This document shows, one piece after another, positions 1 to 54,677 of a stretch of DNA of 54,677 nt (positions within the stretch are counted from its first letter, which is position 1; every line of letters begins with the position of its first letter). This stretch comes from Oscillospiraceae bacterium (lineage in GTDB: Bacteria; Bacillota; Clostridia; UBA1381), in NCBI GenBank assembly GCA_022509025.1, contig JAFLUB010000016.1, positions 1-54,677 of the forward strand, in the 5' to 3' direction. Below the pieces are notes generated by a model. That model was not told the origin of the DNA. It did not search any database and worked only from the letters and a program-made list of their open reading frames with translations. A program made the position numbers and the translations under genes.

Positions 1-34
1 GTTTAGTTTTGAGGGTACAATACCTCAAGTTAAA

Positions 35-151
35 TCCGGTGATGATGGCAAGGAGGAACCACCTGTACCCATGCCGAACACAGAAGTTAAGCTCCTTAGC
101 GTCGATGATACTTGGCGGGAGACTGCCCGGGAAAGTAGAACGTTGCCGGTT
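35..151 (+). rRNA. rrf: 5S ribosomal RNA
   Basis: The stretch has the 5S rRNA core: a GGTGATGATGGCAAGGAGG-like 5' part, the conserved segment ending CCATGCCGAACACAGAAGTTAAG, and GGCGGGAGACTGCCCGGGAAAGTAG near the 3' end; the terminal TCCGG and CCGGT pair with each other. It is the last gene of an rRNA operon whose 16S and 23S lie outside the window. Ends are estimated to within a few bases. Confidence 0.93.
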
Positions 152-157
152 TAAGAG

Positions 158-197
158 AACACTGAAGATAACGGTTATTCCGTTATCTTTGGTGTTT
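158..197 (+). terminator. Terminator-like hairpin after 5S rRNA
   Basis: A 17-bp stem with a few G.U or mismatched pairs (arms 158-174 and 180-196, loop TTATT) directly follows the 5S gene. The following T-run is short, so it may serve as an RNA processing stem as well as a terminator. Confidence 0.6.
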
Positions 198-208
198 AAA
201 AAAGCTAT

Positions 209-283
209 GGCCCGTTGGTCAAGCGGTTAAGACACCGCCCTTTCACGGCGGTAACGCGGGTTCGATTCCCGCACGGGTCACCA
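209..283 (+). tRNA. tRNA-Glu (UUC)
   Basis: A complete cloverleaf can be drawn. The acceptor arm GGCCCGU pairs with ACGGGUC, the D arm contains the GG pair, and the anticodon stem CCGCC/GGCGG encloses loop CTTTCAC with anticodon TTC at 242-244. The T arm GCGGG-TTCGATT-CCCGC is perfect. The discriminator base is A at 280 and CCA is encoded at 281-283. Confidence 0.95.
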
Positions 284-285
284 TA

Positions 286-319
286 GCTAAACAGTCTTTC
301 TGATGAAAGGCTGTTTAGC
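286..319 (+). terminator. Hairpin between the two tRNA genes
   Basis: A 15-bp stem (286-300 with 305-319, one mismatch, loop TGAT) fills the gap between the tRNAs. There is no T-run, so a role as processing spacer is as likely as termination. Confidence 0.5.
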
Positions 320-325
320 ATATAT

Positions 326-402
326 GGACCATTAGCTCAGTTGGTTAGAGCATCCGGCTCATAACCGGACGGTCCTAGGTTCGAGTCCTAGATGGTCCAC
401 CA
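326..402 (+). tRNA. tRNA-Met (CAU)
   Basis: A full cloverleaf is visible: acceptor GGACCAU/AUGGUCC, D arm GCUC/GAGC, anticodon stem UCCGG/CCGGA with loop CTCATAA and anticodon CAT, T arm CCTAG-GTTCGAG-TCCTAG region, and encoded CCA at 400-402. The CAU anticodon could also be tRNA-Ile2 with lysidine. The overall sequence resembles clostridial elongator tRNA-Met, which I prefer. It is not initiator-like, because the first acceptor pair is matched. Confidence 0.9.
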
Positions 403-426
403 TGATAGTACCATTCATTGATACAA

Positions 427-455
427 CAAAAATGGCTTGATTTCAAGCCATTTTT
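427..455 (+). terminator. Terminator of the rRNA/tRNA unit
   Basis: A perfect 13-bp inverted repeat (AAAAATGGCTTGA and its complement, 2-nt loop) ends in a T-run. It closes the tRNA transcription unit. Confidence 0.8.
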
Positions 456-510
456 GCGTTTCTGGAGATTTTTTTCGGAGTGAAAATTGGCAACTAAATC
501 CTTGAAATCC

Positions 511-556
511 AAAAATTGTCCCCCCTCAGTTTTTTCGGTTAAAAGTGCGTACCCCC
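511..556. repeat. Solo insertion-sequence end (IS21-like array, family B)
   Basis: Contains TTTTTTCGGTTAAAAGTGCG followed by TACCCC, preceded by AAAAATTGTCCCCCC. The same motif occurs as an array at 20929-21118 and at 37070-37169. IS21-family elements carry such multiple transposase binding sites at their ends. No transposase of this family is present here, so it is read as a solo end or scar. The remaining 456-633 sequence shows nothing else recognisable. Confidence 0.45.
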
Positions 557-633
557 TAATATTGCACAAAAAATATTTTCGTTTTTTGGTTGTTTTGCAT
601 ACCAAATATCTTGTCTTCAAAAGCCGTATCCTA

Positions 634-662
634 TTGATTCGAAATAGCGGATGTAGTATAAT
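634..662 (+). promoter_or_regulatory. Sigma-A promoter of the XRE-type gene at 708
   Basis: TTGATT, a 17-nt spacer and a perfect TATAAT (657-662) lie 46 bases before the start codon at 708. Confidence 0.65.
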
Positions 663-707
663 GTGGGTATAAAATTAACTATAAATACAATATATAGAGG
701 AGGGCTT

Positions 708-1073
708 ATGGAGAGCAAGGAAATATACGTGATTGATAAAGATGGGGTTAAAACTCTGATGACCGATAATCCGATGGTGAAAATTGAGAAAAGGTGTATA
801 GAAAGAGTAGGTGAATTAACCTTTGCATCTCATGATGAGATGGTATTATTCGAAAACAAACTTTTACAAAGTGAGCATGCACCCAAAACAAAACTGGCAA
901 TGCTTCGTAAGGAATCAGGGTTACTATTAGATGATATAGCGGAAATATTGAAGATTTCGAAGAATGGTTATTACAAAATCGAAGCAGGAGTTTCTCTGCC
1001 TAAATTACCAATGGCTCTGAAAATAGCAAAGCTGTTTCATGCAACAGTCGAGGAATTATTTGTAGTAGATTAA
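708..1073 (+). CDS. XRE-family (HTH_3) transcriptional regulator
   Basis: This 121-residue protein has a helix-turn-helix in its C-terminal half (about residues 58-118: TKLAMLRKESGLLLDDIAEI followed by SKNGYYKIEAG and a tail similar to XRE ends). The N-terminal 55 residues (YVIDKDGVKTLMTDNPMV) match no domain I know and could bind a partner. I place the start at ATG 708 because GAGGAGGG lies just upstream; an upstream in-frame start at 663 has no ribosome site and sits on the -10 box. The gene stands alone, with its own promoter at 634-662 and a terminator at 1095. It may regulate itself or act as a toxin-antitoxin-like component, which is inference. Confidence 0.75.
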   Translation: MESKEIYVIDKDGVKTLMTDNPMVKIEKRCIERVGELTFASHDEMVLFENKLLQSEHAPKTKLAMLRKESGLLLDDIAEILKISKNGYYKIEAGVSLPKLPMALKIAKLFHATVEELFVVD

Positions 1074-1094
1074 AATCATCTATTTAAATTCAAA

Positions 1095-1129
1095 ATGGAC
1101 GAGTCCTATATCATTATGGACTCGTCCAT
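1095..1129 (+). terminator. Rho-independent terminator
   Basis: A perfect 12-bp stem (ATGGACGAGTCC with GGACTCGTCCAT, 11-nt loop) follows the regulator gene and is succeeded by an AT-rich tract. Confidence 0.75.
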
Positions 1130-1177
1130 ATATTATTTATTAATTTAATTGATATAACAGTGCGTGGTAATTTTGCC

Positions 1178-1206
1178 TTGCCTGAATTTACTTGAAATGA
1201 TATAAT
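1178..1206 (+). promoter_or_regulatory. Sigma-A promoter for the DUF1653-def unit
   Basis: TTGCCT, 17-nt spacer, perfect TATAAT at 1201-1206, 49 bases before the ATG at 1255. Confidence 0.65.
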
Positions 1207-1254
1207 GAAGATATAGTACCGAATACCGGTGAAGCAGAAGGAGCAAACGTAGTC

Positions 1255-1479
1255 ATGAACGAAATAAAACTGAAACGAATATACAAGCACTTCAAAGGCA
1301 ATTATTATCTGGTTGAAGATATTGCGAAATATTCGGAAACGGGCGAGGAGTATGTTGTTTATCGCCAGCTTTACGGGAATGGGGAACTATGGATAAGACC
1401 GCTTGATATGTTTCTTGAGGAAGTTGACCATGATAAATACCCAGATGTTAAGCAAAAATACAGATTTGAATTACAGTGA
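1255..1479 (+). CDS. DUF1653 family small protein
   Basis: The 74-residue product matches the DUF1653 pattern: basic start, [21 protein letters not shown], then [19 protein letters not shown] and a closing D/E-rich helix. The family is widespread in bacteria, often next to mobile or modifying enzymes; its biochemical role is not known to me. It precedes peptide deformylase by 28 bases on the same strand and shares the promoter at 1178. The second deformylase copy at 29604 has no DUF1653 partner. Confidence 0.8.
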
Positions 1480-1507
1480 AATTGAAACATGAATAACAGG
1501 AGGAACT

Positions 1508-1918
1508 ATGATAAGACCGATAGTAAGGGACACCATATTTTTATCGCAGAAATCAGAACCGGCTACAGAAAAGGATATACAAGTGGTGTTTGATTTGATA
1601 GATACTCTGCGTGCTCATGCTCATGAGTGCGTTGGAATGGCGGCAAATATGATAGGAGTGAAAAAGAGAATTATCGTATTCTGCATAGACGTAGCACAAA
1701 TTGCGATGGTAAATCCGGTTATCGTTAAAAAATCCAAACCATATCAGGCTGAAGAAGGTTGTCTGTCTCTGAACGGAGTGCGGAAAACTACACGCTATGA
1801 GGAGATTGAGGTTAGTTTTAAAGATATAAATTTCAAACAACAGCGTCAGAAATATTCGGGATGGACGGCGCAGATTATTCAGCATGAGATTGATCATTGC
1901 AATGGAATATTGATATAA
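1508..1918 (+). CDS. def: Peptide deformylase, copy 1
   Basis: The enzyme removes the formyl group from the initiator methionine of nascent proteins. The 136-residue protein belongs to the short clostridial type. All three metal-site motifs are visible: GMAANM (43-48, a variant of GxGxAAxQ with N for Q), EGCLS (83-87, metal Cys85) and HEIDH (126-130). The start ATG follows ACAGGAGGAACT. The 3' end overlaps the region just upstream of the DUF4268 gene. A second copy at 29604-30014 differs at only four residues (22, 38, 59, 105). A second deformylase in a mobile context could give tolerance to deformylase inhibitors, which is inference. Confidence 0.92.
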   Translation: MIRPIVRDTIFLSQKSEPATEKDIQVVFDLIDTLRAHAHECVGMAANMIGVKKRIIVFCIDVAQIAMVNPVIVKKSKPYQAEEGCLSLNGVRKTTRYEEIEVSFKDINFKQQRQKYSGWTAQIIQHEIDHCNGILI

Positions 1919-1947
1919 TTGAACATGGCAAAAGGAGTGTTAAGGCA

Positions 1948-2874
1948 ATGGTGAATTTAAGCAGACTTGAAGAAATAAAAGATTTACGAAGGGTGTGGCC
2001 GCATGAAGCGTTGGATTTTACGCCATGGCTTTCGCAGGATGATAATATTGCACTCCTCGCTGATGCGGTAGGGCTTGATATCACCGTAGATGAGACTGAA
2101 TCTTCAGTTGGAGATTTTAATGTAGATATCTTTGCGTCCGAAACGGGCACAGATCGTAAAATCATCATTGAAAATCAACTGGAGGACACAAACCACGACC
2201 ATCTTGGTAAACTGATAACGTATGCGGCCGGCAAGTCGGCAGATGTGATTATTTGGGTGGTAAAGCAAGATCGTGAGGAACATAAGGCTGCAATTGAATG
2301 GCTTAACAACCACACCGATGAAAAAATCGGGTTTTTCCTTTGTGAGATTAAACTGTATAAAATAGGAGATTCAGAGCCGGCGGTAAAGTTTGAGGTAATA
2401 GAGAAACCGAATGACTGGGCGAAAGAAGTGAAGAAGAGTGAGTCTGCCACCGTGACACAACAACAGAGATATGATTATTGGGTGGCATTCCAAGACTATG
2501 CATTCCAGAACTCGCTATTTTCTAAAAATTTCAATCGTAGAAAGCCGTCTATGGATCATTGGATGAACTTCAGTGTGGGTTTGTCTGCATGCCATATTAC
2601 CGTGTCACAGATTCAAAAACGTAACGAACTGGATGTGGAACTGTATATAAGCGAGGATAAGGATTTGTTTCAGTCCCTTTTCCGGAACAAGGACGCTATT
2701 GAATCCGAAGCTGGGTTGACTTTTGACTGGCGAGAACTGCCGGAGCGTAAAGCAAGTCGTATCGTTATCGAAAAGAGCGTGACCTTCGAGGATAAGAATC
2801 AATGGAACGTACAGTTTGACTGGCTGATTGATGTTATGATTAAGATGAAGAAGACATTCAAGAAATACCTATAA
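1948..2874 (+). CDS. DUF4268 family protein with nuclease-like N-terminus
   Basis: A 308-residue protein. Residues about 55-105 (VGDFNVDIFASE, IIIENQLEDT, DHLGKLITYAAG) resemble PD-(D/E)XK nucleases, with Asp in VDIF and Glu-x-Gln in place of the usual Glu-x-Lys. Residues 165-305 match the DUF4268 pattern (RYDYWVAFQDYAF through FEDKNQWNVQFDWLIDVMIK). I choose ATG 1948 because AAAGGAG precedes it; the upstream ATG at 1897 lies inside def. The family occurs near restriction and phage-defence genes, so a role in DNA or nucleic-acid restriction is plausible but unproven. At the paralogous locus (30015-30049) this gene is cleanly absent between def and the methyltransferase. Confidence 0.75.
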   Translation: MVNLSRLEEIKDLRRVWPHEALDFTPWLSQDDNIALLADAVGLDITVDETESSVGDFNVDIFASETGTDRKIIIENQLEDTNHDHLGKLITYAAGKSADVIIWVVKQDREEHKAAIEWLNNHTDEKIGFFLCEIKLYKIGDSEPAVKFEVIEKPNDWAKEVKKSESATVTQQQRYDYWVAFQDYAFQNSLFSKNFNRRKPSMDHWMNFSVGLSACHITVSQIQKRNELDVELYISEDKDLFQSLFRNKDAIESEAGLTFDWRELPERKASRIVIEKSVTFEDKNQWNVQFDWLIDVMIKMKKTFKKYL

Positions 2875-2937
2875 TAGTAAAAGTTGTGGCTACGATAAAG
2901 CAATGTTATTATTTAGGAGAGATTTAAGGAGGTAATT

Positions 2938-3735
2938 ATGCCGACAATCAAAGGCTTGGAGTGGACATTTGATACGGTGGCGTCTACTTATGAAAAGCTT
3001 CGCCCAACATATCCGGATGAACTTTACAAAATGATATTTGATTATATTGCTCTTGATGATTCTTGCCGTGCAGTAGAGGTGGGAATCGGCGGCGGTCAGG
3101 CAACATTGCCGATTTTAAAGATAGGATGTAATGTGACCGCAGTTGAATACGGCGAGGAATTTTCTAAACTGTGCAAGGAAAAGTTTAAAGAATATAAAAA
3201 TTTTTCTGCTATAACAAATAAATTTGAAGATACGAACTTTTCAGATGATATATATGATTTGGTATATTCCGCGTCAGCCTTCCACTGGGTTCCGGAGAGT
3301 ATTGGATATACAAAAGTGTTCTCGATGCTGAAAAGCGGTGGTGTGTTTGCACGATTTGCAAATCATCCATATCGGGATAAAGGCAATTTGCCGCTTTCTG
3401 AAGAAATGGATAGGATTTATGGCGAATACTATTATAAATTCTATAATAAAAAACAGGAATCGCCGACAGAGTATACCGAGGAACAAGCTATACAAAGAGC
3501 AAAAATTGCAGAAAAATACGGATTTTCGGATATCAAATATGCTTTGTTTTACCGAACGCGTACTTTTTCGGCAAATGAGTACAGCACATTGCTTGGGACA
3601 TACTCTGACCATATTGCAATTGAGGAGAGTATAAGAAAAGAATTTTTCTTGAAAATTGAGGATGCAATAAATAATCACGGAGGTTCAATTACCGTATATG
3701 ATACCATTGATTTACAACTTGCAAGAAAACCATAA
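2938..3735 (+). CDS. Class I SAM-dependent methyltransferase, copy 1
   Basis: The 265-residue protein has the Rossmann methyltransferase signature: motif I AVEVGIGGGQATLPIL (about 45-60), acidic motif II VTAVEYGEEF and motif IV YDLVYSASAFHWV (about 104-116), the last typical of the Methyltransf_11 group acting on small molecules. The substrate is unknown. The start follows TTAAGGAGGTAATT. A close paralogue (about 90 percent identical by eye) lies at 30050-30859, there directly behind def. It is followed by the cupin gene with 14 bases between. Confidence 0.85.
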   Translation: MPTIKGLEWTFDTVASTYEKLRPTYPDELYKMIFDYIALDDSCRAVEVGIGGGQATLPILKIGCNVTAVEYGEEFSKLCKEKFKEYKNFSAITNKFEDTNFSDDIYDLVYSASAFHWVPESIGYTKVFSMLKSGGVFARFANHPYRDKGNLPLSEEMDRIYGEYYYKFYNKKQESPTEYTEEQAIQRAKIAEKYGFSDIKYALFYRTRTFSANEYSTLLGTYSDHIAIEESIRKEFFLKIEDAINNHGGSITVYDTIDLQLARKP

Positions 3736-3749
3736 AGGAGGAAATGACT

Positions 3750-4115
3750 ATGGAGTTTATTAATTCAAAAGATATTATTAATTTGACCAACCCCGGTGTT
3801 GTCTCAAGACAGATATTAAATCCTGATAATTCGTCAAGTGAAAGAGTAACAATCACAGAGGTTCATTTAGACGTAGGGGCAAGTCAGCCGAGGCATATAC
3901 ATAAAACATCAGAACAAATCTGGTATGCAGTCAAAGGATGCGGAAAACTTCTCCTGGAAAACAACACAGAAAAAACGTTTCAAGCGGGAGATGTTGTAAG
4001 ATTTGCTGATGGCGATATACATGGCTTGTTAAATAATGGGGATACAGAGTTTGTTTATATTTCTGTGACTGCCCCGCCTATTAATTTCGGATATGCATAT
4101 AAGGACAAGAAATAA
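3750..4115 (+). CDS. Cupin domain protein
   Basis: This is a small single-domain cupin of 121 residues. Cupin motif 1 (HRHIHKTSEQIWYAVKGCGKLL region, residues about 48-70, metal-type His, His and Glu) and motif 2 (GDVVRFADGDIHGLLN, residues 84-99, His) are both present. Cupins of this kind bind a metal and small carboxylic or sugar ligands; the substrate here is unknown. I prefer ATG 3750 over ATG 3744 because AGGAGG is only two bases from the latter. It is likely co-transcribed with the methyltransferase upstream and the TfoX-like gene downstream. Confidence 0.8.
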   Translation: MEFINSKDIINLTNPGVVSRQILNPDNSSSERVTITEVHLDVGASQPRHIHKTSEQIWYAVKGCGKLLLENNTEKTFQAGDVVRFADGDIHGLLNNGDTEFVYISVTAPPINFGYAYKDKK

Positions 4116-4138
4116 TCGGAATTTGAGAGGTGAAGAAA

Positions 4139-4456
4139 ATGGCTTCAAGTCAAGACTATTTGCAATTTGTTTTAGAGCAATTATCAGAACTGAGTGACAT
4201 ATCCTATCGGGCAATGATGGGGGAATTTATACTATATTATCGCGGCAGGATAGTTGGCGGTATATATGATGACAGGTTACTTGTCAAGCCGATAAAGTCA
4301 GTTATTGCATATATGAAAAATCCATCATATGAATTGCCGTATGATGGTGCAAAAGAAATGCTTTTAGTAGATAATATTGATGATAAAGAATACTTATCAG
4401 GATTATTTAATGCTATGTATGATGATCTGCCCGAACCAAAAGTTAAAAAGAAATAA
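4139..4456 (+). CDS. TfoX/Sxy N-terminal domain protein
   Basis: The 105-residue product fits the TfoX N-terminal family: SELSDISYRAMMGEFILYYRGRIVGGIYDDRLLVKP near residues 15-50 and a tail YLSGLFNAMYDDLPEPKVKKK. In gammaproteobacteria TfoX controls competence; in Clostridia stand-alone N-terminal domains have no known function. The start at ATG 4139 follows GAGAGG; a GTG at 4130 in frame overlaps that site. It is part of the 2938-4902 gene run. Confidence 0.8.
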   Translation: MASSQDYLQFVLEQLSELSDISYRAMMGEFILYYRGRIVGGIYDDRLLVKPIKSVIAYMKNPSYELPYDGAKEMLLVDNIDDKEYLSGLFNAMYDDLPEPKVKKK

Positions 4457-4485
4457 GTTTTATTGCGGAGATGGGAGCAAATAAA

Positions 4486-4902
4486 ATGAATATCAGATAT
4501 ATGCAGGCAGATGATAAGGAATTTTGGTACAGTCTTGACAAGCATCTGCCGGAAACGGAATTTATGAATAAAGTCCGTGACAAAAGGGGATATGTTTTAC
4601 TGGAAAACGATATTCCGATAGGACTGTTAAGGTACAATCTTTTTTGGGACAACACTCCGTTTTGCACCATGTTGTTTGTAGATTGGAATCATCAGCGTAA
4701 AGGCTACGGTAAAAAGCTAATGGAGCAATGGGAAAATGACATGAAATCACAAGGCTATAAAATGGTTTTGACGTCCACGCAGGTAGATGAAAACGCTCAG
4801 CACTTTTACAGAAAATTAGGATATAAGGACTGCGGCGGATTTGTGATTGATCTTCCCGAAGATTCACAGCCGATGGAACTGTTTTTGATAAAATCAATCT
4901 GA
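4486..4902 (+). CDS. GNAT acetyltransferase, copy 1
   Basis: A 138-residue GCN5-related N-acetyltransferase. The acetyl-CoA loop motif is HQRKGYGKKLMEQW (about 69-82) and the C-terminal NAQHFYRKLGYKDCGGF strand-helix is typical. The substrate is unknown. Start ATG 4486 is preceded by GGGAG. The paralogue at 39184-39600 differs at eight residues. The bases before this copy (about 4456-4485) match the end of the DUF5714 gene that precedes copy 2, so this copy seems to have carried away the 3' end of that neighbour. Confidence 0.88.
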   Translation: MNIRYMQADDKEFWYSLDKHLPETEFMNKVRDKRGYVLLENDIPIGLLRYNLFWDNTPFCTMLFVDWNHQRKGYGKKLMEQWENDMKSQGYKMVLTSTQVDENAQHFYRKLGYKDCGGFVIDLPEDSQPMELFLIKSI

Positions 4903-4923
4903 TAAATACGGAGGAACGATGCA

Positions 4924-5202
4924 GTGGATAAGTTAGATTTACTTGCGGTAAAAATGATGGAATATTATGCAGGAGACGCGAAGCGCATACAGCATTTTAT
5001 AAAGGTTCATTCTCTTGCGCATCTTATCGGAGTGAAGGAGAATCTGCCCCAACATGAACTTTACAGGATACTTGTAGAAGCGGATTTTCTTGTAAATTTG
5101 TACGAGGATAACGCTGGAGAAGATGCAATAAAGTCGGCATACGACAGGATTTTCAGAACGGATACCGGAAAAGAACTGTGCCGGCTGATGTTTGGGATTT
5201 AA
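4924..5202 (+). pseudogene. HD-domain hydrolase with internal deletion
   Basis: The 92-residue product starts (VDKLDLLAVKMMEYYAGDAKRIQHFIKVHSLAHLIG) and ends (LVEADFLVNLYEDNAGEDAIKSAYDRIFRTDTGKELCRLMFGI) like clostridial HD-domain proteins. The central stretch that carries the HD metal motif is missing; the join is near 5040-5065. Only the flanking helices remain, so phosphohydrolase activity is not expected. The deletion keeps the frame. Family membership is from memory of related proteins. The start is GTG 4924 with GGAGG eight bases upstream. Confidence 0.65.
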
Positions 5203-5243
5203 AACGGTATTTTTCTGTTGAAAAACTAGTAATTTCATCAACT

Positions 5244-6191
5244 TTATCCGGCAATATATTCAAATTCATCATCGGTAAGCTGTATATCTACCGCATCCAT
5301 ATCGGATTTAATATGATGGTATTGTGTGGGACTAAGTATCGCGCATACATTCATTTTGTGGTTCATAAGCCATGCGAGCGCGGTCTGTGCGACAGTTATG
5401 CCACGATCATTTGACACGTCCTCAATACGTTTTAACAGCGCGATATTCTCGGGACAGTCATATTCAACAGGCGCGTTTGCACCGAAAACATCTTCAAAAC
5501 TTTTGTTATCATAAGACTTGAATTTACCGGACAAAAATCCACGTGCAAGGCTTGAATATGCGATTACCGGCATATTGTTTTCAATATACCATTCACGTGC
5601 GGATTTGTTTTCATCTCCGGATATATCAACGCTTCCGCCCCACGGATCAAAAACACGTTTTGCAGCACTAAAGCATGGACTTGATACGGAAAAACCGTTC
5701 AAGCCATGCTTTTTAGCATAATCAGTTGCTTCTACAATGCGGATGTGCGTCCAGTTGGATGCGCCAAAGGTCAATATCTTTCCCTGCGCCTGTAATTCGT
5801 TAAGCGCTTCGATAATATCCGATACCGGTTTGCTCTCATCATCACGGTGGAGCAGATATAAATCTATGTAGTCAGTATTAAGCTCATGTAGAGAAGTGTC
5901 AACGTCCGCAAACAAATCCTTTGGAGTCATTCTTTTTCTCTCATTATCGTGATGACAACCTTTTGTTATAATATTTACTTTATCTCGTATATTTCTTGAC
6001 CGTATCCATTCACCTAACACACGTTCACTCATACCATAAACGCGTGCAATATCAAATGTATTGATGCCATTATCAAACACCGTGTCAAGAACACCACCAG
6101 CATTATTGCCGGAAGTCATAGTGTCAATCGCAGTACCAAATACAAGGCGCGATATTGGATTTTTTAGTTTGGGTAGATTTATATATTTCAT
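5244..6191 (-). CDS. Aldo/keto reductase family protein
   Basis: An intact 315-residue NAD(P)H-dependent oxidoreductase of the AKR fold. Visible are the catalytic-type NTFDIARVYGMSERVLGEWI segment (Asp and Tyr, residues about 44-63), DYIDLYLLHRDD, the cofactor-side FGASNWT and the C-terminal AQTALAWLMNHK. The substrate is unknown. It is convergent with the deleted HD gene. A 66-base piece of the 3' end of a related reductase gene is found 1.3 kb away at 6557-6622, so this locus has undergone duplication and loss. Confidence 0.88.
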   Translation of the reverse strand: MKYINLPKLKNPISRLVFGTAIDTMTSGNNAGGVLDTVFDNGINTFDIARVYGMSERVLGEWIRSRNIRDKVNIITKGCHHDNERKRMTPKDLFADVDTSLHELNTDYIDLYLLHRDDESKPVSDIIEALNELQAQGKILTFGASNWTHIRIVEATDYAKKHGLNGFSVSSPCFSAAKRVFDPWGGSVDISGDENKSAREWYIENNMPVIAYSSLARGFLSGKFKSYDNKSFEDVFGANAPVEYDCPENIALLKRIEDVSNDRGITVAQTALAWLMNHKMNVCAILSPTQYHHIKSDMDAVDIQLTDDEFEYIAG

Positions 6192-6248
6192 AATAACACC
6201 AAATACAACAGCAGTAACCGATTTATAGTCGCATTACTGCTGTTTTTC

Positions 6249-6503
6249 TTAACCATTAGGGAATTTTGTATTAAGTAAATCGCCGGCTTTCATATCCAGA
6301 GCATCGGCTATATTGTATAACACTTCAATAGAAAACGGTCGTACAATATTCGGAGCCTCAATGGAACTTAAATGAGAACGACTTATGTGCGCCATTTCAG
6401 CAAGCTTTTCCTGTGAAAAGCCTTTCTTTTTGCGGATAGCCGCAATCGTTAAGCCTAACTCGATAAAACGGTCACGATTTCTGACCTCTGTATCCCTGTC
6501 CAT
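6249..6503 (-). CDS. XRE-family regulator (84 aa)
   Basis: The protein is almost only a helix-turn-helix domain (GLTIAAIRKKKGFSQEKLAE, then MAHISRSHLSSIEAPN, residues about 16-50). It lies 57 bases upstream of the aldo/keto reductase on the same strand and ends the short gene pair; it could control that gene. Its start ATG is at 6501-6503. Confidence 0.8.
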   Translation of the reverse strand: MDRDTEVRNRDRFIELGLTIAAIRKKKGFSQEKLAEMAHISRSHLSSIEAPNIVRPFSIEVLYNIADALDMKAGDLLNTKFPNG

Positions 6504-6556
6504 TATTGCACCTCCGAAAATTAGATTTAATTTTATAATTACAGACTATTTTACTG

Positions 6557-6622
6557 TATATATTCAAATTCACCATTGGTAAGCTGTATGTCTACCGCAT
6601 AAATATCGGATTTGATATGATA
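6557..6622 (-). pseudogene. 3' fragment of a second aldo/keto reductase gene
   Basis: Read on the minus strand it encodes YHIKSDIYAVDIQLTNGEFEYI, close to the last 22 residues of the reductase at 5244-6191. No start or remaining gene body is present. It lies between two XRE genes in an otherwise featureless 200-base gap (6504-6703). Confidence 0.7.
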
Positions 6623-6703
6623 GTCGTCCCTATTTGGGATAGTTGTACGATTACTATATCATATTAAAAACGATAATACAAGCAAAAACTGTATTTGGTA
6701 GCT

Positions 6704-7024
6704 TTATTTCTTAATAAGTCCGTTAACAATAGATGAAATGTTCTCCAGTTGTGTTTCATCGAGTAATTTTAAATTTTCAATTAGGACGTTCAATTTCTCG
6801 GGATTTTTAGACTTAACATCAAAAAACTCACTTGGCGAAATATTAAGATACTCGCAGATATAGAAAAAGCACGCCATAGAGGGCATGGCTTTGCCGGATT
6901 CAATATTATTGATATATCCGGGATTTTGACCGATTGATAAACTCATATCACGCGCAGATACACCTTTCTGATTTCTAAGCTGAGCCAATCTTTGAGAAAA
7001 TTCATTTTCGTACAATATAATCAC
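6704..7024 (-). CDS. XRE-family regulator divergent from the SLOG gene
   Basis: A protein of about 103-106 residues with an N-terminal helix-turn-helix (RLAQLRNQKGVSARDMSLSI, then QNPGYINNIESGK) and a C-terminal helical tail (PEKLNVLIENLKLLDETQLE) as in many Clostridia regulators of transferred genes. The start is either GTG 7024 or TTG 7015; AAGGAC spacing favours TTG 7015. It is divergent from the SLOG gene at 7160 with a shared 135-base regulatory gap, so it may control that gene and itself (inference). Confidence 0.78.
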   Translation of the reverse strand: MIILYENEFSQRLAQLRNQKGVSARDMSLSIGQNPGYINNIESGKAMPSMACFFYICEYLNISPSEFFDVKSKNPEKLNVLIENLKLLDETQLENISSIVNGLIKK

Positions 7025-7088
7025 CGTCCTTTATCATATTATATACAACAGACACACGAAAAATATTAGAACAGTTCCGTGAAAAACA

Positions 7089-7117
7089 TTGTCATATCGG
7101 AACAAATGTGATATAAT
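7089..7117 (+). promoter_or_regulatory. Sigma-A promoter of the SLOG gene
   Basis: TTGTCA, 17-nt spacer and a perfect TATAAT at 7112-7117, 42 bases before the ATG at 7160. Confidence 0.7.
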
Positions 7118-7159
7118 TATAGAAAAATCGGACACAAAGTAATAAAGAAGGGGATTATA

Positions 7160-7675
7160 ATGAAAACCTGCTGTTTTACAGGACATCGTCCCAAAAGTTT
7201 ACCGTGTGGTTATAATGAGGAGCATCCGGCTTGTTTGATGATAAAAAAGCAGTTACGAAGGCTGATAGTCGGTGTGATTGAGAAAAAGAATGTAACAAAA
7301 TTCATTTCTGGGATGGCACTGGGAACGGATATGTGGGCATTGGAAATAGTTCTTGATTTGAAAGATGAATATCCGAATATCACACTGGAAGCTGCCGTTC
7401 CATGCAGAAACCAAGCATCGAGTTGGAACGTAAAATATAAAGAACGATATAACAAATTACTATCGCTATGTGATGAAGTGACAGTATTACAGGAGGAATA
7501 TATATACGATTGTATGATGAAACGCAATAAGTATATGGTTCAAAAGGCAGACTACGTTATTGCTGTGTGGAATGGCACGCCAAGCGGAACGGATAAAACG
7601 ATACAGTATGCATTGGATATGTGTAAGCCTGTGTATTACGTGGACGTGAATGATTTCAGGATGAAGGCAATATGA
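7160..7675 (+). CDS. SLOG-family protein (DUF1273 / YpsA-like)
   Basis: The 171-residue protein begins with the SLOG signature CCFTGHRPKSLP and continues with a FISGMALGTDMWALEIVLDL nucleotide-binding-type loop (about residues 48-67) and YVIAVWNGTPSGTDKTIQYA. SLOG proteins are thought to bind nucleotide-derived ligands and some are sensors in conflict systems that work with SLATT membrane effectors and TIR domains. Exactly such genes follow here (7862 and 8290), though a separate promoter lies between, so a common system is only an inference. DUF1273 proteins are also common as lone genes on ICEs. Confidence 0.82.
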   Translation: MKTCCFTGHRPKSLPCGYNEEHPACLMIKKQLRRLIVGVIEKKNVTKFISGMALGTDMWALEIVLDLKDEYPNITLEAAVPCRNQASSWNVKYKERYNKLLSLCDEVTVLQEEYIYDCMMKRNKYMVQKADYVIAVWNGTPSGTDKTIQYALDMCKPVYYVDVNDFRMKAI

Positions 7676-7743
7676 CCTTAGATAGATAAATCAGTGTTGT
7701 AAATCTATTTTGTAAATTAATTGTTAAATCTTAGAAAATACGA

Positions 7744-7812
7744 TTGACATACAACTTTCTTAAAGATATAATAACGTCGTTAGCAGTCGTCAAAAAAGAG
7801 TGCTAACGACGT
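7744..7812 (+). promoter_or_regulatory. Consensus promoter with inverted repeat at the transcription start
   Basis: TTGACA (7744-7749), 17-nt spacer and TATAAT (7767-7772) match the sigma-A consensus exactly. A perfect 12-bp inverted repeat (ACGTCGTTAGCA at 774-785 of this kilobase and its complement at 801-812, 15-nt gap) begins two bases after the -10 box. It can act as operator or as RNA hairpin in the leader of the membrane protein/TIR genes. Confidence 0.75.
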
Positions 7813-7861
7813 ATTATTAGTATTTATAATATGTCACATATTTCTGGAGGTGGAAAAGATA

Positions 7862-8287
7862 ATGGGATTTGACGGTGATAGAATTGCGTATTTACAAATG
7901 ATAGAGAGTATTATTGACAGAATGTCTAATAAATCAGGAAATATTAAAGGCTTTGCGGTTACGATTGTTGCAGGAGTCACAGCCCTGTCATTTAAAGAAG
8001 CTAGCCCATATGTTTTAATATTATCCTTTCTTACAGTGTTAATATTTCTGTGGTTAGATTTGTATTATCTTGGAATGGAACGAAAATATAAATTTTTTTA
8101 TAAACAGGTATGTCAGGGCAGGGATGTTGACTTTAATCTATCATTGGACTTGAAAGAAAGTGAGTTAAGAGAGGCCAAAGCTACGAAGTGGCAGTGTTTA
8201 ACTTCGAAGTCGATATACTATTTTTACATACCATTAGGATTGCTCATGATAATCATACTTATTTTAAAATTTAAAGGAGTAATATAA
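7862..8287 (+). CDS. Three-TM membrane protein, SLATT-like, coupled to TIR gene
   Basis: A 141-residue protein. An N-terminal amphipathic helix (DRIAYLQMIESIIDRMSNKS, 6-25) precedes two hydrophobic segments (28-44, 48-68), a hydrophilic middle with EAKATKW, and a third segment (118-137). The layout resembles SLATT-type and similar membrane effectors that disrupt or sense the inner membrane in defence systems. I choose ATG 7862 because TCTGGAGG is 11 bases upstream; GTG 7850 overlaps that site. The stop is two bases before the start of the TIR gene, so translation is probably coupled. It lacks a Macro domain, unlike the membrane effector of type II Thoeris. Function is inferred only. Confidence 0.7.
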   Translation: MGFDGDRIAYLQMIESIIDRMSNKSGNIKGFAVTIVAGVTALSFKEASPYVLILSFLTVLIFLWLDLYYLGMERKYKFFYKQVCQGRDVDFNLSLDLKESELREAKATKWQCLTSKSIYYFYIPLGLLMIIILILKFKGVI

Positions 8288-8289
8288 CA

Positions 8290-8901
8290 ATGGCACATAA
8301 AACATTTATTTCATACAAGTGGAGCGAAGCTCAAACCCTTAGAGACAATATTATTGCAGCATTGGGCGAAGATGCAACATATTATAAAGGGGAAACTAGC
8401 GATTCGCCTGACTTAACCGATACGTCTACTGAGAACATCAAGAGAAATTTGAGAAATATGATGTACGATACATCTGTTACTATTGTAATAATATCTCCTA
8501 ATATGAAGGATAGCAAATGGATTGATTGGGAGATTGAATATTGCCTAAAAGATATCACTCGTAAAGATAGAACCTCCCATACCAATGGTGTAGTCGGCGT
8601 TATAATGAAAGTAAATGGTGGCTATGATTGGTTTAAGTATTCTCAGACCAATAGTGATGGTTGTTCCACTGCAAATTACCATACAGAAAAAGTATATGAC
8701 ATTATTAATAATAACAGGTTTAACCAAGAACCGAAGGTATATAGTTGTGATGTGTGCAAATGTGTTAATGCTTTGACGGGATCATATATAGCTTTTGTGG
8801 AGGAAGATGATTTTTTGAGTAGTCCGACAAAATACATAAATAATGCTTATGATAAAAGTGAAAATGATGCATCAGGATATAAGATAACAAAGACAAGGTA
8901 A
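8290..8901 (+). CDS. TIR-like protein (DUF1863, ThsB-like)
   Basis: The 203-residue protein starts KTFISYKWSEAQTLRDNI, the usual TIR first strand and helix. It has TSVTIVIISPNMKDSKWIDWEIEYCL at about 61-86; the W-x-x-W-E arrangement (W77, W80, E81) matches the likely NADase catalytic glutamate of DUF1863/ThsB proteins. The C-terminal third has a CDVCKC motif of unknown meaning. TIR proteins of this type make cyclic or histidine-linked ADP-ribose signals when a phage infects. The gene is two bases behind the membrane protein, so a TIR sensor plus membrane effector is the likely arrangement. An RBS AAAGGAG precedes ATG 8290. Confidence 0.8.
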   Translation: MAHKTFISYKWSEAQTLRDNIIAALGEDATYYKGETSDSPDLTDTSTENIKRNLRNMMYDTSVTIVIISPNMKDSKWIDWEIEYCLKDITRKDRTSHTNGVVGVIMKVNGGYDWFKYSQTNSDGCSTANYHTEKVYDIINNNRFNQEPKVYSCDVCKCVNALTGSYIAFVEEDDFLSSPTKYINNAYDKSENDASGYKITKTR

Positions 8902-9041
8902 TTAATAGTGTATAGTCCATACAGTTCTTTGACTACAATTTTAAATCTGCTTAAAAGTGGCTCCTCATTATTTACGCAAGGTGTTCTGATAATGGGACCA
9001 TTTTTTTGTGTTCATATATTGTCAGTCATGTAGATTGTATA

Positions 9042-9070
9042 TTGCTTTTTGAGACGTTTTATGCTATACT
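9042..9070 (+). promoter_or_regulatory. Promoter of the restriction-modification genes
   Basis: TTGCTT, 17-nt spacer, TATACT. It lies 140 bases upstream of the first methyltransferase. The interval holds an 8-bp inverted repeat (TATAGACC at 9110-9117 with GGTCTATA at 9156-9163). The 8902-9041 stretch shows nothing recognisable. Confidence 0.55.
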
Positions 9071-9178
9071 TTAATAGGTATTTTTATATTAAATAATAAT
9101 CCATTGCTATATAGACCAACGAACCGGCGTCTGTCGGTGCTAATATAAATTTATAGGTCTATAAATAAAATAAGCGGG

Positions 9179-9198
9179 TTGACTGCATTGACAGTCAA
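9179..9198 (+). promoter_or_regulatory. Inverted repeat beside the methyltransferase RBS
   Basis: TTGACTG, 6-nt gap, CAGTCAA ends two bases before GGAGG at 9200-9204. It could be an operator for autorepression or an RNA stem limiting access to the ribosome site. Confidence 0.45.
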
Positions 9199-9209
9199 AG
9201 GAGGGCTTT

Positions 9210-10427
9210 ATGGAAAAGACAATTTGCGAATTGTTCGCAGGAGTAGGCGGTTTCAGACTTGGGTTTGAACGGCTTGATTCAGGTTGGGAAACAACGTGGT
9301 TCTCGCAATGGGAGCCGGGAGCGAAAACACAATGGGCACATGAATGTTATGTGCAGCATTATGGTGATAGCGCCGATAACAATGGTGAGTATCACACGGG
9401 TGAAGATATTAGCGATGTAAATAAAGAGGATATCCCCAATCATACACTTCTGGTGGGAGGATTTCCCTGCCAGGATTACAGTGTGGCGCATACATTAACA
9501 TCTTCTCGGGGTATCGAAGGAAAAAAAGGTGTTCTTTGGTGGCAAATAAGAGATACAATTATGGCTAAACAGCCGCCATTTTGTTTGTTAGAGAATGTTG
9601 ACAGGCTATTGAAGTCGCCGGCAAAGCAGCGCGGACGAGATTTCGCTATTATGCTTTCATGCTTTGCAGAACAAGGATACAGCGTTGAATGGCGCGTTGT
9701 AAATGCGGCGCAATACGGTGCTGCACAAAGACGCCGGAGGACATTTATCTTTGCCTATAGAAATGATACTGAATATGGTAAGAAAATATCAGGTATATCA
9801 GCTCAAAGGATAATATCTGATGAGGGATTTATGGCGAAGGCATTTCCTATAAATAGAATAGATAAAATCAAAGAGACGACAGTAGGAAATGATTTGGTTG
9901 GAATTAGTGAAAACTTTACCTTTATCTTTGAAAATGCAGGATATATGAAAAATGGGAATGTATTTACTGTTAAAGTTGCAGAATCGGAGGAGTCTCCGAT
10001 ATTGCTCAAAGAGATACTACAAAGCAATGTTGATGAGAAGCATTATATAGATGGGGAGAAACTGGCAAAGTGGACATATTTAAAGGGTGCAAAAAAGATT
10101 CCGCGCACATCATCGGATGGACATGAATATGTTTTTTCTGAGGGACCGATTGCCTTTCCAGACCCATGGGACAGACCTGGTCGTACTATGCTGACAAGTG
10201 AGTCGACGCTTAATAGGTCAACGCATGTTGTATCAGATCCGGGTACCGGGCGCTTACGGCTGCTAACACCCGTGGAGGCAGAACGATTACAAGGATTTGA
10301 TGATGGATGGACTGATACCGGAATGCCGGACCGAATGAGATATTTTTGTATGGGTAATGCGCTGGTTGTTCCGATGATTACGCGTATGGGAAATGTACTT
10401 GATACGATTATAGCAGAAGAAAGATAA
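9210..10427 (+). CDS. DNA (cytosine-5-)-methyltransferase, first
   Basis: A 405-residue C5 methyltransferase. Motif I FAGVGGF (9-15), catalytic motif IV GGFPCQDYS (Cys87), motif VI ENVDR (128-132), motif VIII QRRRR (173-177) and the C-terminal motifs IX and X (ERLQGFDDGW, MGNALVVP) are all present. It makes 5-methylcytosine at a short site; its neighbour, a Sau3AI-like nuclease, suggests GATC, which I infer and do not see. It starts the operon-like run 9210-14353. A hairpin at 10453-10481 separates it from the nuclease gene. It is clearly related to the methyltransferase at 13121. Confidence 0.93.
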   Translation: MEKTICELFAGVGGFRLGFERLDSGWETTWFSQWEPGAKTQWAHECYVQHYGDSADNNGEYHTGEDISDVNKEDIPNHTLLVGGFPCQDYSVAHTLTSSRGIEGKKGVLWWQIRDTIMAKQPPFCLLENVDRLLKSPAKQRGRDFAIMLSCFAEQGYSVEWRVVNAAQYGAAQRRRRTFIFAYRNDTEYGKKISGISAQRIISDEGFMAKAFPINRIDKIKETTVGNDLVGISENFTFIFENAGYMKNGNVFTVKVAESEESPILLKEILQSNVDEKHYIDGEKLAKWTYLKGAKKIPRTSSDGHEYVFSEGPIAFPDPWDRPGRTMLTSESTLNRSTHVVSDPGTGRLRLLTPVEAERLQGFDDGWTDTGMPDRMRYFCMGNALVVPMITRMGNVLDTIIAEER

Positions 10428-10452
10428 GTTTACATCATCAAGATATTAACCC

Positions 10453-10481
10453 AAGGACTTGTGTGTTTTATACAAGTCCTT
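10453..10481 (+). terminator. Terminator/attenuator between methyltransferase and nuclease genes
   Basis: A perfect 10-bp stem (AAGGACTTGT/ACAAGTCCTT, 9-nt loop) followed by TTTT. It probably lowers nuclease expression relative to methylase. Confidence 0.65.
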
Positions 10482-10517
10482 TTGGTCATATTACGAGGAT
10501 ATAAGGAGGCGGAGAAA

Positions 10518-11861
10518 GTGCAAGGGACAGAGTATAGAACTAAGGAATCAATTTTAAAACGCGCTCAGGAAGTAATAGGCATTCCTCTTGCGGACATTGA
10601 TGCTACCGGAAGATTATCTTCCGGGAAAGGCGCTATAGGAACTGTAATTGAGGAAAGCTGGTATGGTTATTCGCCTAATTCTGAATCAGAACCGGATTTC
10701 CCTGAGGCGGGAGTAGAATTAAAAGTTACTCCGTACGTCAGAGGCAGAAATGGAATACGCGCAAAGGAACGGCTTGTATGTAATATAATTAATTATATGG
10801 ATGAGTATGATAAAACATTTGAAACCAGTTCTTTTTGGCATAAGTGTAATACGATGTTACTCATGTCATATGAGCATCTTCAAGGTATACCAAAAGGGGA
10901 GTTCAAAATAGATGCGGCTATACTTTTCAGTTTTCCGGAAGAGGATTTAATAATCATAGAGCATGACTGGGAAACCATAATGAAAAAAGTACGGAGTGGC
11001 AACGCGCATTTGATTTCTGAGGGCGATACACTGTATCTTGCCGCGTGTACGAAGGGAGCAAGCGCTGCGAGTGTAAGGCAGCAACCATTTTCGGATATTC
11101 CCGCAAAGCAACGCGCATATTCGTTGAAAGCATCGTATATGACGCGGATATTGAATGCATACATATTTGGTGAAACCCAGAGTGAAAGTATCATTAAGGA
11201 CTGGCGTGTTCTGAAAACCAGTACATTTGAGGAATATTTGATTCAAAAGGTTTCTCCGTATTTTGGAATGACTCAAGCCGAATTAAAGGAACATTTTGGA
11301 GTAGATACAACTGCCAAAAATTTGAATGAAATATTGTTGGCAAAGATGTTGGAGATAAAAGGGAAAATCGCTTATACGGAGGAGTTTCAAAAAGCAGGAA
11401 TAATTCCTAAAACTATACGTGTTCAGAAGAATGGTAAAATTAAAGAAAATATGTCTTTTCCAACATTTGATTTTATTCAATTAAGTCAGGAAACGTGGGA
11501 AGACTCTACTTTGTACAATTATTTGGCCCCAACAAAATTTCTTTTTGTTATTTTTTAGGAAAATGAGAACGGAGAACTTATTTTTGAACGCGTAAAGCTG
11601 TGGAATATCCCGATTGACGACCTAGAAGAGGTACACAATGTGTGGGAACGCACGGTCAAAACAATTCGAGAGGGTGTAGTTCTCCATCAAACAAGCTCCG
11701 GTGTGAGCAATAATCTGCCGAAACAATCAGAGAGCCGGGTGGCTCATGTACGTCCTCATGGCAGAAACGGAGATGACAAGCTGCCATTGCCGGACGGAAG
11801 AATGATGACAAAACAGTGTTTTTGGCTTAACAACAGTTATATCGCAGAGCAGATAAGATAA
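10518..11861 (+). pseudogene. Sau3AI/MutH-type restriction endonuclease interrupted by in-frame TAG
   Basis: The product cuts DNA at a short site, GATC in Sau3AI itself. The MutH-type active site is clear: Asp60, Glu67 and Lys69 in EPDFPEAGVELKV, the same D-x6-E-x-K spacing as MutH. From GTG 10518 (RBS AAGGAGG at 10503-10509) the frame runs to TAG at 11556-11558, codon 347. It then continues open in the same frame for 100 codons, from ENENGELIFERVKLWNIP to the TAA at 11861. The continuation looks like the normal C-terminal half-domain of this family. So either the gene carries a nonsense mutation giving 346 residues, or the codon is suppressed. Sau3AI is about 490 residues, and the C-terminal domain helps binding. 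Confidence 0.82.
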
Positions 11862-11875
11862 GGAGGAGTTTTATA

Positions 11876-13021
11876 ATGGCTGGTTATGTGTTTGCAATTG
11901 GCGGAAATTCCAATCCGTTAGATGTTATAAGAGATTGTGCTGAAAAAGGTGTATACTCAACTTACATAAATAGTTTATCACCTACACCATTTGAAGGCAC
12001 TCTCGCAGATTATATGTCTATGAAACCAGGAGACAATATTTACTTTTTCTGTAAGAGAAAATACTATGGCGTGGGAGAATTGGTATCCATAGGATTGGAT
12101 TGTAAATATTGTAATTATCACGATTCTAGCGCTATAGTAAATTTTGATTACAATGATATTCGAGATGATTTATTGTTGGACTATGGAGAGGAAAGTCCGA
12201 AATATCGTTGGATATGTACATTTAAAGGTTCTCCTTACTTTTTTGAGGATGGTATAGATACTGATGAAATTTTGACGTATAAGCCAAATACATTTAAAAT
12301 GCTTCGAGCATTTTGGAAGGTTTCGTTTATTAAACTGGGAGATGAGGAAAATGATTCCCTAAAGGAGATATTCCTTTTGAGACGACAAAGGGAGATTCAG
12401 ACGCAAACTCACATATTTAATGAAAGCGATGATACACATGATTTGATTGCTATGCATGATTTAGGAGAGTATATTATATCTCCAAAAGCGATGCTTCAAT
12501 ATTGTACTGTTGAAAATAAAGTAAGACATGAAATGGCTTTAGAAGCAGCCGTGGTGTATGATTTATGTCATGATAATATTGTACAATTGGGACATTGGGA
12601 TTACGTGTCACATCAGGTTATTGCATCTCCATTTAAGCCAATAGATTATATGGACAGGATTGATGTGTTTGCAACTAGATATCTACCTAATACAAAGCTA
12701 CCGTGTAAATACCTTGTAGCTGAGTTAAAGAAGGATATGGCTGATAATGATACGATAGACCAAGTATTAAAATATGTGGACTGGGTTTGCAAAGAATATG
12801 CGTATGGTGACTATGAGGCTATAGAGGCTTGCATAGTAGCTGCTGAGTATTCAAATGATATTACCGAATACTATTATGATGTCGTGCAAAGATTCTATAC
12901 TCTGGGTAGTCATCCTATTCGGAATAAACAATGGAATTCATTGAAACTTTTGAAATATGCATATGTAGACGGAGAGATATGCTACACTGATGAGACTCCG
13001 ATGAATAGAAATAATATATAA
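11876..13021 (+). CDS. PUA/EVE-like plus NucS-like PD-(D/E)XK nuclease protein
   Basis: A 381-residue protein I do not know as a named family. Residues 1-75 (VFAIGGNSNP, PGDNIYFFCKRKYYGVGELVS) resemble an EVE/PUA-type fold, which in other proteins recognises modified bases. Residues 215-330 resemble the NucS/EndoMS nuclease: Asp263 in RIDVFAT, Glu283-x-Lys285 in YLVAELKKD, then DTIDQVLKYVDWVC. This would fit a modification-dependent or mismatch-type DNA nuclease. It lies 14 bases after the restriction gene (RBS AAGGAGGAG) and 99 bases before the second methyltransferase, so it may be the nuclease partner of that methylase. All of this is inference from motifs. Confidence 0.65.
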   Translation: MAGYVFAIGGNSNPLDVIRDCAEKGVYSTYINSLSPTPFEGTLADYMSMKPGDNIYFFCKRKYYGVGELVSIGLDCKYCNYHDSSAIVNFDYNDIRDDLLLDYGEESPKYRWICTFKGSPYFFEDGIDTDEILTYKPNTFKMLRAFWKVSFIKLGDEENDSLKEIFLLRRQREIQTQTHIFNESDDTHDLIAMHDLGEYIISPKAMLQYCTVENKVRHEMALEAAVVYDLCHDNIVQLGHWDYVSHQVIASPFKPIDYMDRIDVFATRYLPNTKLPCKYLVAELKKDMADNDTIDQVLKYVDWVCKEYAYGDYEAIEACIVAAEYSNDITEYYYDVVQRFYTLGSHPIRNKQWNSLKLLKYAYVDGEICYTDETPMNRNNI

Positions 13022-13120
13022 AATATTCAACTAAATCGGCATATGGACTATAATGAAATAAATCTAACAAGAAATTGATATTAAATGTATGTAAGTGGGC
13101 AATAGTGGTAGGAGTCGAAT

Positions 13121-14353
13121 ATGGATAATATCCGAGTTGTTGAATTATTTGCAGGAGTAGGCGGATTTCGTTTAGGGTTAGAGGCTGCATCCCCAAAATA
13201 TGAAATTATATGGGCAAATCAATGGGAGCCGTTTAAACGAGAACAATATGCATTTGACTGCTATGTTTCGCATTTTGGGGGGAATAAAAACCATGTATGT
13301 GAAGATATAGCAAAGGTGAAGGATAATATCCCAGACCATGATTTACTGGTGGGCGGATTCCCGTGTCAGGATTACTCAATTATGAAGAAGAATTCTGAGG
13401 GTATAAAGGGTAAAAAAGGTGCTTTGTGGTGGCAGATAGACGATGTTGTAGAGAGAAAGCGACCTAGATATATCTTACTGGAGAATGTAGATAGAATTGT
13501 TAGGTCGCCTGCAGGGCAGTCAGGACGTGATTTTTCCATAATATTACGGTGCTTATATAATAAAGGGTATGCTGTTGAATGGAGAGTTATCAATGCCGCA
13601 GATTATGGGCAGGCACAACGCAGGCGGCGTACCTTTATATTAGCGTATCATAATGAAACAGGAATGTTCCGTGAATTGGCTGATGGCGCTTGTATTCAGG
13701 GATTAAAATATCTGCATCAGTATATTATGAAAAACGGAGTGCTTGCAAAAGTATTTCCTGTACACTCCCATAATAAAGATTTTACAGATTGCTGGATAGA
13801 TGAAATGAGATATACTAATATATCTGAAATTTCAGATACACATAAGGCAATATTCTATAATTCTGGTGTTATGATGAATGGGCGCATATATTCTGTAGAT
13901 TTAGAACCACAACGAGAAAGGCCAATTCCACTGAGAAATATTCTGGAAAGTGCACCAGTGGATGAACATTATTTTTTACAAGAAAAAGATATTCCGAGGT
14001 GGACTTATGCAAAGGGAGCAAAAAGAGAAATGCGAAAACGAAGAGACGGTAGTACATATTGCTTTTCGGAGGGGAGCGTTGCATTTCCGGATTCTTTGGA
14101 CAAGCCATCGCGTACAATATTGACATCAGAATCAAAAATCGGACGCACATCGCATGTTGTAACAGATGTTGCAACCGGACGATTGCGAACTCTAACGCCA
14201 ATGGAATGTGAAAGACTTAATGGTTTTCCTGATGGGTGGACAGATACAGGAATGCCTGAAAGAATGCGTTATTTTACAATGGGCAATGCGTTGGTGGTCC
14301 CGTTGATTGAGAGAATAGGTGGGATATTAGCGCATTGTGATGATTTTAAATAA
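13121..14353 (+). CDS. DNA (cytosine-5-)-methyltransferase, second
   Basis: A 410-residue enzyme with motif I FAGVGGFRLGLE (10-21), catalytic GGFPCQDYS (Cys82), ENVDR (121-125), QRRRRTF, and C-terminal ERLNGFPDGW and MGNALVVPL. It is a paralogue of the first methyltransferase (same order and many identical blocks), with a different target recognition region (about 190-290). It may recognise the same or a related site. RBS TAGGAG precedes ATG 13121. It is the last gene of the restriction locus. The 290 bases after it hold the regulatory sequences of the Gabija-like genes. Confidence 0.92.
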   Translation: MDNIRVVELFAGVGGFRLGLEAASPKYEIIWANQWEPFKREQYAFDCYVSHFGGNKNHVCEDIAKVKDNIPDHDLLVGGFPCQDYSIMKKNSEGIKGKKGALWWQIDDVVERKRPRYILLENVDRIVRSPAGQSGRDFSIILRCLYNKGYAVEWRVINAADYGQAQRRRRTFILAYHNETGMFRELADGACIQGLKYLHQYIMKNGVLAKVFPVHSHNKDFTDCWIDEMRYTNISEISDTHKAIFYNSGVMMNGRIYSVDLEPQRERPIPLRNILESAPVDEHYFLQEKDIPRWTYAKGAKREMRKRRDGSTYCFSEGSVAFPDSLDKPSRTILTSESKIGRTSHVVTDVATGRLRTLTPMECERLNGFPDGWTDTGMPERMRYFTMGNALVVPLIERIGGILAHCDDFK

Positions 14354-14449
14354 GTATAGGAGAGGTGTTCGTACAGAGTGTTGACGTGACAAATAAGTAT
14401 AGTGGTGGAATAAATTAACTAGAATTTGAATTATTTTTTGTTGGGATTA

Positions 14450-14503
14450 TAGGAATCATTATATAAAAAATTCTTACATAGCGTATGCGACTAATAATAT
14501 ACA
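14450..14503. repeat. Imperfect 55-bp repeat, copy 1 (left of the Gabija-like genes)
   Basis: The stretch ending GCGTATGCGACTAATAATATAC is matched, with a few gaps and about three quarters identity by eye, at 17796-17850. The two copies lie either side of the GajA/GajB genes. Confidence 0.5.
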
Positions 14504-14553
14504 GAAACGGGATAACTTTTAATATTGCTTATTCTTAAGCATGCGCGTTTTTA

Positions 14554-14578
14554 AGTTCTATTTTTGTATAATAGAACT
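14554..14578 (+). promoter_or_regulatory. Inverted repeat over a -10 box before gajA
   Basis: AGTTCTATT, 7-nt gap, AATAGAACT: a perfect 9-bp inverted repeat that covers a TATAAT at 14567-14572. No convincing -35 box. It is a candidate operator for the Gabija-like operon. Confidence 0.5.
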
Positions 14579-14665
14579 AACTAATGGAATTGTAATGAGA
14601 TTGAATAGTTTTATACAATATAAAATTTATATAATTGCTCAAAAATGAGATGGGAGGTATTAAAT

Positions 14666-16414
14666 TTGAAGATATCCAGACTTATTATCAAAAATTATAG
14701 AAATTTAAAAGATATTGATATTCACTTAAATGACACGGTTGCACTAATTGGGGAAAATAACAGCGGAAAAAGTAATCTTCTGCGTGCCGTTACCCTCCCT
14801 TTTTTGGCAGATGAGTTTGGTTCGTTTGGGAAAAACTTATCTTGGGTTGATATAAATGATGCTGCAAAGGAAGATTATTATAAATACATAATAGACAATC
14901 AAAAATCAATAGTAGACGGAACGTTGCCTTGTGACAAATTTATAAAAAATATGCCGATAGTTATGGTGGAAGTTCATTTGACTCCGGAAGAAAAAGAAGG
15001 CTTCTTTGTAAAGGACTTGAGTTTCGATATTGAAGATAATCATATGGTATATGGGTTGCGTTATGAATACAAACCAGTTAAAATTGAAGAAATCTATTGC
15101 ACTGTGAAAAATGTACTTGAGGCAGGAAAATTAGATATGGAATCTATTGGTTCGGTAAAAATGAATCTTCTGCCGACAGAATACTATTCATACTCTATTT
15201 CTGTGCCTGAAAAAGGTTCTGTGTCTTATGACATACTAAAATTATATAAATATACGTCGCTTGAGGCTGAAAGGGATGAATTTTCGAGGACGAGAGAAAG
15301 GTTGGGTTCCAAGTCACTTGTCAAGGTGCTGCAAAAAGGATTGACAGGCAATGATAAGTTAAAGGTAGAAAAAGAGTATACACACTTTTTTGAAGAACTC
15401 AAAAAGATAAGCAAGATTGACAGTGTCATTAACTGGCAGGATGATTCTGATATGGAAGATGCAAAAGAGTTCTTCTCCCACATAAGTATACTTCCTAATA
15501 TGCCGTCAATGCAAACGATATTAAATAGTATAAGATTGGGATATTCTGATGCGGAGTTATCATTGCAGGGGTTGGGATACAGAAACCTTATACTTCTTTT
15601 TGTATTGATGAATTCATTATTGGAAACAAAAAATGATGTTGCTTTAAATGTCCTCACAATAGAGGAACCGGAAGCTCATTTGTGTATAAATAACATACGG
15701 CTTATGGCAAGTTTTTTAAAGGTGTTTACATCTAAAAATTCATCAATGCAATTATTCTATTCCACACATAGCACAGAGTTTATTAATAAAATGGATTTGA
15801 AAAATGTCGTTGTAATGCATAATGGACAGGCCTTTTCATTTATGGATGAACTTAGCGACGAAAATAGAGATTATCTTACCAAAAATCCCAATCTTGATTT
15901 ATTTAAATTGTTTTTCTCTAAAAGATGTATTCTGTTTGAGGGGATTTCAGAAGAAATGCTTATTCGTTCATATATTGATTCGAAACAAGAGTTGAGCGAT
16001 ATAGAGATGATTTCCTTTCATAAAGGCTTTACTGAAATAATAAAAATATGGAAAAAGGTAAACGTTGGAACCGGTAATAAGTTGGGCATTATAAGAGATT
16101 ACGATAATCAGGATAAATCAAAAGAAACTCATGAGGCTTTGGATGATGGAGTTAGCATTTGTGTAAGGACCACTTCGGAATATACGCTTGAACCGGAAAT
16201 TGTGAATATGGATAATAATTATAATGTTCTTCTGGAAAGATAGGGGGAGACACTGGGATGGAAAGACATGGATGCCTGCAAAATGGCGAATGCATGGAGA
16301 GAAGCTAAAGCATCAGATATGTTGACAATTTGCAAAGATATTGCAAATGGGAATCTGCCAGAACTGCATATGCCTAAACACATACAAGAAGTACTTGATT
16401 TTTTGAAAAGTTAA
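14666..16414 (+). pseudogene. gajA: Gabija-like GajA (OLD-family ATPase-TOPRIM nuclease) interrupted by in-frame TAG
   Basis: GajA couples an ABC-type ATPase to a TOPRIM endonuclease that nicks DNA during phage attack. I see Walker A GENNSGKSN (29-37), a Walker B-like TIEEPEAH, and TOPRIM motifs CILFEGISEE and IIRDYDNQ. From TTG 14666 (GGGAGG 8 bases upstream) the frame stops at TAG 16241-16243, codon 526, but continues in the same frame for 56 codons to TAA 16412-16414. That gives 582 positions, the size of known GajA (578 residues in Bacillus cereus, from memory). The lost tail includes the REAKASDM segment, whose Lys sits where the conserved TOPRIM lysine of GajA lies. The truncated product is probably inactive unless the stop is suppressed. 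Confidence 0.78.
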
Positions 16415-16436
16415 AATGTGTTTGGGGGATAGAAAT

Positions 16437-17783
16437 ATGAAAATCATTATAGCGGGAGCCGGAGCTGGTAAGACAACAACTATGGCGGATACAATAATAA
16501 AGCTACGTGCAGAAACAGAATCCTCAAAAAATATCTATTGTATTACTTTCACTAATAATGCAGTAATGTGTATAAATGAAAAGTTGAAGAAATGTTATGG
16601 AGAAATTCCGAGTAATGTTATAGTAAGCACAATACATTCGTTCTTATATCGTGAATTTATAAGACCATATTACTATTTGTTATATGGGAAGCAATATGAG
16701 AGAATATCGACTGCAGAATTGCCACAAGAGCCTGCATATAAAAATGCAGCGATAAAGCGATTAGAAGGCAGGAATGTTTTGCATCAGACGGTTATTCCGG
16801 AGAGAGCAAAATGGATTGCGGTGAGAAAATCTGATGACAGAAAACATATAAAAGAAAAAAGAACTATAATTATGTCCGCATTCGAAAAGTATTGTGGTGG
16901 AATCTGTATAGATGAGGCACAGGATATAGATTCGGATATGCAGTTAATTATAGAAACTCTGAATGAAATTGGCATTTCGCTAATATTAATGGGGGACCCA
17001 AAACAAGATTTAAGGGGACACAAGTGCCTAAGATTACTTGCGGAGAAATATGCAGGCAGTATAGAATATTTAGATGTTTGCCATAGATGTCCCCAGAAAC
17101 ATTTAAAAATATCAAATACGATTGTCGACGATAAAGAAAAACAATATTCTAAAAAAACGGGTGGCACTATAACTGTTTGTTTTGAAAAAGATGTGTCATG
17201 TGAAAAACTGTTACAACAAGAGGAGTTTGATTTGTCATATATTTCAAAGAAATACGGCAAATATAGTACGCATAGTCAAGAGCGGGGCGGTAATATAAAA
17301 CACGCTCTTGCAGAAGAGATAGAAGCTGTTATGCAATCCAATCATTCTGATAAAAACGAGTTAGTGATTAGCCAGTATTCATATTATTTTGCAGAAAAAT
17401 TATTAAAAAATTACAGAAAATTGAATGATAAAAAGAAGGCTATGAATGCGACATTTAAGAATTATTCGCTTAACGGTAAAGCTTACGGTATAATAATAAA
17501 TCTCTTGACGGACACGTCCAATACAACCATAAATGATACTGTAATTGTAAGTTCAATAGATAGCATAAAAGGTCAAGAGGGGGAAAACTGCTTGTTTATT
17601 TTAACAAAGGATATGGCATCATATTTATTTAAAGATAAAACAGAAGATACCGCCACAAAGAATCGACTATATGTTGCATTGACTAGGTCATTAAATAAGT
17701 TGACGATTTTTATTACTGAAGAAGTTGAAACAAAATACGGACGAGCTAATATTTTTGAGTTTTTTAAGAAATATTTAGATTGA
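16437..17783 (+). CDS. gajB: Gabija-like GajB (UvrD/PcrA-type helicase)
   Basis: The 448-residue SF1 helicase-like protein has Walker A AGAGAGKTT (6-14), motif Ic STIHSFLYREF (64-74), Walker B DEAQD (159-163), motif III LMGDPKQDLRG, motif IV HRCPQKH region and motif VI YVALTRSLNKL near the C-terminus. GajB senses DNA ends or nucleotides and activates GajA. ATG 16437 with GGGGGAT upstream is preferred to an ATG at 16416. It is 22 bases behind gajA, so the two are co-transcribed. This gene is intact while gajA has a premature stop. Confidence 0.8.
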   Translation: MKIIIAGAGAGKTTTMADTIIKLRAETESSKNIYCITFTNNAVMCINEKLKKCYGEIPSNVIVSTIHSFLYREFIRPYYYLLYGKQYERISTAELPQEPAYKNAAIKRLEGRNVLHQTVIPERAKWIAVRKSDDRKHIKEKRTIIMSAFEKYCGGICIDEAQDIDSDMQLIIETLNEIGISLILMGDPKQDLRGHKCLRLLAEKYAGSIEYLDVCHRCPQKHLKISNTIVDDKEKQYSKKTGGTITVCFEKDVSCEKLLQQEEFDLSYISKKYGKYSTHSQERGGNIKHALAEEIEAVMQSNHSDKNELVISQYSYYFAEKLLKNYRKLNDKKKAMNATFKNYSLNGKAYGIIINLLTDTSNTTINDTVIVSSIDSIKGQEGENCLFILTKDMASYLFKDKTEDTATKNRLYVALTRSLNKLTIFITEEVETKYGRANIFEFFKKYLD

Positions 17784-17795
17784 GGGTTAAGAACA

Positions 17796-17850
17796 GAAAT
17801 ATCATATAAAAACTCCCTGTACATTGCATACGACTAATGATATACTTACT
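17796..17850. repeat. Imperfect 55-bp repeat, copy 2 (right of the Gabija-like genes)
   Basis: Matches 14450-14503; the best block is GCATACGACTAATGATATAC. It lies directly before the IS21-type transposase gene. Confidence 0.5.
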
Positions 17851-17867
17851 GTAGGAGGTGTATTATT

Positions 17868-19262
17868 ATGCTGTCAATGAGAAAAATAGATTTAATCCGC
17901 AAGTACAAGTTCGATTTGGATATGCCGGTGCGAGTGATAAGCTACAAAGTGGACGTATCGCCGACAAGTGTATACAAGTACATAAAAATGGATGACTTTT
18001 CGGAAATGCTGAAGCAGCCGCGGAAGAAAAGACCGAAGAAGATGGATATATACGAACCGATTATAAAAGAGTGGTTGCTTGAGGATAAGACTCGACATTA
18101 CAAGCAGCGGCATACAGCAAAACGAGTGTTTGATTGGCTGAATGAGATGTATGAAGACTTTGATATCAGCTATGCAACCGTGGCAACAACGTTCCGAAGG
18201 ATAAAATCGGAAGTATATTACGTTTGCAAGGAATACGCACCTCTGAGACATCTGCCGGGTGAGGCACAGGTTGATTTAGGAAACTGCGATTTTGTTGAAA
18301 ACGGCATTAAATATAAAGGATGTTACGTTGTGATGTCTTTCCCATACAGCAATATCGCTTTCTGTCAGATATTAAAGGCTAAAAATGCTCAATGTATTGT
18401 GCAAGGCATGAAAAATATATTCGAGTTCATCGGCGGTGTTCCGCATGAGATTACATTTGATAATGAAAGCAGTATCGTGAGGTGTCTGGGCGAGAAGATA
18501 ACTAAGCGCGTAGAAAACGAGCTATTTCTGCGTTTTAAAAATCACTATGATTTTAGGTGTGAGTATTGCAATAGCCACTCTCCAAACCAGAAAGGTCATG
18601 TTGAGGGAAAGATTGGATATTTGCGGCGGAATTTATTCGTGCCACAGCCGATAATGCAAAATCTTGATGAATACAATAAAGAACTGCTACATCGCTGTAT
18701 GGATTTACATAACAGAAAACACCACCGAACCAAGAAAAGTATAATAGAAATGTTTGATTGTGACAGACAGGCTTTATTAAAATTACCCAAAAAGGATTTT
18801 GAAGTGACAACATGCTTTGAACGCAAAGTCGACAGGGAAGGACGCGTGCGTTTTAACGGACAACGCATATATTACCTTGAACCGAGGTACGCAAAGAAAA
18901 AGGTACAAGTCAGATTAACATACAATATGGTTACGTTCTATGATAAAAAGTTGAACGTCATTGCTGAGTTCGACAGGTTGTATGGTGAGAAGAATTACAC
19001 GGCAATTCATTGGGAGCAGTGGCTGCCTACGTTATCAAGACGACCGAACAGTCTGTTTCATTCATCGTTTTCAGATATGTTTACGGAGAGGTTAAGACAA
19101 TTCCTTTTAGGGGGAACCGCTAAGATACGAGGAGTGTATATGAAAGCATTGTGCGAGTTAATAAAGGGAGCAACTCTTGACAAGGCTTTGACTATTGCAG
19201 ACGAAGCCGCCGGACTAAGATTCGAGGACATTGACAGCATCTTACAGCTTGCTGCGGTATAG
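17868..19262 (+). CDS. istA: IS21-family transposase IstA
   Basis: The 464-residue protein has an N-terminal HTH (DMPVRVISYKVDVSPTSVYK) and an rve-type DDE catalytic core: Asp136 in GEAQVDLGNCDF, Asp198 in EITFDNESS, Glu246 in QKGHVEGKIGYLRRN. All three catalytic residues are present. IS21 elements need the ATPase IstB encoded right after; here no IstB follows, only a terminator and end repeats. The element may be IstB-less, or have lost it. The gene ends in TAG, used as a true stop. RBS AGGAGGTG precedes ATG 17868. The left end of the element is not recognisable. Confidence 0.88.
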   Translation: MLSMRKIDLIRKYKFDLDMPVRVISYKVDVSPTSVYKYIKMDDFSEMLKQPRKKRPKKMDIYEPIIKEWLLEDKTRHYKQRHTAKRVFDWLNEMYEDFDISYATVATTFRRIKSEVYYVCKEYAPLRHLPGEAQVDLGNCDFVENGIKYKGCYVVMSFPYSNIAFCQILKAKNAQCIVQGMKNIFEFIGGVPHEITFDNESSIVRCLGEKITKRVENELFLRFKNHYDFRCEYCNSHSPNQKGHVEGKIGYLRRNLFVPQPIMQNLDEYNKELLHRCMDLHNRKHHRTKKSIIEMFDCDRQALLKLPKKDFEVTTCFERKVDREGRVRFNGQRIYYLEPRYAKKKVQVRLTYNMVTFYDKKLNVIAEFDRLYGEKNYTAIHWEQWLPTLSRRPNSLFHSSFSDMFTERLRQFLLGGTAKIRGVYMKALCELIKGATLDKALTIADEAAGLRFEDIDSILQLAAV

Positions 19263-19293
19263 ATAAATATCTCTTTTAAATAAATTTGTGTTG

Positions 19294-19322
19294 ACCTAAA
19301 TAAAAAATATGTTTAGGTTTTA
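19294..19322 (+). terminator. Terminator after istA
   Basis: Stem ACCTAAA/TTTAGGT followed by TTTT. A homologous hairpin occurs at 31773-31798. Confidence 0.6.
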
Positions 19323-19343
19323 ATTGAGTTGCAACAAAGGAGG

Positions 19344-19443
19344 TGGGGACACTAAAACCATCAAATCACCACCGATGCGGCATAAGGGAACACTAAAATG
19401 AACACTAAAAAATTTCGGGTTTTCTAAAGTAAAAATGGACACT
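19344..19443 (+). repeat. Right-end repeat array of the IS21-like element
   Basis: Boxes TGGGGACACTAAAAC (19344), AAGGGAACACTAAAATG (19384), AACACTAAAA (19400) and TGGACACTA (19435) are spaced like transposase binding sites at IS21 ends. Confidence 0.55.
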
Positions 19444-19627
19444 ATTATAATATAGATACGAGGGCATTTGCGGACTGAGAGAAGAATCTGCAAATGTCCT
19501 TTTTTCGCATGGGGAGGGGGCATCTAAATCTTACGAAAGGAGCCTGCGGAAGACCGCCGCCCCCCTTCGTGTAAATTTTCGCAAAATTAAAGGGGCGGTA
19601 TGCAAAGTCGAAGGTGAGTATGAACAG

Positions 19628-19975
19628 AATTCAAATTCACTTTATCTTGACGGCTTTATTTGTAAGTCGCCGGTGTATCGCACCACACCTTTCGGTAGGG
19701 AGATAACTGATATTTTAATAGCTGTAAACCGCAGCTATAACAAATCTGACTACATACCCATTATCGCATGGGGTCGAAATGCACGATTTGCACGAATCTT
19801 GAAAACTGGTGATAATGTGCGCATATGGGGACGTATCCAGTCGAGGGATTATCAAAAGCGCATATCCGAGGAGGAAGCTGTTACAAGAACGGCATATGAG
19901 GTTTCAGTCAATCGGATTGAGCTTGTTGAGTCGGCTGCGGCAAGTATGAAGAGCAAGGACTATAATTTCGATTAA
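19628..19975 (+). pseudogene. 5'-truncated single-stranded DNA-binding protein gene
   Basis: The open frame encodes LYLDGFICKSPVYRTTPFGR, DILIAVNRSYNKSDYIPIIAWGRNARFARI and RIQSRDYQKR, the core of an OB-fold SSB-like protein common on clostridial elements. No ATG or suitable start is present in frame upstream of the domain. The nearest GTG (19673) would remove the first beta strand. It lies just right of the IS end, so the start was probably lost by insertion or deletion. Confidence 0.7.
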
Positions 19976-20114
19976 AGCGCTCATTTTGCAATATTGCAAT
20001 TCGGATATATGATAATTAACCAGTGGATTTAATAATCGGCAAGGTTCGGTATAATCTTGTCGATTTTACTTATAAAAAAAGTGTGGGAAAATCATATTAA
20101 ATTTTTTTTGGCTA

Positions 20115-20143
20115 TTGAATTTTAAACGGAGTTATGATATAAT
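20115..20143 (+). promoter_or_regulatory. Promoter of the pRiA4b-like gene
   Basis: TTGAAT, 17-nt spacer, perfect TATAAT at 20138-20143, 32 bases before the ATG. Confidence 0.65.
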
Positions 20144-20174
20144 AAAATAAATATACAACGGAGGAAATCCTGCA

Positions 20175-20774
20175 ATGGCAGATGTATATAAATTCAAGGT
20201 AAGTCTTAAAGGAATGGAAAAACACATATGGCGCGACATTGAGATTACATCTGTTTCGAGTGTTGCAAAACTGGGATATGCCGTGCTTGCATCAGTTGAA
20301 GCAAATGCGAACCATTTGTTTTATATAGAATACGACGGTGTTAGGTATGAATTTCCGACAGACGATATCATGGTCGAAGGGACTTTGACAGATCCGTCAA
20401 AGGTAAAACTTGCATCACTATATTTAAAAGAAGGCAGTCAACTCAAAATGGAGTATGACTATGGCGCAAGTTGGATGTTTGATATAGAGCTGATTTCGAT
20501 AACTGAGCTGGGACGCGGTGTAGGAAATCACTATCCATATGTAACAAACGGTGCAGGCAAAGGAATAGTTGAGGAGTTGTCTTTGGGAGATTTGCTTGAG
20601 GTTATCGAACGAACCGATAAAACAGGAGAGCTTCCTTTATATTACGATTATAATCTTGAAAAGAAAATGCCGTGGGATTACAGAGAGTTCGACCTGAAAT
20701 ACCTGAATACATTTTTTAAAGATAATATAGCAAGTATAGCTGATACATATGAATGCCTTGATTGCGGCGATTAA
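20175..20774 (+). CDS. Plasmid pRiA4b ORF-3-like family protein
   Basis: The 199-residue protein has the family start YKFKVSLKGMEKHIWRDIEI (5-24), a middle EYDYGASWMFDIELISI and PYVTNGAGKGIVEELS (about 132-147). Members occur on plasmids, ICEs and near IS elements. The molecular role is unknown to me. It has its own promoter and stands alone. RBS GGAGGAAA precedes ATG 20175. Confidence 0.82.
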   Translation: MADVYKFKVSLKGMEKHIWRDIEITSVSSVAKLGYAVLASVEANANHLFYIEYDGVRYEFPTDDIMVEGTLTDPSKVKLASLYLKEGSQLKMEYDYGASWMFDIELISITELGRGVGNHYPYVTNGAGKGIVEELSLGDLLEVIERTDKTGELPLYYDYNLEKKMPWDYREFDLKYLNTFFKDNIASIADTYECLDCGD

Positions 20775-20928
20775 TGTATGAGAGAAAAAAGAATTATAAA
20801 TCGTTAATGTAGAATTTATGGCGAGATATTGATGTCTTTAAGCGATGCCTCTTAGTATGAACGTAGGTCAGCTTGTGGGTATTGTTTGATAAGAGCAGTT
20901 GAAAATCGCATAAATAAGCCTAAATTTA

Positions 20929-21118
20929 ATTTCGATTAGAAGTACCCCACCGTAAGTATTTTCGATTAAAAGTACCCCACCTTATGGACTTTTAACAGGA
21001 AGAAAATAATTTCGGTTAAAAGTACCCCACCGAGAGTGTTTGAATATAAAACATAAAAACGCATAAATGATTTTCGGTTGAGAGTACCCCACCTAAAATA
21101 ATTACGGTAAATTGTATT
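20929..21118. repeat. Four-box IS21-like end array (family B)
   Basis: Boxes of the type TTTCGRTTARAAGTACCCCA occur at 20929, 20960, 21009 and 21071, followed by the terminal-type ATTACGGTAAATTGTATT (21101). The same boxes occur singly or doubly at 511-556 and 37070-37169. No matching transposase is in the window. The rest of 20775-20928 shows nothing recognisable. Confidence 0.55.
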
Positions 21119-21144
21119 AAAAAGTGCCTCTATAGCCAACCACT

Positions 21145-21180
21145 GTCCCAAGAATGTAGGTTTTAAGCCATTCTTGGGAC
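21145..21180. terminator. Bidirectional terminator
   Basis: A perfect 12-bp stem (GTCCCAAGAATG/CATTCTTGGGAC, 12-nt loop) with a T-run on the right. It is suited to end the integrase transcript on the minus strand or plus-strand transcription. Confidence 0.7.
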
Positions 21181-21207
21181 TTTTCTTTTCGTAAAATTTA
21201 ATTCTGT

Positions 21208-21241
21208 CCTTTATTTGTCCTTTATCGTCCTTTATCGTATC
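21208..21241. repeat. GTCCTTTAT direct repeats next to the integrase stop
   Basis: Three GTCCTTTAT copies in 34 bases directly downstream of the integrase 3' end. This is where arm-type sites or an attachment site of an integrative element would lie; no second copy is seen in the window. Confidence 0.35.
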
Positions 21242-22212
21242 TTACGATAACTTAAAACTGTTTGCCACAGCTTGACTTGCCATAGCCTGTGATTTTGAAA
21301 ACGCGCGTGCATAAATATCCAGAGTCGTGCTTGCCACACTGTGACCGAGACAAGCCTGCACCGTCTTTACACTTGCTCCGCTGTTAATCAAAATTGAAGC
21401 GTTCAGATGTCTGAACGAGTGCGGAACAACATACTTCAACCCTTCCTGTTCGCAGAACTTATGCAGCCACTCGTTCGGCGAAGTTGGGGAAATTACATTG
21501 CCGTCTGCGCGTTTAAATACAAAATCAGTTTCGTTCCATTTTGTTCCTAAACGAGCGCTTTCACCCTCATAGAACTCCTGCAGCTTTCTGAGAAGTTTAA
21601 AAATCTCGTCTGAAAGACGAAGACTGCGGTTTGAATTCGCAGTTTTTGGAGTTTCAAGAATATCGCCCTGTCTTGTGATATGATAGAGCGCCTTTTCTAT
21701 GGTGATTACCTGATTTTCAAAATCAATATTATCCAAAGTCAGCCCGCACAGTTCACCGCACCTGAATCCGCTTAATATGGCTAAACGGAAACATTCCTCC
21801 AAACGAAGTCCGGCATATCGCGCGAGAGCCAAAATTGCGATGTAGTCTGTATGTACTTTCTCCATAGCTGCCGCAATCATAAAATTGAACTCGTGCGCTG
21901 TCCATGTCCTGTCCACTCCTCCGAAGGTACGGTGCTTCAGATTTAATTCATCATTGGTAGGCAGTACTTCTTTTGTATACGGCATATTGTCGTGGAAGAA
22001 TCGCATTGCTGCAAGTTCTGTTTTGATGGTCGATGCTGACAGACCTTTGCTCTGCATATATCTCACATATGCGGAAATATGCTTTGGTGCAATGTTTGAC
22101 AGCTTCTGCAGACGATACTCCTTTGCGACAAATACAATAAATCTCTTGAACGCTTTGCCGTAGCGCTCCCTTGTCTTGAAGCTGCCGACTTTTAAATGGC
22201 GGAACAGCTTGT
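21242..22212 (-). pseudogene. Chimeric, 5'-truncated tyrosine recombinase
   Basis: The minus-strand frame is open from about 22212. The N-terminal SAM-like part (FKTRERYGKAFKRF through LSASTIKTELAAMRFFHDN) and the start of a catalytic domain (ILALARYAGLRLEEC) belong to one integrase. Then a second integrase begins (AILSGFRCGELCGLTLDNIDFENQ) and runs to the end with HSFRHL and LGHSVASTTLDIYAR. Two Arg-box segments therefore stand in tandem (Arg88 and Arg102 of the 274-residue portion starting at 22066), which a normal recombinase does not have. The gene begins inside a join with the LRR gene fragment, so it lacks its own start. Confidence 0.75.
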
Positions 22213-23114
22213 CGTACCATAACCCTTTGAGGTTACTACTCCATTCACTACTGTTGCAATGTTTTCATCGGCGGAAGTGTATGTGATTGTGTCAGTGCTG
22301 TCAAGCGGAGCAATACTCAATGGGAGTACAACCGTTTTGTTTGTTCCAGAAAATTCAATTTCATTTTTATAGAACTCCAATGTGGTTGCCGGAATGTTTA
22401 TCGCTTCAAAGGTCATATTTCTGCTGTTTGCGTACTCCTGTGCATAACTGCCTGAAACACCGCGCATTATCATTTTCGCCGGATATGAGAATGAATTATT
22501 TTCAATAGCTGTCATGCTTGGCAACACAGTTACTGTTGTTAGATTGATATTCTCCGCAAACGCACTAGTCGCTATTTTTGTACAATATCGTGGCAGGATT
22601 ACCTCCTGCAAAGATGAGCACTGTCTGAATGCAGAATCAGAAATTGTATTCAAGCCTATGCCGAATGTAATATCTGTCAAGCTGTCACAGCTATAACACA
22701 TATTTGAACCTATTGAAGTAACCCCATCCCCAAGAATTACGGTAGTCAGGGTGTCACAATCGTAGAAGGCTCTTTGTCCAGTGGAATTCGAATTAACAAT
22801 GGCAACTTCAAGTGCATCACAGTTTTCAAAAACACTTGAACCAATTGAACCTGCTGTATTGACAACTACATTTTTTAAAGCATCACAATTATAAAATGCA
22901 CTTGAACCAACTGAATTGACATTTTCCGGTATTGTTATATCTGTCAATGCATCGCAATTTGAAAATGCCGATGAGCCTATTTCCGTCAAATTTTCAGAAA
23001 ATTCAATTTTTCCAAGAGAGGAACACTTCTCAAATGCGCTACTATTAATTTTGGTTACAGTATTGGGTATAGACACATCGGTTAAACTTGTACAATTATA
23101 GAATGTAGATGCTT
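22213..23114 (-). pseudogene. Fragment of a BspA-type leucine-rich repeat surface protein
   Basis: On the minus strand at least nine LRR_5 units of the form AFYNCDALTDITIPENVNSV are followed by a linker and a Big_2-like domain (VLPLSIAPLDSTDTITYTSA). The fragment has no signal peptide or anchoring end: it is cut at about 22213 by the integrase and at about 23114 by the VLP gene. The intact protein would be a cell-surface adhesin or binding protein. Confidence 0.72.
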
Positions 23115-23117
23115 GTA

Positions 23118-23390
23118 TTATCTTACGCAGCGCTTAGATTCACGCGACTTTATCACTTCCGCAAATAATGCTTTATCCTGCGGTAATACCGCTGCTCTAA
23201 ACCTTTTACACATAACCGAGTATGAGTTAGATTGCACGCACTCGCAGTCGAGCACTATACACATTCTATCATAATAGTTATAGCATAAGTTATGTATCAG
23301 AGCGTTTGCCCGTTTGCGCTGAAGCGGTGTCATGCGGATAAGACCACCGCTTGAATTTCGTTCAATCGCCTGTATTGATTTTCCCTCCAT
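23118..23390 (-). pseudogene. Cysteine-rich VLP domain protein, 3'-truncated
   Basis: The 90-residue product has MTPLQRKRANALIHNLCYNYYDRMCIVLDCECVQSNSYSVMCKRFRAAVLP, the Cys-rich VLP pattern found on ICE and conjugative elements. It ends abruptly after KRCVR at the junction with the LRR fragment, where the family usually continues with a zinc-finger-like tail. Truncation is inferred from remembered family length. Confidence 0.65.
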
Positions 23391-23472
23391 TCTTGATTGG
23401 TGTGAACGCTTTGCAAATAATTGTAATAATAAATTTTATAAATTATTTTATATTCAATAAAAATGGGTTTTA

Positions 23473-23501
23473 TTGAATATTGTCGATTTGTATGGTATAA
23501 T
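23473..23501 (+). promoter_or_regulatory. Promoter of the kinase-CAT gene run
   Basis: TTGAAT, 17-nt spacer, perfect TATAAT (23496-23501), 46 bases before ATG 23547. Confidence 0.65.
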
Positions 23502-23546
23502 TTGAATAATGAGGAAATATATCGAATTGACTAAGGAGCAGACGAA

Positions 23547-24053
23547 ATGAACATATACATATTCCGTGGGAAATCCGCGACAGGTAAAACCACTTTGACA
23601 AATATGTTAAGTAGGAAAATTAATGTCCCTGTTTTGCGTAAAGACGATATATTTGACCAATTATCAAAACACGAAACAGATATTGCCATTTTGAACAGTG
23701 CAAGCTATGATATTCTTGCAAAACAGATGCAAACCTGCATTGATAATCAATCCGATATAATAGTTGATATTGCTTTACAGCATACGCCGTCGCTGAATGA
23801 GTTTTTAAATATGATTGATTTTAAAGATAGTATGATTTACAGATTTTTCTGTGATTGCAGCAATGATACTATATGGCTGGACCGTTGGCGGGCGCGGCTG
23901 AAAAATCCATTGCCTAATCAGTATTTTAAGAGTATTGATGAGATTGTGGAACATTACGGCAAATGTGAAATTGCGCCATTGGCCGGAGAAGTTATTTTAG
24001 ATAGTGTAAACTCTGTTAATTATTTGTTGTATAAAATAATGGAGATAATTTAA
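23547..24053 (+). CDS. P-loop kinase-like ATPase (AAA_33 type)
   Basis: The 168-residue protein has Walker A GKSATGKTT (8-16) and a helix-rich core. RKDDIFDQLSKH is the region where substrate-binding acidic residues sit in small-molecule kinases. The family (adenylate-kinase-like, CPT-like) includes antibiotic and nucleoside kinases; the substrate is unknown. It starts a run with the genes at 24053, 24602 and 25277. The next gene overlaps it by one base (TAATG). Confidence 0.75.
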   Translation: MNIYIFRGKSATGKTTLTNMLSRKINVPVLRKDDIFDQLSKHETDIAILNSASYDILAKQMQTCIDNQSDIIVDIALQHTPSLNEFLNMIDFKDSMIYRFFCDCSNDTIWLDRWRARLKNPLPNQYFKSIDEIVEHYGKCEIAPLAGEVILDSVNSVNYLLYKIMEII

Positions 24054-24589
24054 TGAAAAATATTATACATATATACGGTGCATCCGGTTCCGGTACAACA
24101 ACATTGGGAAGAAAAATATGTGATGAGTTGGGCTATATATTTATAGATGCGGATGATTATTTCTGGATGCCGACTGATCCGAAATACCAAGTAAAACGGG
24201 ACAAACAGGAGCGGATTATGCTTATGAAAGAAGTAATTGAAAAATCCGATAATGTTGTTATTTCCGGTTCGCTTGTAGATTGGGGCGATGAATTAATACC
24301 CCTGTTTACCCTTGTCATTAGATTAGTTACCGACACAGCTATACGAATTGAAAGGTTAATAAATCGTGAGCGAGAGAATTTTGGTTCAAGAATAGATGTT
24401 GGCAGAGATATGTATGAAAATCACCGGCAATTTATTGAATGGGCTAAAAATTATGACGATGGTGATGTCAATATGCGAAGCAAGGCAAAACACGATGAAT
24501 GGGAAAAGTTATTGCGATGCAAACAAATTGTACTAAATGGCGCAGACAAGTTGGAATATAATGTGGCGGCCGTTAAAAAGAAATTATAA
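24053..24589 (+). CDS. Adenylate-kinase-like P-loop protein
   Basis: The 178-residue protein has Walker A GASGSGTTTL (8-17; T replaces the usual K in GKT, which is unusual) and DADDYFW, similar to a cytidylate or shikimate kinase-like base. The C-terminal part (MYENHRQFIEWAKNYDDGDVNMRSKAKHDEW) is seen in clostridial proteins annotated as adenylate kinase-like. The missing lysine in the P-loop makes ATP turnover doubtful. It overlaps the upstream gene by one base. Confidence 0.72.
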   Translation: MKNIIHIYGASGSGTTTLGRKICDELGYIFIDADDYFWMPTDPKYQVKRDKQERIMLMKEVIEKSDNVVISGSLVDWGDELIPLFTLVIRLVTDTAIRIERLINRERENFGSRIDVGRDMYENHRQFIEWAKNYDDGDVNMRSKAKHDEWEKLLRCKQIVLNGADKLEYNVAAVKKKL

Positions 24590-24601
24590 GGGAGTAATAC
24601 A

Positions 24602-25228
24602 ATGAACAAGTATAAAATAATAGACGAGAAAACATGGAAAAGAGCCGTACATTGTGCAGTATTTAGAAACAGCATTGAGCCTGCATTTTGTGTGACTTTT
24701 GAATTGGATATAACAAATTTCCTCAGAAAAATTAAAGAGCAGAAATATTCTTTTACTATGGCAATGATTTTTGCGGTCTCAAAATGTGCTAATGAAATAG
24801 AGGAATTTCGTTATCGTTTTCTTAACGGCAATGTGGTCTTGTTTGATAAAATTGATACGGCTTTTACATATCTGAATAAGGAAACGGAGCTTTTTAAAGT
24901 TGTAAACGTTCCGATGATGGATACGATGGGGGAGTACGTCACAACGGCAACAGTAGCGGTGAAAGAACAAAAAGAATATTTCACCGGACCACTCGGAAAC
25001 GATGTATTTCAGTTTTCACCTATGCCGTGGATTTCGTATACGCATATTTCGCATACCAATTCAGGAAAGAAAGATAATGCGACACCACTGTTTGATTGGG
25101 GAAAATATTTTGAACGTGACGGAAAAGTATTAATGCCGTTTTCAGTGCAAGCGCATCATTCTTTTGTGGATGGATTGCATATCGGTAAGCTAGCGGATAA
25201 AGTGCAGAGATTTTTAGATGAGTATTAA
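24602..25228 (+). CDS. cat: Chloramphenicol O-acetyltransferase (type A family)
   Basis: The 208-residue protein follows the CatA family: YKIIDEKTWKRAVHCAVFRN at the start and the catalytic HHSFVDGLH (His185-His186, Asp190) near the end. FQFSPMPWISYTHISHT (about 136-152) is the conserved strand near the active site. It would acetylate chloramphenicol with acetyl-CoA. The active-site loop is HHSFVDG rather than the classic HHAVCDG, so activity on chloramphenicol is probable but not certain. It is 12 bases behind the kinase-like gene (RBS GGGAG). Confidence 0.85.
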   Translation: MNKYKIIDEKTWKRAVHCAVFRNSIEPAFCVTFELDITNFLRKIKEQKYSFTMAMIFAVSKCANEIEEFRYRFLNGNVVLFDKIDTAFTYLNKETELFKVVNVPMMDTMGEYVTTATVAVKEQKEYFTGPLGNDVFQFSPMPWISYTHISHTNSGKKDNATPLFDWGKYFERDGKVLMPFSVQAHHSFVDGLHIGKLADKVQRFLDEY

Positions 25229-25276
25229 TTTACGAGGTAAGTTAAGAAAATATTTTAAAGAGGACTGAAACAATAT

Positions 25277-25783
25277 ATGATTATATTACTGGCAGGCAGT
25301 ACACATACGGGTAAAACAGCATTGGCGCAAAAGCTTTTAGAAAAATATAACTATCCGTATTTATCTATTGACCATCTTAAAATGGGACTTATACGAAGCG
25401 GTAATACGGATTTAACTCCTGAGGACGATTCGGAACTTACTGTATATCTTTGGCCTATTATTTGTGAGATTGTTAAAACAGCGATTGAGAATAAACAAAA
25501 TCTTATCGTTGAAGGTTGTTATATACCGTTTGGCTGGCAGAATGATTTTTCAGACGAATATCTGAGAGAAATCAAATACTATTGCCTTATTATGACGAAA
25601 AGCTATATTGAAACACATTTTTCAGATATATTAAAATATGCAGACGTTATAGAAGAACGGCTTGATGATAATTTGGCAATGGACTATATGGTTGCAGAAA
25701 ATGAAAAGAATTTGGCTATATGCAAAAAATACGGGCTTAAATATATTTTAATTGATAACGAATATATCGTGAATATAGAATGA
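25277..25783 (+). CDS. P-loop kinase-like protein
   Basis: The 168-residue protein has Walker A GSTHTGKTAL (6-15) and SIDHLKMGLIRSGNTD, a lid-type region. It ends AICKKYGLKYILIDNEYIVNIE. Family members are small-molecule phosphotransferases of unknown substrate. A piece of the C-terminus of a related gene survives at 38520-38591, fused in front of the DUF5714 gene. Confidence 0.72.
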   Translation: MIILLAGSTHTGKTALAQKLLEKYNYPYLSIDHLKMGLIRSGNTDLTPEDDSELTVYLWPIICEIVKTAIENKQNLIVEGCYIPFGWQNDFSDEYLREIKYYCLIMTKSYIETHFSDILKYADVIEERLDDNLAMDYMVAENEKNLAICKKYGLKYILIDNEYIVNIE

Positions 25784-25795
25784 AGAGGAGATTAA

Positions 25796-26296
25796 ATGAA
25801 TATACAATTTCGTGTTGCGAAAATGGAAGATTTGCCAGAAGTTTATTCAATGTTTTCATCTGCCATATCAGAAATGGAAAAGAATAATATTTTTCAATGG
25901 GATAATGTCTATCCGGACAAAAAAATTTTGAGCGAGGATATACAAAGACAGCAATTATATGTTGGTGAGGTAGACTGTGAATTGGTATGCGCATATGTAG
26001 TAAATGATAATGCCGATGAACAGTATTCAAACGGAACGTGGAAGTATGTAGGATGTACATATAAAATCCTACATCGGTTATGTGTCAATCCTAAATTCCA
26101 AAATGTAGGTGTTGGCACAGAAACAATGCTCCATATAGAGAAAGAAGCTAAAAAGGAAGGCGTTGAGAGTATTCGACTTGACGCATTTTCTAAAAATCCA
26201 TATGCAGTTCAGATGTACGAGAAGTTAAATTATACAAAGGTTGGCGTTGCAAATTGGAGGAAAGGCAGATTTTATCTTATGGAAAAAAAGTTGTAG
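25796..26296 (+). CDS. GNAT acetyltransferase (166 aa)
   Basis: GCN5-type N-acetyltransferase: the N-terminal strand RVAKMEDLPEVYSMFSSAI, motif A VNPKFQNVGVGTETML (about 101-116) and the C-terminal NPYAVQMYEKLNYTKVG are present. The substrate is unknown. The gene follows the kinase-like gene by 12 bases (RBS AGAGGAG) and uses TAG as a natural stop (26294-26296), since the protein ends normally there. Confidence 0.85.
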   Translation: MNIQFRVAKMEDLPEVYSMFSSAISEMEKNNIFQWDNVYPDKKILSEDIQRQQLYVGEVDCELVCAYVVNDNADEQYSNGTWKYVGCTYKILHRLCVNPKFQNVGVGTETMLHIEKEAKKEGVESIRLDAFSKNPYAVQMYEKLNYTKVGVANWRKGRFYLMEKKL

Positions 26297-26303
26297 TTTG
26301 TAT

Positions 26304-26341
26304 GGTTATACTTGCGGATATGTTTATTAGCAAGCATAACC
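26304..26341. terminator. Hairpin behind the GNAT gene
   Basis: Arms 26304-26315 and 26330-26341 form a 12-bp stem with one mismatch. There is no T-run on the plus side. It overlaps the end of the YxjI-like remnant. Confidence 0.5.
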
Positions 26342-26425
26342 AAATAGTACCGTTTCGCCGTTTTCGTCAAATATGTTGTAACTATCAAACCATGAAAAGA
26401 ACCGTTGTTTAAATAAAAGTTTCAT
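26327..26425 (-). pseudogene. Remnant of a LURP-one/YxjI-like gene
   Basis: On the minus strand, ATG at 26425 with GAAGGAGTG upstream starts MKLLFKQRFFSWFDSYNIFD and continues ENGETVLFGYAC before TAA. It resembles the N-terminus of YxjI/LURP-one proteins, but only 32 residues remain. The rest of the gene is absent. Confidence 0.6.
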
Positions 26426-26497
26426 TTGCTTAACACTCCTTCAATAATTTCCCTTTCACACATCAATGCAGATTCTCGCGTTAACTAAACTGGAATT

Positions 26498-27259
26498 TTA
26501 CAGTCCTTTGTCAGAAAGGATTTTTTCAAACTTCTTTTCAGATAATATTTCGTGTGTTATAAATTCACCATTGTAGAAAAGTGAAAATGTCGTGAACGGG
26601 GTAGGCGCATTTTGTGCTGCTTCTTTTGTTTGTATATGTACTGTTTGAAAATCGACATTTCTTGTTTTTGCCATTCCTTCAAGAATGGGTACATACTTTG
26701 CCGTAAAAGGGCATTGATTCGTATAATATAATGTAAATCCGGTTCCCATATCAGGATGCGTTGGGTTCTTTACACTTTCCTTGAAATGCGGTTTTTCGGC
26801 GTTTTCATCAAACGGAAGATACATCAATTCAAAATATGGACTTGCTGTATCAACAGTTTCGAAGCCTTTATATCGCATATATTTAGGCTCTGCAAGAAAG
26901 CCCATTTTCTTTTTCGATGATAAGATTACAAGTCCCTTTTTTCCTTTTTCCTTACAGTCATTTATACATTCGTCCAACAATATAGTTGAATAGCCGTGTC
27001 CTTTGAATTGACCTGATACCCACAAGCAGTTAATATACATATATTCATTTGCTTCAATGGGTGTCCACGCATATTCAGCCGGAATATACTCAATGAAACA
27101 TTTGCCGCGTACATTTCCTTTTAAGAAAACAAGTCCCTCATCAAGCCTATCTCTAAGCCAAGCCTTTTTTGACATTACTTGAACATCTTTGTTGTTTGAT
27201 ATGGCGCAGCAGATGTGTTCCTGTTCAAGATTATCCGTTGTTATTTTTATAAGTTCCAT
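26498..27259 (-). CDS. YoaP-type GNAT acetyltransferase
   Basis: The 253-residue protein has an N-terminal GNAT domain with the acetyl-CoA motif VSGQFKGHGYSTILLD (about 75-90). A C-terminal YoaP domain follows, with a thioredoxin-like motif YTNQCPFTAKYVP (about 175-187). The pair of domains is typical of YoaP proteins of unknown substrate. ATG 27259 with GAGGAG upstream is chosen over 27277. It belongs to a minus-strand run with the genes up to 29411. Confidence 0.85.
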   Translation of the reverse strand: MELIKITTDNLEQEHICCAISNNKDVQVMSKKAWLRDRLDEGLVFLKGNVRGKCFIEYIPAEYAWTPIEANEYMYINCLWVSGQFKGHGYSTILLDECINDCKEKGKKGLVILSSKKKMGFLAEPKYMRYKGFETVDTASPYFELMYLPFDENAEKPHFKESVKNPTHPDMGTGFTLYYTNQCPFTAKYVPILEGMAKTRNVDFQTVHIQTKEAAQNAPTPFTTFSLFYNGEFITHEILSEKKFEKILSDKGL

Positions 27260-27308
27260 AATAGTATCTCCTCGCAAATTTTTGTTTTCCTGCTTAGCAA
27301 ACAGGAAC

Positions 27309-27713
27309 TTACGTCCATAAAGTAGTTATAAACATCGGACTTGCATCATCAGACTTCTTAAAACCGCAGGATTCATAAAAACTTATTTCATCATTATAAG
27401 CCACAATGACAATCCTTAAATAATCTTTATATGTGCTTTTCATTTTTTCTACAAGCTGCCTGCCAATTCCTAAATTCTGATAAGCAGGATTAACCAGCAA
27501 ATAGTGAATATAGGCTGTCATAATACCATCGTCCATTGCGCATATCAGCCCGATAAGTTTATCGCCGTCCCATGCTGTATATACGGTCTTGAAATTTTTC
27601 ATGGCAACAACTAACTTATCAGGGTAGTGTCCCGATGACCACTCGACGGACAAAAACAAGTCCTGTAATTCTTTTTCATTAAAATCGTGTGTATCTTTAT
27701 AAATAATTACCAC
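27309..27713 (-). CDS. GNAT acetyltransferase (134 aa)
   Basis: A short GCN5-type protein with LLVNPAYQNLGIGRQLVEKM (about 72-91) as acetyl-CoA motif and a C-terminal FYESCGFKKSDDASPMF. The start is GTG 27713 with GGAGG eight bases upstream. The linker to the next gene resembles the other linkers in this run. Confidence 0.82.
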   Translation of the reverse strand: MVIIYKDTHDFNEKELQDLFLSVEWSSGHYPDKLVVAMKNFKTVYTAWDGDKLIGLICAMDDGIMTAYIHYLLVNPAYQNLGIGRQLVEKMKSTYKDYLRIVIVAYNDEISFYESCGFKKSDDASPMFITTLWT

Positions 27714-27778
27714 AATACTATCCTCCTTTAAATTTTGATTTCCATGCTTGATAGATAGGAAGTCACGGCATTACTTGT

Positions 27779-28122
27779 TTATGCTTCTTTCCAAAACTCA
27801 CCCTTGTAAAAATTCAGATTTCCGAGAGGCTTTGCAGTCAAGCGGAACATCACGCATCCGTCAGGGCAGACAATGGTCTTGCTGTATTTGCTATCTCCTC
27901 CGAGATTCTCTAAATTACCGCCGCTTCCATAAGAGGATACAGCATCATCATTGTTTTACTGCAAATACCGTATCCATCTTTGTTAACAGGACATCCATAA
28001 GTGCAGAAATAAGTATCGCCGATTTCCTCACCGTTGCGACAGTAATTTTCCGTATGGTCGCCACGCAGAAAATCTATAACTTCGATGTTAAACTCGTATT
28101 CTTCATCATACCATTTTTTCAT
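27779..28122 (-). pseudogene. TIGR04076 family gene with frameshift
   Basis: The first 70 codons (MKKWYDEEYEFNIEVIDFLR through CSKTMMMLYPLMEA) stop early. The downstream part continues in another frame as SGGNLENLGGDSKYSKTIVC through FYKGEFWKEA and ends at 27779. A few bases are missing near 27912-27925, so the gene is broken. The intact family member is about 110 residues, has several conserved cysteines, and its role is unknown. Confidence 0.72.
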
Positions 28123-28167
28123 GTGTTACCTCCAAATTGCAATTTATTCAATTTAACAAACAGGAAT

Positions 28168-28659
28168 TTATTTGTGTTTTGGAAACCAGGGAATACATCT
28201 GTTTACCTTTTTGCAATATTCTATATACTCTTTACCATATAAATCAGCAAGCCACTTTTCCTCTGTCAACTTCAGGAATATCGTCATGTAAATCCAGCAA
28301 ATAACTGGTATAAAGAATAAAAACAAATTATTTGCAATGCAGACTGCACCGGTACATGCCAAAAAGACTGCACTATAAACAGGATTTCTGACAATGGCAT
28401 ATACGCCTGTTGTGATTAACTTGTTTTCGGCAACCATCTCAAATAATTTCGACTTGCGTTTTGCGCTATAATCCAGATAACAACCGAATAAAATCAATCC
28501 AATGCCTATGATTTTTAGTGGTGTATTCAGTAATTCTGTTTTTCCGGCATCCAAATATCTGCAATATGACGCAATGATGCCAATCACAGTAATCAGAATT
28601 TGAAATGCAACAATCACAGGACCTACCCCGAATAACGGCAGATGACTTTTTCCTTTCAT
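28168..28659 (-). CDS. Isoprenylcysteine carboxyl methyltransferase-like membrane protein
   Basis: A 163-residue integral membrane protein with several hydrophobic segments (VGPVIVAFQILITVIGIIAS, IIGIGLILFGCYLDY, LFLFFIPVICWIYMTIFL). The conserved GVYAIVRNPVYSAVF and EEKWLADLYGKEYIEYCKKVNRCIPWF blocks are those of the ICMT/PEMT family in bacteria. These proteins methylate small thiols or lipids; the substrate here is unknown. ATG 28659 (GGGAGG upstream) is used rather than 28737, whose extra N-terminus has no RBS. Confidence 0.82.
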   Translation of the reverse strand: MKGKSHLPLFGVGPVIVAFQILITVIGIIASYCRYLDAGKTELLNTPLKIIGIGLILFGCYLDYSAKRKSKLFEMVAENKLITTGVYAIVRNPVYSAVFLACTGAVCIANNLFLFFIPVICWIYMTIFLKLTEEKWLADLYGKEYIEYCKKVNRCIPWFPKHK

Positions 28660-28703
28660 AAATAACCTCCCAATTCCGATTTTCTCATCCAATAAACAGA
28701 AAT

Positions 28704-29411
28704 TTACTTTAGCTTTATATAAATACCAACAAAACAAGTATATGGTTTGATAATCGTTTCAAAGTACTGCTTATCGCCGCAAGCAAACTTATTATTAACT
28801 GCAAGCCATTCGTCCCATGCTTTGTTAAAACAAGCCATTTCCCATGTTTGTACCGATTCAATTCTATCATTGCTGCCGATAATTTCTTTCCAGAGCTTTG
28901 GACTTTTAAACATATAAGCATCATCGCCGAGCCAATCGGAAAGGAGTTCTTCGGCATGATCTGTGTATTCATCTTTCAGACCGGGAATACCAATCAAAAC
29001 CACTCCGTTATCTTTTATAAACGGCAGAATCTTCTCTTGAAAAAATCCCTTATACCCTGCAAAATAATGATAAGAGTCAACACTTATTAGAGCGTTGAAT
29101 TGCTCTTTTTCAAAATTGAGATTATTCGCATCTTCGCAAATAGGTGTTACCTGTTCATCAACACCCCACCCAGCAAATCGTTTTCCATTCTCTTCTGCGC
29201 TTATCCAGAGGTCATTTGCGTAAACCCTTGCTCCTGTCTCCTTGGCAATGACAAGACTCGTTAGTCCTTTTCCACATCCCAAGTCAAGAATTAAATCATC
29301 AGGGGCAAGTTGCAAAGGATATTTGTCAAATAGCTCTGCTAAAATCCTTACGCTATTTGGTCCCATCATCGTTTCTTCCGAAATATACTTTTTATAGTTG
29401 CTAATATCCAT
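28704..29411 (-). CDS. Class I SAM-dependent methyltransferase (235 aa)
   Basis: Rossmann methyltransferase: motif I LILDLGCGKGLTSLVIA (about 49-65), YANDLWIS acidic loop, and motif IV FNALISVDSYHYFAG. The N-terminus (YKKYISEETMMGPNSVRILAEL) is like proteins annotated as SAM methyltransferases acting on cyclopropane or small metabolites. Start ATG 29411 after GGAGAT. It is the first gene of the minus-strand run. Confidence 0.85.
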   Translation of the reverse strand: MDISNYKKYISEETMMGPNSVRILAELFDKYPLQLAPDDLILDLGCGKGLTSLVIAKETGARVYANDLWISAEENGKRFAGWGVDEQVTPICEDANNLNFEKEQFNALISVDSYHYFAGYKGFFQEKILPFIKDNGVVLIGIPGLKDEYTDHAEELLSDWLGDDAYMFKSPKLWKEIIGSNDRIESVQTWEMACFNKAWDEWLAVNNKFACGDKQYFETIIKPYTCFVGIYIKLK

Positions 29412-29535
29412 ATGTCTTATCTCCACAAATTCCGCTTTGTCATTAGTATAATTATACCACGCATAGCGCAGAAAGGCAATCCACGATTGCATAATAAAAT
29501 TGATACACAGTCAAAAAGGTTTTCAGATTTTTGCG

Positions 29536-29564
29536 TTGCGATATATTGTAGAATATGGTATACT
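29536..29564 (+). promoter_or_regulatory. Promoter of the second def-methyltransferase unit
   Basis: TTGCGA, 17-nt spacer, TATACT (29559-29564), 40 bases before ATG 29604. No such unit precedes copy 1, which shares the DUF1653 promoter. Confidence 0.6.
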
Positions 29565-29603
29565 TCTCATATAAATATATTATGCAGCATGGGAGATGGA
29601 GCT

Positions 29604-30014
29604 ATGATAAGACCAATAGTAAGGGACACCATATTTTTATCGCAGAAATCGGAACCTGCCACAGAAGGGGATATACAAGTGGTGTTTGATTTGATAGATA
29701 CTCTGCGCGCTCATACTCATGAGTGCGTTGGAATGGCGGCAAATATGATAGGAGTGAAAAAGAGAATTATTGTATTCAGCATAGATGTGGCACAAATTGC
29801 GATGGTAAATCCGGTTATCGTTAAAAAATCCAAACCATATCAGGCAGAAGAAGGTTGTCTGTCTCTGAACGGAGTGCGGAAAACCACACGCTATGAGGAG
29901 ATTGAGGTTAGTTTTCAAGATATAAATTTCAAGCAACAGCGTCAGAAATATTCTGGCTGGACGGCTCAGATTATTCAGCACGAGATTGATCACTGCAATG
30001 GAATATTGATATAA
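29604..30014 (+). CDS. def: Peptide deformylase, copy 2
   Basis: A second 136-residue clostridial-type deformylase with GMAANM (43-48), EGCLS (83-87) and HEIDH (126-130). It differs from copy 1 at residues 22 (G), 38 (T), 59 (S) and 105 (Q) only. The upstream ATGs up to 29412 lie in the divergent methyltransferase gene, so ATG 29604 with GGGAGATGG is the start. It is followed at 35 bases by the methyltransferase, the order seen at 1508-3735 without the DUF4268 gene. Confidence 0.92.
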   Translation: MIRPIVRDTIFLSQKSEPATEGDIQVVFDLIDTLRAHTHECVGMAANMIGVKKRIIVFSIDVAQIAMVNPVIVKKSKPYQAEEGCLSLNGVRKTTRYEEIEVSFQDINFKQQRQKYSGWTAQIIQHEIDHCNGILI

Positions 30015-30049
30015 TTGAACATGGCAAAAGGAGGGTTAAGGAGGTAATT

Positions 30050-30859
30050 ATGTCTGCAATCAAGGGATTGGAATGGACATTTGATACGGTGGCATCTACT
30101 TATGAAAAGTTCCGTCCAACGTATCCGGATGAACTCTACAAAATGATATTTGATTATATTGATCTTGACAATTCCTGCCGTGCGGTAGAGGTGGGGATCG
30201 GCGGCGGTCAGGCAACATTGCCGATTTTAAAGACCGGATGTAATGTGACCGCAGTTGAATACGGCGAGGAATTTTCTAAACTGTGCAAGGAAAAGTTTAA
30301 AGAATATAAATATTTTTCTGTTGTAACAAATAAATTTGAAGATACGGATTTTTCAGATGATACATACGATTTGGTATATTCCGCGTCAGCATTTCATTGG
30401 ATCCCGGAGAGTATTGGATATACAAAAGTGTTCTCAATGCTCAAAAGCGGCGGTGTGTTTGCGCGGTTTGCAAATCACCCTTATCGGGATAAAGGCAATT
30501 TGTCGCTTTCGGAAGAAATGGATAGGGTTTATGGCGAATACTATTATAAATTCTATAATAAAAGACCGGAATCGCCGAAAGAGTATACCGAGGGACAAGC
30601 TGTGCAAAGAGCAAAAATCGCAGAAAAATACGGCTTCACGGATATAAAATATGCTATGTTTTACAGAACGAGAACTTTTTCGGCAAGTGAGTACAGCACA
30701 TTGCTCGGGACATATTCCGACCATATTGCAATTGAGGAAAATATAAGAAAAGAGTTTTTCTCGAAAATTGAGGATGCAATAAATAATCATGGTGGTTCAA
30801 TTACCGTATATGATACAATCGATTTGCAGCTTGCAAGAAAAGGAGAAAGATTATTTTAA
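30050..30859 (+). CDS. Class I SAM-dependent methyltransferase, copy 2
   Basis: The 269-residue protein is a paralogue of the one at 2938 (about 90 percent identical by eye), with motif I VEVGIGGGQATLPIL and FHWIPESIGYTKVFSMLKSGG. The C-terminal four residues differ (GERLF instead of P), because the coding end continues into different sequence. The leader TTAAGGAGGTAATT is the same as in copy 1. The substrate is unknown. Confidence 0.85.
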   Translation: MSAIKGLEWTFDTVASTYEKFRPTYPDELYKMIFDYIDLDNSCRAVEVGIGGGQATLPILKTGCNVTAVEYGEEFSKLCKEKFKEYKYFSVVTNKFEDTDFSDDTYDLVYSASAFHWIPESIGYTKVFSMLKSGGVFARFANHPYRDKGNLSLSEEMDRVYGEYYYKFYNKRPESPKEYTEGQAVQRAKIAEKYGFTDIKYAMFYRTRTFSASEYSTLLGTYSDHIAIEENIRKEFFSKIEDAINNHGGSITVYDTIDLQLARKGERLF

Positions 30860-30875
30860 AGAAAGTGATGCGCCT

Positions 30876-31046
30876 ATGCCTGTTAACACTGTGAAGAGTA
30901 TTATAAAAAAGTTAGAATGTGATGATGAATTGTAGTATAGCGATGCCACAGGATATTTAGAACAGGTTGAATACATGGAGCAACAGAACTTTTTAAGGTT
31001 TTACAAGAGCATAAGGTCAGAAATATTATATTTAAAAGTCTATTGA
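30876..31046 (+). pseudogene. Degenerate small ORF with in-frame TAG
   Basis: From ATG 30876 the frame reads MPVNTVKSIIKKLECDDEL, TAG at 30933-30935, then YSDATGYLEQVEYMEQQNFL and RFYKSIRSEILYLKVY to TGA at 31044. Composition looks protein-like, yet a 57-codon frame with one stop is weak evidence. I do not recognise a family. It may be the remains of a gene behind the methyltransferase. Confidence 0.3.
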
Positions 31047-31053
31047 AATAATT

Positions 31054-31073
31054 GCATTATTATATAATAATGC
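31054..31073 (+). promoter_or_regulatory. 20-bp perfect palindrome (operator of the TA operon)
   Basis: GCATTATTATATAATAATGC is an exact palindrome and contains a TATAAT -10 box (31063-31068). It ends 17 bases before the antitoxin start, as expected for an antitoxin-bound operator. Confidence 0.7.
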
Positions 31074-31090
31074 TCAAAGGAGTGGTAGAT

Positions 31091-31360
31091 ATGATTATTA
31101 AATCGTCAACGACATTACGAAACGACTATTCGACTATTTCAAATCTTGCCCATGAAAGCGGAGAGCCAATATACATTACCAAGAACGGTGACGGCGATGT
31201 TGTTGTTATGGGTATTGAGGCATTTGAAAAAAGAGAGCAAATGTATAAACTGAAACTGAAAATAGCTGAGGCGGAGTTGGCGCGGTTAAACGGAGAGCCG
31301 ACTATATCAGTGGAGGAGGCAAGGACGCGTCTTGCTGGAAAATACAATGTACAAGGTTGA
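31091..31360 (+). CDS. Type II antitoxin, Phd/YefM-like
   Basis: An 89-residue protein whose N-terminus IIKSSTTLRNDYSTISNLAH followed by GEPIYITKNGDGDVVVMGIEAFEK is the Phd/YefM fold that binds the operator DNA. The C-terminal EAELARLNGEPTISVEEARTRL is the part that would wrap the toxin. Start ATG 31091 (RBS AAAGGAG). It overlaps the toxin start by 14 bases. It probably represses its own promoter through the palindrome at 31054. Confidence 0.88.
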   Translation: MIIKSSTTLRNDYSTISNLAHESGEPIYITKNGDGDVVVMGIEAFEKREQMYKLKLKIAEAELARLNGEPTISVEEARTRLAGKYNVQG

Positions 31361-31658
31361 AATTTTAATACCGGCATGGGATGATCTCGAAATAATAGCG
31401 GATATGCATATGTCATTAGTTGGTCCGAAATCAGCACAAAATCTGACAGATGGTATTTTAGACAGCATAGACACTTTGACAATATCTCTGTATGGGTATC
31501 CGACTGTTCTCGATGAGGAACCGGCAGAAATCGGATACAGAATGGTGATATATAAAAAGTATTTGTGTATTTACAGAGTTATAGGAGAGGTTGTATATGT
31601 ATACCACATAGCTGATGGAAGGACTAATTATCCTCAGATAATAAAAGGATATAAATAA
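31347..31658 (+). CDS. RelE/ParE-family toxin
   Basis: The 103-residue protein begins YKVEILIPAWDDLEIIADMH and has EPAEIGYRMVIYKKYLCIYRVIGEVVYVYHIADGRTNYPQI, the beta-sheet core of RelE/ParE toxins. RelE members cut mRNA in the ribosome A site; ParE members inhibit gyrase. Which one applies is not decided. ATG 31347 is chosen because it aligns with the fold; TTG 31332 is possible. A terminator follows at 31668. Confidence 0.85.
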   Translation: MYKVEILIPAWDDLEIIADMHMSLVGPKSAQNLTDGILDSIDTLTISLYGYPTVLDEEPAEIGYRMVIYKKYLCIYRVIGEVVYVYHIADGRTNYPQIIKGYK

Positions 31659-31667
31659 AATGTCAAG

Positions 31668-31693
31668 GCATCTCTTTAAAAGAGGTGCTTTTT
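31668..31693 (+). terminator. Terminator of the toxin-antitoxin operon
   Basis: Stem GCATCTC/GAGGTGC (31668-31674 with 31682-31688), 7-nt loop, then TTTTT. Confidence 0.7.
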
Positions 31694-31772
31694 GTGTGTT
31701 CGCTTTTATAAAAAGACCAGCCATGAACCCATATTAAAACCTTGCACACCGCCTAATCCAATGATATGCAAG

Positions 31773-31798
31773 CCTAAATGAAAGAGCATTTAGGTTTT
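31773..31798 (+). terminator. Hairpin of an IS21-like relic
   Basis: CCTAAATG/CATTTAGG stem with TTTT. It corresponds to the hairpin after istA (19294). Confidence 0.55.
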
Positions 31799-31911
31799 AA
31801 TTGGATTGCAATAAAATGGATGGGGACACTAAAACGGTTTTGACATTGCCGGTGCAGCGCAAGGGAACACTAAAATGAGCGTTTGAAATTTTCGTGTTTT
31901 CTTTACTTTTT
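31791..31911 (+). mobile_element. Right-end relic of an IS21-like element
   Basis: Repeats TGGGGACACTAAAAC (31820) and AAGGGAACACTAAAATGA (31861) align with the right end of the element at 19316-19440 at roughly 75 percent identity by eye. There is no transposase gene beside it. Confidence 0.6.
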
Positions 31912-31934
31912 AGCAGTTATCCGGACTGATCAAT

Positions 31935-32756
31935 TTAGCGTAAAGCCTTTACAGGACATTCCTTCGTACACTCATAGCATAAGATGCACTCAGTTCCATT
32001 TCTTCGTTTTCGTGATTCTTTATTAACTTCTACATTCATTGGACATACCTTAAGGCACTTTCCGCAATTTATGCATTTGTTATCATCACAATGAACGCGC
32101 AGAATGGAAAAGTAGCTCATAGGTTTCAAAAAGATTGTAATCGGGCATATATATTTGCAAAATGCACGGTTATCTTTAAACACAAAGGCAAGCATAATTC
32201 CTACCGCATAATAAAGAATATTGCCGATAATAAACAGCCGGAACATAATCATTTCCAGGTTTGCAAATTTAAATAAAAACAGTCCAAGCACGAGGGCAAG
32301 TGATAAAGCGAATGTAATATAGCGAATGAAACCAAGCTTTTTCCTTGGTTCCTTCGGATGTTTATACGGCAGCATATCAAGAATCATTGCCGTCCAGCAG
32401 GCATATCCGCACCATCCTCTGCCAAAAATGACCGGACCGAATATTTTAGCTACAGCGTAATGAATTGTAGCCGCTTCAAAGACTCCAAGAAATAAGTAAT
32501 ACCAAAAACCTTCTATCTGCATATTTTCCTGACAAATCAGTCCGAGATAGACAAGCATATATGAACCAACTGCAAACTGGACAAATCGTCTGGCATGCTT
32601 TTTCCCGGCTGTGAATAATGCAGACCCTATGGCAATGCAGCCTCCAATGTAGGAGAAATTTAACAGATAAAACAGATTATCCTTAGTTAGCCATAAGGAT
32701 ACAGCCACTGTCTCAAACACTACAAGTAAGATAATGGATGGTAAATACTTCTTCAT
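31935..32756 (-). CDS. NapH/NosR-like membrane 4Fe-4S protein
   Basis: A 273-residue polytopic protein with about five hydrophobic segments (SIILLVVFETVAVSLWL; AIGSALFTA; LVYLGLICQ; ITFALSLALVLGLFLF). Two C-terminal 4Fe-4S motifs follow: CINCGKCLKVCP and CILCYECTKECP. Such NapH-like proteins pass electrons across the membrane to a partner. It is downstream of the ferredoxin-like gene on the same strand (44-base gap), so both may form an electron transfer unit. Start ATG 32756 is preceded by GGGAGGG. The partner reductase is not in the window. Confidence 0.83.
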   Translation of the reverse strand: MKKYLPSIILLVVFETVAVSLWLTKDNLFYLLNFSYIGGCIAIGSALFTAGKKHARRFVQFAVGSYMLVYLGLICQENMQIEGFWYYLFLGVFEAATIHYAVAKIFGPVIFGRGWCGYACWTAMILDMLPYKHPKEPRKKLGFIRYITFALSLALVLGLFLFKFANLEMIMFRLFIIGNILYYAVGIMLAFVFKDNRAFCKYICPITIFLKPMSYFSILRVHCDDNKCINCGKCLKVCPMNVEVNKESRKRRNGTECILCYECTKECPVKALR

Positions 32757-32800
32757 ACAATCAGCCCTCCCTAAAAATCCTGATTTATTAGTCATGTTGT

Positions 32801-33487
32801 TTAGTTAAGAATTTTTCCGTCTGTGGAAATGATTACGGTTTTCCGGGGAATGGATTTTCCGCTTGCTATAATAGCTTGTTTGACGGCAAAATCAATGCCG
32901 CTGCAGCAAGGAACCTCCATACGAACAACAGTAATGCTATTTATATCATTGTTTGTAATAATCTGTGTCAGTTTCTCAGAGTAATCAATATCATCTAATT
33001 TCGGACACCCAATCAGAGTAATGCGATTGCGGATAAACTCGCTGTGAAAATTTCCGTACGCGTACGCAGTACAGTCGGCAGCGACAAGCAGATTTGCACC
33101 GGTAAAATACGGTGCGTTTACAGGTACGAGTTTGATTTGTACAGGCCATTGTGAAAGCTGACTGACTGAATATGTATGCTCTGTAGATGCAGGCTTTGGT
33201 TCAATCGCTTTAGCCTGAGTACCCGGACATCCGCAAGGTAATGTTTCCTGTTCTTTCTTGGCAGCAAGAACAGCCGCTTCGTCATAAGCCGGAGCTTCTC
33301 TTTCCTCAAACGAAATTGCATTTGTAGGGCAGGCGGGCAGGCAATTGCCCAGTCCATCGCAGTAATCCTCACGTGTAAGCTTAGCTTTGCCGTCTATCAT
33401 TTTAATAGCGCCTTCATGACATGCTACCGCGCATGCGCCGCAGCCGTTACATTTTTCTTCATCAATCTTAATAATTTTTCTAATCAT
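32801..33487 (-). CDS. 2[4Fe-4S] ferredoxin-type protein with C-terminal domain
   Basis: The 228-residue protein has ferredoxin clusters CNGCGACAVACHEG (13-26) and GNCLPACPT (about 47-55). A C-terminal region VAADCTAYAYGNFH, LIGCPKLDD and EVPCCSGIDFA carries further cysteines, seen in clostridial iron-sulfur proteins of unknown role. It is the first gene of a pair with the NapH-like protein and has a promoter at 33570-33598 on this strand. An anaerobic redox function is likely. Confidence 0.82.
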   Translation of the reverse strand: MIRKIIKIDEEKCNGCGACAVACHEGAIKMIDGKAKLTREDYCDGLGNCLPACPTNAISFEEREAPAYDEAAVLAAKKEQETLPCGCPGTQAKAIEPKPASTEHTYSVSQLSQWPVQIKLVPVNAPYFTGANLLVAADCTAYAYGNFHSEFIRNRITLIGCPKLDDIDYSEKLTQIITNNDINSITVVRMEVPCCSGIDFAVKQAIIASGKSIPRKTVIISTDGKILN

Positions 33488-33569
33488 TTTTATTCCCCTC
33501 TATGCTAATTAAAACTGAGTTTTATATGCTACAGATTATAAACAAGCTGTATGCCTTCTTAATTTCTTA

Positions 33570-33598
33570 ATTATATCATGGTACAATATAGAAAACAA
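33570..33598 (-). promoter_or_regulatory. Promoter of the 4Fe-4S gene pair
   Basis: On the minus strand, TTGTTT (33593-33598), 17-nt spacer, TATAAT (33570-33575), about 83 bases upstream of the start codon. Confidence 0.6.
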
Positions 33599-33640
33599 GT
33601 AGATTATTTTGCTTGAATTTGTACTATCGACAACGGAAAT

Positions 33641-33754
33641 TTATTTTATTGCAACAATAACAGCAAATTTCTGATAGGCATAAACACACTTAACAGTCTT
33701 AAAATTACATTTACGTATCATTTCAATTTCTTCTTCAATTGTGTTTTTATATCC
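33641..33754 (-). pseudogene. Remnant of an unknown gene C-terminus
   Basis: The minus strand encodes GYKNTIEEEIEMIRKCNFKT followed by VKCVYAYQKFAVIVAIK and a TAA. The ending is typical of a small methyltransferase-like C-terminus, but the family is uncertain. No start or upstream part is found. The remaining 33755-33979 shows nothing recognisable. Confidence 0.4.
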
Positions 33755-33979
33755 ATTAGTAGTACCTCCCCAATATCATAAAAGAAGTATATCACAATCA
33801 CACCGTAAAAACAATCCACACATTTCGCAAATGCGGTATTATACAGTCATTTAAACTTTTTGCATTGCGTAGGGTTCGCTTATATGATATAATTGTGATA
33901 TAAAATTTTGAATATAAAAAAGCAGTGGAGTGGATTGACGATTTTAATGAATTTATAGAGAATATATAGGAGGATAAAA

Positions 33980-34353
33980 ACGAAAAGAGTATTGACGGTA
34001 TTAATGAGTGTGATTTTGCTGTGACGGGTTTATCTGCTTGTGCGACGGAGAAAGCATCCGATACAGAAGCTGCAACAGCTTCGAAGCAGGCAGAAATGCA
34101 GAAAATCTTTGGCGAAGACGGTGATACAGAACAGGATTATGAAATATTTTTGCAGGGATATTATAGCTGCAAACAGAGCTATGGTGATTTGCGTGAGGGA
34201 GATTATTTCAGATTTGTTTATGATGATAACAACGGTAACGTGATGTTCGTGACAAGTGACGGTAGAGAAGGTTGGATAAATGTCAATGAGATTGGTTATG
34301 ATCAGATGACAAGAGGACGGATAGGCGGTTTTGCACTTATGATGGCAGGTTGA
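33980..34353 (+). pseudogene. Broken lipoprotein gene
   Basis: An AGGAGG (33969-33974) is followed by ACG instead of ATG at 33980, then KRVLTVLMSVILL, a TGA at 34020-34022 and, one base on, TGLSACATEKASDTEAATASK. A signal peptide with lipobox LSAC would be complete if one base were restored. The mature part (EDGDTEQDYEIFLQGYYSCK, FRFVYDDNNGNVMFV) is open to 34353. Both the start codon and the frame are damaged. Confidence 0.65.
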
Positions 34354-34496
34354 TGAAAAAATAATTATTGTATTGGTGAACTATATATTCTTAATAATTG
34401 TGGAGGTATATTTTATGAATAAGATGGTGAACAAGAAGTAAATTTGATATATAGATAATTGCGGATTAAAGCGATAATACCGAAAGGACGGTTAAT

Positions 34497-35387
34497 ATGA
34501 CAGATATACAGCAATTTTCATCATTAAATGACGCGCTCCGAAATATGTTTGGGGCAGAGGTGAAGGCCTCCAACCGTGTTTCCGGCGGAGATATAAACGA
34601 CGCATACGAATTGATATTAACTACCGGAGAGCGGGGGTTTATGAAATCGAACATGAGGTCTGACGCTTCATTTTTTGTTGCGGAGGCGGAGGGACTTGCC
34701 GCAATAGCGCGGACAAATGCTATAGGTACTCCGCGTGTTCTCGGCTATGGAACGGATAGCGGAAAAGCTTTCCTGCTTTTACAGTTCGTTACCGGGAAAA
34801 GTAGAGTATCCGGTTATTGGGAAAACTTCGGCAGGCAGCTTGCCAAAATGCATATGGCGGAAACGAAAGAGTATGTGACCGGCGGAGTTTACGGCTTCAA
34901 TAGCGACAACTATATTGGCCACAGCCGTCAGATAAATACTCCGCATAACGACTGGATTGGATTTTTCCGAGACTGCCGGCTTGATGTGCAATTCCATATG
35001 GCGGAAAAATATTTTGACCCGGCGGAACGTAAGCAGATAAATCGGTTGCTGGAGAGACTTGATACCCTTCTGATTGAGCCGGAGCATCCGTCACTTTTGC
35101 ATGGTGATTTGTGGTCGGGTAATTTTATGACAGGAGATGACGGTAAAGCGTGGCTTATTGACCCTGCGGTCTATGTCGGTCACGCAGAGGCGGATATTGC
35201 AATGACAGAGTTGTTCGGAGGCTTTTCGGAGACGTTCTATGCAGCGTACCGCGAGGTGGCGCCAATGCAGGCGGGATATGCGGACAGACGGGATTTATAT
35301 AATCTTTATCAGCTTTTAAACCATTTGAATATGTTCGGAGGTTCGTATCTTTCGTCTGTGAGACGTATTATAAGAAGATATGTTTAA
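34497..35387 (+). CDS. Fructosamine kinase-like protein
   Basis: The 296-residue protein is of the APH/kinase fold: G-rich loop RVSGGDINDAYELIL (about 23-37), catalytic LLHGDLWSGNFM (about 198-209) with Asp and Asn, and WLIDPAVYVGHAEADIAMTELFGGF (metal Asp). It resembles fructosamine-3-kinase, which removes sugar adducts from proteins. The start ATG 34497 follows AAAGGACGG. It is 18 bases before YaaA and may be co-transcribed. Confidence 0.85.
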   Translation: MTDIQQFSSLNDALRNMFGAEVKASNRVSGGDINDAYELILTTGERGFMKSNMRSDASFFVAEAEGLAAIARTNAIGTPRVLGYGTDSGKAFLLLQFVTGKSRVSGYWENFGRQLAKMHMAETKEYVTGGVYGFNSDNYIGHSRQINTPHNDWIGFFRDCRLDVQFHMAEKYFDPAERKQINRLLERLDTLLIEPEHPSLLHGDLWSGNFMTGDDGKAWLIDPAVYVGHAEADIAMTELFGGFSETFYAAYREVAPMQAGYADRRDLYNLYQLLNHLNMFGGSYLSSVRRIIRRYV

Positions 35388-35405
35388 AAACGGAGGAATG
35401 ATTTA

Positions 35406-36146
35406 ATGAGGATAATTATTTCACCCGCAAAAAAGATGCGAACGGATAATGATTATATTTTACCCCGACAGCTTCCTGTATTTATCAAGGAAGCGGAGCT
35501 TTTGAGAAAGTATCTGCGCGGATTGTCGTATGATGAATTGAAAAAGCTATGGGCTTGCAATGACGATATTGCAAGGCTGAACTATGACAGACTGCAGCAT
35601 ATGGATTTATACAGAAATCTCAGTCCCGCAATTTTATCATATGACGGAATTCAGTATCAGTATATGGCGCCGCAGGTGTTTGAGAATTCATACTTTGAAT
35701 ATGTTGAAACACATCTGAGGATAATATCGGGACTGTACGGAATACTTAAACCTTTTGACGGAATCGTGCCGTACAGGCTCGAAATGCAGGCGAAATTAAA
35801 GACAGATTTCTGCAGTAATCTGTATGATTACTGGAAGGATAAAATCTATTCGGAGCTTGCAAAGGACAATGATGTTATTTTAAATCTTGCTTCAAATGAA
35901 TACAGCAAGACAGTCATAAAATACTTATCACCGGATATAAGGCTTATAAACTGCATATTCGGAGAAATGATTGGCGGTAAAGTCAAGGAAAAGGGCGTCT
36001 ATGTCAAGATGGCAAGGGGAGAAATGGTAAGATATATGGCTGAGAACAACATTGAGGATATTGAACAGATAAAAGGTTTTGACAGATTAGGATTTTCATT
36101 TTCGGACGAACTGTCCGAGCCGGATCAATATGTATTTTTAAAGTAG
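35406..36146 (+). CDS. yaaA: YaaA family peroxide stress protein
   Basis: The 246-residue protein starts MRIIISPAKKMR, the family signature, and has ALLSYDGIQYQYM-like AILSYDGIQYQYM and LIDLASNEYSK-like VILNLASNEYSKTV. In E. coli YaaA lowers intracellular free iron and protects DNA from peroxide. RBS GGAGGAATGATTTA precedes the ATG. It ends with TAG, a natural end at the normal family length. Confidence 0.9.
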   Translation: MRIIISPAKKMRTDNDYILPRQLPVFIKEAELLRKYLRGLSYDELKKLWACNDDIARLNYDRLQHMDLYRNLSPAILSYDGIQYQYMAPQVFENSYFEYVETHLRIISGLYGILKPFDGIVPYRLEMQAKLKTDFCSNLYDYWKDKIYSELAKDNDVILNLASNEYSKTVIKYLSPDIRLINCIFGEMIGGKVKEKGVYVKMARGEMVRYMAENNIEDIEQIKGFDRLGFSFSDELSEPDQYVFLK

Positions 36147-36277
36147 ATGAAGGCGAAACCGAACCCCAATGCTGATGAGGTTTTAGAATGTGTGCGTTAA
36201 CAATATTGCAATTCCAACCGCTTTTTGATAAAATGGAATAAGAGTAAATCAGTCAGATAAGGAAAGAAGTGTTTACA

Positions 36278-37051
36278 ATGGATTATAACTTTCATACCCA
36301 CACCTACAGATGCGGTCATGCCATCGGCAGAGAGGAAGAATATATAAAAAGAGCAATCGCGTGCGGCATAAAACATATGGGATTTTCAGACCATATGCCA
36401 TACATATGTTCCGATGGATTTGAATCTGCTTACAGGGTACCGGTTCGAAATGCCAAAGAGTATATTTCAACATTATCTTTTTTGAGAGAAAAATATAAAG
36501 ATAAAATTGATATTAAGATTGGCTTTGAGATGGAGTATTATCCCGCCAATTACAGTGATATGCTCAAAAATGCAATTGAGTACGGAGCGGAATATTTAAT
36601 TTTAGGTCAGCACTTTCTCGCAGAAGAACACCCTGACGGTATTTACACATACGCGGAAACTGATTCTCTTGACAGATTAAAAGAATATGTGTCATGCCTT
36701 ATAGCCGGAATCAAAAGCGGGAGTTTTACTTATGTTGCGCATCCTGATATATTTAATTTTACAGGTGATATGACAGTTTATCGGGATGAAATGAGAAAGG
36801 TTTGTGTTGCATCGAGAACGTATAATATTCCTCTTGAAATAAATTTTTTGGGGATACGAGATAAAAGACTTTATCCGAATGAAGCCTTTTGGGAAGTTGC
36901 CGGGGAGGAAAAATCACCGGTTACATTTGGATTTGACGCGCATGATCCGTTAAGCGCTTTTGATGGCGTGTCACTTGTCACAGCTGAGAAAATGGTTGAA
37001 AAATATGCACTGAACTATATAGGTGAACCTGAACTGATATTCATTAAGTGA
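36278..37051 (+). CDS. hisK: Histidinol-phosphatase, PHP family (HisK-like)
   Basis: A 257-residue PHP-domain phosphoesterase with metal motif NFHTHTYRCGHA (4-15), GFSDHMPY (about 35-42), GFEMEYY and GQHFLAEE, and a C-terminal FGFDAHDPL. It dephosphorylates histidinol phosphate in histidine synthesis; here it stands outside a his operon, so the true substrate is not certain. Start ATG 36278 is used rather than GTG 36269. A 120-base gap before it holds nothing else. Confidence 0.85.
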   Translation: MDYNFHTHTYRCGHAIGREEEYIKRAIACGIKHMGFSDHMPYICSDGFESAYRVPVRNAKEYISTLSFLREKYKDKIDIKIGFEMEYYPANYSDMLKNAIEYGAEYLILGQHFLAEEHPDGIYTYAETDSLDRLKEYVSCLIAGIKSGSFTYVAHPDIFNFTGDMTVYRDEMRKVCVASRTYNIPLEINFLGIRDKRLYPNEAFWEVAGEEKSPVTFGFDAHDPLSAFDGVSLVTAEKMVEKYALNYIGEPELIFIK

Positions 37052-37069
37052 AATAGTATCCTAAATTTG

Positions 37070-37169
37070 ATTTTCGATTATTAGTATACCCTTTTGACGG
37101 TGATTTCAAAATATCAAAGGTATTTTCGGTTAGAAGTACGCCCGTAATTATTTCGGTAAATTGTATCAT
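37070..37169. repeat. Solo IS21-like end array (family B)
   Basis: Two boxes, TTTTCGATTATTAGTATACC at 37070 and TTTTCGGTTAGAAGTACGCC at 37122, are followed by ATTTCGGTAAATTGTATCAT (37149). This is the same family as 20929-21118. It is a solo end. The flanking 37170-37369 has no recognised genes. Confidence 0.5.
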
Positions 37170-37369
37170 AATCTGTTATATGTATTTTCCCGTTCGTATT
37201 CGCGACAGTGACGGGCGGGAAATGTGACAGCAATTCTACTGCAAAAGCAATGGTTAATTTGTCATATTATGATATATATGGTACAATGTAATATATAAAT
37301 GATTTTAAGGCATTAAATGTCGTATACAATAAGTTGTTAATCAGAAAATACAAAAAAGGAGAAAATAAA

Positions 37370-37612
37370 ATGAAACTTGAACTTTACAAATTTGACTCAT
37401 GCCCGTACTGCGTTCGCGTTTTTAAGGCAATCGAGCGTATGGGCAGAACGGATATTGAAATGCGCGATGTAGAGGAAAGCGCAGCGGATTACAAGCGGCT
37501 TTTGGAGATCGGCGGCAAGGATCAAGTGCCGTGTCTGTTTATTGACGGTGTGCCGATGTATGAGAGCCTTGATATTATCGACTGGCTCGAGAAGCATCCG
37601 CAAGAGAAATAG
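37370..37612 (+). CDS. Glutaredoxin-like protein
   Basis: An 80-residue GRX domain: the active site DSCPYCVRVF (about 7-16, CxxC), the cis-proline region QVPCLFIDG (50-58) and YESLDIIDWL. It reduces disulfides or mixed glutathione-like disulfides. Start ATG 37370 follows AAAAGGAG; a longer ORF from 37334 has no RBS. It ends in TAG. It precedes the ArsC-like gene by 12 bases. Confidence 0.85.
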   Translation: MKLELYKFDSCPYCVRVFKAIERMGRTDIEMRDVEESAADYKRLLEIGGKDQVPCLFIDGVPMYESLDIIDWLEKHPQEK

Positions 37613-37624
37613 GGGAGGAAAATT

Positions 37625-37978
37625 ATGATTAAATTTGTATGTTATCCAAAATGCTCAACCTGCAAAAAGGCGCAGGCTTGGCTTGATGAAAATAATATTG
37701 AATATGAAATACGCGATATTAAAGCAGATAATCCGACATATGATGAACTCAGTCACTGGCATAAAATAAGCGGATTGCCGCTTAGAAGATTCTTTAACAC
37801 AAGTGGAATTTTGTATCGTTCAATGGACTTAAAAAATAAGCTCGACAATATGAGCGAGGAAGAGCAGCTTGCACTTTTATCCACCGACGGAATGTTGGTT
37901 AAGCGTCCGATTGCGGTGGCGGATAATGCCGTGCTTGTCGGATTTAATGCTGATAAATGGACGGTGCTAAAGAATTGA
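37625..37978 (+). CDS. ArsC/Spx-family protein
   Basis: A 117-residue protein with CSTCKKAQAWLDENN (10-24, CxxC motif) and the ArsC/Spx end TDGMLVKRPIAV. It could be a Spx-like or arsenate-reductase-like thioredoxin fold protein; the pattern without an ars operon favours a YffB/Spx-type role. It follows the glutaredoxin gene (RBS GGAGG) and is followed by the GrpB-like gene after one base. Confidence 0.82.
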   Translation: MIKFVCYPKCSTCKKAQAWLDENNIEYEIRDIKADNPTYDELSHWHKISGLPLRRFFNTSGILYRSMDLKNKLDNMSEEEQLALLSTDGMLVKRPIAVADNAVLVGFNADKWTVLKN

Positions 37979-37979
37979 T

Positions 37980-38516
37980 ATGAGTAAAAAACTATCAGAA
38001 ATGACGCTTGAGGAATTGTGGCAGTTGTTCCCTATAATTTTAGAGGAACATAAAATCTGCTGGGCGGATTGGTTTGAGGAAGAAGCGGTAACTCTCAGAA
38101 ACATTTTGCCGCAAAACGCAAGGATAAGCCATATTGGCAGCACGGCGGTTCCGGAAATATGGGCGAAGCCGATAGTTGACATTCTTGTTGAGATTGAAAG
38201 CGGTATGGATGGTGTTAAAGGTATTTTAATAAATAACGGCTATATTTGCATGGCGGAAAACGAGAGTGAAATGTCATTTAACAAAGGCTATACAGAAAGC
38301 GGTTTTGCTGAGCGGGTGTTTCATTTACATTTGCGTTACAGTGGCGATAATGATGAAATCTATTTCCGCGATTATCTTATCAATAATCCCGATATTGCCA
38401 AAGAGTATGAAAAGTTAAAGCTGGGATTGTGGAAGAAATTTGAACACAACCGTGACGAATATACAAATCAAAAGACGGAATTTGTGAGGAAATATACAGA
38501 ACTGGCTAAGGAGTAA
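37980..38516 (+). CDS. GrpB family protein (UPF0157)
   Basis: The 178-residue protein has HIGSTAVPEIWAKPIVDILVEI (about 43-64), the GrpB nucleotidyltransferase-like signature, and ERVFHLHLRYSGDNDEIYFRDYL. Family members are nucleotidyltransferase-like and of unknown function. The start ATG 37980 lies one base after the stop of the upstream gene, so translation is coupled. Confidence 0.88.
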   Translation: MSKKLSEMTLEELWQLFPIILEEHKICWADWFEEEAVTLRNILPQNARISHIGSTAVPEIWAKPIVDILVEIESGMDGVKGILINNGYICMAENESEMSFNKGYTESGFAERVFHLHLRYSGDNDEIYFRDYLINNPDIAKEYEKLKLGLWKKFEHNRDEYTNQKTEFVRKYTELAKE

Positions 38517-38519
38517 TAC

Positions 38520-38591
38520 TATGTATATGTGAAAAAATACGGGCTTGAATATATTTTGATCGATGATAACTATTTTGTGGACATATCGAAA
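38520..38591 (+). pseudogene. C-terminal remnant of a P-loop kinase gene
   Basis: Encodes KKYGLEYILIDDNYFVDI, like the end of the kinase-like gene at 25277-25783 (CKKYGLKYILIDNEYIVNIE). The two DNA stretches are similar over about 65 bases. It is fused in frame to the DUF5714 gene. Confidence 0.65.
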
Positions 38592-38609
38592 ATGATGGAT
38601 GGTGAAAAA

Positions 38610-39182
38610 ATGTTAAATATGGAAGAGCGGGTAAAATATATAATTGAATCATGCCTGAGTACGGAAGGCACTAATCCTATGATGATTTTCAATAAAATTG
38701 CATTGGGAGAGCCGGTTAGAATGCATGGGCCGGAGCATCATATTCTGGACGGCGCGTGTATTTTGACGGCGTTTCGTAACGCCGGAGGTAATATTGACTT
38801 AAAATCAGCGCTTGAACGTCTTGCGGCGGAAGGGTTAAGGATGCCCGGCGCGGCGTGTGGTCTGTGGGGAGTGTGCGGTGCGGTCACGTCAATCGGCGCG
38901 GCACTCGCCATAATAGACGGAACAGGACCGCTAAGTAGTGACGACAGCTGGGGCAGTCATATGCAGTTTACGTCTGCGGCCCTTAAAGCACTGTCTGAAA
39001 TCGGAGGCCCGAGGTGCTGCAAGCGTGATGCAATTATCAGTATGCAGACTGCGGTGGAGTACATAAATTCCCGATATGATGTTAAACTTGAAGACGAAAA
39101 TTTCAGGTGTGGATTCAGCAATAGGAATGAACAATGTCTTAAAGAGAGATGTCCGTTTTATTGCGGGAATGGGAGTGAATGA
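38610..39182 (+). CDS. DUF5714 family protein
   Basis: A 190-residue protein with VRMHGPEHHILDGACILTAF, MPGAACGLWGVCGAVTSIGAALAI and a C-terminal Cys pattern CGFSNRNEQCLKERCPFYC; I recognise it as a DUF5714-type protein. Cysteines suggest metal binding; the function is unknown. The frame begins at GTG 38529 in the kinase remnant; ATG 38610 or 38592 are likely starts, neither with a strong RBS. The stop overlaps the RBS of the GNAT gene. Confidence 0.72.
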   Translation: MLNMEERVKYIIESCLSTEGTNPMMIFNKIALGEPVRMHGPEHHILDGACILTAFRNAGGNIDLKSALERLAAEGLRMPGAACGLWGVCGAVTSIGAALAIIDGTGPLSSDDSWGSHMQFTSAALKALSEIGGPRCCKRDAIISMQTAVEYINSRYDVKLEDENFRCGFSNRNEQCLKERCPFYCGNGSE

Positions 39183-39183
39183 A

Positions 39184-39600
39184 ATGAAAATCAGATATGT
39201 GCAGGCCGATGACAAGAAATTCTGGTACAGTCTTGACAAGCACCTGCCGGAAACAGAATTTATGAATAAAGTCCGTGACAAACGAGGATATGTTTTACTG
39301 GAGACCGACATTCCTGTTGGACTGTTAAGATATAACCTTTTTTGGGACAATACTCCGTTTTGCACCATGCTGTTTGTGGATTGGAACCATCAGGGTAAAG
39401 GATACGGAAAGAAGCTGATGGAGCATTGGGAAAATGATATGAAGTCACAAGGCTATAAAATGCTTTTGACGTCCACGCAAGTAGATGAAAACGCGCAGCA
39501 CTTTTACAGAAAATTAGGCTACAAGGACTGCGGCGGATTTGTGATTGACCTTCCCGAAGATTCACAGCCGATGGAATTGTTTTTAATAAAATCAATTTGA
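39184..39600 (+). CDS. GNAT acetyltransferase, copy 2
   Basis: A 138-residue paralogue of the protein at 4486 with eight differences, including residues 41 (T), 71 (G) and 81 (H). Motif A HQGKGYGKKLMEHW and the FYRKLGYKDCGGF end are present. ATG 39184 is close to the DUF5714 stop (39182), so the genes are co-translated. The next gene starts 17 bases on. This copy keeps the context (DUF5714 before it) that copy 1 lost. Confidence 0.88.
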   Translation: MKIRYVQADDKKFWYSLDKHLPETEFMNKVRDKRGYVLLETDIPVGLLRYNLFWDNTPFCTMLFVDWNHQGKGYGKKLMEHWENDMKSQGYKMLLTSTQVDENAQHFYRKLGYKDCGGFVIDLPEDSQPMELFLIKSI

Positions 39601-39617
39601 TGAATACGGAGGGTTAT

Positions 39618-40268
39618 ATGCTTGAAAAGATGGGTGAGTTTTTCGATAACCGTCTTGACGGATATGAAGAACATCAGTTAACTTGTATTGAATCAGCGCA
39701 GGAATTTTATATGTTCACGGCAAGCTGTCTGCATATGGATAAAAATGCCAATATTCTGGATTTGGGCTGCGGCACGGGCTTGGAACTGGAGTTTTATTTC
39801 AAACTAAATCCTTCGGCAAAGGTGACAGGTATCGATCTCGCGCCGGGAATGCTCGAGACTCTCAGTAAAAAGTTTCCGGATAAAGACATTACATTAATAC
39901 AAGGCTCGTATTTTGAAGTGCCGTTTGACGAAAATACATATGACGCAGCGGTCTCGGTGGAGTCGCTGCATCATTTTAAAAAGGATGAGAAGGTTTCGTT
40001 GTATCGTAAGCTGCACAAAGCGTTGAAGCCGGATAGCCACTTTATACTTACAGATTATTTTGCTTCATCGGAAGATGAAGAAATATTTTATAGGAATGAA
40101 TTGAACCGCTTGAAAATGGAGCAGGGAATTACAGACGATGAATTTTATCACTATGACACACCACTGACAGTTGAACATGAAATTCAGGCATTACAAGAGT
40201 CCGGATTTTCGTCTGTTGAAATATTAGGCCGCTGGGGAGCCACATACACGCTGAGAGCGAGGAAGTAA
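39618..40268 (+). CDS. Class I SAM-dependent methyltransferase (216 aa)
   Basis: The Rossmann motifs are ANILDLGCGTGLELEFYF (about 38-55), VTGIDLAPGMLETL and AVSVESLHHFKK. The start part MLEKMGEFFDNRLDGYEEHQL is typical of small-molecule methyltransferases of the Methyltransf_25 type. Start ATG 39618 after GGAGG is preferred to 39597. The substrate is unknown. The 64-base gap to sbcD holds no clear signal. Confidence 0.85.
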   Translation: MLEKMGEFFDNRLDGYEEHQLTCIESAQEFYMFTASCLHMDKNANILDLGCGTGLELEFYFKLNPSAKVTGIDLAPGMLETLSKKFPDKDITLIQGSYFEVPFDENTYDAAVSVESLHHFKKDEKVSLYRKLHKALKPDSHFILTDYFASSEDEEIFYRNELNRLKMEQGITDDEFYHYDTPLTVEHEIQALQESGFSSVEILGRWGATYTLRARK

Positions 40269-40332
40269 ATACAAAAACCATCCGACCTCTAAACCGGCAA
40301 TATGTAAAATAAGAGAAAAGAGGAGCAGCAAA

Positions 40333-41472
40333 TTGAAATACATACATTTATCTGATCTTCATATCGGTAAGCGAGTAAATGAATATTCCATGCTCGAGGA
40401 TCAGGAATATATACTGACAAGAATTATAAATATTATAGACGAAGAAAGACCGGACGGAGTTTTTATTGCCGGCGATGTTTATGATAAATCCATACCGTCA
40501 GGGGAAGCTGTGCAGCTTTTCGATAGCTTTTTGACGCGGCTTGCAAAGCGGAATTTATCAGTGTTTGTCATAAGCGGAAATCACGATTCGCCGGAGCGTA
40601 TTGCTTTCGGCGGAAAACTTATGAACAGGAGCGGCATATATATGTCGCCTGTTTATGACGGGAAAATTGAACCCGTTACGATGGAGGATGAATATGGCAA
40701 GGTTAATATATATATGCTCCCGTTTATAAAGCCTGCTCATGTCCGCGCTGTTTTCAAGGACGACCCTGATGAAATACAGTCATATACAGACGCGGTGCGT
40801 AAAGCTATTGATGAGCTTCATGTAGATACTTCCGAAAGGAATATTATGATTACACATCAGTTTGTAACCGGAGCGGACAGAACAGAATCTGAAGAGATTT
40901 CAGTCGGTGGAACGGACAATGTTGATGTTTCAGTTTTTGAATGCTTCGACTATACGGCTCTCGGACACATTCACCGACCGCAGAACTGCAAGAGCGATAA
41001 GGTTCGTTACTGCGGAACCCCGCTGAAATATTCTTTTTCGGAAGCAAAGGATGAAAAATCCGTCACGGTGATTGAGTTAACAGACACGATAACAGTAAGA
41101 ACTGTTCCTCTTGCGCCGCTGCGTGACATGAAAGAAATCAAAGGCTTATACAACGACATCATGGCAAAAGATTTTTACAAAGACACCACATACGAAACCG
41201 ATTATATACATATTACTCTCACCGATGAGGAGGATATACCCGATGCAATCGGAAGATTGCGAACAGTTTATCACAACCTGATGAAGCTCGACTATGATAA
41301 CAAAAGAACCCGTGCGAATACAGTTATTGATTCAGCGGAAATTGTCAAAGAAAAGCTGCCAAATGAATATTTTGCGGAATTTTATGATATTCAGAACGGT
41401 CAGCCTATGAGTGAAACACAGCAAAAATTTATTGATGAACTCATTGAGCAGATACAGGAGGAATACAAATGA
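40333..41472 (+). CDS. sbcD: Exonuclease SbcD (Mre11-like nuclease subunit)
   Basis: A 379-residue metallophosphoesterase with HLSDLHIGK (6-14), GDVYDKSIPS, SGNHDSPER, THQFVTGAD and LGHIHRPQ, all Mre11/SbcD metal ligands. It forms the nuclease of the SbcCD complex that cuts hairpins and DNA ends at stalled forks. The start is TTG 40333 after GAGGAGCAG. It overlaps sbcC by four bases (ATGA), a sign of translational coupling. Confidence 0.93.
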   Translation: MKYIHLSDLHIGKRVNEYSMLEDQEYILTRIINIIDEERPDGVFIAGDVYDKSIPSGEAVQLFDSFLTRLAKRNLSVFVISGNHDSPERIAFGGKLMNRSGIYMSPVYDGKIEPVTMEDEYGKVNIYMLPFIKPAHVRAVFKDDPDEIQSYTDAVRKAIDELHVDTSERNIMITHQFVTGADRTESEEISVGGTDNVDVSVFECFDYTALGHIHRPQNCKSDKVRYCGTPLKYSFSEAKDEKSVTVIELTDTITVRTVPLAPLRDMKEIKGLYNDIMAKDFYKDTTYETDYIHITLTDEEDIPDAIGRLRTVYHNLMKLDYDNKRTRANTVIDSAEIVKEKLPNEYFAEFYDIQNGQPMSETQQKFIDELIEQIQEEYK

Positions 41473-44249
41473 GACCTACCAGGCTAATCATATCAGCATT
41501 CGGACCATACGCCGGAAAAACTGAAATAAATCTCGAAAAGCTGGGAAACAATGGGCTATACCTTATAACAGGCGATACCGGTGCCGGCAAAACCACTATT
41601 TTTGACGCTATAACATTTGCTTTGTACGGCGAACCAAGCGGAGACAACCGCGAGGTGTCAATGCTGCGCTCAAAATACGCGGCTCCTGAAACAGCCACTG
41701 AGGTCAAAATGTATTTTACATATGATGAAAAAAAATACTATATAAAGAGAAATCCCGAATATGAGCGTCCGAGCAAACGCGGAGATGGATTTACAACCGA
41801 AAAAGCGAATGCAGAGCTTCATTATCTCGATGATAACGGTAACGACAGCAGACCTCCGATAACAAAAACAAAAGAGGTTAACAGCGCTGTCGTAGAAATT
41901 GTGAAGGTTGACAGGAATCAATTTGCGCAAATAGCTATGATAGCGCAGGGAGATTTCCGCAAATTATTATTTGCATCAACAGATGAGAGGAAAAAGATTT
42001 TTCAAAAGATTTTCAACACGCAAATTTATTATACCTTGCAGGAAAAATTAAAAACAGAATCGGGAAAATTAAAAAAGGACTATGAGGATCTTTCTAAAAG
42101 CATAAGGCAGTATATAAACGGTATTTCATGCAGTGAAGACAACGAATTATTTACACAGGTAAAAAAGGCGAAGAATAACGAGATTTCTATGGCTGACACC
42201 ATGCTGTTGTTGGATGAGCTTTTAGCGAAGGATATGCTGACAGAGGTTAGTTGCCAATCAGAAATCAGAGAGCTTGACAAAAAAATTGACGGGCTTACAA
42301 AAGAGCTTGCCAAGGCTCAGACACTGCAGACCGCAAAGGATTCTCTCGAAAAGGCAAATAAGGATTTGGCAGATTTAGCTGAAAAAAAAGAAAAGCTTGC
42401 CAAAACTCTTCAGGAAGAAGAAAAGAAAAGGCCGAGAATAGAAGAACTTACACAAAAAATTGCTGCGATTAACGAACACCTTGATGAATACGATGAAAGA
42501 GATGAGAAAATAAAATCATTAGATGAAATTACAGCTTCAATCAAAGAGAATATCGAATCTCTTGAACAGAAAAATATCGAGTGTGAAAATAAGAAAAAGA
42601 AAATCGACGAACTTGAAGAAGAATTAAAAACTTTGGATAATATAGGAGCAGACGAGGAAAAGCTCAAAGCGGAGCAGGAAAAAATCAAAGATAGAAAGAC
42701 GGAAATAGATAAGCTTTCGCTTGAGATAAGCAATTGCGAAAATCTGAAAAAGAAGTTAGAAAAAAAGCAACACGACTATTCAAATAAGGCAGAAAAGGCG
42801 CGTACGGCAAGAGAGGAATATAACAACTTAAACCGGCTGTATCTGGACGGACAGGCAGGAATTATAGCTAAGACTCTTACCGATGGTGAACCGTGTCCTG
42901 TATGCGGTTCTGTTTCGCATCCGAATATAGCTTGTATGCCGGCAGATGCTCCGTCAAAGGATAGGCTTGAAGAGAGCAAAACTGCGGCGGAACTTGCGGA
43001 GTCATTCGCGGCACAGGCAAGCGAGGAAGCGGGTAAATTAAAGGGTCAGTCCGAGGAAAAGCAACGTCAGATAGAGGAAAGCGCAAAAGCGGTTTTGGGA
43101 GTGGATACCGATATTGCCGAAACCATAGAAGTAAAGAAAAAAGAACTCAGTGAAAATGAGAAAGAAATTGATAAGAAGCTTAAAGAAATTCACAAAGCTC
43201 AGATGCTTAAATCAGAGTTAGTGAAAAATATCCCGGAGGAAAAGGAAAAGCTCAAAAAGGCAGAGAATGAAAGTAAATCCTTGCATGAGAGTATCACAAA
43301 AAATACAGCGGAAAAGGAGCATAATTCAAAGAGAATAGAGGAACTTAATAAAAAGCTGAGATATGAAACCAAGCAGCTTGCGGAAAATGCAAAAAAAGAA
43401 TACGAAAACGAAAAATCCGATATTGAAAACGCTATAAAACAGGCGCAGGAAGATTATAACGAAGCTGAAAAAAGCATCACAGCGGCAAAAAGTAAAAAAG
43501 AAGAAAATGAGAATTTGCTTGATGGCGCTGAGGAAATTGATGCAGTGGCAATACAAAACAAACAAAATGAGTTAAAATTACAAAAAAAAGATGTCACGGA
43601 CAGGGAAAAGGAAATACATTCGCGCTTCAGCGCAAATACAAAAATCAAAGATAGTATTGCGGCGCAATCGGCAAAGATTGAAGAGGTAGAAGAAAAGTGG
43701 AAATGGGTTAAATCTCTTTCCGATACAGCGAACGGAAATATAAGCGGAAAAGAAAAAGTTATGCTTGAAACCTATATTCAAATGACATATTTTGACCGTA
43801 TTATCAACCGTGCCAATACACGCCTTCTGATAATGACAAGCGGACAATACGAGTTGACTCGCAGCCAATATGCGATAAATAACCGCAGTCAAAGCGGATT
43901 GGAGCTTGACGTCATAGACCATTATAACGGAACAAAAAGAAGTGTAAAATCCTTGTCGGGCGGCGAAGCGTTCAAGGCTTCATTGTCACTCGCATTAGGG
44001 TTGTCTGACGAAATTCAATCATCAGCAGGCGGAATCAAGCTTGACACTATGTTTGTTGATGAAGGCTTCGGTTCGCTGGACGATGAATCTCTTTCACAGG
44101 CAATGGCAGCATTGTCCACACTTGCAGAGGGCAATCGTCTTGTCGGAATAATTTCTCATGTGAATGAACTGAAGGAGAAAATAGATAAGCAAATTATTGT
44201 CACAAAAGAAAAAAGCGGCGGCAGTATGATTGTTATACAAGCAGAATAA
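41469..44249 (+). CDS. sbcC: Exonuclease SbcC (Rad50-like ATPase subunit)
   Basis: The 926-residue SMC-like protein has Walker A GDTGAGKTT (about 35-43), a long coiled coil of E/K-rich repeats, a zinc hook CPVCG at the centre (about 476), the signature SLSGGEAFKASLSLALGLS and Walker B DTMFVDEGFGSLDDE. It partners SbcD. It is a little shorter than typical SbcC, mainly in the coiled coil. The adjacent order sbcD-sbcC is the usual one. Confidence 0.95.
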   Translation: MRPTRLIISAFGPYAGKTEINLEKLGNNGLYLITGDTGAGKTTIFDAITFALYGEPSGDNREVSMLRSKYAAPETATEVKMYFTYDEKKYYIKRNPEYERPSKRGDGFTTEKANAELHYLDDNGNDSRPPITKTKEVNSAVVEIVKVDRNQFAQIAMIAQGDFRKLLFASTDERKKIFQKIFNTQIYYTLQEKLKTESGKLKKDYEDLSKSIRQYINGISCSEDNELFTQVKKAKNNEISMADTMLLLDELLAKDMLTEVSCQSEIRELDKKIDGLTKELAKAQTLQTAKDSLEKANKDLADLAEKKEKLAKTLQEEEKKRPRIEELTQKIAAINEHLDEYDERDEKIKSLDEITASIKENIESLEQKNIECENKKKKIDELEEELKTLDNIGADEEKLKAEQEKIKDRKTEIDKLSLEISNCENLKKKLEKKQHDYSNKAEKARTAREEYNNLNRLYLDGQAGIIAKTLTDGEPCPVCGSVSHPNIACMPADAPSKDRLEESKTAAELAESFAAQASEEAGKLKGQSEEKQRQIEESAKAVLGVDTDIAETIEVKKKELSENEKEIDKKLKEIHKAQMLKSELVKNIPEEKEKLKKAENESKSLHESITKNTAEKEHNSKRIEELNKKLRYETKQLAENAKKEYENEKSDIENAIKQAQEDYNEAEKSITAAKSKKEENENLLDGAEEIDAVAIQNKQNELKLQKKDVTDREKEIHSRFSANTKIKDSIAAQSAKIEEVEEKWKWVKSLSDTANGNISGKEKVMLETYIQMTYFDRIINRANTRLLIMTSGQYELTRSQYAINNRSQSGLELDVIDHYNGTKRSVKSLSGGEAFKASLSLALGLSDEIQSSAGGIKLDTMFVDEGFGSLDDESLSQAMAALSTLAEGNRLVGIISHVNELKEKIDKQIIVTKEKSGGSMIVIQAE

Positions 44250-44273
44250 ATAAGATAATTAAGGAGACTGACT

Positions 44274-45389
44274 ATGGATTTAAACAAGACATTAGAAAAA
44301 ATAACCGTAAAGATTTTGGCTGAGGCGGAGCGTCTCGGAGAGAAAATACCGTACGTTCCCGCGGCTGACGGAATGTATACAGATTCTCAGAGTATTTACT
44401 GGTGGACAAACGGCTTCTGGGCAGGTCTTTTATGGCAGCTGTACAGTGTGACAGAAAATGAATTATTCAAAAGATTGGCTCAAAGCTCGGAAGAACGACT
44501 TGATGCCGCCCTGGACGGATTTGAAAACGTAGACCACGATGCGGGATTTTTATGGCTTCACACCGCCGGAGCGAATTATCGCCTGACCGGCAATAAACGC
44601 TCCGAGCGCCGTTTGCTTCACGCGGCGACACTGCTTGCGGGAAGATATAATCCTGAGCTTAGGATTATCCGCGCATGGAACGAGCAGTGGATGAAAGGAT
44701 ATGACACAGCAGGCGGAGCGATTATTGATACAATGATGAATCTTCCGCTTCTGTATACGGCAACGGATATCACGTCTGATCCGCGATTTGGGAATATTGC
44801 GGTTCGACACGCGGATACAATGCTTGAGTATATGCTCAGACCCGATGGTTCGGTAAATCACCAGATTGTATTTGATATTAATACAGGTGAGCTGATAGCA
44901 AATCCGGGCGGACAAGGATATGAAAGCGGTTCTTCGTGGTCGCGCGGACAGGCATGGGCAATATACGGCTATGCGATATCCTATCGCTATACAGGTGAAA
45001 TACGATATCTTGACGCGGCGAAGCGCGTGGCGGCGTACTTTATGGCGAACACCTCGCTTACAGAATATGTTCCGCTTGCCGATTTCCGCGCGCCTGATGA
45101 GCCGGTGTATTACGACACAACAGCCGGAGCAATTGCCGCATGCGGTTTATTGGAAATATCCGAACACGTAAACGATTTTGAAAAGCGGCTGTATAAAAAA
45201 AGCGCAGAACTTCTTATAAATGCGATTGACGAAAAGTGGTGCGATTATAATCCTTCCAACGACGGAATCGTAGACGGCGGCAGCGCGAGCTATCATAACA
45301 ACATGCATCATGAAAAAATCATTTACGGCGATTACTTCTTTACGGAAGCGGTTTTAAGGCTGATGGGCAAAGGTTTTTATATCTGGTAA
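44274..45389 (+). CDS. GH88/GH105-type unsaturated glucuronyl hydrolase
   Basis: A 371-residue protein with an (alpha/alpha)6 barrel: WWTNGFWAGLLWQLY, VDHDAGFLW, AIIDTMMNLPLL and GGQGYESGSSWSRGQAWAIYGYA. These are the GH88 blocks with catalytic Asp candidates. It removes unsaturated glucuronate from the ends of oligosaccharides produced by lyases. No signal peptide, so it acts in the cytoplasm. It is 13 bases upstream of the DUF2264 gene and likely an operon with it. Confidence 0.88.
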   Translation: MDLNKTLEKITVKILAEAERLGEKIPYVPAADGMYTDSQSIYWWTNGFWAGLLWQLYSVTENELFKRLAQSSEERLDAALDGFENVDHDAGFLWLHTAGANYRLTGNKRSERRLLHAATLLAGRYNPELRIIRAWNEQWMKGYDTAGGAIIDTMMNLPLLYTATDITSDPRFGNIAVRHADTMLEYMLRPDGSVNHQIVFDINTGELIANPGGQGYESGSSWSRGQAWAIYGYAISYRYTGEIRYLDAAKRVAAYFMANTSLTEYVPLADFRAPDEPVYYDTTAGAIAACGLLEISEHVNDFEKRLYKKSAELLINAIDEKWCDYNPSNDGIVDGGSASYHNNMHHEKIIYGDYFFTEAVLRLMGKGFYIW

Positions 45390-45402
45390 GAGGGGACATA
45401 AA

Positions 45403-47493
45403 ATGGCAGAGGAATTCAAACGAAAAATAGGGGACAGTAAAAAAATATTTAAACCATCAAGGCTTGATTTTGATCTAAGTCCCTATACCGGACTTACGCG
45501 CGAGGGCTGGATAGAAGCGGCGAAGTATCTCTTGGAAGGCGTTTTTTCGCATATATCATCATATGACGCGCCTGTTGTTCTTCCGCGCGATGAAAATGAT
45601 GTTACATATCCGCATAAAAATGCTTCGGGAAATCAGTTGAAGCTTGAACAAATGGCGGAAATTTTCGAGGGCTTGGCGAGAACTTTGTTTATTGCCGCGC
45701 CGTTAATTCATATAGATCCGGAAATAAATATATGCGGTTACAATTTGCGCGAATACTATTCAAGGCAGATTTTGTGCGCGTGCAAGAGGGACAGTAAAAA
45801 CTTTGTCGGACACTACGAGGACTTGCAGCAGCTTGACGGAAATAAAAATCCATATCGTGCCTTCCAGCAGACGGTTGAAACCTGCGCGCTTGTAATTTGT
45901 CTTGATATATGCCGCGAGGAAATCTGGGAAGAATATACGCAGTCGGAAAAGGATACGGTTGCCGCGCTTATACTAAGCTATGCTCACGCGAGCACAGTGC
46001 CGCAGAACTGGCGGCTGTTTAATATGCTCGACATGGCTTTTTTACATAAAGAGGGTTATAAAATCGACAGAGAAATAATGCTTTCCCACGCTCAGGCAAT
46101 ACTCGGCTATTATGCCGGCGACGGCTGGTATCGCGACGGGCAGTCTTTTGACTATTATTCCTGTTGGGCATTTAACGTTTATGCGCCAATATGGAACAAG
46201 TGGTACGGATATGAGAATGAACCGTTTCTGGCAGCGCGGTTTGAGGAAAATGCAAACGCGCTTATGAAGACATATCCCGATTTTTTTGATCGTGACGGCT
46301 TTACGATGATGTGGGGCAGAAGCTGTGTTTACAGAAACGCGGCGACAAGTCCTTTGTCGGAAAATTTTGTACTTAAAAATCCAGCTTCCGATGCGGGACT
46401 TGCAAGGCGCATTGCTTCAGGCTCGATGCTTCAGTTTTTTGAACGTGATGATTTTTTGAAGAACGGGATTCCTCAAATGGGCTTTTACGGACAATTCACT
46501 CCGCTTGTTCAGGGATATTCCTGTACAGAATCGGCATATTGGCTCGGCAAGGCGTTCTTGTGTCTTGCATTATCCGAAAATCATCCGTTTTGGACTGCAA
46601 AGGAAAATAACGGCTCATGGGAAACTCTTGGCGAAAAAGAGGTTAAGGAAACCGTATTAAACGCGCCCGCACTGTGTTTTTCCAACCATAACGCAAACGG
46701 TGAAACGATACTCAGAACAGGTAAGGTTATTAAAAAATGCGGTGATGAGCATGGTATGTGGAATTATGCAAAGCTTTCCTATAACAGCAAATACCCGTGG
46801 GAAGCGGCGCCCGCAAATCATGTTGAAGCAATGCAGTATGTGCTTACAAATTCCGGCGAAGCGCCTCAGAAATGCAATGCTGTTCTTTGGCGCGGATGTC
46901 ATGACGGCATACTTTACCGCAGGCAATTTTTTGATTACGGACCTGAAAATGAAACTCACTGGCGGCAGGCTTTGAATTTAACGGACTTTCCGGTGGAATA
47001 CGGAATTATCCGCGCTGACAAGCTACGGCTATACCGCGCTCCGGTAACGCTGACTCTTGGTGCGTACGGATTTCCTGATAACGGCACGGAAATTATACGC
47101 AGGGAAAACAAAAATGCAAAGGCAGTTATTTTTAAGGGATATGATTACCGGGGACAGGAAAAACAGCTTGCAATGACTGTTTATGACGGTTGGGAGGATA
47201 TTGATATTATACACAGCCGCGGTACAAATCCCGATTCGGAAAAATCTATTATCGCATATGCAAAAACAACGCGGCATAAGCAATACGGATATGATGGATT
47301 CATTCTTGTTTCTCAGGTTATAACAAAAGAAAGCCATGCGGATTTTTCGGAGGAAGAGTTATTCCCGATAGATGAGATTGTGTATGAAGATAAAGAAAAA
47401 TGCGGCGGTTATGGTACTGTTACATTACGACTCAGGAACGGCGATGTGAAGATTGTTGATTTTGACCGCATTGAGGGAAATTTACAGATGTAA
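45403..47493 (+). CDS. DUF2264 family protein (putative glycosidase)
   Basis: The 696-residue protein starts with NRGWIEAAKYLLEG-type TREGWIEAAKYLLEGVFSH and contains PQNWRLFNMLDMAF, GDGWYRDGQSFDYYSCWAFN and YTGAYWLGKAFL-like CTESAYWLGKAFLCL blocks that define DUF2264. Members are encoded in sugar-degradation loci; some have been placed in a glycoside hydrolase family by CAZy (GH154, from memory, not certain). No signal peptide is visible. It acts with the GH88 enzyme upstream on an unknown uronic-acid sugar. Confidence 0.83.
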   Translation: MAEEFKRKIGDSKKIFKPSRLDFDLSPYTGLTREGWIEAAKYLLEGVFSHISSYDAPVVLPRDENDVTYPHKNASGNQLKLEQMAEIFEGLARTLFIAAPLIHIDPEINICGYNLREYYSRQILCACKRDSKNFVGHYEDLQQLDGNKNPYRAFQQTVETCALVICLDICREEIWEEYTQSEKDTVAALILSYAHASTVPQNWRLFNMLDMAFLHKEGYKIDREIMLSHAQAILGYYAGDGWYRDGQSFDYYSCWAFNVYAPIWNKWYGYENEPFLAARFEENANALMKTYPDFFDRDGFTMMWGRSCVYRNAATSPLSENFVLKNPASDAGLARRIASGSMLQFFERDDFLKNGIPQMGFYGQFTPLVQGYSCTESAYWLGKAFLCLALSENHPFWTAKENNGSWETLGEKEVKETVLNAPALCFSNHNANGETILRTGKVIKKCGDEHGMWNYAKLSYNSKYPWEAAPANHVEAMQYVLTNSGEAPQKCNAVLWRGCHDGILYRRQFFDYGPENETHWRQALNLTDFPVEYGIIRADKLRLYRAPVTLTLGAYGFPDNGTEIIRRENKNAKAVIFKGYDYRGQEKQLAMTVYDGWEDIDIIHSRGTNPDSEKSIIAYAKTTRHKQYGYDGFILVSQVITKESHADFSEEELFPIDEIVYEDKEKCGGYGTVTLRLRNGDVKIVDFDRIEGNLQM

Positions 47494-47571
47494 GCGGTTT
47501 TATCAGAAAGCGAAAAATCAGCCTTGCCGGGTATACGGACACGGGAGAGGACAAAGAAAGAGGGGTAAAAG

Positions 47572-48921
47572 GTGAAATATAATATAAAAATCCCGGAGCC
47601 TGTGAATGATATTATTCATAAACTTGAAGAGAATGGACATGAAGCATACATCGTGGGCGGGTGCGTAAGAGACAGTATCATCGGTAATGAACCGAATGAT
47701 TATGACATATGCACGTCCGCTATGCCTGAAGAGGTTATGAGCGTTTTTGAAAAAAAATTTGTTATCCCGACGGGGTTAAAGCATGGGACTGTTACTATCG
47801 TCATAGACGGAAATAATTACGAAGTGACTACATTTCGGATTGACGGTGAATACTCTGATAACCGGCATCCTGATAATGTTGAGTTCACAAGAAACATCAC
47901 AGAGGATTTAAAGCGCCGTGACTTTACTATGAACGCCATAGCGTACAGTGACAGCGAGGGGTTAATCGACCCGTTCAATGGTATTGACGATATCGGACAC
48001 GGCGTAGTCAGATGCGTCGGAAATCCTGATGAAAGATTTTCGGAGGACGCGCTGAGGATACTGAGAGCTATCCGTTTTGCCGCTCAGCTGGATTTTGAAA
48101 TAGAAAGCGGGACAGAAAAATCTATTCATAAGCTGCCGCATCTGCTCAGGAATGTATCAGTAGAACGTATTAACAGTGAGTTTTGCAAAATAGCTGTTTC
48201 AAACTGTTTTGCTGAATCCGTAAGACAATTTCAGGATGTGTTTGAAATATTTATTCCTGAACTACGCGGATTATCCGGTTTTGAGCAGAAAAATCCGTAT
48301 CATGAGTTTGACGTTCTGGAACATATCCTGCACGCGGTTAAAAAATGTCCGTCCGATGAAATAACGACGCGTCTTGCCGTGTTTTTCCATGATTTCGGCA
48401 AGCCTCATTGCTGTCAGGAGGATGCGGACGGAACGAGACATTTCCGCGGACATGGTAAAGTGAGCGCGGAAATGGCGGACGAAATTATGCGCAGGATGAA
48501 ATTTGATAACCGGACGCGCAGCGATGTCACGGAGCTTGTGTTATATCATGACTCACAGCTCACAGTAAGCAGGAAGCAAATAAAGCGTTGGCTTAACCGG
48601 ATAGGCGAACAGCAGTTTAGGCGGTTGGTTGACGTTAAAGCGGGTGACACGAGAGGTCAGAAAGAAAACAATGATGACGATGAAAGACTGCTTATCATAC
48701 CGGATATATTAATGACGGCAGATGAAATACTTCGTGAACAGGAATGTTTTCAGATGAAGGATTTAGCCGTAAACGGCAGAGATTTGATAGAAGCAGGTTT
48801 TGTTCCGGGGAAAGAACTCGGAGATATATTGAAGAAATTGCTGAATATGGTGATTGACGGTAAGATAGAAAATGATCGCGATAAATTGATGCGTTATGCA
48901 ATAACACACAAGACTGATTAA
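47572..48921 (+). CDS. cca: CCA tRNA nucleotidyltransferase
   Basis: The 449-residue enzyme adds or repairs the CCA end of tRNA. It has the nucleotidyltransferase signature GGCVRDSIIGNEPNDYDICTSA (about 29-50, with the DxD), EVTTFRIDGEYSDNRHPDNVEF and RRDFTMNAIAY, and a C-terminal HD domain FFHDFGKPHC (about 273-282). The start is GTG 47572 with AGAGGGG upstream. A hairpin at 48925 terminates it. Confidence 0.93.
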   Translation: MKYNIKIPEPVNDIIHKLEENGHEAYIVGGCVRDSIIGNEPNDYDICTSAMPEEVMSVFEKKFVIPTGLKHGTVTIVIDGNNYEVTTFRIDGEYSDNRHPDNVEFTRNITEDLKRRDFTMNAIAYSDSEGLIDPFNGIDDIGHGVVRCVGNPDERFSEDALRILRAIRFAAQLDFEIESGTEKSIHKLPHLLRNVSVERINSEFCKIAVSNCFAESVRQFQDVFEIFIPELRGLSGFEQKNPYHEFDVLEHILHAVKKCPSDEITTRLAVFFHDFGKPHCCQEDADGTRHFRGHGKVSAEMADEIMRRMKFDNRTRSDVTELVLYHDSQLTVSRKQIKRWLNRIGEQQFRRLVDVKAGDTRGQKENNDDDERLLIIPDILMTADEILREQECFQMKDLAVNGRDLIEAGFVPGKELGDILKKLLNMVIDGKIENDRDKLMRYAITHKTD

Positions 48922-48924
48922 ATT

Positions 48925-48958
48925 AAGGGGATGTTGCGTTAAGCAACAGCCCCTTTGG
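48925..48958 (+). terminator. Hairpin after cca
   Basis: Arms 48925-48937 and 48943-48955 form a 13-bp stem with one mismatch. The T-run is only CCCTTT, so termination may be weak. Confidence 0.55.
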
Positions 48959-48995
48959 GGCTGAATGAATTTAGATGCAGAACGGACGAAACGAA

Positions 48996-49247
48996 GCATA
49001 ATGCGGGAAATCCCGCATTATGCCTTGCCCGAAGTCGTACCGTGACGGTTTTGCCTTTAGCAAAACTCGCCTGTGGCGACTATCGGCTGTAAGCCGATAG
49101 CGTCAGTGTACGTCGAGTGGTGAGTTTCGTTCGTAATAGAAAGGCATAGAAACGAAGAATTTCGCAAAATATTGCGAAATTCCACATTAAGAACTATTTA
49201 AAATAATCTAAAAATTCAGGCTTTATGCTGATTCAATGCCTTTCTAT
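48996..49247. repeat. Cluster of hairpins between cca and the tet-like gene
   Basis: Perfect stems are 48996-49007/49012-49023 (12 bp), 49048-49054/49060-49066 (7 bp), 49080-49088/49092-49100 (9 bp) and 49157-49167/49172-49182 (11 bp). An outer 12-bp pair 49136-49147/49236-49247 encloses the last. No ORF with coding signs is present. It may be a non-autonomous repeat or a structured RNA; neither can be decided from sequence alone. Confidence 0.5.
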
Positions 49248-49278
49248 GGTCTGCGCTAAATCGGGCAGCCCCAGAATA

Positions 49279-51843
49279 TTATGTTTGTGAAATTATATCC
49301 ATAATTGCCTTTTCGGCTATCTTTACCTCGTGTAAAAATTCAGAGGCTGAAACTCTTATCGCGCCGGAGCCGAGGATAATAATCTGCTCTAAGCTGTCCG
49401 ATGTGGCAACGCGTACGCGGTGCTTTCCGGCAAGCTTATGCGTCGTTTTCTCAATATACATATCCGCCGTTTCCGCTTCTTTTGTATACACAACATTTAT
49501 GTTGTGTATTTTTTCTACGCTGCCTGTGTTGCCCTTCACTTTGTAAGCGTCAAATACAAGTATCAGCTCGCACTGCGTAAAGCCCTGATAGTTGCAGAGA
49601 ATATCAATAAGCGCGTCCCGCGCGGAATTAAGACTGCTTTTTGCTATCTCTTTAAGATTATCCCATGCGAATATTATATTATAACCGTCAACAAGCAGAT
49701 ATTCCGGTCCCTTGGGCAAAGGCTTCGCTTTGGTATGTTTTTTCTGCGGCACGGCAGTTTTTCTGACAGTGTATGATGAAGCTTTTCTGGTGACCGGTCC
49801 GTAGGTGCGCTCAAATATTTGCATAAGCTCGTTGTCATCCGCAACCATATCAAGATATTTTTCCGCGCGGAGTAGGTTTTCCTCCTCGCTGTCATCCGCT
49901 TCTTCATCGAAGCTGATACCGTCTAAGTGCATATAATCATACACCTTATCCCATTTTACGGTAAATCCGGCGCCGTGTGAACAGAATACCGAATCAGCGG
50001 GATTTTCAAGGTCGCTTTCGGAATTATAGCCGATTTCACTGATAACCTTCTCGCTGTCAGCGCAGGGTTCATATCCGCTTAAAATACAGTTAAGCCGACC
50101 TTTTCCGCCCGTGTAGCCGATTACCTCCTTGCCGTAATCGCGCATTGCCGAGACAGGCGCGCTGCCGGAAATAACAGTCATGTCATCGTATGTTTCGTTC
50201 TGTTCAAATGTGCCGCCCATCTGCTGAATGTCGGTCATAGCGCGTCCGACATTTTCCGAAGGTAGTTCAAGACGGAATTCGTAATACGGTTCAAGCAGGA
50301 TACTCTGAGCCATTTTAAGTCCCTGACGCACAGCGCGGTATGTCGCCTGCCTGAAATCGCCGCCTTCGGTGTGCTTCTGATGCGCGCGTCCCGCTATAAG
50401 AGTAATTTTCATATCCGTTATCGGTGAGCCTGTAAGTACGCCGATATGCTGTTTTTCTTTGAGGTGTGTCAAGATAAGTCTCTGCCAGTTTCTATCAAGC
50501 ATATCCTCGCTGCAGTCTACGGCAAATTGAAGCCCGCTGCCCTTTTCGGCGGGTTCCATCAGAAGATGCACTTCCGCATAGTGCCTGAGCGGTTCATAAT
50601 GTCCTACGCCCTCCACAGGGGCGGCTATTGTTTCCTTATAAGCTATAGAACCGTGAGTGAAATGCACGTCAAAGCCGAAGCGGTCTGCTATTACCTGAGT
50701 CAGAACCTCAAGCTGTACCTCGCCCATAACCTGAACATGGATTTCCTGAAGCTGTTCATTCCATATTATGTGCAGCTGAGGGTCCTCCTGCTCTAAACGG
50801 CGTAAATCCAGGAGCGCATTATGGATACTGATATCCTCCGGCAATTCAGCCTTATAGGTAAGCACACTTTCAAGCACCGCGCTTTTTGCGTCGCTCATAC
50901 AGCCTATACCCTCGCCGGGATAAGTCTGGGAAAGGCCTGTAACTGCGCACACCATACCGGGCAAAGCCTCGTCAACAGTTTGATATTTTGCTCCTGAATA
51001 AATTCGTATCTGATTAACCTTTTCGCTCCATTCATTTCTTTTGTTGCCGGTAAGCTGGTCTCTGACTTTAAGAGAACCACCGGTGATTTTCATGTAGGTA
51101 AGCCGTGTGCCGTCTGTGTCCTCCGCAATTTTAAAGACGCGCGCGCCGAAATTATCATCATATATGGCGCGGCGGGTATATAGCTCAAGTCCTTTAAGAA
51201 ATTCTTCGACTCCGGTAAGCTTTAAGGCGCTTCCAAAAAAGCACGGAAAAATCTTTCTTTGAACAATCGCATTTCTGATATCGTCTGTTTTTACGCTGCC
51301 GTTTTCAAGAAAAGAATTCATAATTGCTTCGTCGCGCATTGAAAGCTCGTCCATAACTCCTTCATCAGATAAATCACGTTCGAAATCTATACAGCCGTCA
51401 CCGAAACGGTGCTTAAGTTCATTTATCACGCTGTCATAATCGGCGTGTAAATCCATTTTATTTATAAACAGGAATACGGGAACATTATAGCGCTCTAAAA
51501 GCCGCCAAAGCGTTTCGGTGTGGTTTTGCACGCCGTCTGTGCCGCTTATGACGAGTATCGCATAATCAAGCACACTCAAAGTGCGCTCCGTTTCAGTGGA
51601 AAAATCTATATGTCCGGGGGTATCAAGCAATGTAAATTCAGTACCGCCGAATTTCATAATCGCCTGCTTTGAAAAGATTGTGATGCCTCTGTCACGCTCT
51701 ATCTGATTTGTATCAAGAAACGCGTCGCCGTGGTCAACTCTGCCGAGCTTCCTTACTTCACCTGTGGTATAAAGCATAGCCTCGGACAGCGTTGTTTTGC
51801 CGGAGTCAACGTGCGCAAGTATTCCAATTACAAGTCTGTTCAT
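49279..51843 (-). CDS. Tet(M)/Tet(W)-like ribosomal protection GTPase fused to Rae1/YacP-like NYN nuclease
   Basis: An 854-residue protein. Residues 1-690 match ribosomal protection proteins: G1 AHVDSGKTT (10-18), the G3 DTPGHID and G4 NKMD motifs, then EF-G-like domains. Residues 712-854 form a NYN-type RNase: LLVDGYNII (Asp719), LVFDAYKVKG (Asp765), ETADMYIEK (Asp794), VATSDSLEQ (Asp816), all as in Rae1/YacP. The linker is Lys- and Pro-rich (QKKHTKAKPLPKG). Rae1 cuts mRNA in the ribosomal A site and Tet(M) displaces drug from the same site. Start ATG 51843 lies 12 bases downstream of ATG 51855, which is the start of a shared leader motif. Confidence 0.85.
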   Translation of the reverse strand: MNRLVIGILAHVDSGKTTLSEAMLYTTGEVRKLGRVDHGDAFLDTNQIERDRGITIFSKQAIMKFGGTEFTLLDTPGHIDFSTETERTLSVLDYAILVISGTDGVQNHTETLWRLLERYNVPVFLFINKMDLHADYDSVINELKHRFGDGCIDFERDLSDEGVMDELSMRDEAIMNSFLENGSVKTDDIRNAIVQRKIFPCFFGSALKLTGVEEFLKGLELYTRRAIYDDNFGARVFKIAEDTDGTRLTYMKITGGSLKVRDQLTGNKRNEWSEKVNQIRIYSGAKYQTVDEALPGMVCAVTGLSQTYPGEGIGCMSDAKSAVLESVLTYKAELPEDISIHNALLDLRRLEQEDPQLHIIWNEQLQEIHVQVMGEVQLEVLTQVIADRFGFDVHFTHGSIAYKETIAAPVEGVGHYEPLRHYAEVHLLMEPAEKGSGLQFAVDCSEDMLDRNWQRLILTHLKEKQHIGVLTGSPITDMKITLIAGRAHQKHTEGGDFRQATYRAVRQGLKMAQSILLEPYYEFRLELPSENVGRAMTDIQQMGGTFEQNETYDDMTVISGSAPVSAMRDYGKEVIGYTGGKGRLNCILSGYEPCADSEKVISEIGYNSESDLENPADSVFCSHGAGFTVKWDKVYDYMHLDGISFDEEADDSEEENLLRAEKYLDMVADDNELMQIFERTYGPVTRKASSYTVRKTAVPQKKHTKAKPLPKGPEYLLVDGYNIIFAWDNLKEIAKSSLNSARDALIDILCNYQGFTQCELILVFDAYKVKGNTGSVEKIHNINVVYTKEAETADMYIEKTTHKLAGKHRVRVATSDSLEQIIILGSGAIRVSASEFLHEVKIAEKAIMDIISQT

Positions 51844-51867
51844 ATTAATCACCATAGCCTTTCCGCC
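51841..51867 (-). promoter_or_regulatory. Leader motif shared with the BFD-like gene
   Basis: GGAAAGGCTATGGTGATTA immediately upstream of the start is nearly the same as AGAAAGGCTATGGTGATTAT before the 2Fe-2S gene (53614-53642). The motif contains its own ATG, 12 bases upstream and in frame. Confidence 0.55.
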
Positions 51868-51929
51868 CACAAATAGTAAAAAAATCATTAACGCGCTTAT
51901 CATGGGTGGATAAGGCGTTAAATGGTGAT

Positions 51930-52012
51930 TATGCCCATGTGCGTTTTCGAAGCCTGCGAGAAAAAATCGCACGGGCAATCAAATCTGATTAACGTGATTT
52001 TTCACGTTAATC
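51930..52012 (-). promoter_or_regulatory. Leader hairpins of the tet-like gene
   Basis: On the minus strand a perfect 10-bp stem GATTAACGTG/CACGTTAATC (51987-51996 with 52003-52012) and a bulged stem 51933-51943/51968-51976 lie 90-170 bases upstream of the gene. This is the position of attenuation leaders in ribosomal protection genes. No leader peptide was identified. The region 52013-52316 holds no other recognised signals. Confidence 0.45.
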
Positions 52013-52316
52013 TTACCTATCTATGTGTTATTTTATTTAATAATAACATATAAATACTTTTTTGTCCAACAAATCCGAAATTCAACCTGCGGTTGTATCT
52101 AATTATGCAAAATACATATGGATATTCAGAAAATGTAATGCTACAATATAATCATAGCAGCGCTGTTAAAAAACGCGAAAAATCAGCAGCGCATCTCACC
52201 CTTTTTCAGAACTTGAAGTATCCGCATACGTCGGCATTCCTCAAAAGGGCAATCTGCTTGCTGCTTTTCCGTGTTAAAATTTGTGACGCTACAAGGTAGC
52301 GGAATGGAGGAGTAAC

Positions 52317-53393
52317 ATGAATATAGGATTAAAAATAAGAGAACTCAGGAAAAAGCGCGGCATAACACAAGAACGACTTGCGGAATATCTTAATATTTCA
52401 TCACAAGCTGTTTCAAAGTGGGAGAACGGAACGGCGCTTCCTGATATTACGCTTGTGCCGAAGCTATCATCATTCTTCGGAGTGAGTACAGACGAGTTAT
52501 TTTCCACAAAGCCTGAAATTACCGATAAAAAACTACTGGAATACAAGGAAAAGGCTAAGGAGTTTAAAACGGTGTACGACTACGCAAGCGTCGCGAAGCT
52601 TATGGAAAAGGCGATTGAGGAATATCCGTCAAATTACGAGTTTATGTGGGAGCTTGTACATGCGTATTCACATGAAAGACGCGATCACCGCGAATATGGC
52701 GAAATCATTCCACTGTGCGAAAGAATAGTCGAGGACTGTCGTGACGAAACGCTGCGCCACAATGCAATCCAGATGCTGTGCATAGGCTATGCGCACGACG
52801 GACGGCGACAAGAGGCGCTGAATCTTATAGACACGCTTCCAGATGAGCCGGTCGAAAAAAACTGGCTTTTGGAATTTGTACTTGAAGGCGAGGAAAAAAT
52901 CGTGCAGTCGCAGAAAAATCTCACAATTCTTGTGGAGCAGGTCGTTTCGCAGCTTATACATCTTTCTGCGGGTAATATAATGGGTAAAGAGCTAAGCTAC
53001 GACGAAAAAATACGTTTTGCCGAGACAGCGCTCACAGTGTACACAGCCATTTTCACCGAAGGACACAAATCACCCAGTAACGGCGCGTTCCGTCACATAT
53101 ATGAGCGCATTTCAGAGCTTTATCTCGGTAAGGGCGATAAGGAAAACGGCATAAAATACCTGCGTCTCGCGGCGGAGGCATCAGAGTACTATGATAAATA
53201 CGCTGCATCGGGAGAAGCATACAAGCCAATCTTCGTAAACCGTTGCAAAACCGAGCAAGGACCGTATGATTACATCGACACAATACGTCTTATACAGCTC
53301 ATGGATATGCGCAAGGCGTTTGACTTAGTACGAGATACAGCGGAATACAAAGAAATTTATGCACATTTGAAATCACTTTCAGCGGATAGATAG
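52317..53393 (+). CDS. XRE-family regulator with C-terminal TPR-like domain
   Basis: A 358-residue protein with HTH RELRKKRGITQERLAEYLNI (9-28) and SSQAVSKWENGTALPDI, then a helical region (residues about 75-350) of TPR-like repeats such as ALNLIDTLPDEPVEKNWLLE and GIKYLRLAAEASEYYDKYAA. Such regulators respond to peptides or metabolites through the helical domain. RBS GGAGGAG precedes ATG 52317. It lies divergent from the tet-like gene, separated by about 470 bases of leader. Confidence 0.82.
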   Translation: MNIGLKIRELRKKRGITQERLAEYLNISSQAVSKWENGTALPDITLVPKLSSFFGVSTDELFSTKPEITDKKLLEYKEKAKEFKTVYDYASVAKLMEKAIEEYPSNYEFMWELVHAYSHERRDHREYGEIIPLCERIVEDCRDETLRHNAIQMLCIGYAHDGRRQEALNLIDTLPDEPVEKNWLLEFVLEGEEKIVQSQKNLTILVEQVVSQLIHLSAGNIMGKELSYDEKIRFAETALTVYTAIFTEGHKSPSNGAFRHIYERISELYLGKGDKENGIKYLRLAAEASEYYDKYAASGEAYKPIFVNRCKTEQGPYDYIDTIRLIQLMDMRKAFDLVRDTAEYKEIYAHLKSLSADR

Positions 53394-53433
53394 GATAGAG
53401 GAAAACGGACAGAGAAAAATCTCTGTCCGCTTT

Positions 53434-53616
53434 TCATTTACCGTTAATAATAGAATTTACAACCTCTTCGGCATAATCGCGGCACGCGCCGCATACACTT
53501 GCAACACCGGTAGCTTCTTCCACCGCGGCAAAGTCCTTCGCGCCGTTCTCAATTGCGGCGCGTATATCACCGACTGTCAGGTTAAGACACGGGCATACTG
53601 TTTCATTTTCGTCCAT
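53434..53616 (-). CDS. BFD-like [2Fe-2S] protein
   Basis: A 60-residue protein: CPCLNLTVGDIRAAIENG (Cys8, Cys10) and SVCGACRDYAEEVV (Cys42-Cys45 region) give the four BFD ligands. Bacterioferritin-associated ferredoxin-like domains of this size transfer electrons in anaerobes. ATG 53616 is preferred because the AAAGGCTATGGTGATTAT leader is shared with the tet-like gene. It is convergent with the XRE-TPR gene. Confidence 0.8.
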   Translation of the reverse strand: MDENETVCPCLNLTVGDIRAAIENGAKDFAAVEEATGVASVCGACRDYAEEVVNSIINGK

Positions 53617-53781
53617 AATAATCACCATAGCCTTTCTGCTTACAAAACTAACGTCTTTATTATTTAATTTATCCTGTTTTTTATACATATGCCTGAAGTT
53701 ATATATGGACAGTGCGCCAAAAAAGTGGTAAAATAGCTTTAATAACCTATATAATTAATAAAATCTGAAAGGAGCAAAAAA

Positions 53782-54405
53782 ATGAAAGTAATTCTTGTAA
53801 ACGGAAGTCCTAAAGAAAAAGGATGTACATACACGGCGCTCACAGAGGCGGCAAACGCGCTTAACGCAAACGGAATAGACACTGAAATTTTCTGGGTAGG
53901 AACAAAACCTGTAATCGGCTGCACAGGCTGCGGAGCCTGCGCCGGAAAGGGTAAATGTGTGTTTGATGATGATACGGTAAACGAATTTATTGAAAAAGCA
54001 GCTGACGCTGATGGTTTCATCTTCGGTTCGCCGGTACATTACGCTGCCGCTTCGGGCGCGCTGACGTCATTTTTAGACAGAGCGTTTTATGCAGGCGGCG
54101 CGCATCTTCGCAATAAACCGGGCGCGTCGGTTGTGAGCTGCCGCAGAGGCGGCGCTAGCGCGGCATTTGACCAGTTAAACAAATATATGACCATAAGCGG
54201 TATGCCGGTTGTTTCCTCACAGTATTGGAATCAGGTACACGGTTCAACGCCTGATGAGGTGCGTCAGGACCTGGAGGGTATGCAGACAATGCGCACACTC
54301 GGAAATAATATGGCATGGCTTTTGAAATGTATTGATGCAGGCAAAAAGGCGGGAGTTACGGTTCCCGAACGTGAACCGGTAGTTAGAACAAGCTTTATAC
54401 GGTAA
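53782..54405 (+). CDS. NADPH-dependent FMN reductase / flavodoxin-like protein
   Basis: The 207-residue protein starts KVILVNGSPKEKGCTYTAL, the FMN phosphate loop, and has a CTGCGACAGKGKC Cys cluster (about 47-59) that may bind a 4Fe-4S or form disulfides, then SPVHYAAASGALTSFLDRAFY. It belongs to the iron-sulfur flavoprotein or NAD(P)H-reductase type, common in anaerobes. RBS AAAGGAG precedes the ATG. Its stop lies within the left end of the MITE-like element. Confidence 0.87.
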   Translation: MKVILVNGSPKEKGCTYTALTEAANALNANGIDTEIFWVGTKPVIGCTGCGACAGKGKCVFDDDTVNEFIEKAADADGFIFGSPVHYAAASGALTSFLDRAFYAGGAHLRNKPGASVVSCRRGGASAAFDQLNKYMTISGMPVVSSQYWNQVHGSTPDEVRQDLEGMQTMRTLGNNMAWLLKCIDAGKKAGVTVPEREPVVRTSFIR

Positions 54406-54653
54406 ATTGTAGTTTGACAGTGAGCCTCCCTGCAACAATCCGAAGGATTTTTGGAGGGAGGGGGACCGCGCGAAGCGCGGTGGAGGGTCTAATGACGGCA
54501 AATCTTATTAACGGGATTTAATATTTAGAATTGCGCAGGGACCCTCCGTCATTTTTTCGCTGTCGCTCTAAAATGCCACCTCCCTCCAAAGCGCCAAAGG
54601 CGCGTTGCAGGGAGGCTAACGCACGCCATCAACATACCGTCAAACTATAATTT
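54404..54653. mobile_element. MITE-like palindromic element
   Basis: About 250 bases with terminal inverted repeats: AAATTGTAGTTTGAC at 54404-54418 and its complement (one mismatch) at 54639-54653. Longer inner inverted segments begin AGCCTCCCTGCAAC and contain GGAGGGAGG. Short inner hairpins (CCGCGCGAAGCGCGG) and no coding frame. It directly abuts the reductase stop codon, typical of a non-autonomous element. Confidence 0.65.
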
Positions 54654-54677
54654 ATTTCACCAACAAATTTCAATTTA

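Follow-up and report, generated by a model that had tools for sequence, protein, structure and literature searches.

A single lineage of ThsB-type TIR proteins is found with ThsA or with the small membrane protein M50A, a proposed effector

A single ThsB lineage is found with two effectors, ThsA and the small membrane protein M50A. The M50A pair lies on a 54,677-nucleotide contig of an Oscillospiraceae bacterium (JAFLUB010000016.1; the whole stretch is referred to as the window), where two adjacent genes encode its members:

7862..8287, + strand: M50A-type small membrane protein, the proposed effector (PADLOC, PHROG 19896, AF2 model and family alignments)
8290..8901, + strand: ThsB-type TIR protein of 203 aa with Glu81, the proposed sensor and signal synthase (PADLOC, Pfam and structure match)

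As the preliminary description of this DNA had it, the M50A stop codon and the TIR start are separated by two bases (CA), Glu81 sits in a W-x-x-W-E motif (here WIDWE), and the TIR protein is ThsB-like, on which Pfam, PADLOC and PDB sequence and structure matches agree. The PADLOC ThsB model PDLC00428 covers residues 1-202 (E 4.8e-89, 296 bits), while the PDC-M50B model covers residues 1-86 only (27 bits, E 9.6e-7), and Pfam ThsB_TIR is matched above its cut-off (E 1.6e-11). The top solved structure for the AF2 model of the protein (pLDDT 85.3) is 9vyl, BdThsB1 with NAD (E 3.3e-13, TM 0.81), followed by EcThsB and the ThsB of a ThsB-Tad3 complex; BdThsB1 is also the sole PDB sequence match under E 0.3 (2.8e-18). 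The window TIR is thus a type I Thoeris ThsB. The ThsB proteins of B. cereus and B. dafuensis are described as detecting infection and producing a cADPR isomer, upon which the NADase of ThsA becomes active (PMC11204291). In an alignment of 31 rows, the window TIR among them, E81 is invariant, and a search of phage records for TIR relatives gave no match. The C-terminal part of the protein also contains a cysteine-rich stretch, CDVCKC (window 8746-8763), a possible metal site; cysteines stand there in locus L005 too.

Plasmids of Phocaeicola vulgatus and P. dorei encode the closest TIR relative found, with 81.3% identity across all 203 residues (42 plasmid records contained a TIR relative, and six were examined, with H50, a Vibrio plasmid, left out). 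In the one Phocaeicola plasmid examined, a SIR2-family ThsA gene precedes this TIR gene, and two bases separate them, just as two bases lie between the genes of the window pair. Nine loci with this kind of TIR were collected outside the M50A set (L005, L068, L155, L158-L163), comprising the Phocaeicola locus and eight further ones (L005, L068, L155, L159-L163); ThsA is present in 9/9 and M50A in 0/9. The ThsA profile was derived from six of these loci, the other three match it at E < 1e-169, and two of these ThsAs, when run through PADLOC, were called ThsA (E 5.8e-192 and 5.6e-200). In the host's class, a TIR matching PDLC00428 (E 1e-20) occurs in five of 391 genomes, within an M50A locus in four of them (the host genome G000, G349, G150 and, in two copies, G211) and beside ThsA in the fifth (G147); another TIR gene lies between the PDLC00428 TIR and M50A in G349 and for one of the G211 copies. 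A sample of the phylum yielded four of 398 genomes with such a TIR, the host included, with M50A next to it in G564 and G828 and ThsA in G488; since the loci came from different searches, the proportions of ThsA and M50A are no census.

In a TIR tree of 22 rows, the window TIR belongs to a set of ten, supported at 100/100, that comprises eight ThsA-linked and two M50A-linked proteins. Its direct pairing with the Phocaeicola TIR is weakly supported (86/39). Over the whole tree the M50A label requires five changes, with at least three changes forced by well supported branches; when the mixed locus L094 is omitted, the changes between the two labels drop to four, and shuffled labels gave five or fewer changes in 23 of 500 trials. 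ThsA had no match in G000, G349 and G150, with a query that finds the protein of G147 at 50% identity and that of G488, its own source, while G211 gave a remote SIR2 match only (33%). Because the G000 sequence is 87.6% complete, a ThsA may be missing from it. We also considered a TM-Macro ThsA elsewhere in G000 and rejected it: the sole Macro match there is an ORF of 259 aa with no evident TM segment by eye. The ORF after it looks like a sirtuin by eye; the two overlap and lie on contig C63 of the host genome (L149:1207-2797).

The ORF of the membrane protein extends over 7850-8287 if read from GTG (145 aa) and gives 141 aa from the ATG at 7862, which is the likelier start because GGAGG precedes it. 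Four PDC-M50A models of PADLOC are matched by the protein, the best of them at E 2e-27 over residues 10-139 of 145. It also matches the phage protein family PHROG 19896 (E 2.8e-23), and a scan of viral contigs found no relatives. No Pfam or NCBIfam family is matched above its cut-off, DUF2270 (E 0.0037) lying below it, and no Pfam match to a Macro domain was obtained, in keeping with the earlier view that the membrane partner lacks this domain. A housekeeping membrane family was dismissed for M50A, since its Pfam matches all stay below cut-off. The three transmembrane segments ascribed to it initially hold in part: it is a membrane protein with two strong hydropathy segments (about 45-72 and 115-141), whereas the third hydrophobic segment is weaker and sits within the long first helix of the AF2 model (70 sequences; helices 3-46, 49-84 and 116-137; pLDDT 86.7). 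On this model, three TM segments are a reasonable reading, and a cytosolic stretch is predicted to precede the last helix. Compared with PDB and BFVD (solved and viral) structures, the model found no match at E < 0.001. In the alignment of 70 family members, R20, F62, L65, D66 and E73 are invariant, and two motifs are nearly so, N-S-F-x-x-K-G-W at 24-31 and F-W-x-L-D-x(3)-L-x-Q-E-x(3)-R-x-L-Y at 62-80; the window protein deviates at several conserved sites (Q15 to E, N24 to K, F26 to G, W31 to F and W63 to L).

It could be argued that M50A is an unrecognised SLATT domain and the pair a case of the predicted TIR-SLATT systems, the more so as Firmicute phage TIR genes beside a 2TM SLATT were described by Iyer et al. 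2022 (PMC9503650) and M50A matches a phage family. Such an assignment would be compatible with the explanation that we favour, the mechanism being much alike, yet we find it doubtful: SLATT families are absent from the Pfam matches (E 0.01, Pfam profiles only) of 26 and of 70 M50A relatives, and among the 17 plasmid features under an M50A match, 16 are annotated as hypothetical, one as TIR and none as SLATT. A SLATT_1 search across 94 genomes returned two matches, both below cut-off, too few to assemble a SLATT set for alignment. We likewise set aside a kinship with 8xMP (PF24838), the octameric membrane protein family, because the Pfam hints are weak (one of 26 and two of 70 M50A relatives, E 0.0039 and 0.0074, without reaching the cut-off) and hhalign comparisons with two 8xMP proteins were non-significant (E 0.083 and 0.13). 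An 8xMP-domain protein encoded at L151:1453-2361 (- strand) has an N-terminal part that looks TIR-like by eye and is perhaps a one-protein version of the theme of TIR plus membrane protein.

M50A genes are closely linked to TIR genes. Within the best 80 of at least 551 M50A relatives confirmed in GTDB genomes, a TIR-type gene lies no more than 700 bp away in 69 (65 by profile, four by eye), in a sample biased to relatives of TIR-linked M50A, since nine of the ten loci from which the query profile was made had a TIR neighbour. Judging by record titles, these 80 relatives belong to Bacillota, Pseudomonadota, Bacteroidota, Planctomycetota, Chloroflexi, Patescibacteria, an archaeon and others. Our own TIR profiles located a TIR within 700 bp at 55 of the 80 loci, always on the same strand as M50A (55/55); Pfam (E 0.001) assigned ThsB_TIR 43 times, TIR_2 ten times, and CAP12-type TIR, TIR and nucleoside deoxyribosyltransferase once each across those 55, the figures being totals per family and not locus-by-locus confirmation. 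Among the remaining 25 loci, a Pfam TIR-type neighbour is present in ten (L069, L070, L105, L120, L075, L102, L121, L143, L146 and L147; below the Pfam cut-off in L121, and on the opposite strand in L146 and L147), and four were recognised by eye (L071, L073 and L074 resemble L070; L072 resembles L075). A confirmed TIR neighbour is absent in 11 (L084, L096, L107, L109, L116, L117, L118, L138, L141, L145 and L148), of which L084, L138 and L145 have their neighbours outside the scan, the others had one or two neighbours scanned, and L148 has a TIR-like one by eye. At L096, a protein matching DUF4231 (L096:3172-3981) is encoded directly upstream of M50A.

For comparison, 21 related genomes totalling about 44 Mb contain ten TIR_2 matches as background, including the window's own. 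In three surveys, each with the host genome, the M50A models matched 4/150, 11/391 and 10/398 genomes. At the genome loci, TIR lies within 1 kb of M50A in 14 of 21, a tally that omits L004, L030 and L031 (partial matches to 56-81 profile positions, with an unrelated ORF or none). No TIR was found at the other seven (L052, L053, L056-L059 and L061); L061 is a distant match, and the remaining six are alike by eye and may constitute one branch, with L053 and L056 close to contig ends. DNA-methylase or ATPase-type genes were seen by eye near L052, L053 and L058. On plasmids, 14 of the 15 examined records carry a TIR gene within 700 bp of M50A, the exception being L017; the TIR of L020 is known by annotation and lies on the opposite strand, and the M50A copy of L015 is interrupted by an insertion element (17 records matched; H7 and H9 were left out as near copies of H6 and H8). 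Both phage records examined, out of three (H19 left out), have an adjacent gene that the depositors annotated as ThsB. The survey thus agrees with the linkage expected in the preliminary description, and neither outcome named beforehand as speaking against it, a housekeeping family for the membrane protein or a pair both rare and unlinked in other genomes, was observed; M50A itself is uncommon in the host's class (11 of 391 genomes).

That the two genes adjoin by chance, or form a toxin-antitoxin-like pair unconnected with phage defence, is hardly credible to us. A mobile setting would suit this explanation, given an IS21-type transposase gene recognised by eye at 17868-19262 and M50A relatives on plasmids and phages; against it stand the TIR linkage in 69 of 80 relatives from many phyla, the identity of the TIR as ThsB, and the defence neighbourhood of the pair. 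Downstream, a defence island at 9210-17783 combines a Sau3AI-type restriction-modification system with Gabija, and one further gene lies just upstream:

7160-7675, same strand as the pair: YpsA-type SLOG gene
9210-10427 and 13121-14353: C5 methylase genes of the defence island
10461-11558: Sau3AI-type endonuclease gene, matching the family model (475 positions) over 1-355 only
14645-16243 and 16416-17783: GajA and GajB homologues of the defence island

The YpsA-type SLOG gene was tried as a constant third component and rejected: a phmmer search of the 80 GTDB loci and of further M50A loci gave no homologue, and the promoter of the pair lies in between. Elsewhere in the window, very similar ORFs (deformylase-, methyltransferase- and acetyltransferase-like, by eye) occur twice, at 1508-4902 and 29412-39600, pointing to a duplicated gene cluster.

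The regulatory elements upstream of the pair are as follows:

7744..7772, + strand: putative sigma-70 promoter, exact TTGACA-17-TATAAT (12 of 12 consensus bases, by consensus match)
7774..7812, no strand assigned: inverted repeat with perfect 12-bp arms, 15 nt when extended, spanning the expected transcription start

Both the exact promoter and the perfect repeat at the expected start, as first described, are present in the sequence. The putative promoter is the sole exact match in the window (spacers of 16-18, both strands scanned). The repeat arms, ACGTCGTTAGCA (7774-7785) and TGCTAACGACGT (7801-7812), are perfect over 12 bp, and when extended to 15 nt they are 93% complementary with 9 nt between them; no second copy of the half-site occurs in the window with up to two mismatches allowed. 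The repeat is a candidate operator or leader hairpin, and the leader RNA (7779-7865) has a predicted fold of -24.5 kcal/mol (z -5.26; none of 200 shuffles was as good). A comparable fold was absent from about 100 nt 5' of M50A in seven other loci (z -0.87 to 1.23), where the real start sites may differ. Hence, the element is treated as local regulation, and a conserved leader hairpin as regulator was rejected.

Several M50A loci carry more than one TIR gene, three in L048, three in L051 and four in L094. By profile, four of the 80 GTDB loci are of this kind (L085, L094, L097 and L104), L090 and L122 having been removed since each contains one TIR gene in two frames. Seven partner TIRs run through PADLOC (L070 apart) matched several ThsB models (PDLC00425, 426, 430, 431 and 433). 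Thoeris itself, according to PMC11204291, combines one ThsA with either one ThsB gene or several. Along a single strand, L094:3379-8027 (Clostridiales) reads TIR, M50A, TIR, ThsA, TIR, TIR. Among the 80 GTDB loci no other has ThsA in the locus DNA; L094 is a possible two-effector Thoeris. Taken together, the shared lineage, the multi-TIR loci, L094 and the conserved Glu lead us to favour sensor TIRs with M50A as their common output.

The roles might instead be reversed, with the TIR as an NAD+-depleting effector and M50A as a membrane sensor or anchor that releases it upon disturbance of the envelope. We retain this rival because M50A is paired in L070 and L143 with CAP12/Pycsar-type TIRs, that of L070 being named an effector by PADLOC, and the absence of a known ligand-binding domain from M50A would suit it as well. 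We nevertheless judge it unlikely, since close relatives of the window TIR adjoin ThsA, in systems where the TIR is described as making the signal (PMC11204291), several different TIRs per M50A fit many sensors with one effector, and L094 carries both M50A and ThsA. Direct contact, in which an activated TIR would bind the cytosolic face of M50A and open it with no diffusible signal, is in our estimation very improbable. The tight coupling of the genes could be read in its favour, as the gap does not exceed 60 bp in 54 of 55 profile-found GTDB loci. Against it, E fills the catalytic Glu column in 55 of 55 partner TIRs, TIRs of several PADLOC and Pfam families occur with M50A, and the TIR genes of L146 and L147 lie on the opposite strand.

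Given these comparisons, we consider with moderate confidence that the pair represents a Thoeris-type system that retains the ThsB sensor but has M50A in place of ThsA, and that the signal leads to membrane damage. Phage infection would trigger the TIR protein, which would use its catalytic Glu81 to make an ADP-ribose-type signal from NAD+; in line with reports on type I relatives, this would most likely be a cyclic ADP-ribose isomer. In response, M50A would oligomerise in the inner membrane or open there, the cell would depolarise or leak, and phage multiplication would stop. That such a signal is made, that M50A recognises it and that the membrane is damaged is inferred by analogy with type I and type II Thoeris. 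Several observations stand against this explanation: M50A has no recognisable ligand-binding domain, and the two ThsA variants are described as binding their signals through SLOG or Macro (PMC11204291); CAP12/Pycsar-type TIRs, filed by PADLOC as effectors, occur at some M50A loci (L070); and a confirmed TIR neighbour is lacking at some M50A loci (7/21 genome, 11/80 GTDB), though some of these are near contig ends. Also counted against it are the lack of a structural match to the M50A model, the deviations of the window M50A at conserved sites, the weak tree pairing with the Phocaeicola TIR together with the shuffled-label result, and the incompleteness of G000. Tentatively, M50A could be a further class of Thoeris effector, a minimal membrane channel that lacks SLOG and Macro and is itself gated by a cyclic ADP-ribose isomer. 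In that case gating would involve the conserved residues of the cytosolic face (R20, K29 and the D66, E73 region), ThsB sensors would be exchangeable between an NAD-depleting and a membrane-breaking output, and some loci, such as L094, would drive both from one signal.

The suggestion of a new Thoeris-like or SLATT-like subtype survives in part: the TIR is a Thoeris ThsB, but PADLOC-DB 2023 already lists PDC-M50A, and a SLATT match was not obtained. Since PADLOC lists PDC-M50 and Iyer et al. 2022 predict TIR-SLATT pairs, the concept of a small membrane effector for a TIR has already been published. The term PDC-M50 is absent from the open-licence PMC literature searched, and no title there concerns M50 or a ThsB lineage shared by ThsA and a small membrane protein. 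Hence, the type of pair is already catalogued (PDC-M50) or predicted (TIR-SLATT), and the shared ThsB lineage is the part that we did not find in print. It suggests that immune systems may swap their killing parts while the alarm stays. If our explanation is true, TIR signals gain another, much simpler membrane output, two unrelated effectors can respond to one and the same signal, and many unassigned small membrane proteins beside TIR genes are immune effectors. Moreover, phage signal sponges should then block both ThsA and M50A outputs; Tad1 and Tad2 are described as sequestering gcADPR (PMC12657218).

Among known systems, PADLOC candidate PDC-M50 (PDC-M50A with PDC-M50B) shares the M50A match and a TIR partner with the window pair, and differs in that the window TIR fits a ThsB model far above PDC-M50B. 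The TIR-SLATT pairs likewise place a small membrane protein beside a TIR, and SLATT is predicted there to be a membrane effector regulated by an ADPr derivative and controlling permeability (PMC9503650), yet SLATT has two TM segments, whereas M50A probably has three TM helices and lacks a Pfam SLATT match. The reported ThsA variants are given as two, SIR2-SLOG and TM-macro (PMC11204291). Type I Thoeris (ThsB with SIR2-SLOG ThsA, e.g., that of BdThsB1) has in common with the window the same TIR subfamily over its full length, the catalytic Glu and multi-TIR loci, but its partner is ThsA, whereas the window encodes a three-helix membrane protein, with no ThsA alongside or found in G000. Further Thoeris types III and IV exist, and type III also appears as an NCBIfam model name. 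Type II (ThsB with TM-Macro ThsA), for which membrane perturbation has been proposed (PMC11204291, PMC12948488), resembles our proposal for M50A in having a membrane effector driven by a TIR signal; it differs in that the window partner is a protein of 141 aa without Macro, and the window TIR lineage occurs with SIR2-family ThsA.
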